Of a stretch of 64,000 bases of DNA, positions 1 through 64,000 are shown piece after piece. Position numbers and translations under genes: made by a program. The stretch is from Zygnema cylindricum (Eukaryota; Streptophyta; Zygnematophyceae; Zygnematales; Zygnemataceae), in the NCBI GenBank assembly GCA_037447655.1, contig JBBHKE010002674.1, forward strand, positions 62,001 through 126,000. The letters run 5' to 3'. How positions within the stretch are numbered: position 1 is the stretch's first letter; every line of letters starts with the position of its first letter. A model generated the notes under the pieces. That model was not told where the DNA came from. It saw only the letters and a list, made by a program, of their open reading frames with translations, and ran no database searches.

Positions 1-94
1 TTTTTTGTCGCTCAAATCTAAGTCAATAATTTAGGTCTTACTCACATTGAACATTGCCGCCCTAAAGTCAATCCCTTAGAATGTAAACTACATA

Positions 95-290
95 TATTAG
101 AATCCAGACTAGGATCCTTTTTGTTACAACGCACCAAAGAGCGCATAGACTCCACGGTAACTAGTATATAATTGAATTTCTCACTTAATGAAAACATCCC
201 AAATTTAACTCAAATTATCTTTTCAAATGCATAGATCTTTTCTTTTGTGTATGATTTTATGGCGTGCGGCAATCCACTTCCAATACTTAG
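95..290. repeat. Direct repeat, left copy
   Basis: About 200 bases starting near GAATCCAGACTAGGATCC recur at 952-1165 in the same orientation, with roughly 80% identity by eye. Shared landmarks are TTGTTACAACGCACC, AGCGC.TAGACTCCAC, TCTCACTTAATGAAA and a CCAATCCA.TTCCAATA block. The two copies are about 860 bases apart. They could be diverged terminal repeats of an old element or a simple duplication. I see no coding capacity in either copy or between them. Confidence 0.6.
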
Positions 291-724
291 TTTGCGACGG
301 CCGAGGCCTCTTTCCCATAACGTATAACGTTAACGGCCACAAATTAAAAACAAAAGTAATAACAAGGAAAAAGAGAGGAGAAATTAGAGGAAATTTAAAG
401 CACAGAGAAGGACAGCAAGAGACAAAGACAAGGCTGTCGTGAACTTAAGTTATATAGTGATAAAATAGGTTAGTGAGTTTTATGTAGGAACTCAAACTTG
501 GAAGCAGCAATATACAAAGTGGAGGTGGAACTAGTTGGGTAGCAGTAATCTTGTTAGATCTCAAAAAATGTATAAAGAATCGCTAGTTGGAAAGGTTCCA
601 AGAGTTAGTGGGAATCTTTCTATGCTAAATCAATATGTACAAAAAGAGTACAAGAAGCACAGGAACACTAATTGATGTATTATACTTAAGACTTAGTATT
701 TTAGGATTTAACTGTTACGGGACA

Positions 725-945
725 TTTAGCGTAGGATATTTTTGTCTTGTCCGTACGTTTTCTTACGTCGGTCAAGTCTTGTTGACCGACTTCTCCGGAC
801 GTCTCACTTTTGGTCTTGTCCGTACTTCCATACGTTGGTCCAGTCAATTGTACTTTTTCGTTACATACGTTGGTCTAGTCCTTTACGTAGAAGTCCTTTG
901 ACCGTCGGTCCAGTCTTTTGGCCGACGGTCCAGTCTTTTGTCTTA
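725..945. repeat. Short degenerate repeats (GGTCCAGTC / CTTGTCCGTAC)
   Basis: A cluster of imperfect short repeats built on GTCTTGTCCGTAC, TACGTTGGTC(C/T)AGTC and GACGGTCCAGTCTTTTG. The two overlapping open frames here (635-901 and 742-966) follow the repeat and show no protein family features, so I treat the stretch as non-coding. Confidence 0.4.
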
Positions 946-951
946 CATACA

Positions 952-1165
952 TTTGTTAGAATCTAGACTAGGATTCCTTTGTTACAACGCACCGTAGAGC
1001 GCTTAGACTCCACACTAATTAGAATTGTATATTTTGTTTATAAGTGACTCTTCTCACTTAATGAAATTATCCCAAATACAAATCAATTCCTCTCTCCAAT
1101 GCATTGATCTGTCTCTTGTGTGCAATTTCATGTCCTCCGCCAATCCATCTCCAATATTAACTATC
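952..1165. repeat. Direct repeat, right copy
   Basis: Second copy of the repeat at 95-290, same orientation, beginning TTAGAATCTAGACTAGGATT. The interval between the copies (291-951) holds only short open frames with no recognisable protein. Confidence 0.6.
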
Positions 1166-1744
1166 AAGCAAAGAATACTAACAAAACATAGTGGTTCAAT
1201 GTTAGCGTGGAATGTCAAATTATAACAGAAAGAAAAAGAGAAAAATATTTACTTACAATCTAAGAATGGGCGTCGCCACCATTAAGAGGGGAGACAGGAA
1301 TACTCAAAAAGGAGCGGAACACGGAATCAAGTGGAGGAAGAAAACGAAGAGGAGAGAAGAGAATGGGCAGGTGAGAAAAAGACAGCAAACTGGAAGACAT
1401 GGATCAAAAACCAAATTTTAAATTGTTGAGACGAAATTTCCTATGTAGAAACGAACTACGGTTTAAAAAAAATTAATTTAAAATTTAGGGAAAACGAACG
1501 GGCATAAAGTATGTTTCGTTCCGCGTTACCTACCCTTAACAGCTTTGTGCAGTGTAGCGTTGCGTTCGCACACTCCACGCGTCTCGTAGTGAGCGCCTTC
1601 GTTACTCGAAAAGTGAACTGGGGCCGACCGAAACCAACCTCGCAGGTTCACAAGAGCCTGAAAGTTGCAAGATTCAGCATGGATGTAGCACAGCCCACTT
1701 TTTCACAATCCCAATGTAATCGGAACTTTTAGAGCACAATCTCA

Positions 1745-2040
1745 TCGGACGGTCAATGTTAAGCGGACGATGTAATCGGACGGTCAAAGTATAGGGAGGA
1801 CATGTACCTGTCTTCCCTATACGACCGTCCGTTAACTTTGTCCGCTAATCTCTACGGTACATGTCCTCTCTTTACTCTGACGGTCCGATTACATTGAACG
1901 CTAATCGCTACGGTACATGTGCTCCCCTTACTTTTACCGTCCGATTAGGTCATAATCGGACGGTGAAAGTAAGGGAGCACATGTGCAATAGCGACATAAT
2001 CGGACTGTGGAAGTAAGGAGAGCACATGTACCTTGGCGGG
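1745..2040. repeat. Inverted-repeat cluster with a 33-bp-arm palindrome
   Basis: Multiple copies of ATCGGACGGT...ACATGT modules in both orientations. The clearest pair is 1915-1947 and 1953-1984: arms ACATGTGCTCCCCTTACTTT... and its near-perfect complement, separated by about 5 bases, so the DNA can form a long hairpin. Other copies lie at 1770-1810 and 1855-1900. The same GGACGGT motif reappears in the 54-bp tandem array at 2340-2610, so the two may be parts of one larger repeat. Confidence 0.6.
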
Positions 2041-2073
2041 ATGAATTGAGTCGCACGCAAAATGTACAGAATA

Positions 2074-2287
2074 CCGCCAATCGCTATTAGCGTCAATGGC
2101 TTTTTCGACACTTAAAACATCTTTCCTCCGTACACACTTGTCGTATTGCAGATCTGACGGTTACGATTGAAAGATAACATTCACAGCTTCCGATTGGCGG
2201 TCTCAAATTGAAAATTGAAGAGGTGTGTACGGAGAAAAGATGTTTTAAGTGGCGAAAAAACATTGACGCTAATAGCGATTCAAGCTG
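2074..2287. mobile_element. Foldback MITE flanked by TA
   Basis: A 214-bp element whose two ends are inverted copies over about 60 bases: AATCGCTATTAGCGTCAATG...CACTTAAAACATCTTT...TCCGTACACAC on the left and its complement on the right. TA dinucleotides at 2072-2073 and 2288-2289 fit a TA target duplication as in Tc1/mariner-type MITEs. The outermost bases match the ends of the MITEs at 32643-32872 and 32987-33506. No coding capacity. Confidence 0.7.
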
Positions 2288-2339
2288 TACTGTAGTGAGT
2301 TTCGCAGATATAGGAAACGGACGGTCGACGATCGTGCAT

Positions 2340-2610
2340 TCTTTGATCGGACGAATGTAAATCGGCCAAAATGGACGGTCATAGATTTTTCCTGTTTTAA
2401 TCGGACGAATGGATATCGGCCGAAACGGACGGTCAAAGATTTTGCGTGTTTTAGTCGGACGAATGTAAACGGCCAAAACGGACGGTCAGAGATTTTGCGT
2501 GTTTTAGTCGGACGAATGTAAACGGCCAAAACGGATGGTCATAGATTTTTGCGTGTTTTAATCGGACGAGTGTATATCGGCCGAAACGGACGGTCAGCGG
2601 TCGTGCATTC
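2340..2610. repeat. 54-bp tandem repeat, about five units
   Basis: The motif TCGGACGA(A/G)TG recurs at 2347, 2401, 2455, 2508 and 2562, a period of 53-54 bases. Each unit contains CGGCC(A/G)AAA(C/T)GGA(C/T)GGTC and GATTTT. Because 54 is divisible by three, the complement gives open frames with an 18-residue periodic peptide, which I regard as a by-product of the repeat. The array is bordered by related GTCGTGCATTCTTT-like sequences at 2330 and 2600. Confidence 0.85.
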
Positions 2611-3025
2611 TTTAGGTATTCTTACTAGGTACTTAGGTCTCTTTTTTTGTAAATTTCTCTCGTCTTTCTGCAGTGCATCTATCCAGCATCTTGACTTGGA
2701 AGCTGTCGACAAGTTTCTAGCACATTAACAGGTAAGAGGATATTCTCTTTTATTATTAGGTCAAAAACTGAGTTTTTTTGTTTTTAGGGTTTTGTAGTCT
2801 TTTACAGAGAAGCATCTGTTTTGTATCATGCATTAATATTTTAATTTCCATCTGAATTATTTCTTTGGTGAAGTTTTGGTCCAACGATGTGTAATGTTTT
2901 CCTTGAAGTCCGGCCGTACAATATATATAAAAATAATAATACATACAATAAATAATACAAATAAGGAACCAATATCCTAAAAGAAATCAGTTGACACACG
3001 CTCGTATATCATACATTAAGTCATA
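2611..3025. other. No gene recognised
   Basis: AT-rich sequence between the 54-bp array and the T-rich repeats. No open frame above background and no clear repeat structure. Confidence 0.4.
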
Positions 3026-3235
3026 CATCGTCGTTTTCTATTTTTTTGTCGTTTTCTCCTTTTTTGTCATTTTATCCTACTTATGTCATTTCCTTTAATT
3101 TTGTCGTATTCTTTTTGTCCTTTTCTATTCTTCTGTCGTTTTTTATATTTTTGTCGTTTTCCCTAATTTTTGTCGTTCTCTTGTTATCTGTCGTTTTCTC
3201 TCTCTTTTGTCGTTTATTCTATTTTTGGTCGTAAA
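3026..3235. repeat. T-rich degenerate tandem repeat (TTTTGTCGTTTTCT)
   Basis: About ten imperfect copies of a 17-22 base unit TTTTTGTCGTTTTCT(C/A). A related stretch lies at 3465-3625. Open frames here are Phe/Ser/Leu-rich products of the repeat. The pyrimidine-rich stretches end at a possible 3' splice-site context before the ORF at 3653. Confidence 0.6.
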
Positions 3236-3464
3236 TTTTACATAATCTTATGAAACAGCCGTACGAAAATAAAATCGAAAGCATCTTGTTTTCTGACCAA
3301 AAAATCTTTTGCTTTACAGAAAACCTTACCTTGACACGATTTAAAAAGTTAAACTCGACTACATGCCCTTACCTTCGTTTTGTTTTTTTTTTGTTTTTTA
3401 GTACTTACCTGCGGCTGCTGCTGTTGTTTGCCCAACCACATCATCCATGCCCCATCCAGTTTCC

Positions 3465-3625
3465 TTTTTTTGACTTTCCTGTGTCCTGTTTCTCCTTTTT
3501 TGTGGTTTTCTCCTTTTTGTCGTTTGATCCTGTAGTCACTTTCTCTTTTCTCTCGGTTTCTTTTTTGTGGTTTTTTCTTATTTTTGGCGTTTTCTCTTTT
3601 TTTGTTGTTTTCTCTTCTTCCCGCA
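3465..3625. repeat. T-rich degenerate repeat, second block
   Basis: Same TTTTTGT(C/G)GTTTTCTC-type unit as 3026-3235. It runs into TTCTCTTCTTCCCGCAG at about 3610-3626, which has the form of a pyrimidine tract plus AG acceptor. Confidence 0.5.
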
Positions 3626-3652
3626 GGTTTCCCACCAGCGTCATCTGTTGTC

Positions 3653-4264
3653 ATGGAAGCTCTTCCCTTGGTTGCCGCGAATGGATTACTGGGCGGATTT
3701 TTAAATATTGTGGGAGGTCTAATGGGAGAGGCGCTGAAGAGGGGTGCAAGGCGAGGACCTGGAGGGGTTAGGTACATTTCCATTCGGGGAACCATGATAA
3801 TTTCAGGGGTAAGGTACAAATTTCGATTTACACTGCAGCTAATTGGAAGTACGTTATCCCTCTACAAAGTGGAAGACCAAGATGGTGTGCACAAACCTCG
3901 GCTGAGAGATGTGACGCTCCCTCGCGTTTTTAAAACTAGGCCCTGTGTGTACAGGAGATCGATCTTCATGGAAACGTTGCAGCGAGCTAGACTTGTGGCG
4001 AGTGACGTCACGAACCGCTGTGCACATATGAGCTTGGAACAGTTTATTCACCTCATGGCGTGTACCTTGCCGCGTACTTTTTATGGTCTAGTGACGGAAC
4101 TGACAGGTGGCGGACTCATGAAAATAGTTTGCAGCGAAGTTTTCGGACACATGGCAGTACAGCCGGTGGTTCTGAAGCATAGTGAGAGCCACGACTCGTT
4201 GATGGAGACGATGATTAATGTGGTGTCGGTGGAGGATAGAGGAGATATCCCAGACAGAGGTTAA
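3653..4264 (+). CDS. Hypothetical protein, possibly a 3' exon; family not recognised
   Basis: An open frame of 204 codons from the ATG at 3653; the same frame is open back to an ATG at 3584, but those first 23 codons come from the T-rich repeat, so 3653 is the better start. A CCCGCAG acceptor-like site lies just upstream at about 3626, so this may instead be a last exon. The product begins with a Gly-rich hydrophobic stretch containing GLLGG and GGLMGEALKRGARRG, a possible glycine-zipper or amphipathic segment, followed by a basic region and a mixed-composition C-terminal half with paired cysteines. The frame ends at TAA 24 bases before a GA microsatellite. Composition is more GC-rich and less repetitive than the flanks, which is why I keep it. 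I recognise no family and assign no function; it could be an orphan gene fragment or a chance frame. Confidence 0.35.
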   Translation: MEALPLVAANGLLGGFLNIVGGLMGEALKRGARRGPGGVRYISIRGTMIISGVRYKFRFTLQLIGSTLSLYKVEDQDGVHKPRLRDVTLPRVFKTRPCVYRRSIFMETLQRARLVASDVTNRCAHMSLEQFIHLMACTLPRTFYGLVTELTGGGLMKIVCSEVFGHMAVQPVVLKHSESHDSLMETMINVVSVEDRGDIPDRG

Positions 4265-4287
4265 TGATTCTGTAGACTTCGCATATA

Positions 4288-4672
4288 GAGGGGGAGGGGG
4301 AGGGGGAGAGGGAGAGGGAGAGGGAGAGGGAGAGGGAGAGGGAGAGAGAGGGAGAGGGAGAGGGAGTAAGAGAGGGGGAGGGAGAGAGAGAAAGAGAGAC
4401 AGGAGAGAGAGAGGGAGGGAGAGAGAGAGGGAGAGAGAGATGGAGAGAAAGAGGGAGTGGGAAAGGGAGAGGGAGGGATGGATGGAGGGAGGGAGGTGGG
4501 GAGAGGGGGAGGGGGGGAGGGAGAGGGAGAGAGGGAGAGAGGGAGAGAGGAGAGGGAGTGGGAGTGGGAGAGGGGGAGGGGTAGGGAGGGAGGGAGGGAG
4601 GGAGGGAGGGAGGGAGGGAGGGAGGGAGAGGGGGAGAGGGGGAAGGGGGAAGGAGCGAGCGGGGGGGAGGGA
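4288..4672. repeat. GA-rich microsatellite (GGGAGA)n
   Basis: Nearly pure purine tract of GGGAGA, GGGAGG and GAGAGA units, about 385 bases, including a run of (GGGA)n near 4590-4630. The long Arg/Glu/Gly and Pro/Ser/Leu open frames on the two strands are repeat artefacts. The strand asymmetry could support triplex or G-rich structures. Confidence 0.95.
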
Positions 4673-4983
4673 TGAAGGTGGAAAGATGGGTCGTAGTACT
4701 TTTTGGGTTACGGAATCTGGTGGATTCGCGTCGGTACAATACTTTATTGTTTTTTCCGCGTCTAGTACCTTTACATTCCGTACGTTTAGTTTTGTTTAAT
4801 ACTTCAGGTTTCGCTTCTCGTTATGCACTCGTCGGTAGAGGTTGTATATATAGAGTGTGTTCTACAGAGTATTCTATAGAGTGTTCTATAGAGTGTTCTA
4901 GTTAAATGCTTTTGTTAAATATGTAAGAGATATGGAAAGTGAGAGGAAAATCGAAGAAAGTCATTGTATTTTTCGATTTTTGT
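4673..4983. other. No gene recognised
   Basis: Contains a short repeat GAGTGTTCTATAGAGTGTTCTA near 4855-4900 and otherwise nothing I can assign. Confidence 0.4.
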
Positions 4984-5140
4984 ATGTCTATATCGGCACC
5001 CCAAAATTTTGACATTCATACGTTAAATATAATAAATTACACTATTTAAAGACGTGGACCATAATCTGCCACGTCTTATGGCACTATATTAGAATAAATG
5101 ACGCTAATCTTTTCTTTACTGTAATAATTTATATAGGAGA
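4984..5140. repeat. Internal fragment of the TA-flanked MITE family
   Basis: Matches the interior of the MITE at 32643-32872: CTATAT(C/T)G(G/A)CACCCCAA, TTTTGACATT.ATAC, TTAAATATAATAAA and CCATAATCTGCCA blocks occur in the same order and spacing, followed by GAATGACGCTAAT. The terminal inverted repeats are not present here. Confidence 0.7.
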
Positions 5141-5169
5141 AGACTATTATCAAAATCGCGATGGTTAAA

Positions 5170-5350
5170 CCATCTAATGTAACACGGTTACAGAGTTGGG
5201 TACTTAGTAGCTTGCAACTAGGCTGCTATAGTTGCGGTGTTAGAGTAGCGCAGCTGCGATTCCAGACCAGCGTAACATAGCAACGTAGCAACTTAGCAGA
5301 GTAGCTACTTAGTAGCATAGCAGCAACGCAGCTTAGCAGTATAGCAACGC
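5170..5350. repeat. Low-complexity TAGCAACG-type repeat
   Basis: Irregular reiteration of AGCAACGTAGCAACTTAGCAG and GTAGCTACTTAGTAGCATAGC words. Compositionally similar CAGCAGCTGCTATG words occur inside the copia-G LTR at about 14580-14800. Confidence 0.5.
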
Positions 5351-5965
5351 CGCGGAATGTAGATAGAATGGTATTGTTCTAGAAGGATATTTAGAGATTT
5401 GTCTTGGTTGACCGTGAAGGTCCACGTGTACAGTTGTACAATACTAGGTTGACTACCAACTAGTTAGTTTAAATAGTGAAGTAGGCCTAGTCAACAGGAC
5501 ACTTTTTGAGTAGACCTTCGCAGCGAGCGCTGAATCTTGTAATCTCCTCCTGAGTAATAAAGCGCAACCTTGTCAATCATCGCTGTGAGCTCCTGCTGTT
5601 GCTACGGGAAGATCCTTGGAGCCTTCCGTTGTGTATTGTGGTGTATTGTGGTGCTTTTATTTTTCCCTTTTACATCTAAGTACAAAGCGTGATTGGAAAT
5701 GTAAAAATGTTAACTACTATTAAAGGCTACACTTAGAAAAACTCAAAAAACATAACAACTATAGAAACTAAACAACACTAAAAATAAAACCAGTAAAAGC
5801 AATAAAAACTAAAACAAATACCAAACCAAACTACCATAGCACTAAAAAATAACACTATACACAAACTTTAAAAGATAGATTGGGCCGTTGGCCCAAAAAC
5901 TAAAAGAAGTCCACATTAAAGGTCGAAACGACAAATATCATCAATGTGCACCAGGTGGCGCGGAG
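5351..5965. other. No gene recognised
   Basis: Mixed-composition sequence with no convincing frame. A GTTGTACAATACTAGGTTGAC segment near 5435 resembles the GTAC-rich blocks of the copia LTRs, but not strongly enough to call. Confidence 0.4.
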
Positions 5966-6118
5966 TCTAATAACAATTCAAGGTGTACAGTACCAACGAC
6001 ATAACCACACCGAAATTTTTTTGACATAGGGTTTTGACATGATTAGAAAAGTACACGCAAATCAGCCAAATACAGAAGTACACTTGTAAAGACATTCCTG
6101 AAATGGAAGAGTTTTGAC
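5966..6118. repeat. ~90-bp tandem repeat, left part (split by nested insertions)
   Basis: Carries GTACAGTACCAACGACATAA, TTTGACATAGGGTTTTGACAT and GTACACGCAAATCAGCCAA, the same words that form three to four tandem units at 13142-13470. The sequence stops at 6118, where the hAT-like element begins, and resumes beyond 13133. Confidence 0.65.
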
Positions 6119-6310
6119 CATAGTTCAAAAGTAGGCGTTTTTATCGTAGGCCTTTGGTAGGCGCACAAAGCTTGGCCAAAACTCGCGCAACGTAGGCATA
6201 CTGTATGTGTGTGTGCTGTGCACACCCCTGTACGAGCGTAAGAATCTGACGTATGCTCATAATAGAGCGCACACCGCCAAGTAAATTTTTTTAGCAAACT
6301 TACACGACGT

Positions 6311-7354
6311 TGAAACTTTGAGACCTCCATAGATCCTCAAAGAGGACAGCTTGCAAAAAACCTCTATGATAACTCTGACCCCTTTGTGTTTCAGCAAGAA
6401 CAATTGCCGTCTTGGCACACAAAAACCCTGATCACTTTCACCCCTATGAAGTCAAGACTCCCTCGAGTCGATAGCAAAAAGAATCTCTGAATTTGCTCCC
6501 CAGAGCAGTATGTTATGAAGGGTCAAAGTTGACCTTTTGTGTAGAAGCTCTCTGGGAGAGAGGGTCCTATCTATCAATATTTCAAAGTCTTATCTCTCTC
6601 ACAAACTCTATCTACTGATGTACGGAACTAATAATATTACTCTTCCGTACACCAAAGTACAGCTGTCGGTGTACTTTCTATACGGATACTGTACGACATG
6701 GCCTAAATGTCGACACGTGGTATATCCGGATTTGCTCCGTTAATCCCCGGAGATGCCGCGATCCAATGTCACTTTGCCACGTGTCATTCGATGTGGGGAT
6801 GACTAAAAACCACCGAAATCCTCTTTAACGATCTCGGCATTCATTCCGGCTGTCCAATTAAATGCAAATTTAATCGTAGCCGTGATAAATACCTGCGCGG
6901 TATTCGTTTCCCTATCGAAACAATTGCGCGGTACTTTGTCTCGTCCGTACCTTAATCTATACTTTTTCATAATCGAACCTATGTATCCTGTAAATAGTTT
7001 CCGTTAAATGAATTTGTCAGCGTAGGAATGTTTATGTAGTTATTAAGCACAATATAATCTAACTCTAGTCATAGACTAAATTTATAGAGCTACCAATTAC
7101 CGGCAGCTGTGACTGCCAGTAGATACCAGGATCAAATCCTGGATCTGACAACTTTACTTTTAGTAAATCAACTAATCTACTACCCCTAAAAATCACGAAA
7201 GCATAGACAGCCTTGGCTCTAGCTTCATCTCCGACTTTCAGTGACTGCAACAAGTGTGGGAGTTGAAGAGAGAAGTTAGAGGCACACTGCCTTGGCTTTT
7301 ATTCTGCATTTTATTTGAGACCTAGAAAATACTAAACGAACCATCAATTCCACA
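6311..7354 (-). repeat. copia-D 3' LTR
   Basis: 1044 bp, starting TGTGGAATTG and ending TTTCA on the minus strand. It contains the conserved GACTC-N4-GAGTC hairpin at 6456-6469 and, on the plus strand at 7126-7150, a tRNA T-arm-like CCAGGATCAAATCCTGG followed by ATCTGACA. The latter resembles the 3' half of initiator tRNA-Met in antisense orientation. Confidence 0.92.
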
Positions 7355-7367
7355 CTCCCCTTATTTT

Positions 7368-10300
7368 CTAGTCAATCTTCAATTTCAGACCACACTTCTT
7401 CCTGCAAAAAATTAGCTTAGGGGAAGGCACAGGTTTGGTCATCATATCTGCTACCATCTCGCTATCTAGTCGGTACTCTACTTTCTCTCTAACAAAGTTG
7501 AGTCTCATGTCCATGTGTTTGGCTTTAAAATGATGTTTAGGATTGGCAGAAATAGCGTTGCTGCCTGATTATCACAAAAAAATTTATGCACACCACTCTT
7601 AAGGTGACCAAACTCACGAAGCAAAGACTTGACCCACATAAATTCTTTTACAGCACAGCACAAGGCCATATACTAAGCCTCCATGGTGGACTGAGCAATA
7701 ACCTTTTGTTGTTTGCTACTCCAACAGCAAGCCCCATCACCCACATATAATACATATCCAAAAGTACATCTCCTCATAGGAGCATCACCATAACTGGCAT
7801 CACTCCAAGTATTGATGTCAGTATTCTCCCCACCCAAATGTAACCATAGATCCCTAGATCCTATCAAATATCTAAGGACTCTTTTAGCTGCCTCCCAATC
7901 CCTCTTAGTGGGAGCATTTAGATTTCTAATCAACACACCTACAGCTGCAGCAAAATCCGGTCGGGTACAATTCATTAAATAGTTTAGACTTCCCACTACT
8001 TGCCTGTAAGGAATAGTCTGCATGAACTTCAATTCTTCAGGAGATAATTCCTTCTCTAAGACTATGACTCCTTCTTCACTCCCCTCACTTCCCTTCTTTA
8101 TCTCCATTGGAGTTGTATAACTATTAGCTTTATCCATCTGAAATTTTTCAAGCATGTTACCTATTGCTTTCTTTTTAGTCAATCTTATAATCTTTCTTTT
8201 TCGATCTCTTTCTACTTGAATTCCCAAAAAAAAAAATACTTCCCCCATATCCTTTATTTCAAATCTCCCCTTAAGATCGGTTTTCAGTTTATTATTTTTT
8301 TCCATTGATTTACTTAAAACAAGTAAATCATCAACATAAATTGCAATAAATATAATACCTTCCTCATCTTCAAGAACATAGATTGAGTGATCTGAGCTTA
8401 TCCGGATAAATCCCAGACCGGTAAGAAACTCATCAAGCTTCTTATTCCACTGTCGCGGAGCTTGTTTCAAACCATAAAGAGATTTAATTAGCCGGCATAC
8501 CTTACTCTCCTCTCCTTCCTCCACAAATCTTTCCAGTTGTCGCATGAAGATCTCCTTTTCCAATTCTCCATGCAAAAAGGTTGTCTTGATGTCCATCTGG
8601 TGCACCTCCATGTCTTCCGCTGCTGCCAAACTTATAAGTATGCGGACGGAGGGAAATTTGACAACCGGGGCAAAGGTTTCCTCGTAGTCGATACCCTCCT
8701 GTTGTGTAAATCTTTTTGCCACTAATCGGGCCTTGTAGCACTCAATTGTGTTATCTAGGTTCAGTTTTAATTTGAAAACCCACTTACAACCGATCAGTTT
8801 TCGGTTAGGTGAACAATTCACCAGATCCTAAGTATCGGCTGCCATGATTGAGGCCATCTCCTCATTGATGGCTGTCTTCCACCGGTTCCTTTCTGGACAA
8901 GTCATCGCCTCTCCATAAGTCTGAGGTTCATCTTGATGCGATAGTTTTGTTACCTTGTTATTAACCTGTTTTTCTTGCAATATTTTACTACTTCTCCTTC
9001 CCCGCTCAAAATCTGTGGCTGGAATAGATGGTTCTCGTGGGTTCTTTCAAACAATCTCGGCTTCTCCCCTATCCTTTGATTCCGAATCAATTTCCACCAC
9101 GTCTTCCGCTTCAGTTAGAGTTCTCACTGGAGTTTCCGCAGCCGAGTCCTTTTTGGTCTGATTTGTTCCTCCAAGTACGTCATCTTCTCTAAAACCTGGA
9201 TAGTTAGGAAGCTCAAAGTCATCTGAATTTTCTGACTCAAATCTGATTTTTACTGACTTTGTATACTTGAAGGGATCCACAGACTTTCTTTCATCCATAA
9301 CTACTAGATGCTTTACTATGATTATATCTTCTCTTTTTAGATCATAAACTTTATATCCTTTAACATCCTCATCATATCCTAATAAGTATTTGGTTTTCCT
9401 TTAGGATCTAACTTCCAATTAGACCGATCTGTATCTAGACTGAATACTTGAATGCCGAAAACCTTTAAGTGAGATTTGTCTGGTTTCCGGCCTGCCCATC
9501 TCTCATAAGGTGTTTGGCCTTTTACTGTTGAAGTAAAAACTCTACTTTTGAGGTAATTAGCATAGTTCATTGCTTCGGCCCAAAACCTTTTTCCTATTTT
9601 CTTATCTGACAACATACTTATTGCACAATTACTTAGTGTTCTATTTAATCTTTTAGCTACCCTATTGTGTCCCGGGTTTTTTGGAACTGTCTTTTGGTGT
9701 TGGACTCCATCTTCCCTCAAAAAATCCTCAAATTGGTTAGAAGTATACTCTCCACCATTGTCACTCCTTATTCTCTTGATTGGAGTTTCATGGAGTTTTT
9801 CACTCCATGCTTTATATTGTCTAAAACAATCCTGAGCTTCTGACTTGTTTTTAAAAAATTACATCCTGGAATACCGAGACCAATCATCAGTGATAGTCAT
9901 CATAAATCTCTTCCCCCCTGGTGAGGGCACTTTAGCCGGTCTGCAAATATCTGTGTGTACTAAATCTAGAATTTTTTCTCCCTTGTAGGTGGGTGTTTTG
10001 GGAAAAGGTAATCTGTGTGCTTTACCTTGAGCACATCCACTACAATCAGTTATATTATCCCTCTCACTGAATTCAATCCCTACCACCACTCCCATCTTTT
10101 TCATCTCTCTTAACTTATCTAGATTCACATGCCCAAACCTCTTATGCCACATCATAATATCATGAACACCAGCATAATAAAGTTTGTTTGTTTCATTACT
10201 TAAGATCAGCCTAAACATCCCTTGGCTACCTTTCTCAGCAATGAAATATACCTCCTCCTCAAAACAAGCAATAAAGACTCCTTCCCTAGTGCTAGTAAAA

Positions 10301-11681
10301 AAATTCTTACCATCTAATACAGATATAGAGATGAGGTTTTTGTTCAGCTTCGGAATAAACAATACATCGGAGAATGTTACTATAGATGTCTTTCCTTCTA
10401 CTAACACTTTCAGATCTACCGATCCTACAAGAGTAGTAGTGACTATCCTCCCATCCCCGTACTCTATCTCTACGGAGGGAATCTTTCTTATCTTAGTGAA
10501 CAAGTGTTTATCCTTACACTTGTGCATGGAGGCCCCTGAATCTATAATCCAGCCTGCTTCACCTTTCAATCCACCGTAAGCACATTTCTGCCTTCGTGGA
10601 ATTTCGACCTCGTTTTTCGCCTCCAACTCCTCATCTTAAAGGAGCTCATCGTCCTTGTCCTCGGATTTCGCCTCATGTACCTGTGTCATAAGGTCCTTTT
10701 TCTTTCCTCTCGGCGTTCCACCAGTTTGCCCCTCCTGTAACAGAAGCTTGGTTAGCTTAGTGCACTCTGCAATATACTGCCCCGGTTTCTTACAAAAATG
10801 ACATAAACTTATGGGAGTTCTTGGTTTTGAACTCGTCGGTCTGATTTTTTTTCTCCCTCCCCCCATAGTTTCCGACCAGTTTTCGATAATCCTTGTTCCT
10901 CCAATCGGTCGCAGTTGCGAAGGCTTACCCACTCTTTCCTCCCCTACGGATCTCAATTGTATTCTCTTGAACGAGAATCATCCCTACCACTGAGTTCCAT
11001 ATCCACCTTGAGTTCGGCAAGTCTTACACACGGTTGACTATGTTCTCGAACTCATCGGGAAACTTCATAAGTAAACAGTTAACCTTTTCTTTTTCACTAA
11101 GATCTTTTCCCGCACTCTGTAGCTCCATGAAAAGTGTAGCAAGCTCATTGCAAATATCCAACATCTTCCCCCCTTTGTATACATACTCCTTAACTTTCTG
11201 ATCAGCCAACTATTGAGGCTGAATTGTACCACTTCGTTACATCTCTATGAGAGCCATCCAAAGATCGGATGCTATTTCTACTTGCGAATGAGGACATGCA
11301 AGTCCTTTCGTAAGATGGCGGAGGATGAAGTGCTTTGCCGCCATATTGTTGAAGTCTTAGGTATCAGTATCATTCTCCTCGTTCCTCGGAATAGGTGACA
11401 TGAATGCCGAACCGGTTGCTATTGGTGTGGTCGTCTCCTTTTTCGTTCCTTTGTCTACTACCTCCCCTTCCTTTGTCTCCTCCGTTAAAGATGGATCTGC
11501 TTTCCTTGTGAATCTGTTTTCTCCAAACCCGAAGTGATTCGAAGACTTGATGGACGCCCCACTTGTCCACTCACTATCTCCTAAAACCTTTTCTCGCATA
11601 AAGCTCCTGTCATCATACTTTCCCAGTATATAAAGCCAGTTCCATTAAAGATGGGTACCCTATAGGGTGGGCCCATAACCT
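7368..11681 (-). pseudogene. copia-D Gag-Pol remnant
   Basis: Fragments in order on the minus strand are: Gag cap and UBN2-like region (about 11681-11000); a zinc knuckle with CHFCKKPGQYIAEC (10830-10790), where the histidine is replaced by Gln; protease WIIDSGASMHK (about 10540); pre-integrase MMWHKRFGHVNLDK and integrase start (9859-10626); integrase end with ERW(A/T)GRKPD-type motif (9379-9720); and a long RT/RNase H block (7673-8821) with IYVDDLLVL and SDASYGD. Frames are broken by many stops and indels, including a stop after STMEA in RNase H near 7670 and one in the Gag cap (KRF*EIVSG). The ATG seen in the LTRs of A and B is absent. Not functional. Confidence 0.95.
11668..11681 (-). other. 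Primer-binding site, anticodon-arm (half-tRNA) type
   Basis: Minus strand GGTTATGGGCCCAC immediately follows the LTR terminus TTTCA. It is complementary to the anticodon arm of eukaryotic initiator tRNA-Met (GUGGGCCCAUAACC, recalled from the conserved tRNA), not to the tRNA 3' end. Confidence 0.9.
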
Positions 11682-12723
11682 GAAACTGTGAGAACTCCTT
11701 TGGTCCTCAGAGAGGACAACTTGCAAGAAGCCTCTAGGATAACTCTGACCCCTTTGTGTTTCAGCAAGAACAATTGCCAACTTGGCAGACAAAAACCCTT
11801 ATCACCTTCACCCGCGTGAAGGCAAGACTCCTGTGAGTTGATAGCAAAAAGAATCTCTGAATTTCCTCCCCTGAGCAGTATGTTATGAAGGGTCAAAGTT
11901 GACCTTTTGTACAGAAGCTCTCTCGGAGAGAGGGTCATATCTACCAATTTTTTTAAGTCCTATCTCTCTCACAAACTCTATCAAATGATGTACGGACCCA
12001 ATCATATTACTCTTCCGTACACAAAAGTACAGCTGCCGGTGTACTTTCTCTACGGATACTATACGACATGGCCTAAATGTTGACACGTGGTATATTCGGA
12101 TTTGCTCCCGTAATCCCCGAAGATGCCGTGAACCAATGTCATTTTGCCATGTGTCATCCGATGTGGCGATGACCAAAATCCACCAAAATCCTCTTTCTTG
12201 ATCTCGGCATTCATTCCTGTCGTCCGATTAAATGGAGATTTAATCGTAGCCGTAATAAATACGTGCGCGATATTCGTTTCCCTATCGAAACAAATGCGGT
12301 TCTTTGTCTCGTCCGTACCTTAATATGTATTTTTACATAACCGAATCTATGTATCTTGTAAATAGTTTTTGTTAAATGAATTTGTCAGCATAGGAATATT
12401 TATGTAATTATTAAACAAAATATAACCTAACTCTAGTCATAGACTAAATGGATAGCGCTAGTGGTTACCGACAGTTTTGACTGCCGGTAGTTATGAAGAT
12501 CAAATCCTGGATCTGACAGCTTTATTTTTAGTAAATCAACTAATCTACTACTCGTAGAAATTAGGAAAGCATAGGCAGCCATGGGTGTAGCTTCATCTTC
12601 GACTTTCAATGACTGCAACAAGTGTGGGAGTTGAAGAGAGAAGCTAGAGACACACTGCCTTGGCTTTTTCTCTACATTTTATTTTAGACCCAGAAAATAC
12701 TAAACGAACCAAATTTTTTTACA
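11682..12723 (-). repeat. copia-D 5' LTR
   Basis: 1042 bp, TGTAAAAAAATTTGG... to ...CAGTTTCA on the minus strand. It is clearly diverged from the 3' LTR of the same element, indicating an old insertion. It shares the GGTCAA..TTGACC palindrome and the tRNA-like antisense block (12440-12510) with its partner. Confidence 0.92.
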
Positions 12724-13141
12724 GACGTAGGATGACATTGCGGGGGAAAAAAAACTGAGAAAAAAAAAAAACCCGCGGACAAATCTAAAGATAGTCTTGT
12801 CGTAAGTTCTGTTATGGGCTTTTCATGTTATCTTCTTAGATCGTTACTTTCATCAACGACTGTTCCATCGTCCAAATCTGACGGTTTAAATAAAAAGTCG
12901 CTCAAAACTCACATAAAAAGATTTTTTTGTCCGTTTTTTTTTTCAAATATAGACATGACGTTTAATTCTCTATCGAACCATGTGCAACTCAACCGTGTTT
13001 CTATTTAATTTCATTTTGCGGCCAATACAATATAGGTCTCAAGGTAGTATTGTAAAATTTATGTACAATAGGCATATTGTATAGGTGTAGTGTCACCTTC
13101 TTTTGAACTATGGTGACCTACTTTTGAACTATGGTTTTCAC

Positions 13142-13470
13142 ACACAGTTCTGACCTAATCAAAAGTACACTCAAACTGGCCAAGTAAAGTACAGTACCAA
13201 CAACATAAAGGATTTGCTATGTTTTTGACATAGATTTTTGACATAATCCGAAGTACACGCAAACCAGCCAGGTAAAGTACAGTACCAACGACATAACATA
13301 ACTGCAATAGTTCTGACATAGAGTTTTGGCATAATCGATAGTACATGCAAAATCGCAGATCCGCCAAAAGTACAGTACCAGCGACATAATTGAACTTGAA
13401 TAAGTTTGACATAAAGTTTTGACATAATCAAAAGTACAAGCAAACTGTCCAATTAGAGTACACAGTGAAT
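13142..13470. repeat. ~90-bp tandem repeat, right part
   Basis: Three full and one partial units starting at GTACA(C/T)(T/G)CAAA (about 13165, 13253, 13342 and 13433). Each contains GTACAGTACCA(A/G)C(A/G)ACATAA and TTTTGACATAATC. Unit length is 88-92 bp. The three minus-strand open frames here share a repeated peptide that follows from the repeat. Continuous with the fragment at 5966-6118 before insertion of the hAT-like element. Confidence 0.75.
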
Positions 13471-13569
13471 CGTGGCTATAACATATTTTCTGCGTACACT
13501 TTTGTCCGATTAGTAAGTTTAGACCACTAATCGGAAGTTGAGAATTTGACCTTTTGGCGAGCGTTACAT

Positions 13570-13632
13570 CTACAATCCGACATGTGTGTACGGGAAGAGA
13601 TGTTTTATTTGGCGAAAAAAACATCAACACAA
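13570..13632. repeat. Foldback MITE arm fragment
   Basis: GTGTGTACGGGAAGAGATGTTTTATTTGGCGAAAA matches the right arm of the foldback MITE at 2074-2287 (GTGTGTACGGAGAAAAGATG...). The left arm is not evident, so this is a truncated copy. Confidence 0.5.
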
Positions 13633-14452
13633 AGGGTAGAATTCCATTAGGCGGTCCCAGTAAATGTACGGAAAATTCTACTGGTAGCGTTTACTGGAAG
13701 ACTATTCCATTTTGTCGGGCCAGTAACAAACCTTCCTCAATTATGATTGGCGCCACGCAGGTTATCGTCGAGATTTAAAAATCTTAAAGAAAATCTTCAA
13801 ACGGAAAGTCATAACAAAATATCTGTACGACCGAAGGTAGTTCATGATTTATACGTAAAGTTTGCGGCCAGATTTTTGATTTTGAAATCAGAAATCAAAA
13901 TTTCGAAAGGGAATGGCAAAAAGACGCGGCAAACTTTGAAGGTCGCGGCAAACTTTGAATGTCGGTGGATGTCAAACGGAGCGTGCCAAAATATTTTCGG
14001 CTCACCTGCATCTAGCATGGTAGGCGGCACATGGACCGTACGACGTAGGCACATGGCCTATACTACATGTAAACCTGTGATGGCTTGTTCAAAGCGGATA
14101 TTTTTTTTATTTTTTCATGTGTACCAATGGTACACGTCTAGTATCGTACAACTCTCCTCGCAAGAAGAGTATCGTAAAACAGGATGATGTGCACGATTGT
14201 TTCGCGGATCTGAAAGAGTGGAATATCCGACGGCCAAGAATTACGCCTACATCATTGGATCTTCGTGACAGCATCCAGTAACGACATCCAACTGCCTGGA
14301 ATTACGTCTACATCATTGGAGCTTCCTGACATCTTCCAGTAACGATATTTCGTCTTAGAAAAAAAAATAAGGTACAGCGTGATACGAATCTGTACGAACT
14401 CATACAACGTCCAATAACGAACCACACTTTTTGTCTAATGGAATTCTACCCT
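13633..14452. mobile_element. 820-bp TIR element, no transposase
   Basis: Perfect 18-bp inverted ends AGGGTAGAATTCCATTAG at 13633-13650 and its complement at 14435-14452. I could not find a convincing target duplication (flanks ACACAA and AAGAGG). An internal tandem pair TTACG(C/T)CTACATCATTGGA lies at about 14235-14345 with a spacing near 62 bp. The 146-codon frame at 13747-14187 has no recognisable domain and I do not call it a gene. Confidence 0.7.
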
Positions 14453-14468
14453 AAGAGGGTGAGGTCAC

Positions 14469-15298
14469 TGTTGATTTTGGAAAACTTTAAGTCTCAGTAA
14501 ATTAGTGTGACAGCAAAAAGGTAGAAATTTGTAACGTAAGTTTACAAGGACATCACTTGAGTGCTGTACAAGACAACGCAGCTGTTATGTAGACAAAGCA
14601 GCGTAAGACAGCAGCTGCTATGCAAACAGAGCAGCGCACTAGCGAAGCTACAACACAGACAGGACAATGCAAGCTACGACACAGACGGGACAACGCAGCT
14701 ACGATTACTTTAGATATGATCCGTACACACAACGTAGCTGCTGTTATCTTGGATATGATTCGGTACGGGACAATGCAGTTGCGATTGATATGAATCAAGT
14801 CAACGAAGGAGATTCAAAAGTGTATCACAAGTGACTTAGCCGACAAGTATTTGTACTATCACTTAATATAGATTCTGAGTAATTTTGACTGTACGATGAT
14901 AGATTGGGTTGGCAGGATTAGCAACACGTAAATCTCAATATGTAGGTTGATTTTGGACGTACCTCTCAGGTACACTTATACCGGCGGTAGAAAACGGAGA
15001 GTATAAGACTTAGGACTTAGAGCATTTTATGTATCCTGACTTCCAAGTAGTAAACTGGAGACGTTGAGTATTATATCTTGGGTGTTGTCTCGCCAATTGT
15101 GCTCAAACTTTGGGAGTTGTCAGTGTTTATGCTACTTTATATTCTGATAGAGTTTTGTGAGGTTTGAATTCTTGTATAATATTTGGTGAGTACTTTAAAT
15201 CAGGTGTTTGATTGGATTCTTGATAGCTTATGAGAGTGTATCATGTCTACTTCTACTACTAATGCTGCTCCTCCACCTGCCCTGGTGGTTGTAGAACA
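14469..15298 (+). repeat. copia-G 5' LTR
   Basis: About 830 bp, TGTTGATTTT... to ...GTAGAACA. It includes a low-complexity CAGCAGCTGCTATG region at 14570-14800. An ATG at 15243 inside the LTR opens a short Gag-like frame, as in copia-A, B and H. Confidence 0.65.
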
Positions 15299-16050
15299 TT
15301 AGATTATGAGCCTGTCATCGATAATTCCTATCTTTTACGGGGAAAAGTATGTTTACTGGGCGGATATAGTGGAAACCCATTTTGAGAATGTCAATATTTT
15401 GGACATATTGGATGGTTCCTTGGATGAATCTGATCCGTCATGGTCTAAGAAAAATACGCAAGCTCGCTCTGTATTGAAATTCTGTATATCTGAGGACTTC
15501 GCTATGTCTCAGATAAAATTGAAAAAAACAATTGATATCTGGAATCCTCTTAAAACTGATTATGAAAAGGTTAATGTCCAAGAATAACTCCTATTGGCTG
15601 GAAAAATTTGGGAATAAAAATACACTGGCGGTACAATGGTAGAATACTCTAACAAGTTCCGCATCCTTGCAGATGCATATGCGTGTGAAAGTGGGGAGTT
15701 CCCTCAGTTTCAACAGGCGACATTGCTTATGAGGGGCGACATTGCTTATGAGGGGTCTCCCTTGTAGTATGAAAGGAGCATCTGATATGCTCAAACAGAA
15801 AGATAAAGCTAGCTGGACTTTACAGTTAGCTATCAATGTTTTGCTAGAGGAGGAAGCTAGATCTAGTATTCTCAATGTTGAGCAGGTAGAGGCTTTTAAT
15901 TCAGAATTTGAGAGGAAAAGACAATTTCATCAGCAAAGAAATCAGTTTAATCAGCTCAGACAGTTTAATCAGGGTGGGAATAGACAATCCAACAATGCAT
16001 GTTTTTATTGTAGTGAGAGAGGTAATGGATACAAATTGTGTCCTAAGCTA
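15243..16050 (+). pseudogene. copia-G gag remnant
   Basis: The frame begins MSTSTTNAAPPPALVVVEH inside the LTR, has a stop just after the LTR edge, then continues MSLSSIIPIFYGEKYVYWAD, which parallels MGPPSRVPIFNGTGFIYW of copia-A. Over the primer-site position the DNA reads GATTATGAGCC, a mutated form of the half-tRNA site GGTTATGGGCC. Downstream are stops near 15585, a 20-bp tandem duplication (GCGACATTGCTTATGAGGG, 15718-15757), a Gln/Asn-rich segment and a degenerate zinc knuckle ACFYCSERGNGYKLC near 15998-16040. Defective. Confidence 0.75.
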
Positions 16051-16409
16051 CATTTGATACAGTTTTATATTTGAAGGTGTCGTGTCGACCTATGCTACTT
16101 GCGTGTCACGTAAAGAAATAGAATCTAGCTTGTGACACACCTAAACCAATAAAAGACTGCCAAGTACAAAATCTCTGCATATGTTTTTTTGTCACGTATA
16201 CTCAATATTTGCGACTACTTGACTTCTCGCACACTACAAGTCAAGGACCACGTTTTCACAAAAACTTGACGTCTACGTATATGTTTCTTCACGTCTATTA
16301 ATCGTACCTATAACTAACAGGACTACGGTTGACTTCTCTCTCACGTAATAACTTTGACCAACTTTGACTTGTTAGTCCTTATCTGAAAATGGCCGTAGAA
16401 AACTTAACA
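16050..16409 (-). repeat. copia-E 3' LTR, truncated
   Basis: About 360 bp of LTR sequence homologous to 26490-26815 (GTCGACCTATGCTACTTGCG, TCACGTAAAGAAATAGA and further blocks). It starts TGTTAAGTTTTCTACGG on the minus strand right after a purine tract CAAAGAGGGGG. The last ~265 bp of the LTR are missing, replaced by copia-G sequence. Confidence 0.85.
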
Positions 16410-16452
16410 CCCCCTCTTTGAGTAATTTTCTGCTGATCATCAAATGTTTTCA

Positions 16453-19432
16453 CTATATAGGACCAACTCCTATGAGTTGATTACAAACAACTATTTTATC
16501 TCGAGAAACTCCCTTAGTCAACTGATCTGCAGCTTCTTGAGTTGAACTAACAAACTCAAATTTTAAAACTTTCTTTTGAACTTGTTCTCTCAAAAAATGT
16601 ATCTGAATGTCTATATATTTTGTCCTTACATGGTAAACTGGATTTTTGATCAAAGAAATGCTACTTTAATTTTCTATGAGAATAAAGGTTTCCTCTATTG
16701 GTTCAAACCCTATCTCAGAATAAAAATTGTTGAGCCAAATGGCTTCCTTTGCTGCTTGAGTAGCCGCCACAAATTTTGCCTCCGTGCTGGATATCGCCAC
16801 AAAAGATTGACGTTTTGAACTCCAACTGATAGGTCCTCTTGAACACGTGAAAATCCAGCCGGTCGTGCTCCTCCTTGTGTCGAGGTCGCCTCCCCAATCC
16901 GCATCAACATCGCTGGAAAAATCAATGTCTCCATTGTTCTTCAAGAATTTTAGGCCGTAATTTATAGACACTTTCACATAATGTAAAACACGTTTAACAG
17001 CATACCAATATTCTAGACCTGGGTTTTGCATGAATTGACTAATTGAGCCTACAGCTGCAGCTAAATCATGGTGTGTGCCAACCATTAAGTACATCAAGCT
17101 ACCCACTACCTCTTTGTAAGAGACTTGCCACACCTGTTATTTCTCAAACTCTGACTTAGGACTCATTTCTTTTGTAAGCTTTTGACTTGGATCTAAAGGT
17201 GTTGATACAAGAATATAATCTTCCATACCAAAACGTTTTAATACTTCTTTTGTATATTTCTGTTGATTCATGGAGACTATATAAACATCATTTTTGATTT
17301 CTATACCAAGAAAGTAATTTAATTCTCCAAGATATGTTGTCTCAAATGTGCAATTCAAAAACCGTTTAACCTTTTTAATCTCGGCTGATAAATGACCAAA
17401 CACACTCATGTCATCAACATAAACTGAGAGAATCACTAAGTTTTTGTCTTCCCCAATAGTGTAAACTGCTATATCTGTGTGACATCTCTCAAATCCCTCT
17501 TTTCTCTTTTCGGTGTCAAGTTCGGTGTTCCAACACCTAGGACTTGTTTTAGACCATATATAAAATTGTGTAGTTAACACACCATGCGTTCTTTTCCTGT
17601 TTATATCATGCCCTCTGATTGCTCCATGTAGACTTCTTCTTCTAAATCACCATTAAGAAATACAGTTTTGATATCTAATTGATGCATCTGCATTCCTTCT
17701 GCTGCCCCTAAGGCTGTTAAACTTCTGAGACTATTAAATTTCACTACCGGTGAGAAAGTCTCAGTGTAATCAACCCCCTCTTCTTGGGAATACCCTTTAG
17801 CAACTAACCTTGCTTTATATCTTTCCACTGACCCATCTGACTTCCTCTTAATTTTAAAGACCCATTTACACCTCACAATGGTCCAAGTTTTGTTTTTGAT
17901 CAATGAGTCATATTCTAATTCTATTGCCTCTTTCCATTTATAAGAATAAGAGCCCTCCAAAGCTTCATGAAAAGTTTGCGGTTCCCCCTTTGTCGCCATA
18001 AAACAATAAGCTAATCTCACATCTCCCGTTTCTTCAATAAGCCGTTTTGGTTTAGCACGTATCCAATTAGATACTATTTGAGGGGTTACCTTCAATCTCG
18101 ATTGTTGAATCAGATTCAGAGAGGTTGTAATTTGCGAAGGTTGTGGTGCCGGTAACTTCTCCAATGGTAAAGATTGAAAGGTTGATTTTCCACAAGGGAT
18201 GACAAAAGTCTAAACTGAAATGGAAATTGACGTCGATGACAAAAGATCCACTTCATGTTCTCTGCTTGGAGTACCTTGAGTGCATCCTTCACACACCTTG
18301 AGATTGTCTTTGGCGTTGACGTCCTCAAGTCCTCGGACCATCTTTTTTTTCGATGATTCGTGTAAGATTCTGCTCTCCCAGATGACCAAATCGCCGATGC
18401 CATAGCCCCAAAGTCTGTGCTTCTTTGCTGGAATTCATTTGTGCATCTTCCTCATCCAATCGTAGAGTAAAATGATTCCATTCCGGATATCCAAGAGCGA
18501 TTAGCTTTCCCTCACTTCTGATTTTACACCTTTTGTTTTTCTTTTTCTCAAACTCGACTTTTAGTCCACTCATCACAGCATGCATAACACTAAAAAGGTT
18601 ATGATTTAAACCGAGTAAGTATAAAACATCTTTTAGATGTCATTCATGACTACCAGTTTCACATTATAACTGTAACTTAACCTCGCCAATGAAACTGGTC
18701 TCTAAAATCTTATAATCTGCCAGTACGATCCGTCGAGGATTCAGTAATGCTGTGAGAGAAGAAAATATAGACTTATCATTACACATATGATGAGACGCTC
18801 GAGAATCTATAATCCATTTGTTTTTTTGAGGATTGGACTGTGTGATAAATTGTTAAGTCTCATCTTGAATTATCATGGCAAAAGGTGGTTTGTTCTGTCT
18901 GCTTTTGTCTGTACTACGACAAACTGATGACTTATGACTTGGTTTTCCACAATTATAACAAACAATCTTTTTCTTAAAGTTTTCAGTCTCTTTCTTTTTG
19001 AAAATTTAGAGTGAGAAGTCTGATGATTGGTTTTACCACATATAGCACAAGCAGTTACTGACTCGGTGCGTTTGACTGACTGTTTGCCTTTGACATAAAC
19101 AGCTGAATCTACCTTTGACATAAAGAATTGAATCTGACTCTTTTTTCTCCTTTCTTTTAATTTCAACTTCTTCCTGAATGAATTGGTGGCATACTGCATC
19201 AAAGTCTACAGTAGGTTTACTTTTCAAAGCCGTGATCATCATAGCATACTGTGATGGCAAAGACCTAAACTGTGTGAGGATCAAATCATCATCATAAACT
19301 ATTGTGCAGACTGCGGCTAGCTGTAACTTAAGCTCTTTCAGTGTGTATATATGGGTTTCCATATTATCTCCACTCTCCATACTAAAGTCTAACAATTTGT
19401 TCTTTAATTGCATAATATTGGACGGATTAGTA
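16453..19432 (-). pseudogene. copia-E Gag-Pol remnant, main part
   Basis: On the minus strand from 19432: UBN2-like Gag (QLKNKLLDF…ETHIYTLKEL), a first knuckle CAICGKTNHQTSH with altered spacing, and a second, frame-shifted knuckle CYNCGKPSHKSSVC at about 18970-18925. Protease WIIDSRASHHMC follows near 18800, with Arg in place of Gly in the DSG motif. The pre-integrase finger LWHRRFGHLGEQNLTRI...VCEGCTQG (about 18420-18270) is followed directly by the linker before RT, so the integrase catalytic core is deleted. RT (18164-17137) has KARLVAKGYSQEEGVDY and SVYVDDM but is frame-broken near 17590; RNase H (17133-16453) has ADWGGDLDTRRSTTGW and SSTEAKFVA. Inactive. Confidence 0.93.
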
Positions 19433-20474
19433 TGTAGAAACTAATGGTTTTATTAGTATTTTCTAGGTCTAAATAGAAATATAGAAAGAAGCCGAGGCAG
19501 TCTACCTCTAACTTCTCTCTCCAAATCTCAAACTTGTCGCAGTCACTGAGAAATTGGAGAGGAAGCTAGAGCCATGGCTACCTTGGCTATCCTGAGGTTT
19601 ACGGGAATTTTATACTAGGGTTTATTTATTTATTTAAAAGGAATGTGCCGGCGGCAGGATTTGATCCTTGTACCTACCGGCCGGCAGACAGGAAATAGCC
19701 GGTAGCCTTAGCCGTTAGATCTAGCAGTAGTATTACGTGATATATAGTTTGATAATTATATAAATTAGAATACGTACGATAATTCATTTAACTGTTACGA
19801 TTTACGGGATGCATAGATCCGGTACGAATGACAGTACGGATTACGAATCAATACCGCGCATTTGTTTCGGAAGTGAAATAAATACCGCGCATGTATTTAT
19901 TACGGCCACGATTAAATCTGAATTTAATCGGACGGCCGGGATTAGCGCCGAGATCACGGAGGAAGATTTCGGCGGTTTGTGGCCATCGCCACATCGGATG
20001 ACGCGTGGCGAAATTCCGTTGGATCGTAGAATCTCCGGAGATTATGGCACCGAATCCGGATTTGACATGTGTCGACATTTAGGGCATGTCGTACAATGTC
20101 CGTACATAAAGTACACCAGCGGCTGTACTTTTACGTACGGAACTCAATTCTGATTGGTTCCGTACATCAGTCTATAGAGTCTGTGAGAGAGATAGGACTT
20201 AGAAAACTTAGAAGATAGGACCCCCTCTCCCAGAGAGCTTCTGTACAAAAGGTCAACTTTGACCCCCCATAACTTACTGCTCAGGGGAGCAAATTAAAAG
20301 ATTCTTTTTGCTATCGACTCAGGGGAGTCTTGTCTTCACAGGGAAGAAGTTGGTCAGCGTTTTTGTCTGCCAGGGTGGCAGTTATTTTTGCTTAAACACA
20401 AAGGGGTCAGGATTATCCTAGAGGCTTCTTGGAAGCTGTCCACTCTGAGGACTTATGGAGGTCTCAGAGTTACA
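19433..20474 (+). repeat. copia-A 5' LTR
   Basis: TGTAGAAACTAATGG... to ...CAGAGTTACA. Conserved parts shared with B, C and D LTRs: a GTCGTACAATGTCCGTAC block followed by paired GTAC-containing repeats (about 20088-20140), the palindrome GGTCAACTTTGACC (20251-20264), and two adjacent hairpins (20278-20291 and 20316-20329). An antisense tRNA-like GGATTTGATCC lies near 19660. Gag translation opens at 20455, inside the LTR. Confidence 0.97.
20278..20329 (+). promoter_or_regulatory. Twin hairpins in the LTR leader (putative RNA element)
   Basis: TGCTC-AGGG-GAGCA at 20278-20291 and GACTC-AGGG-GAGTC at 20316-20329, about 145 nt before the primer site. The second hairpin keeps its stem in copia-B, copia-D and both C LTRs while the loop varies (AGGG, GAGG, AAGG, AACG), which suggests selection on structure. 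A role in RNA dimerisation, packaging or translation is only a guess. Confidence 0.5.
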
Positions 20475-23400
20475 GGTTATGGGCCCACCCTCTAGGGTAC
20501 CAATCTTTAATGGAACTGGCTTCATATACTGGGAAAGTATGATGATAGGAGCTCTATGCGAAAAAAGGTTTTGGGGGATAGTGAGTGGACGATTGGGGCG
20601 TCCATCAAGTCTTGGAATTCCTCCAGGGTTTGGAGGAAGCAGATTCACCAGGAAAGAGGATTCACCTTCAACGGAGGAAACAAAGGAAGGAGAGGTGGTG
20701 GACAAAGGAAAGGAGAAGGAGGCGACCACACCAATAGCAACTGGTTTAGCATTCATGTCACCTATTCCGAGGAACGAGGAGAATGATACTGAAACCTGGG
20801 ACTTGAACAATATGGCGGCAAAGCACTTCATCCTACGCCATCTCACTCAAGGACTTGCATGTCCTCATTTGCAGGTAGAAAGGGCATCCGATCTTTGGAT
20901 GGCTCTTATAGAGATGTACCGAAGTGGTACGATTCAGCAACAACAGTTGGCTGATCAGAAAGTTAAGGAGTATGTATACAAAGGGGGAAATATGTTGGAT
21001 TTTTGCAATGAGCTTGCTACACTCTTCATGGAGCTACAGAGTGCGGGAAAAGATTTGAGTGAAAAAGAAAAGGTTAACTGTTTACTGATGAAGTTACCCG
21101 ATGAGTTCGTGAACATAGTTTACCGTGTGCAGGACTTGCCTGACTCAAGGTGGATATGGAACTCAGTGGTAGGAATGATTCTCGTTCAAGAGAATACAAT
21201 TGAGATCCGAAGGGGAGGAAAGAGTGGCCAAGCCTTGGCAACAGCGACTGATTGGAGGAACAGGGATTCCCGAAAACCGGTCGGAAACTATGGGGGTAGG
21301 GAGCAGAAAAAACCGGCCGATGAGTTCGAACCAAGGGCTCCCAAAGGACTATGTCATTTTTGTAAGAAACCGGGGCACTATATGGCAGAGTGCACTAAGC
21401 TAACCGAGCTTCGGTTAAAGGAGGGGCAGACCGGTGGTACCCCGAGAGGAAAGAAAAAGGCCCTTGTCACACAGGTAGTTGAGGCTGAATCCGAGGACGA
21501 GGACGATGAGCTCCTTTTGGATGAGGAGTTGGAGGCGAAAAATGAGGTCGAAATTCCACGGAGGCAGAAATGTGCTTACGGTGGATTGAAAGGTGAAGCA
21601 GGCTGGATTGTAGATTCAAGTGCCTCCATGCACATGTGTAAGGATAGACACCTGTTCACTAAGATAAGAAAGATTCCCACCGTAGAGATAGAGTACGGGG
21701 ATGGGAGGATAGTCACCACTACTCTTGTAGGATCGGTAGATCTAAAAGTGTTAGTAGAAGGAAAGACATCCATATTAACATTCTCCGATGTATTGTTTAT
21801 TCCGGAGCTGAACAAAAATCTTATCTCTACATCAGTATTAGATGATAAGGGTTTTTTTACTAGCACTAGGGAAGGAGTCTTTACTGCTAGTTTTGAGGAT
21901 GATGTCTATTTCATTGCTGAGAAAGGTAGCCATGGGATGTTTAGGCTGATCTTAAGTAATGAAAAGAAGAAACTTTATTATGCTGGTGTTCATGATATTA
22001 TGATGTGGCATAAGAGGCTTGGGCATGTGAATCTAGATAAGTTAAGAGAGATGAAAAAGATGGGAGTGGTGGAAGGGATTCAGTTCAGTGAGAGTGATGA
22101 TATAAGTGATTGTAGTGGATGTGCTCAAGGTAAAGCACACAGATTACCCTTTCCTAAGTCAGCCACCTATAAGGGAGAAAAAATTCTAGATCTAGTACAC
22201 ACAGATATTTGGGGACCGGCTAAAGTGCCCTCACCGGGGGGGAAGAGATTTATGATGACTATAACTGATGATTGGTCTCGGTATTCCCAGGTATATTTTT
22301 TGAAAAACAAGTCCGAAGCTGAGGATTGTTTTAGACAATATAAAGCATGGAGCGAAAAACTCCATGAAACTCCAATCAAGAGAGTAAGGAGTGACAATGG
22401 TGGAGAGTATACTTCTAACCAGTTTGAGGATTTTTTGAGGGAAGATGGGGTTCAACACCAAAAGACAGTTCCAGAAAATCCTGAACAGAATGGGGTAGCC
22501 GAGAGGTTAAATAGAACACTAAGTGATAGTGCTAGAAGTATGTTGTCAGATAAAAGGATAGGGAAAAGGTTTTGGGCAGAAGCAATGAACTGTGCTAATT
22601 ACCTCAAGAATAGAGTTCTTACTTCAGCTATAAAAGATCAAACACCTTATGAGAGATGGACAGGCCGGAAACCAGACATATCTCACTTAAAGGTTTTCGG
22701 CAGTCAAGTGTTCAGTCTAGATACTGATCGGTCAAATTGGAAGCTAGATCCTAAAGGAAAACCAGGATACTTATTAGGATATGATGAAGATGTTAAAGGA
22801 TATAGAGTTTATGATCTAAAAAGGGAAGATATAATCTTAGTAAAGCATCTAGTAGTTATGGATGAAGGAAAGTCTGTAGATCCCTTCAAATATACGAAGT
22901 CAGTAAAAATCAGATTTGAGTCAGAAAATTCCGATGACTTTGAGCTTCCTAACTATCCAGGTTTTAGAGAAGATGACATTCTTGCAGGTACAAATCAGAC
23001 CGAAAAGGACCCGGCTGTGGAAACTCCAGTGACAACTCTACTCGAAGCGGAAGACGTGGTGGAAATTGATTCGGAATCAAGGGATAGGGGAGAAGTCGAG
23101 TTTGTTCGAAAGAATCCACGAGAACCATCTATTCCGGCCTCAGATTTTGAGGGGGGGAGGAGAAGTAGCAAAAGACTGCAAGAAAAACAGGTTAATAACA
23201 AGGTAACTAAACTATCTCATCAAGATGAACCTCAAACTTATGGAGAGGCGATGACTTGTCCAGAAAGAAACCGGTGGAAGACAGCCATCAATGAGGAGAT
23301 GGCTTCAATCATGGCAGCCGATACTTGGGAGCTGGTGGACTGTCCACCTAACCGAAAACCAATCGGTTGTAAGTGGGTTTTCAAACTAAAACTGAACCCA

Positions 23401-24813
23401 GATAACACAATCGAGCGCTACAAGGCCAGATTAGTGGCAAAGGGATTTACACAAAAGGAAGGAATTGACTACGAGGAAACCTTTGCTCCGGTGGTCAGAT
23501 TTCCCTCCGTCCGCATACTTCTCAGTTTAGCGGCGGCGGAAGACATGGAAGTGCACCAGATGGACATAAAAACAGCCTTTTTGCATGGAGAATTGGAAGA
23601 GGAGATCTTCATGCGACAACCCGAAGGGTTTGTGGAAGAAGGAGAGGAGAGTAAGGTATGCCGGCTGATTAAATCTCTTTATGGTTTGAAACAGGCACCT
23701 CGACAATGGAATAAGAAGCTTGATGAGTTTCTTACCGGTCTGGGATATATTCGGATCAGCTCAGATCACTCAATCTATGTTTTCGAAGATGAGGAAGGTT
23801 TGATATTTATTGCAATTTATGTTGATGATTTGCTTGTATTAAGTAAATCAATGGAAAAAATTAACAAACTGAAAACCGATCTTAAGGGGAGATTTGAAAT
23901 GAAGGATATGGGAGAAGCAAGATATATTTTGGGAATTCAAGTAGAGAGAGACCGAAAAAGGAAAATTATAAGATTGACTCAAAAAGAAGCAATAGGGAAC
24001 ATGCTTGAAAAATTTCAAATGGATAAAGCTAATAGTTGTACAACTCCAATGGAGTTGAAGAAGGGAAGTGAGGGGAGTGAGGAAAAACGAGTCATAGTCT
24101 TAGACGAGGAATTATCTCATGATGAACAGAAGTTCATGCAGACTATTCCTTACAGGCAAGTAGTGGGAAGTCTAATCTATTTTATGAATTGTACCCGGCC
24201 GGATTTAGCAGCAGCTGTAGGAGTGCTGAGTAGAAGTCTAAATGCTCCCACTAAGAAGGATTGGGAGGCAGCTAAGAGAGTCCTTAGATACTTGGTAGGA
24301 ACTAGAGATCTATGGTTGCATTTGGGTGGGGAGAATACTGACATCACTACTTGGAGTGATGCCAGTTATGGTGATGCTCCGATGAGGAGATGTACTTCTG
24401 GATATGTATTATATGTGGGTGATGGGGCTTGCTGTTGGAGTAGCAAACAGCAAAAGGTTATTGCTCAGTCCACCATGGAGGCTGAGTATATGGCCTCTTG
24501 CTCTGCTGTAAAAGAATTGATGTGGGTCAAGTCTTTGCTTGGTGAGCTTGGTCACCTTAAGAGTGGTGTGCAGAAAATATTTTGTGATAATCAGGCAGCA
24601 ATCGCTATCTCTGCCAATCCTAAACACCATTTTAAAGCCAAACACATGGACATCAGACTCAGTTTTGTTAGAGAGAAAGTGGAAAACAAAATAATCAGTT
24701 TAGAGTACAGACCAGATAGTGAGATGGTAGCAGATATGATGACCAAACCTGTGCCTTCCCCTAAGCTAATTTTTTGCAGGGAGAAGTGTGGTCTGAAATT
24801 AAAGATTGACTAG
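20455..24813 (+). CDS. copia-A Gag-Pol polyprotein
   Basis: A 1452-residue single frame for the capsid-like Gag and the protease, integrase, RT and RNase H of a Ty1/copia element, which assembles cytoplasmic particles and integrates a cDNA copy. Domains by residue: cap 1-45, UBN2-like Gag about 110-250, CCHC knuckle C300/C303/H308/C313, protease D387, pre-integrase H519/H524/C553/C556, integrase D584/D647/E683 (35 residues between the last two, as in DD35E), RT from about 965 with YVDD at 1122-1125, RNase H with D1302, E1344 and D1388. The start at 20455 lies 20 nt inside the 5' LTR, and residues 7-12 are encoded by the primer site; Met9 (20479) is an alternative start. The protease motif is DSSA instead of DSGA (B and D keep DSGA), which may impair processing. 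There is no frameshift or leaky stop between Gag and Pol, so Gag excess must be set some other way. Confidence 0.97.
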   Translation: MEVSELQVMGPPSRVPIFNGTGFIYWESMMIGALCEKRFWGIVSGRLGRPSSLGIPPGFGGSRFTRKEDSPSTEETKEGEVVDKGKEKEATTPIATGLAFMSPIPRNEENDTETWDLNNMAAKHFILRHLTQGLACPHLQVERASDLWMALIEMYRSGTIQQQQLADQKVKEYVYKGGNMLDFCNELATLFMELQSAGKDLSEKEKVNCLLMKLPDEFVNIVYRVQDLPDSRWIWNSVVGMILVQENTIEIRRGGKSGQALATATDWRNRDSRKPVGNYGGREQKKPADEFEPRAPKGLCHFCKKPGHYMAECTKLTELRLKEGQTGGTPRGKKKALVTQVVEAESEDEDDELLLDEELEAKNEVEIPRRQKCAYGGLKGEAGWIVDSSASMHMCKDRHLFTKIRKIPTVEIEYGDGRIVTTTLVGSVDLKVLVEGKTSILTFSDVLFIPELNKNLISTSVLDDKGFFTSTREGVFTASFEDDVYFIAEKGSHGMFRLILSNEKKKLYYAGVHDIMMWHKRLGHVNLDKLREMKKMGVVEGIQFSESDDISDCSGCAQGKAHRLPFPKSATYKGEKILDLVHTDIWGPAKVPSPGGKRFMMTITDDWSRYSQVYFLKNKSEAEDCFRQYKAWSEKLHETPIKRVRSDNGGEYTSNQFEDFLREDGVQHQKTVPENPEQNGVAERLNRTLSDSARSMLSDKRIGKRFWAEAMNCANYLKNRVLTSAIKDQTPYERWTGRKPDISHLKVFGSQVFSLDTDRSNWKLDPKGKPGYLLGYDEDVKGYRVYDLKREDIILVKHLVVMDEGKSVDPFKYTKSVKIRFESENSDDFELPNYPGFREDDILAGTNQTEKDPAVETPVTTLLEAEDVVEIDSESRDRGEVEFVRKNPREPSIPASDFEGGRRSSKRLQEKQVNNKVTKLSHQDEPQTYGEAMTCPERNRWKTAINEEMASIMAADTWELVDCPPNRKPIGCKWVFKLKLNPDNTIERYKARLVAKGFTQKEGIDYEETFAPVVRFPSVRILLSLAAAEDMEVHQMDIKTAFLHGELEEEIFMRQPEGFVEEGEESKVCRLIKSLYGLKQAPRQWNKKLDEFLTGLGYIRISSDHSIYVFEDEEGLIFIAIYVDDLLVLSKSMEKINKLKTDLKGRFEMKDMGEARYILGIQVERDRKRKIIRLTQKEAIGNMLEKFQMDKANSCTTPMELKKGSEGSEEKRVIVLDEELSHDEQKFMQTIPYRQVVGSLIYFMNCTRPDLAAAVGVLSRSLNAPTKKDWEAAKRVLRYLVGTRDLWLHLGGENTDITTWSDASYGDAPMRRCTSGYVLYVGDGACCWSSKQQKVIAQSTMEAEYMASCSAVKELMWVKSLLGELGHLKSGVQKIFCDNQAAIAISANPKHHFKAKHMDIRLSFVREKVENKIISLEYRPDSEMVADMMTKPVPSPKLIFCREKCGLKLKID
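20475..20488 (+). other. Primer-binding site, anticodon-arm (half-tRNA) type
   Basis: GGTTATGGGCCCAC directly after the LTR end TTACA. Complementary to the anticodon stem-loop of initiator tRNA-Met, including the CAU anticodon. Known precedents for priming by an internal initiator-tRNA segment are Drosophila copia and yeast Ty5. Here the site lies inside the Gag frame. Confidence 0.92.
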
Positions 24814-24826
24814 AAAATAAGGGGAG
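24814..24826 (+). other. Polypurine tract of copia-A
   Basis: AAAATAAGGGGAG lies immediately between the Gag-Pol stop codon and the 3' LTR start TGTAG. Expected plus-strand primer. Copia-B and copia-D have near-identical tracts. Confidence 0.85.
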
Positions 24827-25868
24827 TGTAGAAACTAATGGTTTTATTAGTATTTTCTAGGTCTAAATAGAAATATAGAAAGAAGCCGAGGCAGTCTACC
24901 TCTAACTTCTCTCTCCAAATCTCAAACTTGTCGCAGTCACTGAGAAATTGGAGAGGAAGCTAGAGCCATGGCTACCTTGGCTATCCTGAGGTTTACGGGA
25001 ATTTTATACTAGGGTTTATTTATTTATTTAAAAGGAATGTGCCGGCGGCAGGATTTGATCCTTGTACCTACCGGCCGGCAGACAGGAAATAGCCGGTAGC
25101 CTTAGCCGTTAGATCTAGCAGTAGTATTACGTGATATATAGTTTGATAATTATATAAATTAGAATACGTACGATAATTCATTTAACTGTTACGATTTACG
25201 GGATGCATAGATCCGGTACGAATGACAGTACGGATTACGAATCAATACCGCGCATTTGTTTCGGAAGTGAAATAAATACCGCGCATGTATTTATTACGGC
25301 CACGATTAAATCTGAATTTAATCGGACGGCCGGGATTAGCGCCGAGATCACGGAGGAAGATTTCGGCGGTTTGTGGCCATCGCCACATCGGATGACGCGT
25401 GGCGAAATTCCGTTGGATCGTAGAATCTCCGGAGATTATGGCACCGAATCCGGATTTGACATGTGTCGACATTTAGGGCATGTCGTACAATGTCCGTACA
25501 TAAAGTACACCGGCAGCTGTACTTTTACGTACGGAACTCAATTCTGATTGGTTCCGTACATCAGTAGATAGAGTCTGTGAGAGAGATAGGACTTAGAAAA
25601 ATTAGAAGATAGGACCCCCTCTCCCAGAGAGCTTCTGTACAAAAGGTCAACTTTGACCCCCCATAACTTACTGCTCAGGGGAGCAAATTAAAAGATTCTT
25701 TTTGCTATCGACTCAGGGGAGTCTTGTCTTCACAGGGGTGAAGTTGGTCAGCGTTTTTGTGTGCCAGGGTGGCAGTTATTTTTGCTTAAACACAAAGGGG
25801 TCAGGATTATCCTAGAGGCTTCTTGGAAGCTGTCCACTCTGAGGACTTATGGAGGTCTCAGAGTTACA
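24827..25868 (+). repeat. copia-A 3' LTR
   Basis: 1042 bp, nearly identical to the 5' LTR. Differences I noticed include GGGAAGAAG vs GGGGTGAAG, CAGTCTATAG vs CAGTAGATAG and ACCAGCGGC vs ACCGGCAGC. The Gag ATG at 25849 is present but runs into unrelated flanking sequence. Confidence 0.97.
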
Positions 25869-26179
25869 TAGTACGCTCATGTACAGTCCTTAACTTATCT
25901 CACATAGCCTTAGGTTTTTCTAGGTCAACTATGTGTAAGAGTTTACTGTCTTCCAGTGCTATAAAAATTAATGTCGCTGCCTCTTCTTCCCTTCTATCAT
26001 ATCCTGCTGCCGCTAGAGCTTTAGTAGGTTTCAGTTCACTGCATGCTACAATACCCTAGTAATTTTTATATTTGCTTCAATACCCCAGTAATTTTTATAT
26101 TTTAAAATACGGGTCATCTTAGCTTTCCATAGTGAATATTTACTACCATTATTTTTGGATGTCTATAATTTTTCCTAGA
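25869..26179 (-). pseudogene. copia-E gag, 5' part
   Basis: Minus-strand Gag start between the copia-E primer site and the copia-A insertion. It encodes AKMTRILKYKNYWGI (N-terminal cap), then, after a short tandem duplication of the TATAAAAATTACT..GGGTATTG region and a frameshift, SELKPTKALAAAGYDRREEE and LEDSKLLHIVDLEKPKAM. The reading continues across copia-A at 19432. Defective. Confidence 0.85.
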
Positions 26180-26191
26180 GCTCCGATACCA
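26180..26191 (-). other. copia-E primer-binding site, tRNA-iMet 3'-end type
   Basis: Minus strand TGGTATCGGAGC follows the LTR terminus CTCAACA, one base different from the canonical plant copia site TGGTATCAGAGC. This contrasts with the half-tRNA site of copia-A to D. Confidence 0.9.
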
Positions 26192-26815
26192 TGTTGAGAT
26201 TTCGAAATATTGGCCATAGGATCGATCAATTACAAGATACCAAAAGCTAAAGAAAAAGTATACTTTATATGAGAAGACAAGCTTAATTACTGAACAAGAA
26301 AGAAGATTCTTCTCAATTACTGAACAAGAAAGAAGATAGATTATGCGACAGAAGATAGATTATGCGATAGATTATGCGACAGAAGATAGATTATGCGACA
26401 GAATAAGCACTCAATGCAGAATTAGCAGCATGGAAAAAATTGGAGAGAATCTTGGAGAGAATCATTTAGTAGATTGATTATCGATGATTAGCTTTTGATA
26501 CATTTTTATATGTGTAGGTGTCATGTCGACCTATGCTACTTGCGTGTCACGTAAAGAAATAGATTCTAACTTGTGACACACGTAGACCAATCAAAGACTG
26601 CCTGCACGCTTTTTCATCACGTATACTCAAAATTTGCAGCTACTTGACTTCCCGTACACTACTAGTCAAGGACCACGTTTTCACGAAAACTTGACATCTA
26701 CTTATATGTTCCTTCACGTCTATCAACCATACCTATTCCTAACACGACTCAGGTTGACTTCTCTCAACTTTGACTTTCTGGTCCTTAGCTGAAAATGGAC
26801 GCAGAAAATTTAACA
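26192..26815 (-). repeat. copia-E 5' LTR
   Basis: 624 bp, TGTTAAATTTTCTGCG... to ...GATTTCGAAATCTCAACA on the minus strand. It contains short tandem repeats of GATAGATTATGCGACAGAA (26325-26405) absent from the truncated 3' LTR. Confidence 0.9.
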
Positions 26816-28281
26816 TTGCCTGGCGGGTCCGTGCCTATTTATTTTAGGCGGCTTCGAGTGTGACGTATCACATTCTACCCCGTATTGAACCGGCATTCAC
26901 GTGCCAATCCAACAAATTTTACGTTCAATTGAGTGTAGGATTAGAATTTTTTTGTTGTTTTTCTGGTAGAGTTGCCCAAAAATAAAGCTTATCTGTTAGT
27001 TGAATGGAGGTGTTTCACATGCCTTATTTTTAATTATTATTATTATTATTGATTTTATCTTCCTTTATCATCTCAGTCATTTTTTTGCAATTTTACTCTT
27101 TGATATTTTCTGCCCAATTTACTTTCTCACAAAAGTAATGTCGTAGATAATTCTATTGAAGTTGTGAAAAACTTCAGATGATTAAGAAAAATATTTTGTT
27201 TCTAATCGTTCCAGAAACTATTTTTTGTAATACTCTAATCGTTGATTATAAAATGTTTCGCTAAGATTCTTACAGGTAATCATAAGTCATTCTCGATATC
27301 TACAGAAAAAAGTAATAAATGCTTGGTACATTTTTCCAATGTGGTAGGAAGGAATGGTTACTCAAACGATAACCCTAAATTCCTAAAAACCGTAAACCCT
27401 AAAAACGTTTTTAGTGTAATATCCATCATCAGAACTCCACATTAAGTTCCAATACAATTGACAAAGCCAGTAGAAACATATCATGCTGATTGAAACCTGC
27501 GAGAAAAATATGTACGGAAGAATGAAAAGACGAAAAAAAAAAGTAAAGCTGGATTGTTTTTGTTTGTGGAACGGCAGCCACGCCTATGAAATCATTGAAT
27601 TGTAAATAGAAGAGGGTATAGTCGAGGTTTAACTTTTTTTAGAGCTTGTTATGTGCTAATGTGGCAAATGTTTGATGCTGTTTTAAATTAGGGTTGGGAC
27701 GACGCTGATATGCTCAGCGCCAATAGGAAGCGTTGAAACTGTAGCGCTGGAGCATAGATGTCTCATTCGTTAGGATTTTGATAGCGCATGAGACATCTAT
27801 GCGCTGGAGTCATACCAATTCATATTTGAGGTCAAGGCGGATGCCGAATGAAATTTTCTGTCTGTACGTTCGCCGTTCGACGGCTGTACGATACTGTACT
27901 GTACTGTTCATTGGGGGTTTGTTCGATACTTCGATGCCGGCCTTTTGGAGATCTCGACAATTTTTTACTGTTTTTATTGCCTATGACAGCTCACCAGGGC
28001 GTGTTTTTTCTGCCTGTGACAGCACATCCACAAGCAGCAGAAGTTTTGGTTTTGGCCGTACCTTTGGCAAAAGAAGTACAAGGGATCGTCAAAAATTTTT
28101 GAAAAAAAAAATCGACGGTTGTTTTCACGAGTGTTCTTACTTCTTCGGATGCTAACCACCACGTGTCAGCTCACAGAGCCAAGAGAGAAGCTAAATCGAG
28201 GGAACTTCGAAAATTTTCTCTTCAAAGATTTGTGATCTCGCACGAGTGCTTACAACTGACGCATAGAAACAAAAAGGATTA
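26816..28281. other. No gene recognised; small hairpin and ATT microsatellite
   Basis: AT-rich intergenic-like sequence with an (ATT)n tract near 27034-27050 and a 14-bp perfect inverted repeat CATAGATGTCTCAT at 27753-27766 / 27788-27801 around a GCGCTGGA word. Short open frames (27778-28155, 27848-28102) overlap in different frames and show no domain. Confidence 0.5.
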
Positions 28282-28981
28282 GGGCGTGTCCCCATGTGTT
28301 CAAGTAAGGGTTTTTTTCCGTCGTTTACACAGAAAATGGGACTTCCTACTTGAAAAAATTACGCCGTACGAAAAATGGGCAAAAACTCAAATACATTTTG
28401 CGTCATCTTGGAACTTGAAAGGTACGGCGATTTGGCAGTATTATCATTGCGACCCACTTCCAGCTCATCTTCACACTTGCACTGAAGTCAAATCGTGACC
28501 TGCTTTGAATCTAAATACTACCCTATTGACGAAATAGAAAGCCTGGGTTGCACATGTCAAAAGTTTTCATTTGTTTTTTTGCAGTTGGGAGAATACACGA
28601 AAAAAAAAATGTTTGTCCGTTTGCTAATGTTGTCCACTTGAGGGCGTCTACAAATGTCATTTTGTAGACGTAGGCGATTGCTTATGTCGTTCACGTGTGG
28701 GCGTCGATAAATGACAGTTGGCGTCGACAATTGTCCTAATATGTCAGGAGCTCTTTGCGGCGTACAAATGTCTGCAGTTTGTTCCGAGATCGTTGGCGTC
28801 TACAAATGTCAGCAGTTTGTTGGCGTCTACAGGTGTCGCAAGAATTGGCGACGTGTACAACTGCCACATATTCAAAACAATGAACGCGCAAGTAACGATT
28901 GACATAGGCACACTTTGAAAAGTAATCAGCGCTAAATTCCAAAATAACATTTCAAAATATCGGTTACATGGGGACACGCCC
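28282..28981 (+). mobile_element. Non-autonomous TIR element X
   Basis: 700 bp with inverted ends GGGCGTGTCCCCATGT (left) and ACATGGGGACACGCCC (right). The left subterminal region (GTTCAAGTAAGGG, CCGTCG, ACGCCGTACGAAAAATGGGC, TTTTGCGTCATCTTGGAACTT) matches the far end of element Y in inverted orientation, and the right subterminal region matches the near end of Y. The interior has repeated GTAGACGCC / GGCGTCTACAAATGTC words. No transposase. Confidence 0.75.
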
Positions 28982-29110
28982 TAATGGTGTGTGCCCATGT
29001 AACCGAAACTTTGAAATATTACTTTGGATTTTAGCGCAAATTTTACGGTGTACTTTTCAAAGTGTTCCTATGTCAATCATTACTGTACTTGCGCCTTCAT
29101 TACTTCAAAT

Positions 29111-29465
29111 CATAGTTCAAAAGTAGGCGCTTCTATTGTAGGCCTTTTGTCGGCGCCTTTATCGTAAGTTGTGTTATGGGCTTTTCATGTGATCTTCTTA
29201 GATCGCTACTTTGATCAGCGATCGTCCGATCGTCCAAATCTGACGGTTTAAATAAAAAAAACCCCAAAACTCACAGAAAAATATGTTTGTCCGAATGTTT
29301 TTCAAAATTTAGACATGACGTTTAATTCTCTATCAATCGATGTGCAACTCAACCTTGTTACTATTTTTTTTCATTTTGCGACCAATATAATATGGGTCTT
29401 AAGGTCATATTGTATGTTTTGCGTACAATAGGCATAGGCCTACTTTCACCTACTTTTGAACTATG
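29111..29465. mobile_element. hAT-like MITE with perfect 8-bp target duplication
   Basis: 355 bp with ends CATAGTTCAAAAGTAGG and its complement, flanked by CTTCAAAT at 29103-29110 and 29466-29473. Element X supplies a related empty site (TTCATTGTTTTGAATATGTGGCAG against TTCATTA[CTTCAAAT]GTTATGTAACAG). Same family as the element split by copia-D at 6119-13133. No transposase. Confidence 0.9.
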
Positions 29466-30057
29466 CTTCAAATGTTATGTAACAGTTGTAGACGTCTACC
29501 AAATGTGCGACAGTTTACGAAACGAAATGTAGACGACTACGAAACTGCGAAACTTCCTAAAATTGGTGACTTATACAAAAACGGCGACGGTTGTAGACGT
29601 CGAGGTTTTTGTGACGTTGTAGATGTTTCGGGTTTTGTGACATAGCGAAGTCATGCTACCATGTGACGTCATCAGTACGTAGATTTTCCGCCATGGCTTT
29701 CCCATTTCGTTTTCTTATCTTTTATCATTCGATATGCCATCAAACTCAGACCGAAAATATTAAAAAAAATATATAAAAAAAACATCTTTCATTTTATATT
29801 ATTATTGCTACATCTCGTGTAAATAAGAGAGAAAGAGGAGCAGTCGAGTGAGAAAGAGGGGGAGAGACAAGGACGACGTAAACTTTTGCAAAAGACCCAT
29901 GAATGAAAGTGGAAGTCCGAGACCCCAACGATTTTTTTTCCGTACATACTCGTCATTTTCGTGTAAGAACACAAGGATCGACTCACTTCACAAACAATAA
30001 ACCGAGATGATGCACAGACGAAGCTTACACATAAATAAATCTCAATCACCTCATAAC

Positions 30058-30301
30058 TGCTAGAAATCGGCGATATTCAACTTATCGCAAGGGCGCCAAA
30101 GTGTTAACTTTGGAAAATGGCCAAGCTAGGAATTGAACGCGGGACCTGTGCAAACCGTACACTAGCTCTACCAACTGAGCTACCCGACCGATGTGCGCGC
30201 AAGCGCCTTATACCGAATTTATACGGTGATGAGCGGCGCACTGGCAAACCAACTTACAGCGCGATGCATACGTGTGGAGTCCAAAGTGGACAGTTCTCCC
30301 A
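30058..30301 (-). repeat. TRIM 3' LTR
   Basis: 244 bp on the minus strand, TGGGAGAACTGTCC... to ...GATTTCTAGCA. It matches the 5' LTR with roughly 15-20 differences, concentrated partly in the tRNA-like T-arm (CGCGTTCAATTCC instead of CGGGTTCGATCCC). Confidence 0.9.
30118..30189 (-). tRNA. tRNA-like sequence in TRIM 3' LTR (degenerate copy)
   Basis: Same 72-nt sequence as 30424-30495 with changes in the acceptor (GGTCGGG) and T-arm. It keeps an A-box TAGCTCAGTTGG and a B-box-like GTTCAATTC. Likely a decayed twin rather than an independent gene. Confidence 0.55.
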
Positions 30302-30349
30302 TCGCCCCCTCACGATGTACTCCATCTCGTGTGGCTTGCCATCGCCCCC

Positions 30350-30363
30350 TGGCTCTGATACCA
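30350..30363 (-). other. TRIM primer-binding site
   Basis: TGGTATCAGAGCCA on the minus strand, starting at the base after the LTR terminus TATAACA. An exact match to the complement of the initiator tRNA-Met 3' end. Confidence 0.93.
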
Positions 30364-30609
30364 TGTTATAAATCGGCAATATTCAACTTATCGCAAGGGC
30401 GTCAAAGTGTTAACTTTGGAAAATGGCCAAGCCGGGGATCGAACCCGGGACCTGTGCAAACCGTACACTAGCTCTACCAACTGAGCTACCCGGCCGATGT
30501 GCACGCAAGCGCCTAATACCGAATTTATACGGCGATGAACGGCGCACTGGCAAACCAGCTTACAGCGCGATACACACGTGTGGGGTCCAAAGTGGACAGT
30601 TCTCCAACA
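30364..30609 (-). repeat. TRIM 5' LTR
   Basis: 246 bp, TGTTGGAGAACTGTCC... to ...CCGATTTATAACA on the minus strand, containing a complete tRNA-like cloverleaf in the middle (30424-30495). Confidence 0.92.
30424..30495 (-). tRNA. tRNA-like gene inside TRIM 5' LTR
   Basis: Read on the minus strand: acceptor GGCCGGG pairs with CTTGGCC in all seven positions (two G-U) with A73 after it; TA; D-stem GCTC/GAGC with loop AGTTGGTA; T-stem CCGGG/CCCGG with loop TTCGATC. A-box TAGCTCAGTTGG and B-box GGTTCGATCCC fit the Pol III type-2 promoter, and TTTT follows the 3' end within three bases. The anticodon arm is imperfect: a 4-bp stem (GTGT/GCAC with one G-U), loop ACGGTTT, lacking U33, so an anticodon assignment (nominally GGT) is unsafe. 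I infer a tRNA-derived Pol III promoter rather than a working decoding tRNA. It is in the same direction as the element. Confidence 0.7.
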
Positions 30610-31074
30610 ATAACATATCACATCGACAAAATATAAATTTTTTAGCCGAGGCTTTTCCAAAACAATCTCTCACTCTTACCAATCTTACTCACTCAGATTA
30701 CTAACTCTCATTTATCACTTATTCTCACTCACGCTCACACTGGATACATTTTTTATGGATATCTTTCCTAACTCTACTAACTCACTAAACACTCACTACA
30801 ATGATAAAGAACAAATACAACTGAAATCAATACATTGCAAAATGTTCCTAAATGTAACGACCAGATGCACGCTGAGTGCGCCTGCCATAGCCTGCATCAA
30901 GCTACCTCTACTCTAACAAATATGCTCTCTGTAAACTGAAACAAGATGCGGCAAGATCGTAGAAGGATCGGCCGTACAAAGGTATTGCCGCTTCGTCGCA
31001 CTCATAGAATATTTCCGTGGACGAAAAGATCGCGTCACGCGTCGCGGACATGAAATATTACGCTGACCCCAAAT

Positions 31075-31923
31075 CAGAGGTCGCAAATGGTAAACCAAAC
31101 CGTGACCGACTGTTAACCGACCGCCCGCGCCGGATCCGGAACGGACTCGGTTGCCAAATTTTGGGGGTCGGGCGGTTACGGTCGGTTGACTCACCAAGAA
31201 AAAAAAAACGGTCAGTTACGGTCGGTCAAACAAAAAACCCAAAAAAAAGAAAAATTTGTATTTTTTTTTTCCAACATTATTGTTCTTTGTACTTTTGGTA
31301 TCGTGGAAGTACGTGGCAAATCTGACACGGTACTAACACTATTCATTTCGCGAATCTTACAAAAAGATAATCCAACATTCATGTACTTTGTACTCTTTGG
31401 CATCGTGGAAGTATGTGACATCATGATTAGCGTCGCAAATCTGACACGGTACTGTAGTAAGCTATTTATTTCGCAAATCAAAGGGAACGCGACAAAGCGT
31501 CGCAAATCTGACACGGTAGTCACTATTCATTTCGAAAATCTTAGGGAACGCGACAAAGCGTCGCAAATCCGACACGGTAGTACAGTATTCATTTCGCAAA
31601 TCTTAGGCAACGCGACAAAGCGTCGCAAATCTAACACAGTAGTATACTATTCATTTCGCAAATCTTAGGGAACGCGACAAATTGTAATTATTGGCTTATT
31701 CCGTCGTACATTGATTAATTTTGTACTTTTTCGGTTACGGGCGGGCACGGTTAGTCGCGAAAAATCAAGATTCGGTTTATTTATTTTTTTCGTAAACGAC
31801 GGTCTGTTAACGGTTAACAATTTTGGAGCGTGACAAAACTCGTCGGGCGTCGGTTACTCAGATTTTGAAAAAAAAAAAACGGTCGGTTTCGGGTATGAAA
31901 TTTTTTGACTTTTGCGACCTCTG
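31075..31923. mobile_element. hAT-like non-autonomous element with 8-bp target duplication
   Basis: 849 bp with ends CAGAGGTCGCAAA and its complement TTTGCGACCTCTG, flanked by CCCCAAAT at 31067-31074 and 31924-31931. CAGAG fits the hAT YARNG terminus exactly. Subterminal regions contain repeated GGTCGGTT and ACGGTTA words in both orientations. The middle is a 62-bp tandem array. No transposase. Confidence 0.9.
31310..31690. repeat. ~62-bp tandem repeat inside the hAT-like element
   Basis: GCAAATCTGACACGGTA recurs at about 31316, 31435, 31500, 31562 and 31624, each followed by TATTCATTTCGCAAATCTTA and AACGCGACAAAGCGTC. The open frames across it (31186-31668) are artefacts of the repeat. Confidence 0.85.
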
Positions 31924-32642
31924 CCCCAAATCGCGCTTCGCGAACTAGCATTTCCGTGAAATCGTCCCACGGCCGTACATAGAAATAGTGATCGCACCGA
32001 ACCGTCACAAAAGTACCACACAAAACGAAACATCATCGTCGCACTGAAACGAGCCAAACATTGACGGCGCGATTTCGGCCGACGCCGATTCGCCCAATAT
32101 CCTGACATTTCGTACATACATGCGCGTGACGAGCAGGGAAAAAATAGTCTACTCTCCGTCGTTCAATTTTTTGAAATTTTTTGGCGCGTGCAGTCCCAGT
32201 TTCCTATTCGTCAATAGGGTATTATTTTGAAAAAAATCAAGTCACGATTTGATTCCAGTGCAAGTGTGAAGATGAGCTGGTGTGACGTGGAAGTGGATCG
32301 CGATGATAATAACGCCATATTGTCATACCTCCTAAGTTCCAAGATGACGCAAAATGTACTTGTGCTCTTGCCCATTTTTCGTACGGCGTAATATTTTCTC
32401 GTTGCCAGACCCATTTTCTGTAAAAACGACGGAAATTAACCCTTACTTGAACACATGGGCACACACCTTAAAATTGTAGCCTCCCTTTTTTCCACCAACG
32501 GCCACGTCATGCCAACTCATCCTAAAACGTCAACCACCTTACGAGCCACTTATAATAAAGTGAATTTTACTAGCAAATAAGGAAAACCCTTCGAAAAATC
32601 ACACTCTTTCGGAAATGTGAAAATTCTCCAACATGGTCGCTA

Positions 32643-32872
32643 CACCGTGAATCGCTATTAGCCTTATGTAAGTAAGTAGCCTTATGTAAGTAGCCTTATG
32701 TAGCTATATTGACACCCCAACATTTTGACATTGATACCTTAAATATAATAAACTACACTATTTAAGGACGTGAACCATAATCTGCCATGTCTCCTAGCAA
32801 TACATTAGAATGAATGACGCTAATTTTTTCTTTACACTTATAATTTCTATACGCTAATAACGATTCAAGGTG
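32643..32872. mobile_element. TA-flanked MITE, copy 1
   Basis: 230 bp, left end CACCGTGAATCGCTATTAG, right end CTAATAACGATTCAAGGTG, TA on both sides (32641-32642, 32873-32874). It begins with three short AGCCTTATGTAAGT repeats. The interior matches 4984-5140 and the flanks of the solo LTR at 45810. TA duplication suggests a Tc1/mariner-type source. Confidence 0.8.
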
Positions 32873-32986
32873 TACTTAATATCTCTCTACCTCTCCCTTT
32901 CCCCACTCCCCCTTCTTGGAATGAATCATGCCAAAAATTATATGAGAAACAAAAGCTTTGTAAAAGCTTTTAGAATTCTTAAGCTA

Positions 32987-33506
32987 CACCGTGAATCGCT
33001 ATAAGCGTTCATGACTCTAATTGAGGTACCTTGTTTTTTTCGGCAAATTCTCAAATAGAATTAATCATTCTAAATGTTTCTAAACGTTATTTGAGGTACC
33101 CCATTAAATAGGTTTCATAAATCTAATATGGTGCCATTTTAAATAGGGTGGTGTACGGACTATCAGAGCCGTACTATTTTGTACTTTTTCAAGTAGAAAA
33201 GTACAGAAAAAATATTCACGATGTCCGGTAGTCGCGCTAACATGTAATTGCGTAAATATTTTCCAGCATACGCGGATGTAAGAAAAACACGACGGCGTAC
33301 GATTTGAACAATTTCGTACATGCACATATTTTAGTGTGGATATATTATGCGCTGAAAATTTTTACAAAGCAGTTTACAAATTAGAGAAAAATGATAAATT
33401 AGAATAATTTTTTTTTAGGAAAAAACTGAAATTCCCAATTAGCGTAAACAACGATAATTGTTTCATTACGCTATCTATTTCATTACGCTAATAACGATTC
33501 ACGGTG
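32987..33506. mobile_element. TA-flanked MITE, copy 2
   Basis: 520 bp with ends CACCGTGAATCGCTATAAG and CTAATAACGATTCACGGTG, TA at 32985-32986 and 33507-33508. The interior differs from copy 1, so only the ends are shared. No coding capacity. Confidence 0.78.
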
Positions 33507-35747
33507 TACCTTTGCGCAAAATCTGACTATATATGCCTAAAATTGGTGACAGTTCGAGAGATAAAAGACAAAAACAAAAGCAAGATGTAACAGTATAAAG
33601 TCCACCCTAAACTGGTGACAGGTCGAAAGAGAAAAGACAAAACAAAATCAGGAGGCAACGACGAAATTTATAGAATTAATGACGTCGATAGTGTTGCAAA
33701 TAATCAACGAGTCGATAATGTCACAAAAAATCAGACGTCTATTGCGGAAGAAATGACGTCTACACTGTCAAAAAGCTACGTAGCGTTTGCAAATGTCACC
33801 ACTTTAAGTGACGAGTTTAGTTCTAAATATTGGAACACCAAAAAAAGCTTACGAAGAGTCTTTCCTACAAGACAAATTTTCCAGGCAAAGTACGCTTGCC
33901 GATATGCCGATGGAGCCATGTCAAGAGAGTTCAAGGCGCGGAATCGACCCATTTATTTCATTCTTATTTTTTCTTCTTGTCTTTGTCGATCTGTTTTTGT
34001 TGATAAATGGTCTCTTGTGTGGCCGTTCTCGCCTTCTTCCTTCTCCCCAACTCCATCCTATCTCAGGCAAAACCTCTCACTAACCCGAATATTCAACAAA
34101 GATCTCTCCGAATCATTTTGTCTACCTCAAACCTAACATTTGAAAAAGATTGTCTTGAAGTCAAGACTCTCTCTTGGTCCCTCTCCTTATTTCCCATACC
34201 AACCTATATCTACTTCACACATTTAAGACAGTTGCTACTTAGAATTGCAAAATATTTGCTTTGCTTAAGCCCCAAGCCTGATTTCATCTTATTAGGAAAC
34301 ATTTCCTCCTTTGTCGGACTAGTTACTGATCTCCTTGTATCTTTGCGTGAATAATCCCACGTAGACTTTGTCTTTTCCCTCGGAATCCTTAACCACCACG
34401 GCCTTCCTTTTTTTCACCCTGTCTTGGCTAAAGCTCTCCTAACATCTTAAGATTTATCCATGGTGGTCAATGTTGATGTGGCACTAGTCAACGAGACAAC
34501 TCTAAGTCACATTATTTGTGAGTTTGTCAAGATATTTATTGCAAAAGGTTTTTTAATGACGACCCTAGTCTATCTTGTCCAACGTCACAAACTTAAATGA
34601 CAGTTGTAAAAAAATGCGACTTTTCCCTCCCACTTGGCGCCTTTGGACTCTTACATACAGACGGTGGGGTCGAAGCTTGACTTTAGAATAAATGGAAGTA
34701 AACTTTACGAAACATATATGCCTCCTTTTTATGTTGACGTTCTTGAGCTCGACACGTGGTAGGCTCATGTCGCTCTATTGGAAACCGATAGAGAAATTGT
34801 GGAACGAGGGACAACGAGCCATTTGGACGCCACCTCAATCAAAAAATCGTAGCTTTCATGGGTTTCAAGAAGAGTTATATCTCAAAGAAGTTCATAAATC
34901 ATTCAAAAAAAACCATCACCGAAAGATGACGGAATTTGTTGAGTTCATTCGCGAAGCTTCTCGATATGAATCGAACAATTTGAGAGGATTGTACCATTTT
35001 ATAACTGAGAGGTAGACAAATCTTCAATAGTTGCTTTTGAGGAAAAACAAAGAGTGAAATTCCAAAGAGCTCAAGCAACTCAAGGTAATTATCGCGAATG
35101 ATTATGGAGGACAACTTGCAGTATATAATTGGTGCTTGGTAATGGGGCGCGACGCCGTGGGAGTGACATAGAAAGTCCAATGATACTCTTTGTGTGCTTG
35201 CGGTCTCCCAATGGTTTTCCTAAAATTCTCGGCACTGGGCTACGTCTCACGAGCACCACTACAGTAGCTTTTTTTTTTTTTTACTGGCAAAATTAGTACC
35301 CAGTATGGAAACATGGAAACGAGGTGCCACGCTGGTCATTTGTAATATCATCAGCAAACAAATCCAAAGGAAGTCAAAGAGCCGTTTGAACAGGTTCCCG
35401 AAGGTAGTAGGGAATATAGGCATATAGACACGGACGAGGGTAGCCCTAGTGCTGACACCCAAAAACGCCAAGACGTCCAACGATTGTAAGTCATGCGGAG
35501 AAGGATGTCGATGAAAGAGAATTTGAGTAATGTGTCCGTGGTCAAGAGGCAAAATTCGCGCTTTGGTCTTTAAGTATGCCATCAAACATCTTTTGACGCC
35601 AGCTTATGCAGCGTACAACTTGCCACACCCCAGGGTAGGGCACTCTATAAGGCCCCTTGCTTTGAACTGAAGCTAATGTGAGCTACGAAGCGAAGGGGGT
35701 CGTGCATGAATGGGCGGAAGTTAGAGAAATTGTTGTTTGGTTGGAAG
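33507..35747. other. Unassigned region with weak open frames
   Basis: An imperfect ~60-bp tandem pair (GGTGACAG.TCGA.AGA.AAAAGACAAAA) lies at 33547 and 33612. A 173-codon frame at 33615-34136 begins Lys/Asp/Asn-rich and ends hydrophobic, and a 107-codon frame at 34692-35015 begins with a hydrophobic segment. Neither shows a family motif or a convincing gene context, so I do not call them as genes. Confidence 0.4.
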
Positions 35748-38053
35748 TGTTGTTTTTGAAGATTTAGTTTCGTGCGTATGTGAAATTTGATGCGCACGCG
35801 ACGTTTCGTGCGTATATATTTTACATGATGTACTGTGGAGTTTTGAACAGTTTGCGGTTCGGGGGAATTAAATGTACGAGTAAAATTAATGGAGTAATTG
35901 AGTGGCGCGAAATGTGAGAGGAAATGGACGGCGGATCGCGAAGCGATCCGACGTGAGATAATCGACGAAGATAAAATGGTACGTCGCACGTAAAGTTCAT
36001 AATGCGACACGTGGGATATATAAAAAGGACGCCGCCGGTACATAGAATCTTTTTGGGGACAGGTGTACTTATTTTTGGCAGGCGCATTTATGACGAGGAA
36101 CAAAAGTAACGGTACGGACTAATTTGGATAGTTTGACGAGGTTTCGACAAGTGGTTTTTTTTTATGACCACGCGGCGCGACATCAAGGGTGCCGATTAAG
36201 AGCGACGGACGGCGGATATAGGCCGCCGAGATTTTTTATGTAGTGGTGACGCGAAATCGCGTCAATCACACGAATCATATTTTGGACGTTCCAGATTGTT
36301 TGACAAGTGATTCGTGGTACACGTGGAAGGCGGATGGCGTCCGCCGATATTTCCAAGGGATCGTATTGTTTGATGACGTGTTAATTAGGTGGACCGTACA
36401 TATACGATGTCGGTTCACTACATGGATTTAACTACGAGTGACTAAGCGAGTTGTCACTTATGACGCGTATTTTGCGGACGCGTCGGTATAAATATTTGAT
36501 ACAACATTATTTTTAGTGTTGTGAATCGGTAAGGATTTTCCGATAACCGATATGGGCCATTTTTCGGGGACCCGATAATCGATATATTGGTACAATATAT
36601 CGCTATCGGTCTTATCGCCGATAAGTAGCCGATAATATCGGCTACTTATCGGCGATAATGCCGATAACGATAACTATCGGCGATAACTGTACGAACCGTA
36701 CAGATAAATGTACGGCCTGTACACTCATATGTACGTCTTATTCCCCCGACAGTAGCCGGCATGATATATGTACGGCTTTAGTACGCCTCCAGTTAAAGCG
36801 ATGTACTTTCCACATCCGACGCCGTGGCTTTGTCCCTTTCTTTTTTGAGATCCACTACAAACCTGCCACGTGTCAATCCGTCGACTTTTTTGGCCAAAGC
36901 CGCCAAAAAAGCCATTCTGAGATGTCGGCGCTCACGCTGACCGTCCGCTCTTATTTTATCATTGAATGTCGTCCGTTAGATTCTAGCCGCGCGCATAATG
37001 TTATTCTGCATCCGTTGTACTTTGAGTCCGCCGTCTTTTTACCGTTTCATGATAATCAGTTTATCGGTACAATTCCGTACATTCCCGTCAAATTTATGTA
37101 CAGTTAACCGCCCAAAAGTACTACAAAGTGCAACGTATTTTTTCGTCAAATTCCGTACATTTCCCGTAAAAAGCCGTACATTTCACGTAAATTTCCGTTC
37201 AGTTTACCGGACAGAAAGCATTCCGGACAGAAAGTACAGAAAGTACAAATATATCGGGACCGCTGACCGTTCGATAACGATAACTATCGGTATCGGTGTT
37301 ATCGCGATAAGTTTTTTACCGATACACAACACTAATTATTTTGTCTTATGTGTATTATTAATTTAGTATTGATTATGATATTCTTTATTTAAGTGATCAA
37401 TTAGGGTTTTCGATAGTTTAATTTGTGTGTGTACGATGTTGTACTTGTAGACAAGTGTACGCTTACGATTGTTTTGACTTTCAGGTGTACGCTTAAGATT
37501 AATTTATTCTTAGTGGTGGTCTATTATGGTTAAATAGGACTTTATGACAGTTACGTAATGTATGTTGGTTATTTTGACACCTAGTGATTCATTGACAGCT
37601 CACAAGTGTATATATAGGAATGAGCTTTGTTAGGAATTAATCATCAATGCTGGTTAGTAAAGTGGGGACCGAAGATGTAAACTTTTAGGGTTGCCGATTA
37701 GGTCATGCATTTGAGTAATATGTTTATTGATATACTTTTGTTTATCTAATGTTTATGTGAGATTGCACTCTTTTTGTTATTATTTATTTATGTTATTTTA
37801 TGTTTGTTTGATATGCATTATTTATGCATTTGTCCTAGGGTTTGCTTATGTTGATTATTCCATCAAACCTTAGATGTTGTCATAGGGTTTATTTATGTTG
37901 ATTATTCCATGAAACCCTAAATGTTGTTTGTTGCGTCTGTGTACGCATATGGAGGATGCATTTCATATGATTGTTCGTCGACCTATTTTTGCTTAGCTTC
38001 TTGCATGATAGTTTGGGTCGCTTCTGCGGTCTATTTTAGACCAAAGAACAACA
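35748..38053 (+). repeat. LTR 1 of the tandem non-autonomous element
   Basis: 2306 bp with a hAT-like element (36514-37334) inside. It carries several private bases relative to LTRs 2 and 3 (GACAGGTGTAC, TTCCAGATTG, CTACATGG, GTTGTCACTTA). A telobox-like region with paired TAGGGTTT and AAACCCTA words around TATGTTGATTATTCCAT lies at about 37838-37920. Confidence 0.92.
36514..37334. mobile_element. hAT-like element inside LTR 1
   Basis: 821 bp with ends TAGTGTTGTG(A)ATCGGTAA and its complement TTACCGATACACAACACTA, flanked by ATTATTTT at 36506-36513 and 37335-37342. TAGTG fits the hAT YARNG terminus. The solo LTR at 45810-47164 lacks the element at this exact position, giving an empty site. 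It contains a 22-bp perfect hairpin (36612-36633 / 36637-36658, loop AAT) and multiple CGATAACGATAACTATCGG words near both ends. No transposase; the 149-codon frame at 36658-37107 has no recognisable domain. Confidence 0.92.
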
Positions 38054-38945
38054 GGTTATGGGCCCACACCCCATCTATCATATGTTAGGTTAAGTCGATG
38101 TAGGTTTTTGTCACACGCATTGTAGCGGGTTAATATTGTCCTTGCTGGTTGTATTGCAGTAATGGTGTCTGTGTACCCATGAGATCGGCCTTATCATAGT
38201 GTTGGTATGTGCCGAGTTTAATCTTGCATCGCCCCAAGGGTTAACTTAGTGACAGTGCCGAAATGTCTACCCTCAATGAAAATGATTAATTATGAGAAAT
38301 GATATTTTATTTTTGGAAAATACATATTCGTTTGATGGAGAGATGTGGAAGATGGAGATTCGACGTTTGGGGGAGAGAGATCCGGAAGGTGGAGTTGTGA
38401 CATGTGGTGGAGAGATCCAAATTTTGTGGATCGATGATTGTTGAAAATTGGAGTTGTAATGTAGATTTTGAGTTGTTGGAAATTTTTGCGAAATGTGACA
38501 TTATTAGAATTTTTGGAAAATACTATTTTGTATATGAATTTTTATGGGAAATTTTGGGATTTGATAGTTTATGAAAAGAAAAAAAAATATTATTGAAATC
38601 TAGATTTGTTATAATGAGGTAGGAATTATTTGAGCGAGGATATATTATTAGTGTGACCTTTTGGCTTTAATTTTTAGTTGATTTGTGATAGAATTTTGGG
38701 AATGTAAATCCGGATTTAGATATTGGAAGGAATTATTTTTGTTGTAATCGGAAGATGAAATCATATATATATATGTATTATGAAATCTGGATGGTATGGG
38801 GAGTTAGCGGAAGCGATGGTGGAACAAGTGAGAAAATTCCAGCGGAGGCATTTGGCGGATTCAGATGGAGGAGACAGCAGGAGGTGACAGTGTGACAGCT
38901 GATGACGTGGCATAATGGATGCACAAAACTAAATTTTCGGGGGAG
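38054..38945 (+). other. Interior 1 of the tandem element (PBS to PPT, non-coding)
   Basis: Begins GGTTATGGGCCCACACCCCA (primer site 38054-38067) and ends AAATTTTCGGGGGAG. G-rich, T-rich on the plus strand, with only short frames. Differs from interior 2 at a handful of positions. Confidence 0.88.
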
Positions 38946-41230
38946 TGTTGTTTTTGAAGATTTAGTTTCGTGCGTATGTGAAATTTGATGCGCACGCGAC
39001 GTTTCGTGCGTATATATTTTACATGATGTACTGTGGAGTTTTGAACAGTTTGCGGTTCGGGGGAATTAAATGTACGAGTAAAATTAATGGAGTAATTGAG
39101 TGGCGCGAAATGTGAGAGGAAATGGACGGCGGATCGCGAAGCGATCCGACGTGAGATAATCGACGAAGATAAAATGGTACGTCGCACGTAAAGTTCATAA
39201 TGCGACACGTGGGATATATAAAAAGGACGCCGCCGGTACATAGAATCTTTTTGGGGACAGTTGTACTTATTTTTGGCAGGCGCATTTATGACGAGGAACA
39301 AAAGTAACGGTACGGACTAATTTGGATAGTTTGACGAGGTTTCGACAAGTGGTTTTTTTTTATGACCACGCGGCGCGACATCAAGGGTGCCGATTAAGAG
39401 CGACGGACGGCGGATATAGGCCGCCGAGATTTTTTATGTAGTGGTGACGCGAAATCGCGTCAATCACACGAATCATATTTTGGACGTTCCGGATTGTTTG
39501 ACAAGTGATTCGTGGTACACGTGGAAGGCGGATGGCGTCCGCCGATATTTCCAAGGGATCGTATTGTTTGATGACGTGTTAATTAGGTGGACCGTACATA
39601 TACGATGTCGGTTCACTACGTGGATTTATCTACGAGTGACTAAGCGAGTTGTCGCTTATGACGCGTATTTTGCGGACGCGTCGGTATAAATATTTGATAC
39701 AACATTATTTTTAGTGTTGTGTATTGGTAAGGATTTTCCGATAACCGATATGGGCCATTTTTCGGGGACCCGATAATCGATATATTGGTACAATATATCG
39801 CTATCGGTCTTATCGCCGATAAGTAGCCGATAATATCGGCTACTTATCGGCGATAATGCCGATAACGATAACTATCGGCGATAAATGTACGAACCGTACA
39901 GATAAATGTACGGCCTGTACACTCATATGTACGTCTTATTCCCCCGACAGTAGCCGGCATGATATATGTACGGCTTTAGTACGGCTCCAGTTAAAGCGAT
40001 GTACCTTCCACATCCGACGCCGTGGCTTTGTCCCTTTTTTTTTTGAGATCCACTACAAACCTGCCACGTGTCAATCCGTCGACTTTTTTGGCCAAAGCCG
40101 CCAAAAAAGCCATTCTGAGATGTCGGCGCTCACGCTGACCGTCCGCTCTTATTTTATCATTGAATGTCGTCCGTTAGATTCTAGCCGCGCGCATACTGTT
40201 ATTATGCATCCGTTGTACTTTGAGTCCGCCGTCTTTTTACCGTTTCATGATAATCAGTTTATCGGTACAATTCCGTACATTCCCGTCAAATTTATGTACA
40301 GTTAACCGCCCAAAAGTACTACAAAGTGCAACGTATTTTTTCGTCAAATTCCGTACATTTCACGTAAATTTCCGTTCAGTTTACTGGACAGAAAGCATTC
40401 CGGACAGAAAGTACAGAAAGTACAAATATATCGGGACCGCTGACCGTTCGATAACGATAACTATCGGTATCGGTGTTATCGCGATAAGTTTTTTACCGAT
40501 ACACAACACTAATTATTTTGTCTTATGTGTATTATTAATTTAGTATTGATTATGACATTCTTTATTTAAGTGATCAATTAGGGTTTTCGATAGTTTAATT
40601 TGTGTGTGTACGATGTTGTACTTGTAGACAAGTGTACGCTTACGATTGTTTTGACTTTCAGGTGTACGCTTAAGATTAATTTATTCTTAGTGGTGGTCTA
40701 TTATGGTTAAATAGGACTTTATGACAGTTACGTAATGTATGTTGGTTATTTTGACACCTAGTGATTCATTGACAGCTCACAAGTGTATATATAGGAATGA
40801 GCTTTGTTAGGAATTAATCATCAATGCTGGTTAGTAAAGTGGGGACCGAAGATGTAAACTTTTAGGGTTGCCGATTAGGTCATGCATTTGAGTAATATGT
40901 TTATTGATATACTTTTGTTTATCTAATGTTTATGTGAGATTGCACTCTTTTTGTTATTATTTATTTATGTTATTTTATGTTTGTTTGATATGCATTATTT
41001 ATGCATTTGTCCTAGGGTTTGCTTATGTTGATTATTCCATCAAACCTTAGATGTTGTCATAGGGTTTATTTATGTTGATTATTCCATGAAACCCTAAATG
41101 TTGTTTGTTGCGTCTGTGTACGCATATGGAGGATGCATTTCATATGATTGTTCGTCGACCTATTTTTGCTTAGCTTCTTGCATGATAGTTTGGGTCGCTT
41201 CTGCGGTCTATTTTAGACCAAAGAACAACA
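38946..41230 (+). repeat. LTR 2 of the tandem non-autonomous element
   Basis: 2285 bp. Its hAT-like insert (39712-40511, 800 bp, same ATTATTTT flanks at 39704-39711 and 40512-40519) lacks 21 bp between two CCGTACATTT words, a likely slippage deletion. It shares several single-base variants with LTR 3 against LTR 1. Confidence 0.92.
39712..40511. mobile_element. hAT-like element inside LTR 2 (21-bp deletion)
   Basis: Same element as 36514-37334 with a 21-bp internal deletion. Its presence at the identical site in all three LTRs shows that insertion preceded the duplications. Confidence 0.9.
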
Positions 41231-42123
41231 GGTTATGGGCCCACACCCCATCTATCATATGTTAGGTTAAGTCGATGTAGGTTTTTGTCACACGCATTGT
41301 AGCGGGTTAATATTGTCCTTGCTGGTTGTATTGCAGTAATGGTGTCTGTGTACCCATGAGATCGGCCTTATCATAGTGTTGGTATGTGCCGAGTTTAATC
41401 TTGCATCGCCCCAAGGGTTAACTTAGTGACAGTGCCGAAATGTCTACCCTCAATGAAAATGATTAATTATGAGAAATGATATTTTATTTTTGGAAAATAC
41501 ATATTCGTTTGATGGAGAGATGTGGAAGGTGGAGATTCGACGTTTGGGGGAAAGAGATCCGGAAGGTGGAGTTGTGACATGTGGTGGAGAGATCCAAATT
41601 TTGTGGATCGATGATTGTTGAAAATTGGAGTTGTAATGTAGATTTTGAGTTGTTGGAAATTTTTGCGAAATGTGACATTATTAGAATTTTTTGGAAAATA
41701 CTATTTTGTATAAGAATTTTTATTGGAAATTTTGGGATTTGATAGTTTATGAAAAGAAAAAAATTATTATTGAAGTCTAGATTTGTTATAATGAGGTAGG
41801 AATTATTTGAGCGAGGATATGTTATTAGTGTGACCTTTTGGCTTTAATTTTTAGTTGATTTGTGATAGAATTTTGGGAATGTAAATCCGGATTTAGATAT
41901 TGGAAGGAATTATTTTTGTTGTAATCGGAAGATGAAATCATATATATATTATGTATTATGAAATCTGGATGGTATGGGGAGTTAGCGGAAGCGATGGTGG
42001 AACAAGTGAGAAAATTCCAGCGGAGGCATTTGGCGGATTCAGATGGAGGAGACAGCAGGAGGTGACAGTGTGACAGCTGATGACGTGGCATAATGGATGC
42101 ACAAAACTAAATTTTCGGGGGAG
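41231..42123 (+). other. Interior 2 of the tandem element (PBS to PPT, non-coding)
   Basis: 893 bp, near-identical to interior 1, with primer site at 41231-41244 and purine tract just before 42124. Confidence 0.88.
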
Positions 42124-44429
42124 TGTTGTTTTTGAAGATTTAGTTTCGTGCGTATGTGAAATTTGATGCGCACGCGACGTTTCGTGCGTATATATTTTAC
42201 ATGATGTACTGTGGAGTTTTGAACAGTTTGCGGTTCGGGGGAATTAAATGTACGAGTAAAATTAATGGAGTAATTGAGTGGCGCGAAATGTGAGAGGAAA
42301 TGGACGGCGGATCGCGAAGCGATCCGACGTGAGATAATCGACGAAGATAAAATGGTACGTCGCACGTAAAGTTCATAATGCGACACGTGGGATATATAAA
42401 AAGGACGCCGCCGGTACATAGAATCTTTTTGGGGACAGTTGTACTTATTTTTGGCAGGCGCATTTATGACGAGGAACAAAAGTAACGGTACGGACTAATT
42501 TGGATAGTTTGACGAGGTTTCGACAAGTGGTTTTTTTTTATGACCACGCGGCGCGACATCAAGGGTGCCGATTAAGAGCGACGGACGGCGGATATAGGCC
42601 GCCGAGATTTTTTATGTAGTGGTGACGCGAAATCGCGTCAATCACACGAATCATATTTTGGACGTTCCGGATTGTTTGACAAGTGATTCGTGGTACACGT
42701 GGAAGGCGGATGGCGTCCGCCGATATTTCCAAGGGATCGTATTGTTTGATGACGTGTTAATTAGGTGGACCGTACATATACGATGTCGGTTCACTACGTG
42801 GATTTATCTACGAGTGACTAAGCGAGTTGTCGCTTATGACGCGTATTTTGCGGACGCGTCGGTATAAATATTTGATACAACATTATTTTTAGTGTTGTGT
42901 ATGGGTAAGGATTTTCCGATAACCGATATGGGCCATTTTTCGGGGACCCGATAATCGATATATTGGTACAATATATCGCTATCGGTCTTATCGCCGATAA
43001 GTAGCCGATAATATCGGCTACTTATCGGCGATATTGCCGATAACGATAACTATCGGCGATAACTGTACGAACCGTACAGATAAATGTACGGCCTGTACAC
43101 TCATATGTACGTCTTATTCCCCCGACAGTAGCCGGCATGATATATGTACGGCTTTAGTACGGCTCCAGTTAAAGCGATGTACTTTCCACATCCGACGCCG
43201 TGGCTTTGTCCCTTTCTTTTTTGAGATCCACTACAAACCTGCCACGTGTCAATCCGTCGACTTTTTTGGCCAAAGCCGCCAAAAAAGCCATTCTGAGATG
43301 TCGGCGCTCACGCTGACCGTCCGCTCTTATTTTATCATTGAATGTCGTCCGTTAGATTCTAGCCGCGCGCATAATGTTATTCTGCATCCGTTGTACTTTG
43401 AGTCCGCCGTCTTTTTACCGTTTCATGATAATCAGTTTATCGGTACAATTCCGTACATTCCCGTCAAATTTATGTACAGTTAACCGCCCAAAAGTACTAC
43501 AAAGTGCAACGTATTTTTTCGTCAAATTCCGTACATTTCCCGTAAAAAGCCGTACATTTCACGTAAATTTCCGTTCAGTTTACCGGACAGAAAGCATTCC
43601 GGACAGAAAGTACAGAAAGTACAAATATATCGGGACCGCTGACCGTTCGATAACGATAACTATCGGTATCGGTGTTATCGCGATAAGTTTTTTACCGATA
43701 CACAACACTAATTATTTTGTCTTATGTGTATTATTAATTTAGTATTGATTATGACATTCTTTATTTAAGTGATCAATTAGGGTTTTCGATAGTTTAATTT
43801 GTGTGTGTACGATGTTGTACTTGTAGACAAGTGTACGCTTACGATTGTTTTGACTTTCAGGTGTACGCTTAAGATTAATTTATTCTTAGTGGTGGTCTAT
43901 TATGGTTAAATAGGACTTTATGACAGTTACGTAATGTATGTTGGTTATTTTGACACCTAGTGATTCATTGACAGCTCACAAGTGTATATATAGGAATGAG
44001 CTTTGTTAGGAATTAATCATCAATGCTGGTTAGTAAAGTGGGGACCGAAGATGTAAACTTTTAGGGTTGCCGATTAGGTCATGCATTTGAGTAATATGTT
44101 TATTGATATACTTTTGTTTATCTAATGTTTATGTGAGATTGCACTCTTTTTGTTATTATTTATTTATGTTATTTTATGTTTGTTTGATATGCATTATTTA
44201 TGCATTTGTCCTAGGGTTTGCTTATGTTGATTATTCCATCAAACCTTAGATGTTGTCATAGGGTTTATTTATGTTGATTATTCCATGAAACCCTAAATGT
44301 TGTTTGTTGCGTCTGTGTACGCATATGGAGGATGCATTTCATATGATTGTTCGTCGACCTATTTTTGCTTAGCTTCTTGCATGATAGTTTGGGGTGCTTC
44401 TGCGGTCTATTTTAGACCAAAGAACAACA
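42124..44429 (+). repeat. LTR 3 of the tandem non-autonomous element
   Basis: 2306 bp, ending AGAACAACA, followed by AGAAGGATG of unrelated flank. It contains the full 821-bp hAT-like insert at 42890-43710. Confidence 0.92.
42890..43710. mobile_element. hAT-like element inside LTR 3
   Basis: Third copy of the 821-bp element, flanked by ATTATTTT at 42882-42889 and 43711-43718. Confidence 0.9.
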
Positions 44430-45781
44430 AGAAGGATGTGGGTTCTTAAGCAATTGACAACGAGGACGTCACAAGGGTCGTAAGTGTGATCGTTGTGAAA
44501 GAGAGGTGGAAAGTGAAAGGTGGAATTGGTCCTTAAGATGAGGGGGACGATAAGGGGTAGCATGGGAAATTGAATGTTCTACATCTACCGAAAGTTATAA
44601 AACATAAGTTTCGTATTCTAGTTTGTTTTTGGATCCACATTTTTCTTACGGTAGGGTCAACTTACCCTTTACAAAAAAAATAAAAAATAATCAAGCAGGA
44701 TATATTAGTCGTAGGTCAAACCGGTCAAAGACATTCGTTATATATACATTTTTCTATCGATTTTAACTTCTGAATACATTTTTGTCACAACAAAACTTTA
44801 GCCTCCTAGGCGTGTTAGTCGCAGCATCTTCACGAGCGTTGTTAGAGAAGGTGTTAGTTACCTTCAATAAACAGAGAACCTTTCTTGTAATCCCAATCCT
44901 CGCTATCACATATTTAAGAGTGTGCACGGAGAAAAGTGAGTTTAAAGGCCAAAAAATTGCATTTCCTGTCCATTTCTTTAAATGAGAGTTGTTATATCTT
45001 ATGATTTTTGATTGCGATGGGCAGTGTAATACATAACTCATTTTGCGCATTCGATCCATCAAAGAACACTTTCAATAGTGAGAATAAGTAACGCGTCTCA
45101 GTGTCAAAGTCAAGAGGGAAAAAGTTTGTCGAGCAGCAAATTTTGTCTTTATATGCATTTTGCCCTTCCATTTGGCTTTGTGGGGGGCCCAAAACGTCAA
45201 TTTAATTAGGTCATCATGGTCGTGACAGACTTTAGACATACCTCGACTTGATTTTAGATACGTTCAAGTGCAAACGACGAATGTAAAATTGCTGTAATAT
45301 TGGCAGTATGTAGCCGCAACCATTTCCAGACACATTACTGCACCTCCGCAACCATTTCCAGACACATTACTGCACCTCCAGTACAATTCCAGAAGTGAGT
45401 AAAATATTATTCATGTTCGATTTTTCGGTCAGACACAACAACGTAGGTTTGAGTGTGGCAACTCTATGATAGCTCAGCAGAATTGCTTAAACGTGTAAAA
45501 ATTTTAATCAGCTCTCAATCATTAGGTGCTCGTAACTTCAAGAAAATAATCGACAGCAACCCTCGGTATGTCAGGATTGAAATTAACAAATGTCCGAGAT
45601 GCCATCTAAATGAGCCCCACATGAAAGAGGAAAAGAAGAAAACTAAAACAATATCTTTTAAAGAACTAATTGAGAAAATAAACTACATTAAGATTCCAAA
45701 TCAGTTAAGTTAGGTGTCTGATACTTACAAATAGCATCCATTTCGAAAACATGAACAAAACAATCCAAAACTTGACAGCTA
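44430..45781. other. No gene recognised
   Basis: Includes a short direct repeat CCGCAACCATTTCCAGACAC (two copies near 45313-45365) and several weak frames. Nothing I can assign to a family. Confidence 0.4.
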
Positions 45782-47280
45782 CACGGTGAATCGTTATTAG
45801 CCTTATGTATGTAGTTCTTTGGTCTAAAATAGACCGCAAAAGCCACCCTAACTATCAAACAAAATATTAAGCAAAGCTAGGCCAATGAACAATCATTTGA
45901 AATGCATCCTCCATTTAACATATATGCATAGATAGATGCAATCATTCATCCGCACACAGGCGGAGCAATCATCCGTACACAGACGGAGCAAGCATGCATA
46001 CACAGACGCATGAATAACATCTAAGATTACATGAAAATCACAAGAAACCCTAGGACAAATGCATACACAATGCATGACAAACAACATAAAAATAACATAT
46101 ATCAATAATAATAAATGAATGCATCACACATAAACAAAAGTGTAATCAGATAATAAATGTATCATTTAAATGCATGACCTAATCACCAACCCTAAATTAC
46201 TACATCTTTGGTCCCTACTTTTCACGCTAAGCATTGATGATTTCGCTAACAAAGCTCATAGCTATATATACACTTGTGAGTTGTCAACGAATCACTAAGT
46301 GTCAATATAACCAACGTAAATTACGTAACTGTCATTAAGTCCCTTTTAAGCGTATTAACCTATTACTAAGAGTGAATTAATTGTAAGCGTACACCTGATA
46401 GGGAAGCAATCGTAAGCGTACACTTGTCTGTAAGTACAACACTAAATACACACAAATTAAATTATTGAAACCCTAATTGATCACGTAAAATATAAACGTC
46501 ATAATCAATGCTAAATTATTAATACAAATTAAGACAAACTAATGCTGTTCGAAATATTTCCAAGTACACACAATCTCAAAAAAGTCATGCTGAGTCACTC
46601 AACGAAACTCCCTGATTTTCGTCAAAGAATCCGTGACGTCCAAAATATACATCTTATGATTTGACGTGATTTCGCGTCCCCACTACTTGAAAAATTACGG
46701 CGGCCTTTGTCCGCCGTCCGTAGCTCTTATTCGGCACCCTCGATGTCGCGCCACGTGGTGCTAAAGTCCACTTGACGAAACGACGTCAAACCATCCAAAT
46801 TTGTCCGTACCGCAATTACGTACTTCGTCATAAATGTCGTCTGTCGAAATTATAGTACACTTGTCAAATAAGACGAACTGTACCGGCGGCTTCCCTTTTA
46901 ATAAATGTCGCCTGTCTCATTATGTTTCGTACGGTCGACATACCTTTTCAAACACTTCAAATTTTTATAATCGGATCGCTTCGCGATCCGCCGTCCATTT
47001 CCTAGCGCATTCCGCTCCACTCAATTTGTTTCTTATGTTGCTTTAATTTCACTCGTACACTTACTCCCCCAATCCGCAAATCTGTTTCCACAGTAATCTA
47101 GTAAGTACGTGCACACAAAAATACGCGCACGCATGTACGAAACTGAATCTTTCTAAAAACAACAATGTACTCTATATCGGCACCCCAAAATTTTGACATT
47201 GATACCTGAAATACAGTCAATGAATCTAATTTATCTTTGACTTTAATTATGGTTCTAGTAAATTAGCGTCAATGGTAATA
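45782..47280. mobile_element. TA-flanked MITE, copy 3, split by a solo LTR
   Basis: Left end CACGGTGAATCGTTATTAG after TA at 45780-45781, running into AGCCTTATGTA. The sequence resumes after the solo LTR with CTCTATATCGGCACCCCAA and TTTTGACATTGATACCT as in the MITE at 32643. The right terminus is not clear; the end given is approximate. Confidence 0.6.
45810..47164 (-). mobile_element. Solo LTR related to the 2.3-kb LTRs (hAT empty site)
   Basis: 1355 bp on the minus strand, TGTTGTTTTTAGAAAG... to ...CCAAAGAACTACA. It is alignable along its length to the LTRs at 35748-44429 except that the 821-bp hAT-like insert is absent: minus-strand AAATATTTCGAACAGCATTA runs directly into GTTTGTCTTAATTTG. 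Flanks share TGTA (45806-45809, 47165-47168). It is clearly more diverged than the three tandem LTRs are from each other, so it is an older relative. Confidence 0.88.
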
Positions 47281-49640
47281 CCGTACTGAATTCATGAATA
47301 ATGTGGTGTACGGAAGTAGTTTGTTTGTACAACAGTGTACTTCGTTACCGAAATCCGTACGGAAATTGTGGTTAACTTATGTCGGTCGCATAGAAAGCTG
47401 CGTTTAGAAAAATAATGGAGTCGAGTTAGTTTGTAAAATAGGCGTTCGCATACCTTCAGACGTTCGTTTTTGTGTGTGACAGTGTGAATGGATAACATGT
47501 GCACATGCTAAAAACTGTCGATGTTACGTAAACGTAGTGTTGCATACTTACACATGTTGATAGTCGCGGAATGTTAAGTGTAATACGATGCCTTTTTAAC
47601 TCTATTTGAGATTAATTGAGTATATATTGACATTATTAAAGGGTCAAAAGTGAACATAACGGTAATACCAGACCTTTAAACGAAATAGACACTTATTAGA
47701 GTTAAGTTTGACTTTAAAATGTGTTATGTTTCACAAAATGACAACAAAGTGTCATATTGTGTAAATATTAGAGTAAAGTTACAGAATTTAAAATTAAAAA
47801 AACGCGACGCCTTGAAAAAGAGAATTGACAACAAACCAGCGGCATATGCGGACAAAACACAAAAAAAGATTTTGTGGTTAGGCAAATACCAACCACATCC
47901 TCATTTTCCGGTGGCGGGCTTTTGAATATCGCAGATCCATTATTATACGACGTCGCCATTTTTTGGACACGATGCCGATCATCGCCTCGCCGCCTCGCTT
48001 AGTCTTGCGACATCAAGTAATCTATACCTCTTTTTAGGGATTACAGGAGTAGTAGGGTTGACTGTAATATGGCGGAACAACAAGGAAGTCCGAGCCAACA
48101 TCGTCGCTATATTTTTCCGGGATTATTAGGAAATCATTGGTAAGTGCGCAACTCACCATGTTTATTTATCTATCCTGCACTCTCTACCTCCTTATTCTTC
48201 CTCCTTCATTCTCTCTTCCTCCTTATCTCTTAACCTCTTCCTCTATGAATTGTCCGCCTCCCACATTTTTTACCATTCTCTTTCCTTACTTTTCTCTCTC
48301 TCTCTCTTCTTCCCTCTCTCTCTCTCTCTCCCTCATTCTATCTCAAATCCATTATTTGTTTTTCGTTCTGATTCTCTTTTTCGTTCTGTGTCAGGCTTGT
48401 TTCGTCTCTCACTACCTCACCGGTAATTTTTTCCTTCTTCCCTCTTAAATATTTGCTCATCCTTCGACACTTGTTTCCCTCTCATCATTGCTCTCCATCT
48501 TGTTATCTAACTCTTTCAGTCTATCATTTATCATTTCCCCCCACTTCTGTTTCTCGTGCCCTCCCTAAATTTTTGTCACTCCCTCTTCCATATTATCTCT
48601 CTTCTTGCCCCTACGTGTTATTTATCTTCTTGGTCGTTAACCATCCACTATAACTCTGTCGCTATATCTCCATACATTTCATTGCCATCTCCGAACATGA
48701 CTACTCTTTTAGTCTCTCTCTGTGTCCCTTTTTTTTGGGTTATATTTGTCAAGCCCATATACCCCTTGCTAATCCGTTATATTTGTCTCTTTTGTGTATT
48801 TTAAATTGTCATCGACGATGAACTTATATCCGAGTGCCTGTTGTATTGGAGAGCACCCATACCATCGTAGGGAAGAAGAAAATACCATATTGAAGGTATT
48901 ACAGCGTACGAAAGCGCATGGATTATACCGGGAGGAGCCTTTCATGGATCTATATTTGTTATCACAAATCGTTGATACTTTATTAGTGTGTGTAAAATAT
49001 GAAGGTTTTAAAATTGTGTAAAGAGGATTTCCGAGGTAGAAGCAGAAAGCAACTCCTCGTGTATAACAGTCACCCAAGCGGCTTGCTTCCTTCCTCGTCC
49101 CGGCAAAGCCTTGGTAACCGCCACCGATCTCGTCCCAAAAGTAGAAGTAGAGAACGTTCGGGTTGTCTCTCGTATTTCGTCAAGCGTGGACCTCCTCTCT
49201 ACCCACCATCGCTTGGCCATTTGTTACCCTGTAAATAATAAATAATGTCAAAAGACTTAATGAGTTTCTTTAATGGAGAGTCGTATAACAAATTGAAACG
49301 ACTCTAAAAAAAACGACAATATTCAGCGAATAAATGTGGCTGTCGCAGATTCAGCGACGACAGAAACTCGTCGTTATATCTGCAAAGTTTTTTTTTTTTC
49401 AAAAACACCGTTGATACGTAGTCAGCTGCCAACCACCGATGATAAATCCTCACTCCAGCGATAACCCTGTCTCATCGTTAAGCCGGTAAAGAGGATAATC
49501 AAACACAATGCCGACATCAGCAAAACCAAATGTATGAATTAAAGTCGAATTTACATGGATTCGGTGAAAAAATGGGAGAGAATATTAAATTCACACTTGT
49601 ATGATAAATTCAAAAAAAAACAACAAAACATTGTGGCACC
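47281..49640. other. Unassigned region; CT microsatellite
   Basis: A (TC)n stretch at 48291-48334 within a pyrimidine-rich interval (48170-48750) that yields Ser/Leu/Pro frames. A 75-codon frame at 48794-49021 and a partly overlapping frame to 49238 are not recognisable. No convincing gene. Confidence 0.4.
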
Positions 49641-50745
49641 CAATGTAGGTTGAGGGCTAAATCGGGATACCTCTCTTTCGAATGAAAGCCACGAAATTGA
49701 CCCTCGTCATCTCCCATCAACGTCGCCTAATGCTAGCAACCTCTTAAGTTAGATTATTAATACGGCGACGAACCGTTATCATCGCAATTTTTTGAGCCTC
49801 CAAACTGCGATTGAGATTTTGAACTTGATTCCTCAATCGTTCTACTTCCGGTGGTGGAGGGGGCTCATCGACATGTGGGACCCTCGGAATTTCCTAAAGA
49901 TATGTACGCCTCACTTGCACATATTGGAAGCGTTGTAAAACTGTACTTCGAGCCTGTAAAAATTCGTTTAGCTCCGGAGTACGAATTGCACGACGTAGAA
50001 TGGTAAATAACCATGGGTCATAAGGGTGATAATGTCGGATTAATTTCGGGACATCTATTTCGAAGGCAATCGGTCGACGTACAATCCATGCGAAACATTC
50101 ATCATTAGGCTAAAAATGCCTAATGTATGGGAAATTTGACGCATGGTTGTATGATGCGATGTACACCCATGTTGGGTGGGCAAGGAAATCCGGAGGGAGG
50201 TCGAGAATTTCCAGGACGGGGTTCAACCACCGATCAATAGGCCGAGCCTCCCCATAACGCCAATAGTCTTGTCAATCCTCGACAGGGATGTAATGGGCAA
50301 CCGTTGGTCGGAAGCCATCCATGGCCTCATCTCCGACTGGAGGCGGGAAAAACCAATCGGGTTCTTCCTCTCGAATTACCACATCACGCTCGGCCGGAAT
50401 TTGAGGTCCTTGTACCACCACGAGAGCTCTATCACGGTTCGGTGATGGTGGAAAAGCGACAACCTCGTCTTCGTCTCCATATTCTTCCTCCACGCATCTC
50501 TCCGAGCCCTCCAAAGATTGTTGATCCGAGGTTGAGGGATCGTCGTCGTATTTCGTCACCGGAATGTCCAACGATTCGGTTTCTTTTGGTACTTCCCCAT
50601 CTTCCGTAGACTCTTACCCTTCCTCTATAGGCTCGTCCTACGCGGTTCTTGAGGATTCGTATTATTCGTCTACTTCCTTACCCCCTTCTACTTAGCGGAC
50701 ACCTTCTTCGTCCGATCCAATCCCTACATCCAGTAACTCCCCCTC
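49640..50745 (-). pseudogene. Decayed coding sequence of unknown family (flank repeat F1)
   Basis: On the minus strand a long protein-like reading is visible across stops and one frameshift: an acidic Ser/Glu/Asp-rich start, then MDIPVTKYDDDPSTSDQQSL, PNRDRALVVVQGPQIPAERD and FPPPVGDEAMDGFRPTVAHY. After a frameshift near 50270 come WRYGEARPIDRWLNPVLEIL, PPDFLAHPTWVYIASYNHAS, PKLIRHYHPYDPWLFTILRR and a coiled-coil-like VERLRNQVQNLNRSLEAQK near 49830. This looks like a DNA-transposon or retroelement structural gene or a plant gene family member, but I do not recognise it. The 5' part is repeated at 63790-64000. Copia-C inserted just upstream of its start. Confidence 0.6.
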
Positions 50746-50754
50746 CGACACACT

Positions 50755-51890
50755 TCTATTAAAATTTAAGTATTTTCTAGGTCATTGATTAGATAAAAAA
50801 GAGCACAGGCAGTTTGCCTCTAACTCTTTTCTCCAAGCCCTCACACTTGTTGTAGTCACTGAAGGCTGGATAGGGAGCTAGAGCCATGGATGCATAGGCT
50901 TTTTAGAGAGACAGGAGTAGTTTCTAATAGATTTACCAAAAAGGGATTGACGGACCCAGGATTTGATCGTGGTAACCACCGTCAATTAGAATAGGCGGCA
51001 GCTAGCAACGTTATCCAATAGTTTAAAAACTCTGTTAGGATACGTGGGATTTGATAAATATTTAAATAATTAGACGTAGGACATTTCATTTAACTAATGA
51101 AAGTACGGTGGAACATAGTACGTGTCTTAAACTATTGTACCACACAAAATAAATGGTGCTATCATTTGTTTCAACGACTTACTTTAAAAGGCGATCTAAT
51201 CACACGGTCGTGGTTAGCGCTGACTTCGCGGAAAGGACAATTTGGCGGTTTGCGGACGTCGCCACTTTGGATGATACGTGGTAACATCATACGGGTTTAC
51301 GGATCTTCGAAACGGAAGACAACAAATTCGGATGTGATAAATGTCGCATTATGGCTGTGTCGTACAATGTCCGTACAGAAAGTACTCCGGCACTTGTACT
51401 TTCTTGTACGGTACAGTCTTATGATTAGTCGGTATTTCAGTGTTAGGGGGTTTAGAGAGGGGTTTAGGACTTAGAATATTCTGGATAGGTAGTCGCCTCT
51501 CCCAAAAGCATCTTGTATAAACGGCTAACTTTGGCGAGCCGTAACAACTATCTCAGTTGACCATTTTCAGTGATTTTTTTGCTGCGGACTCAAGGGAGTC
51601 TAGGCTACACAAGGGTGTTGTAAGTGAGAGTGTTTTAATTGCCAGGTTGGCTGTATTTCTAAGGGAAATTGAAAGTGGGGAATGTTGTCAAAAACTCATA
51701 TTCTAACTTTGCATTTTGTGGTGGACCTGAGCACACAAAAAGTCTTATTTCACAGGGGTGAAGCTGTAATGGGGTTATGTTTGCCAAACGGTCAATCATT
51801 TGGGTTTATATAAAATTGGAGTCAGCACTATCTAGATTAACTTCTTTTGATCTGCGAATTCTGTGTGGCAATGGAGCCCATATAATTTCA
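50755..51890 (+). repeat. copia-C 5' LTR
   Basis: About 1136 bp, start approximate (TCTATTAAAATTTAAGTATT), end ATATAATTTCA before GGTTATGGGCCCACC. Contains hairpin GACTC-AAGG-GAGTC at 51587-51600 and an antisense GGATTTGATC tRNA-like block near 50960. Confidence 0.8.
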
Positions 51891-52287
51891 GGTTATGGGC
51901 CCACCATCTAGGGTGCCTATGTTTGATAGATTAGACTTCACTTACAAGAAGTTTACGATGGAGGGATTGGTTTTCGAGAAGCACTTGTGGGGAATTGTTT
52001 TTCGGGATAAGTGAGGTGTCCGCCAACGGGCTTTGGAGGGGCTCACTATGGAGAATCATATAGGGCTGCCCAAATATCCAACCGGAGTTCAGATGCAACG
52101 GATGGTGAAGGGAAAATCATAACCGTGGAAGGGGAAATAGGGGAGAAGAATAAAGGGACACCTATGGTGAGGGGAGCTAGGCTCTCGCCTACGGTTCCAC
52201 TTGTGGGGGTTATAACTGAACCAAAAACTGAAGAAAATGACAGGAAAATTTGGGAACATAAAAACACTATAGCAAAACATCTCATAC
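51871..52287 (+). pseudogene. copia-C1 gag, first part
   Basis: ATG at 51871 in the LTR is followed by an in-frame stop (ATGGAGCCCATATAA), but the frame resumes over the intact primer site as VMGPPSRVPMFDRLDFTYKK and continues to KIWEHKNTIAKHLIL, with breaks. It continues at 58500 beyond copia-B. Confidence 0.8.
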
Positions 52288-53180
52288 TGTTGAAAAGAGG
52301 TAATTAATAGTTCACTTCCCTATTTTAGTTTTGTTTTAAAGAAAGAGAGTAAGGATCAAAGGCGCGCCATGGCTGCCGCCATATTTAGAAAGTGGCAGTT
52401 TTCGCAGTTAAGAGTATTTTGGCTAAAATGATGCCTAGGTCTAGATTTAAACCTGTGACCTCTAGATTATTTATAGCCTTACGCCTTAACCATTAAGGCG
52501 TTACGAAATGATACACGTGACGAGTTTCATAAATATATAAACATTAACAAAACAGCCAATTAACAGCAGACTAACCAAAAGGAGCAATTTCTGCATGTAC
52601 GCGAATCTGAACCGTGTAAAATATGTTTTGATCGGACGGCCGACATTATAGCCGCCACGCGAAGTGAGCTTTTTGGCGGCATACGGATATAGCGTCACGC
52701 GGTGCCACGTGGCGCCACATTATTTGATACCGGAGAAGATGGGAGGAGGAACCATGGCTTCCGATATGACAGGTGTCACCTTGTAGACCTTGTCGTACAA
52801 TGGTCGTACAATAAGTACATTGCCCATTGTACCTTCTTGTACTTTATAGTGTTCCTATTGGACTAGGGTTTAATAGTAGGTAGTCGTGAGTAGGCAGACC
52901 GAGACTTAGTAATATTTAATTACCTCTCTCTCTCTAAGAGAGCTTGTAAATATAAAGGTCATCTTTGACCAGCCATAACTTACTGCTCAGGTGAGCAAAT
53001 TCAGTGATTCTTTTTGCGTTTGACTCAGGGGAGTCTTGTCCTCACAGGGGTGTGAGTGGTTAGAATATCTGTGTGCCTGGGCGGCACTTATTCAGCGGGA
53101 AAGTAGAAGGGGCAAATATTATCCTAGGGGCTTTACATAGGCTGCTCATTTTGTGGGTCAATGGAGACCACAGAATTTCA
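52288..53180 (+). repeat. copia-B 5' LTR
   Basis: TGTTGAAAAGAGG... to ...ACAGAATTTCA. Contains the hairpin GACTC-AGGG-GAGTC at 53022-53035 and an antisense tRNA-like block with ACGCCTTAACCATTAAGGCG (D-arm-like) near 52482-52501. Gag ATG at 53161 inside the LTR. Confidence 0.95.
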
Positions 53181-56100
53181 GGTTATGGGCCCACCCTCTA
53201 GGGTGCCCATATTTGATGGATCAGACTTTCTTTATTGGGAAATGATGATGGAGGGAGAACTATTTGAGAAGCATCTATGGGGCATAGTGTCTGGACAAAT
53301 TCGATGCCCATCTCCACCTAGGTTTGGAGGGACACGGTTTTCTGACACCTCCGCCTCTACAGTTGGTAGAACAGCTGCCACCATCACCGAGGATGAAGAT
53401 GAGGAAGGAGAGGAGATTGTCATGGAAGGAGAAAAGGGAGGAGTTGCAACTCAAGTGACACCATTGCCGAAGGCGATAGCGGCAGCAGCACCTCTAGCAA
53501 CAACGACAAGGGTTCAGACCGAAAGATCAGAGTATGAAAAGTGGAACTACAAAGACAAGGTTGCTAAGCTCTTAATTCTTAAAAGTGTAGCAAAGGGCAT
53601 TGCCATTCCCCTTATGCATGTCAAATCTTCATCTCAGATTTGGATATCACTAGTTAACAAATATAAGAGTGGATCATTGCAGGAGCAACAGTTGGTAGAA
53701 AATAAGATTGCAGCTTATACTTATAAGGGAGGAAGTATGGATAGTTATTGCAATGATTTAGGAGCATTGTTTGGAGAGTTAGAGAGTGCAGGTAACTCAT
53801 GGCCTGAGAGACAAAGAGTGAACACATTAATGATGAAACTACCTGAAGAGTATGAGAATATCATTAACCGATTGCAGGACATAGGAGATAGCAATTGGAA
53901 TTGGGATGACACTGTGGGAATGATTTTAGTGAAAGAAAGCACCATAGAGCTTAGGAGAGGGAGTCGAAGTGTTCAAGCATTGTCTGCAGGAGCTGATTGG
54001 CGGAAGCGTGATGAGGAGAGAGGGAAAGATCCCTATCGAAACTTTGGTGGAAGAGGCCAAGGAGGTGGCAGATTTGATAGACAGGGGAGAGGAACTTCTC
54101 GAGGAGGATTATGTCACTTCAATAAGAAACCGGGACACTATATGGCAGATTGTGTCAGACTTGCAGATCTTCGACTGAAAGATGGTCAAGGAACCTCAAA
54201 GGACCGAGGAAAGAAAAAGGCTTTCATGACTCAAGTTCTTAATGAGGAAGTGGAAGAAAAAACTGAACCTGAAGAGGAGCTTGAGGAGCTTCTCCTTAAT
54301 CCGAAAAACACTGAAAAGCATGTCGACATTCCACGGAGACAAAAGTGTGCTTTCGGAGGTAAGAGGGATCCACCGGAGGATGGGTGGATCATAGACTCAG
54401 GGGCTTCAATGCATATGTGCAAAGATAAGCGGTGGTTCACTAAACTGAGAAAGATCCCAAAAGTTGAGATAGAATACGGAGATGGTAGAGTAGAAACCAC
54501 AAGTCTTGTTGGAACTGTTGACTTGAAGGTTCTAGTTGATGGAAAGGCCTCAATTGTAACACTCTCAGACGTTCTTTACATTCCACAACTTAGCAAGAAC
54601 CTAGTCTCAACAGCTGTCCTAGATGAAAAGGAGTTTGAAACAGGAACTAGGAAAGGAATCTTCACAGCAAGCTTTGATAATGAGGTTTATTTCATAGCTG
54701 AGAAGGGCAGTCAAGGAATGTTCAGAATTGTACTTTGCAATGAAAAGAGTGTTCTCTACTCATGTGCAAGTGAGATGATGCTTTGGCATAAAAGGTTGGG
54801 ACATGTGCATCTAGATAGATTAAAGAAAATGAAGAAAAAGGGAATAGTGGAGGGTATTACTTTTGAAGATAATGAGACCTTTGATGATTGTAGTGGATGT
54901 GCCCAAGGGAAGATTCATAGACTTCCATTTCCAAAGGCAACCACATTTAGGAGAGAGAAAGTATTAGATCTAGTTCACACTGATGTTTGGGGACCTGCTA
55001 GGTATGCTTCACATGGGGGGAAGAGATGGATGTTAACCATCACAGATGATTGGTCTAGATACACGAAGGTATATTTTCTCAGACATAAGTCAGAGGTATT
55101 AAGATGTTTCAAAGAGTATAAAGTATGGAGTGAAAAGCTACATGAAACCTCAATAAAAGAGATAAGAAGTGATAATGGGAAAGAATACACCTCAAGGGAT
55201 TTTGAAGAATATCTTAAAGAAGAAGGAATTCATCATGAGAAAAATGTTCCCTATAATCCGGAACAAAATGGAGTTGCAGAAAGAGTGAATAGAACTTTAG
55301 GAGATATGTCCTGAAGTATGTTAAGTGACAAGAGGATAGGGCTGCAGTTTTAGGCTGAGTCTATGAACTATGCTAATTTCATCAAAAATAGAGTCCTAAC
55401 TTCAGCAAATAAGGAGGAAACTCCGTATGAGAGGTGGACAGGAAGAAAGCCTGATTTGTCTAGTTTGAGAGTGTTCGGAAGTCAAGTCTACAGTTTGGAT
55501 TCCGATAAGACTAAATGGAAGTTAGAGGGAAGAGGGAAACCAGGATATCTTGTAGGATATGATGAGAGCACAAAAGGATACCGAGTGTATGACTTGAAAA
55601 AGAGAGATATAATTCTGGTAAAACACATAGTGGTGATGAATGAAGAGAAGTCCATTGATCCATTCAAATATAATAAGGAAGTCAAAATCAGATTTGAAAC
55701 GGATCAGTTTTCTGACTTTGACTTTGAAAATGAAGAGAACGAAGAGGGAGAAAAAGAAAAATCTGCAGATCTACCAAAGGAGAAGGAGGAAAGGACAACA
55801 TCCGAGGCAACGCCACAATACGAAGTGGAAACCGATGAGGAACTTGATGAGACACCGAAGTTGGAAGATAGGGGAGCTGAAAATCTCCCAAAACGAAACC
55901 CAAGGATGCCTTCCATACCGGCGTCCGATTTTGAAGGGGGGAGAAGAAGTAGTAAACGACTTCAAGAAAGACAAGTAAATAACCAACTCACAAAGATGTC
56001 TCACCCAGATGAACCTCAAACATACTTAGAGGCCATAAACACTCCAAAAGTAGCCGGTGGATCACAGCTATAAATGAAGAAATGGCCTCTATCATGGAAG

Positions 56101-57596
56101 CCAATACATGGGAGTTGGTAGATTGTCCACCGGACCGAAAACCGATCGGATGTAAGTGGGTGTTTAAACTTAAATTAAACCCGGATAATACCATTGAGAG
56201 GTACAAAGCTAGGTTAGTTGCAAAAGGTTATACACAAAAAGAGGGGATAGACTACGAAGAAACCTTTGCACCTGTAGTCAGATTTCCTTCTGTTAGAATC
56301 CTTTTAAGTATAGCCGCAGCGGAGGATATGGAAATCCACCAGATGGATATTAAAACTGCCTTTTTGCATGGAGAGTTGGAAGAAGAAATTTACATGAGGC
56401 AACCGGAAGGATTCGTGGAAAGTGGGGAAGAAAACAAAGTTTGCAAACTGATAAAATCACTCTAGGGGCTTAAGCAAGCCCCGCGACAGTGGAATATAAA
56501 GCTCGACGAATTTTTGACCGGTTTGGGGTATATCAGAATTAGTTCAGATCAGTCTATATATTTATTTGAGGATGAGAATGGAGTGATATTTATTGCTATT
56601 TATGTGGATGATTTGTTGGTCTTAAGCAAGTCCTTAGATAAAATTAACAAACTAAAACGGGATCTTAGAAGCAGTTTTGATATGAAAGATCTTGGCGAAG
56701 CAAAGTACATTTTGGGAATTCAGATGGAGAGAGATAGAGGGAATAGAATTATAAGACTCACTCAAAAAGAAGCAATCGGTAATATGCTAGAAAAAATTCA
56801 AATGGAGAAAGCAAACGGATGTACTACTCCCATGGATTTGAAGAAAGTGAGTGAGGGGAGTGAAGAGGGAGGAATATTCATCATTAATGATGAGATGGAC
56901 GAGATAGAAAGAAAATTTATGGAGAATATCCCTTATCGGCAGATTGTAGGCAGTTTAATTTATTTTATGAACTGTACCCGTCCGGATATAGCTGCAACTG
57001 TAGGTGTCCTTAGTAGAAATCTAAATGAACCTAGAAAAAGAGATTGGGAGGCTGCCAAAAGGGTGATGAGGTATCTGGTGGGGACAAGGGAATTATGGTT
57101 GCATTTGGGAGGGGAGCACACTGATATCACCACTTGGAGTGATGCCAGTTATGGAGATGTGCCTTTAAGGAGGTGTACGACTGGATATGTGTTGCAAATT
57201 GGATCTGGTGCATGTTGTTGGAGTAGCAAGCAACAAAAAGTAGTTGCTCAGTCCACTATGGAGGCTGAATACATGGCTTCCTGTGCTGCCACCAAAGAAT
57301 TAATGTGGGTTAAATCTCTTCTTGAAGAACTTGGGTTCATGAAGTCTGGAACTCAAAATGTTTTTTGTGATAATCAAGCTGCTATCTCGATTGCAGCTAA
57401 TCCAAAACATCACTTCAAAGCTAAGCATATGGATATTAGACTAAGCTTTGTCAGAGAGAAGGTAGAAAATAAAATTATTAAACTTGTTCATAAAACTGAT
57501 AGAGAAATGATTGCAGACATGATGACAAAAGCAGTGCCTTCCCCTAAGTTGATTTATTGCAGAGAAAACTGTGGATTAAAATTGAAAAGTGACTAA
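53161..57596 (+). pseudogene. copia-B Gag-Pol, interrupted
   Basis: Opens at 53161 in the LTR (METTEFQVMGPPSRVPIFDG) and runs 717 codons through UBN2-like Gag, a zinc knuckle CHFNKKPGHYMADC whose second Cys is Asn, protease WIIDSGASMHM, pre-integrase MLWHKRLGHVHLDR and the integrase core to NPEQNGVAERVNRTL. It stops at TGA 55312, with a second stop (TAG) about 40 bases on, then is open again from 55363 (NYANFIKNRVLT) through the acidic linker to a frameshift near 56045. RT starts at 56082 with GCKWVFKLKLNPDNTIERYK and has a TAG at 56463 in the SLYGLKQ motif; from 56514 YVDDLLVL and RNase H (SDASYGD, STMEAEYMAS) are intact to the stop. Architecture is the same as copia-A. Multiple lesions mean it cannot make Pol. 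Confidence 0.95.
53181..53194 (+). other. copia-B primer-binding site, anticodon-arm type
   Basis: GGTTATGGGCCCAC follows the LTR end TTTCA, identical to copia-A and embedded in the Gag frame (QVMGPP). Confidence 0.92.
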
Positions 57597-57609
57597 GAAT
57601 TAAGGGGAG

Positions 57610-58499
57610 TGTTGAAAAGAGGTAATTAATAGTTCACTTCCCTATTTTAGTTTTGTTTTAAAGAAAGAGAGTAAGGATCAAAGGCGCGCCATGACTGCCG
57701 CCATATTTAGAAAGTGACAGTTTTCGCAGTTAAGAGTATTTTGGCTAAAATGATGCCTATGTCTAGATTTGCACCTGTGACCTCTAGATTATTCATAGCC
57801 TTACGCCTTAACCATTAAGGCGTTACGAACGATACACGTGACGAGTTTCATAAATATATAAACATTAACAAAACAGCTAATTAACAGCAGACTAACCAAA
57901 AGGAGCAATTTCTGCATGAACGCGAATCTGAACCGTGTAAAATATGTTTTGATCGGACGGCCGGCATTATAGCCGCCACGCGAAGTGAGCTTTTTGGCGG
58001 CATACGGATATAGCGTCACGCGGTGCCACGTGGCGCCACATTATTTGATACCGGAGAAGATGGGAGGAGGAACCATGGCTTCCGATATGACATGTGTCAC
58101 CTTGTAGACCTTGTCGTACAATGGTCGTACAATAAGTACATCGCCCATTGTACCTTCTTGTACTTTATAGTGTTCCTATTGGACTAGGGTTTAATAGTAG
58201 GTAGTCGTGAGTAGGCAGACCGAGACTTAGTAATATTTAGGTACCTCTCTCTCTAAGAGAGCTTGTAACTATAAAGGTCATCTTTGACCAGCCATAACTT
58301 ACTGCTCAGGTGAGCAAATTCAGTGATTCTTTTTGCGTTTGACTCAGGGGAGTCTTGTCCTCACAGGGGTGAGAGTGGTTAGAATATTTGTGTGCCTGGG
58401 CGGCGCTTATTCAGCGGGAAAGTAGAAGGGGCAAATATTATCCTAGAGGCTTTACATAGGCTGCACATTGTGTGGGTCAATGGAGACCACAGAATTTCA
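57610..58499 (+). repeat. copia-B 3' LTR
   Basis: 890 bp, TGTTGAAAAGAGG... to ...GAATTTCA. Differs from the 5' LTR by about 20-25 substitutions or small indels that I could spot (for example CATGGCTGCC/CATGACTGCC, GACAGGTG/GACATGTG), making it older than copia-A. Confidence 0.95.
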
Positions 58500-59965
58500 T
58501 TTTGATATGTGTCTAAGTCCATAGCTATCACTCATTTAAGTCTAACCAAGTCTTCCAAAATCTGGCAAACACTTATTCAGATTTATAAGAGTGAGACTAT
58601 ACAGAGGCAACAGTTAGTAAAACAAGAAATAGAGGCCTATGTTTATAAAGGCGGTAGCATGATAGAGTTTTGCAATGATATTGTTGCGTTATATGTTGAG
58701 CTTGCTAGTGCGAGATATGTAGAATCTGAGGAGAGAAATATTAATACACTAATCATGAAGCTCCCAGATGAGTACGAACACTTCATTTACCGTATGCACA
58801 GAATGGATGTCTCCTCATGGACTTGGAGCATTACCATACGGATAATTCTTGTGAGGAAAAGCACTTTGGAGCTTTGTAGGGGAAGTGACTGGGAGACTGC
58901 ATTTACAGCTGGCGGTGACTGGCGGAAGCGTGATGTGAGGAACGTTGGTGACGAGCTGAAGCGTAATGAGAGGAAGAAAGAAAATGGTGAACCTTATCGA
59001 AACTTTGGTGAAAAGAAAGGGAGAATAAAACAAAGGGGAGCTTTGAAAAAACGGGTTTGCTTCTTTTGTAGAAAACCGGGTCACTATGTGGAAGAGTGTC
59101 CTTGTTTGAAAGAACTTAGAAGTTGGAGTGTGAATGAGGAGGATGAAGGGGAAGACGAGAAAGAGGATGAACAAATCTTGGAACTTCTGCACATCGGTAG
59201 AATAGAGAAGAGAGAAAAGTACACAAAAATTCCACGAAGGCAACACTGTGCTTTTGGAGGTATAAGGGAAGTAAAGAGAGAGGAGGTACTTGAGGATGTC
59301 GAGGAGTGTAGAACCATGACTTTGATATGAGAAAGTCAGATCTAGGATTCATAAGTGAAAAAGGGAAAGAGGAATTTAATGAGGATAATTTCATAGATAT
59401 TTTGGAAACTACAACTGGTCGGAAAGGGAGACTTCGACGGATTCCGAGGAAAGGGGAGAAGTAAATCTAGAGGGGGCTCTAAAGGATAGGGGAGAGGAAT
59501 ATTTAATGAAAGGTTTAGGGGAGGAGAAATACTTATTGGGAATAAATTTAGAAAGTGAGAGTGGAAAGAAATCCACGAGAGAGAGTGAGGAAAGTTATAT
59601 TTTTTTTGGGTAATGGGTTTGACATCACTAAATGGAGTGATGGCATTTATGAAGGTGTACCCCTAAAATGGTTAGCATCTCGGTGTGTGGTGCAGATTGG
59701 AGGTGGGGCTGGCTGTTTGAATGGCAAGACGAAAATTGCTTTTTGCTTTAATGAAAAAGGGATGAGGTGGATAAAATCCTTGCTCCATGAGCTCGGCTTT
59801 ATGAAAATTGGCATGCGAAATAATATGAGTGATCAACAAGTTGCAATAATTTTTTCGACTCATATAATACACTTCTTTAAATACAAGGTTATTCACTTAA
59901 AGCTTTATGAGAAGAAAAGAAAGAAGAAAAAGAAAAGAAGGAAAATATTTTTGGCAAAAAAGTAG
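58500..59965 (+). pseudogene. copia-C1 gag (second part) with RT and RNase H scraps
   Basis: Gag from 58509 is open for 273 codons (to 59330), with the UBN2-like region (QQLVKQEIEAYVYKGGSMIE) and an intact knuckle CFFCRKPGHYVEEC near 59060-59100, then FGGIREVKRE. After a stop, the sequence jumps to KGLGEEKYLLGI (RT, matching GEARYILGI of copia-A about 790 residues further on) near 59515-59550. It then jumps to FDITKWSDGIYEGVPLKW and GCLNGKTKIAFCFNEKGMRW (RNase H) at 59618-59965. The same two jumps are present in copia-C2, so the deletions predate both copies. Confidence 0.85.
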
Positions 59966-59983
59966 ACTAGAAAATAAAGGTTG

Positions 59984-61131
59984 TGTTGAAAGTTATGTAT
60001 ATTTTAGGTCTGAATAGGAAAAATAAAAGGAAGAAATAAAGCAAAGGCAATCTGCTTCTCGCCCCACTTTCTAGTCCCCATACTTGTTGCAGTCACTGAA
60101 GGCTGGAGAGAGAGCTAGGACCATGGCTGCGTATGCTGTCTAAGGTGACAGAAAATAAGCTACTACTTTGTCTGTACCAAAAAAACTACCGGCTCCAGGA
60201 TTTGATCTTGGTACCTAACGTCTGTTAGATTATCCGGTAGATGATAGCTTTATCCTAAAGTCTAGGATCAGTGCTAGGAAATATAGGGTAAGATAGGTAT
60301 TTGAATAAATACAAGGCAAAGATTCCATTTAAGTGCTTGGACAGAATCTTTGGCATAGAACCCGCTGCACCTTTTATGCCGCACAAAACAAATGTTACGA
60401 ACATTTGTTTCGACGGTCTGGATAAATAGGAGATGTGAAATCGACGGCCGTGGTGCAAGCGAGGATTCCGAAATGGCCGCCATGGCATTTTCGGGCGCCG
60501 CCACTCTGGATGACACGTGGCGACACGGTACGTGGTTGCGGAATTTTCGGAGTGCAAGACAACAAGCTCGGATGTGACAGATGTCACCTGTATGGCCTGT
60601 CGTACAGCTGCCGTACAAAAAGTACACCGGCGCTTGTACTTTTCTGTATGGTATAGTCTTGTGATTGGCGCCGTACTTCAGTTGAAGGGGTTTTAGAGAG
60701 GGAATAGGACTTAGAATATTTCGGGTAGGTAGCCGCCTCTCCCAGAGAGCATTTTGTATAAATAGCAAACTTTGGCCAGCCATAACTATTAATTTACTTG
60801 ACCATTTTCAGTGATTCTTTAAGCTGCGGACTCAACGGAGTCCACGCTAAACAAAGGTGTTGTTGGACAGAGTTTTTGCCTGCCTGGGTGGCTGCATTTC
60901 TAAGGGAAAGTCAAAGTGGGTGAATGTATAAAATTCACATATTCTAACTTTGCATTTTGTGATAGAACTAATCACATAGAAAGTCTTGTTTCACAAGGAT
61001 GAGGCTTTAATGGGGTTCTGATTGTGAAAGGGTCAATCATTTGGGTTTATATAAACTTGGAGTCGGCACTATCTAGATTAGCTTCTTTTGATCTGCGAAT
61101 TTTGTGTGGCAATGGAACCCATAAAATTTCA
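59984..61131 (+). repeat. copia-C shared LTR (3' of C1, 5' of C2)
   Basis: 1148 bp, TGTTGAAAGTTATG... to ...ATAAAATTTCA. Follows a decayed purine tract AAAATAAAGG and precedes a mutated half-tRNA site (GGATATTGGCCCACC). Hairpin GACTC-AACG-GAGTC at 60829-60842. Confidence 0.85.
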
Positions 61132-62331
61132 GGATATTGGCCCACCATCTAGGGTGTCTATGTTTGATGGAACAGACTTCACTTATTCGGAGTTTACAAT
61201 GGAGGGATTGCTTTTCGAAAAGCACTTATGGGGAATTGTTAAGGGACAAGTGAGGAGTCCGCCACCGGGCTTTATAAGAACTCACTATGGAGAATCATCT
61301 GGGCTTTCCAGAAAACCAACCGCAGTAAGGATGCAATGGAAGGTGAAGGGAATATCATTTTTATGGAAAGGGGAAAAGGGGAGAAGGATAAAGGGACACC
61401 GATGGTGAGGGGAGCTATGCTCTCGGCTACATTTTTGCTTGTGGAGGTTATAACTAAACCAAAAACTGAAGAAAATAACGCAAGACTTTGGAAATATAAA
61501 AACACTATAGCAAAATATCTCATACTTAGATATGTGTCTAAGTCCATAGCTATCACTCTTTAAAATCTAACCAAGTCCTCGAAAATCTGGGAAACACCAA
61601 TTCAGATTTATAAGAGTGGGACTATACAGAGGCAACAGTAAGTAAAATAGGAAATAGAGGTTTATGTTTATAAAGGCGGTAGCATGATAGAGTTTTGCAA
61701 TGATATTGCTGCGTTATATGTTGAGCTTGCTAGTGCGTGATATGTAGAATTTGAGGAGAGAAAGATTAATACACTAATCAATAAACTCCCATGTGAGTAC
61801 GAAGACAACATTTACTGTATGCACGGAATTGATGGCTCCTCATGGACTTGGAGCATTACTATGGGGATAATTCTTGTGAGGGAAAGCACTTTGGAGCTTC
61901 GTAGGGGAAGTAACAATGTGAATGCATATAGCGCTCGTGGTGACTGGCGGAAGCGTGATGAGAAGAACGGAGGTGACGAGCGAAAGCGTGACGGGATTAA
62001 GAAAGTCAAAGGTAAACCTTATCGGAACTTCGGTGGAAAGAGAGGGAGAGGAAAAGAAAGGGGAGCTTTGAAAAAACGGGTTTGCTTCGCTTGTAGGAAA
62101 CCGGGTCACTATATGGAGGAGTATCCTTGTTTGGAAGAACTTAGAAGTTGGTATGTGAATGAGGAGGAAGAAGGGGAAGAGGAGAAAGAGGATGAAGATA
62201 TTTTGGAGCTTTCTTCACATCGGTAGAATGGACAAGAGAGAAAAGCACACTGAAATTCCACGAAAGCAACAATGTGCTTTTAGAGGTATAACAGAAGTAA
62301 AGAGAAAGGAGGTACTTGAGGATGTCAAAGA
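61112..62331 (+). pseudogene. copia-C2 gag
   Basis: ATG at 61112 in the LTR (MEPIKFQDIGPPSRVSMFDG). The primer-site codons read QDIGPP, so the primer site itself is mutated. Frames are broken near 61400, 61560 and 61630-61740. The knuckle CFACRKPGHYMEEY has lost its last Cys (near 62084-62130). Copia-C2 shows the uninterrupted version of the site where copia-B entered C1. Confidence 0.85.
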
Positions 62332-63170
62332 TGTTGTTTTGGAAAGCTTTAGTCCTCTCTATGCCTCGAGTGTGAGGGAGAGAGAGTTTCACAAATTAGC
62401 ATATGTTTGGTTGTAAGTTCGTTTCATCACACACCAGAATTGATGTTCCACTAGATCGGTAGGGAGTACACCTTTGTATACACTCCCGAGACACAAGTCA
62501 CTACAAGAAAGAGGACACTCCAGAATATCCGATTGTTTGTGCATAGATACACTTGAGGACAAAATGGCACATGGAGATTTGTCTACGGTGCCGAATGTGA
62601 TATGTACGCGGCTGAGGGAGACCGCCGACAAATGCTGGTCCGTGTGAGCCACATACACAACAAATGACGTGGCATATAGAATCCTACTCCTTTGTATATA
62701 TCTAGTTAAGTAGATTTTTGTCTTTGTGTGGTTAGTTGATTAGTAAAGGAATTTTTTGTATGACGTACCTTGTTCGGTTCGAGCCGCAGGTATTTATTGT
62801 ACGGCTGGTATGCCTCCGTACGTTCAGCAGCATAGGCTTCGGTGTATATTAGTAGGACTTAGATAACTTTGAAGGTATGAACATTTTGTAGTCAAAAACT
62901 GTACAGCCTGTTTTTGGCATTTTCATCTGTGGATATCTCACAGATGTGTTGGCAGAATTACTTGTAATTTTGTGTGTATGTTCATCCTGATATTATCTAC
63001 ACTGTGGTAGATTTTCAGAGCTATTTTGTCTCTGGTTTGGGTTTTATCAACTGTTGAAGTTGCTGTTTTTCAGACCGGTTTTTGTGAAAGTTTCTTGCTT
63101 GGTTTGGTTCCGAGATGACTACACCGGCATCCTCATCGTCTTCGGTTCCGGCTGTTGTCTCAGAACAACA
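62332..63170 (+). mobile_element. Solo LTR H (copia-G family)
   Basis: 839 bp, TGTTGTTTTGGAAAGC... to ...CAGAACAACA, with a perfect 5-bp duplication AAAGA at 62327-62331 and 63171-63175. Comparison with C1 (GAGGATGTCGAGGAGTGTAG) shows the uninterrupted site. The start resembles the copia-G LTR. An ATG at 63115 opens MTTPASSSSSVPAVVSEQQ up to the LTR end, an LTR-encoded Gag start. Confidence 0.88.
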
Positions 63171-63196
63171 AAAGAGTGTAGACTGTAGGACTTAGA

Positions 63197-63795
63197 AAAA
63201 AAAAAGTCAGATCTAGGATCCATAATTGAAAAGGGGAAAGTTAAAAATAATGATGATAATTTCATAGATAATTTGGAAACAGAAAACTGGTCGGAAAGGG
63301 AGACTTCAACGGATTTAAGCGAATAGGGGAGAAGAGGAATATTTGATTAAAGGTTTAGGGGAGGAGAAATATATTTTGGGAATAAAAATAGAAAGTGATA
63401 GTGGAAATAATTCCATGGGAGAGAGTGAGGAAAGTTCAGAAAATGGGGTAATTATCATGGATAAATATATGAGTTCGGAAGTTGTAGAAGTTATGAAAAC
63501 TTTAATAGGGACAAGTGGTTTTTGGGAAAATTTGGGGGGAGGATGGATTTGACATCACTCATGGGAGTGATGCCATTTATGAAGGTGTGCCTGTAAAAGG
63601 GATAGCATATGGCTTTTACAGCATCTGGGTATGTGCTACAAGCAGGGGATAGGGCTGGCTCTTTGGAACTCGGATTTATGAAAAATGGCATGCAAAATAA
63701 AATGTGTGATGCAATTATTATTTCGGTTCATCTAGTACACTGTTTCAAATACGATTGTATTTTCTTAAAGTTTTATAAAAGGAAACGAAGATTGC
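63197..63795 (+). pseudogene. copia-C2 RT/RNase H scraps
   Basis: Homologous to 59325-59900 of C1, with additional stops and small deletions (KGLGEEKYILGIKIESDSG at 63350, then a degraded RNase H with GLELGFMKNGMQNKMCD-like text). Not functional. Confidence 0.75.
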
Positions 63796-64000
63796 TGGTC
63801 CAAGGTTGAGGGATCGTCGTCGTATTTCGTCACCGGAATGTCCAACGATTCGGTTTCTTCCAATACTTCCTCCTCTTCCGTAGTCTCTTCCCTTTCCTCT
63901 ATAGGCTCGTCCGACGCGGTTCATGAGGGTTCGTATTCTTCGTCTACTTCCTTACCCCCTTCTACTTCGCGGACACCTTCTTCGTCCGATCCAACACCTT
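63790..64000 (-). pseudogene. Flank repeat F2 (5' part of the unknown coding sequence)
   Basis: Matches 50505-50705 at roughly 90% identity in the same orientation. On the minus strand the acidic frame (GGKEVDEEYEPS, then DEPIEEREETTEEEEVLEE, SLDIPVTKYDDDPST) has fewer stops than F1. It runs off the window end. Confidence 0.7.

Follow-up and report, generated by a model that had tools for sequence, protein, structure and literature searches.

TRIMs whose LTRs carry a tRNA-like sequence have been named Helenus and placed with Cassandra and Ajax in the group TRIMp3; in the part of that account available, Pol III-driven TRIMs are proposed from sequence conservation and function is left open (Kojima, 2024; PMC10886601). 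The only plant Helenus in the same part comes from Selaginella moellendorffii, with an LTR of 120 bp and an interior of 85 bp (PMC10886601). The name itself occurs, within the accessible portions of the literature searched, only in that paper and in a 2026 meeting report, and the word tRNA is absent from the available main text of a survey of plant TRIMs (Gao, 2016; PMC4717578). An earlier reading of the present locus, made from its letters without database searches (the sequence-only reading), had treated such elements as a new class; the class was in fact described in 2024, as Helenus (PMC10886601). The same reading had likened the element to a Cassandra with a tRNA in place of the 5S rRNA sequence, and this likeness held up, with a tRNA match in the LTRs and no 5S match. 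Identity with Cassandra itself was rejected, as no 5S match reached the gathering score in the window (the whole 64-kb stretch of DNA analysed) and the only match was to tRNA.

The element described here is a TRIM of the Helenus type and represents a new family, as judged by setting it beside described families by structure and lengths rather than by Repbase sequence. It is a well-supported new family of the kind described in 2024, and what is added is evidence of selection on its tRNA part. Its features, in positions of the window, are as follows.

30058..30609, minus strand: complete Helenus-type TRIM of 552 bp, recognised by its LTR pair, TSD, PBS and PPT and by its family in the host genome
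30053..30057, no strand: TSD ATAAC, left
30610..30614, no strand: TSD ATAAC, right
30364..30609, minus strand: 5' LTR, 246 bp, TG...CA
30058..30302, minus strand: 3' LTR, 245 bp in the family register, with a decayed TGTT start
30348..30363, minus strand: primer binding site (PBS) TGGTATCAGAGCCAGG, complementary at 16/16 positions to the 3' end of host initiator tRNA-Met plus CCA
30303..30311, minus strand: polypurine tract (PPT) GAGGGGGCG, from sequence
30424..30495, minus strand: tRNA-like of the 5' LTR, with intact acceptor, D and T arms, anticodon GGT and C33 (RF00005, ARAGORN, fold)
30118..30189, minus strand: tRNA-like of the 3' LTR, with a decayed T-arm (RF00005 24.2 bits; 6/72 differences)
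30477..30488, minus strand: A box TAGCTCAGTTGG, from sequence
30435..30445, minus strand: B box GGTTCGATCCC, from sequence
30420..30423, minus strand: TTTT 3' of the 5'-LTR tRNA-like, a candidate minimal Pol III terminator
30114..30117, minus strand: TTTT 3' of the 3'-LTR tRNA-like
30523..30529, minus strand: TATAAAT, at -34 from the 5'-LTR tRNA-like
30217..30223, minus strand: TATAAAT, upstream of the 3'-LTR tRNA-like

The characters by which Helenus is recognised are present: the box patterns TRGCY...YGG and GGTTC in the 5' LTR, a non-coding body with tRNA-derived sequence in both LTRs (the 3' copy below the gathering score), a PBS for a host tRNA beside the 5' LTR, a PPT before the 3' LTR, and a 5-bp TSD. 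No stop-to-stop open reading frame of at least 150 aa was found in the 552 bp. The 5'-LTR tRNA-like matches RF00005 at 44.8 bits (E 2.8e-6; Infernal/Rfam) and is the sole Rfam match at or above the gathering score in the 64-kb window, and so lies far beyond chance; ARAGORN calls it tRNA-Thr GGT, and its predicted fold has an energy of -30.5 kcal/mol. The two tRNA-likes are not independent observations, because both LTRs are copied from one template. The LTR pair shows 19 mismatches over 244 aligned columns, a K2P divergence of 0.083 (0.092 when measured in the family alignment), which at the plant rates we take to apply presumably corresponds to about 3–6 My.

Much of what the sequence-only reading had said of this anatomy stands: the perfect TSD, the 246-bp LTR, the PBS and the purine tract, the A and B boxes of the 5' LTR (TAGCT...TGG and GGTTC), the TTTT directly after each tRNA-like (30423–30420 and 30114–30117), and the lack of U33, where the 5'-LTR tRNA-like has C33. 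Its 244-bp 3' LTR, however, is better taken as 245 bp from 30302, because other copies have a 61-bp interior; the interior of this element thus measures 61–62 bp, depending on the register. Full pairing in each LTR likewise holds for the 5' LTR (30424–30495, above the RF00005 cut-off) but not for the 3' LTR, where 30118–30189 scores 24.2 bits, under the cut-off of 29. Of the 72 positions of the latter sequence, 6 differ from its partner; five of these lie in the half with the T-arm and B box, and the T-stem no longer forms in the predicted fold.

The element belongs to a multicopy family, hereafter family A. In the 352.8-Mb assembly searched (2689 contigs), the whole element gave at least 52 matches (40 of 309 candidates scored), a U3-only query of 110 bp without the tRNA at least 42 (40 of 295 scored) and the interior at least 42 (40 of 93 scored), all of these counts being lower bounds biased toward close relatives of the query. 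Among the matches listed, all 26 new U3-only loci carry the tRNA-like, complete in 24 and truncated in two (L046, L063). Pattern scans of viral contigs gave 0 matches each. One hundred full LTRs were aligned, 77 from 40 loci and 23 from the U3 set, with four partial matches in L046, L061 and L063 excluded. The 32 loci compared yield 34 LTR pairs, inner pairs of arrays among them; the TSD agrees at 5/5 positions in 15 and at 4/5 or better in 24, against 1.7% and 23.5% for the same search in random sequence. One copy (L009) has identical LTRs and a 5/5 TSD, and two others (L006, L010) have an LTR K2P of 0.004. The interior is conserved across the 37 gap-free of 39 copies, and tandem arrays of the form LTR-interior-LTR-interior-LTR occur at five loci (L020, L021, L034, L035, L039), some clipped by the retrieved stretch.

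Promoter-like signals recur across the family. The A box matches TRGCNNAGTNGG without mismatch in 78 of 100 LTRs and the B box matches GGTTCRANNCC without mismatch in 75, and a T run of at least four begins within 18 nt after the tRNA-like in 98/100, compared with 23 of 2140 control windows. Two clades, A and B, were assigned from flank columns only. TATAAA stands upstream of the tRNA-like in 58/63 clade-A LTRs and in none of 37 clade-B LTRs; in clade B the T4 lies at position 0 in 14/37 and at +11, often behind TTTAA, in 18/37. Clade B includes young copies, with LTR K2P of 0.008–0.027 (L019, L024, L026, L017, L029) and TSDs of 5/5 in L017, L026 and L029, 4/5 in L024 and 3/5 in L019. ARAGORN finds a tRNA in 67/100 LTRs (38 Thr-GGT, 11 Ala-GGC, 10 Asp-GTC, 8 others), with identities scattered within the family over Thr, Ala, Asp, Ser, Pro and Asn. 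Most family-A anticodon loops have C at position 33; subfamily G4 reads as tRNA-Asp GTC with U33, scoring up to 54.3 bits. At three loci (L002, L014, L020) the two LTRs bear anticodon loops of different subfamilies, which suggests recombination or gene conversion.

An exact-pattern search of the assembly recovered two initiator tRNA-Met genes, 269 bp apart, both ending in ...CCTGGCTCTGATA; with CCA added, the PBS is complementary at 16/16 positions. In sequence these genes resemble the initiator tRNA-Met of green plants. Across family A the PBS varies at positions 8, 9 and 13, and the variant TGGTATCGGAGC, with a possible G-U wobble at position 8, is commoner than the exact initiator match among the variants listed. 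An autonomous partner sharing this PBS was not found within the window, whose Copia elements use a half-tRNA-Met PBS. Three Copia LTRs in the window (20475, 53181 and 11680 minus) directly precede GGTTATGGGCCCACC, which is complementary at 15/15 positions to the anticodon part of the host initiator tRNA-Met; a half-tRNA-Met PBS is also described, in the part of the source available, for Osser, Bryco and part of the Gymco-II Copias (PMC6317226). One Copia in the window (19433–25868) looks recent, with 1042-bp repeats 99.2% identical, a TSD TAGTA and an open frame of 1454 residues; the closest protein in a homology search shares 64% identity. The region at 35743–44429 holds three tandem repeats of about 2.3 kb with spacers of about 0.9 kb, each spacer beginning with a near-perfect half-tRNA-Met PBS (38054 and 41231; 14/15), and looks like a LARD-like element of the form LTR-interior-LTR-interior-LTR. 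Elsewhere in the window, the open frame at 3536–4264 gave no Pfam match, and 3650–4264 no homologue at E 0.001 among 299 candidates.

Two kinds of change were compared to look for selection on the tRNA-like. A difference between the paired LTRs of a copy dates from after its insertion, and changes common to groups of copies were taken as having arisen mostly in source copies. Within the 34 pairs, the tRNA-like differs at 150/2443 positions (6.1%), U3 at 242/3763 (6.4%) and U5 at 103/1822 (5.7%); the tRNA-like thus differs as often as its flanks, and copies decay evenly. Changes on branches with at least five copies (deep) were then compared with terminal changes. On a tree from all columns, the deep:terminal ratio is 64:390 in the flanks and 8:183 in the tRNA body (p 0.00017), that is, 0.386 and 0.123 deep changes per column, a 3-fold difference; body columns outside the A and B boxes stand at 5:124 (p 0.001), the boxes at 3:59 (p 0.043; B box taken as tRNA-like positions 51–61), and the seven columns of the anticodon loop at 10:10 (p 0.00024). 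With a flank-only tree the contrast narrows to 12:202 in the body against 50:394 in the flanks (p 0.022; 0.185 and 0.301 per column, 1.6-fold), with p 0.08 for the non-box body, 0.13 for the boxes and 0.000025 for the loop. When the tree is built instead from the tRNA columns together with half of those of the flanks, the ratios are 3:178 in the body and 46:421 in the flanks (p 0.00018).

Simpler counts point in part the same way. With the sharing threshold set at 8, 10, 15 or 20 copies, column counts show the contrast too (p 0.010–0.029), and at a threshold of five the body-flank contrast is not significant (p 0.58). Subfamily groups G1–G4 were defined by the anticodon loop (83/100 LTRs; 17 unassigned), so that their loop counts are circular, a circularity from which the sharing-threshold and tree-based loop counts are free. 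In four between-clade comparisons of subfamilies, 21–24 of 166 flank columns and 1 of 65 body columns differ; the two within-clade comparisons give no contrast (1/166 and 2/65; 2/166 and 0/65). The tRNA window together with its loop has a low value in a raw sliding-window scan, though not a unique one (10/167 as low; 47/167 with the flank-only tree). Covariation within family A was not detected (94.5% of cells paired, against 94.4% shuffled; alignment A1 excludes, on account of their length, three of 75 distinct tRNA-likes), and complementarity between the tRNA-like and the interior is weak, with 26/300 shuffles equally good. Because shared changes are scarcer in the body than in the flanks and gather in the anticodon loop, the pattern suggests that source copies are under selection for the promoter and/or the fold of the tRNA-like. 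A published comparison of post-insertion decay with source-lineage change was not found in the literature searched, including the available part of PMC10886601. The sequence-only reading had asked whether the cloverleaf is conserved between copies while flanks diverge, and had named copies lacking the tRNA-like, or random decay of the A and B boxes, as evidence against its interpretation. The family exists (at least 52 element matches), neither outcome appeared in the copies analysed (the 26 new U3-only loci, from 40/295 candidates scored, all carry the tRNA-like), and the conservation is seen only in part: the tRNA body changes less on source lineages, but decay after insertion is even and the loop drifts.

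Matches to the interior alone revealed mixed arrays of different TRIM types. At one locus (L089) a type-A LTR is followed by a type-X interior and LTR and then by an interior and LTR of type A; L092 and L099 have the same arrangement but begin with a hybrid LTR, which leads into interior X, LTR X, interior A and LTR A. In a fourth array (L080) the successive LTRs are of types Y, X, Y and A, and some of them are incomplete. The type-X LTR measures 222 bp, with an interior of 66 bp and a different tRNA-like (GAGCTGG...CCGGCTCA); as a query it gave at least 68 matches (40 of 868 candidates scored). Infernal, run on 15 of the 20 type-X loci listed, returned 22 tRNA matches at or above the gathering score, up to 56.3 bits, of which L104 1897–1969 and possibly others sit in neighbouring LTRs of another type. 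All 22 full family-X LTRs have TATAAA at -30/-31. No T4 lies within 20 nt of the tRNA-like in any of the 22, and in 20 of them none follows anywhere. ARAGORN labels 12 of these LTRs Lys-CTT and nine CTA (Pyl in the program's label), and position 33 is G in the aligned type-X tRNA-likes.

Global alignment of A with X gives 61% in U3 (3/200 shuffles as high), 65% in U5 (79/200) and 68% in the tRNA-like (0/200), and A with Y gives 67% (18/200), 74% (81/200) and 67% (0/200), respectively; the flanks of family X thus appear barely, or not, alignable to those of family A. X and Y share 59% in U3, 60% in U5 and 86% in the tRNA-like, and their flanks are weakly related, since 0/200 shuffles reach the U3 or U5 score. 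In a set of 12 tRNA-likes chosen from types A, X and Y, pairing holds in 97.2% of cells. Double changes occur at 10 of the 21 pairs, among them all five of the anticodon stem; between types they fill 50 cells, a count reached by 0/500 shuffles. Two cloverleaves have been kept, but co-evolution is unproven, because A and X may derive from different cellular tRNAs. The hybrid LTR switches from A to X inside the tRNA-like: it matches A through tRNA position 55, and its last 86 bp match LTR X at 95%. Such a structure could arise by strand transfer if the two types share R, by ectopic recombination, or as a join made in assembly.

Two further observations concern these types. The window holds, at 26818–26911, a 94-bp U3 fragment of a type-Y TRIM, 95% identical to L080 and cut by other LTR-like sequence starting near 26815; the alternative that it is an ancestral, tRNA-free LTR was rejected, as it is a U3 fragment cut by another LTR. 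Adjoining the chimeric array of L089, the plus-strand region 2005–2592 encodes a bacterial conjugation TrbI-like domain (PF03743, E 7e-25), a possible transfer from a bacterium, and the plus-strand frame at 681–1256, across the array, gave no Pfam match; the two are perhaps one gene interrupted by the TRIM array.

We consider it likely that the element is a TRIMp3 TRIM mobilised in trans by Copia-type machinery, with a tRNA-derived Pol III promoter in its LTR. Pol III would initiate at the 5'-LTR tRNA-like, near 30495 on the minus strand, read past the TTTT of the 5' LTR and across the PBS and interior, and stop at the TTTT behind the 3'-LTR tRNA-like, yielding a transcript of about 380 nt; the tRNA-like itself would form its terminal repeat R, of about 76 nt. 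Host initiator tRNA-Met would prime at the PBS, strong-stop DNA would jump through R, the purine tract would prime the second strand, and a Copia-type integrase would create the 5-bp TSD. We infer the use of Pol III, the start and stop points and the Copia partner from sequence. The comparison of lineages speaks for the tRNA-like as the signal that transcription needs, and for a termination more flexible than a simple model assumes: clade B does without TATAAA and family X without T4, but every lineage examined has the tRNA-like. Family X lacks a nearby T4 yet has TATAAA; the terminator half of the model is therefore not general. Read-through of the first T4 is plausible by analogy, since in a test with a mammalian SINE TTTT ended 65% of transcripts (PMC8466645, in the part available) and Cassandra arrays yield multi-element RNAs, presumably through LTR read-through (PMC7215508, likewise in part). 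Against the proposed cycle, a model tRNA gene terminates at TTTT in about 95% of cases, as cited in the same part of PMC8466645, which would leave little read-through. The constraint test also counts against it, being weaker with the flank-only tree and reaching p 0.58 at threshold five, as do the missing covariation within the family and the absence, within the window, of an autonomous partner sharing its PBS.

It is possible, though we think it rather unlikely, that the main reason for keeping the tRNA-like is its role as a folded RNA module, in packaging, strand transfer through R, or processing by RNase P/Z, and not its role as a promoter. The non-box body is at least as constrained as the boxes (5:124 and 3:59, against 64:390 in the flanks), and the double changes between types include the five anticodon-stem pairs, which lie outside the promoter. 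However, the non-box signal falls to p 0.08 with the flank-only tree, covariation is missing within family A, and the double changes may predate capture if A and X stem from different cellular tRNAs. A narrower version, which we hold with somewhat greater doubt, is that the tRNA-like is R and is kept as a folded cloverleaf needed by the retrotransposition cycle beyond the A and B boxes, with the loop free and the stems held. If so, with an R common to different TRIM families, strong-stop DNA could pass from one co-packaged RNA to another, which would explain the chimeric LTRs joined inside the tRNA-like (L092, L099).

The Pol III reading must also be weighed against that of an ordinary Pol II TRIM, which we regard as unlikely, in which transcription is driven by the U3 TATA and the tRNA-like rides along as a passenger, being a captured tRNA or SINE head. 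Pol II starts at a set spacing from its TATA, and from the TATAAA near -34 in clade A (58/63) or at -30/-31 in family X (22/22) this spacing would put the start near the 5' end of the tRNA-like. The clade-A TATAAAT is therefore placed where Pol II could use it, a point against the proposed cycle, and all 22 family-X LTRs lack a T4 within 20 nt. But all 37 clade-B LTRs lack TATAAA, yet that clade has young copies; a passenger should drift like its flanks on source lineages, where the tRNA body changes less. Nor does a TATA discriminate, as 22–32% of flowering-plant tRNA genes have an upstream TATA motif (PMC11700998, in the part available).

That the element spreads working tRNA genes is very improbable, and this reading was rejected: ARAGORN recovers a tRNA in 67/100 LTRs and subfamily G4 retains U33, but on source lineages the anticodon loop changes faster than any other part (its seven columns show 10 deep and 10 terminal changes), identities scatter in family A and are Lys-CTT or CTA in family X, and position 33 is C in most family-A loops and G in the aligned type-X sequences. 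One chance capture in a single dead copy has next to no probability and was likewise rejected, for the decayed 3'-LTR tRNA-like of the window is set against a multicopy family with the tRNA-like in all 26 new U3-only loci, and its presence in both LTRs implies at least one cycle after capture.

The host genome, then, has at least three tRNA-bearing TRIM sequence types together with young copies. These provide a natural test bed for the choice of polymerase, with one lineage that has T4 without TATA and another that has TATA without T4, and the neutral-decay control provides evidence for selection on the tRNA part in source copies.

Set beside known systems, the element resembles tRNA-headed SINEs (SINE2) in being short and non-autonomous, with a tRNA-derived Pol III promoter, but differs in having LTRs, a tRNA PBS, a PPT and a 5-bp TSD; to our knowledge, SINEs lack LTRs, a tRNA PBS and a PPT. 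A SINE inserted into one LTR was rejected, as the tRNA-like is found in both LTRs and throughout the family. Size, LTR-interior-LTR structure, tandem arrays and a non-coding body are shared with canonical plant TRIMs as available in Gao (2016; PMC4717578). With Helenus, as far as the accessible part of PMC10886601 describes it, the element shares the tRNA-like in both LTRs, PBS, PPT, non-coding body and conserved A and B boxes, the 5-bp TSD of fungal and plant families, doubtful tRNA function, several families per genome, and tandem arrays, there described for a zebrafish family. Such families can inflate tRNA gene counts, as in rust fungi (PMC10886601, same part). The chimeric inter-family arrays seen here were not found in that part of PMC10886601, and the lengths depart from those of the Selaginella Helenus, with an LTR of 246 bp and an interior of 61–62 bp here against 120 and 85 bp there. 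With Cassandra, finally, the element shares a Pol III-type gene in each LTR, the PBS TGGTATCAGAGC and tandem arrays, but in the Cassandra LTR that gene is 5S rRNA, and here it is a tRNA (PMC7215508, in the part available).
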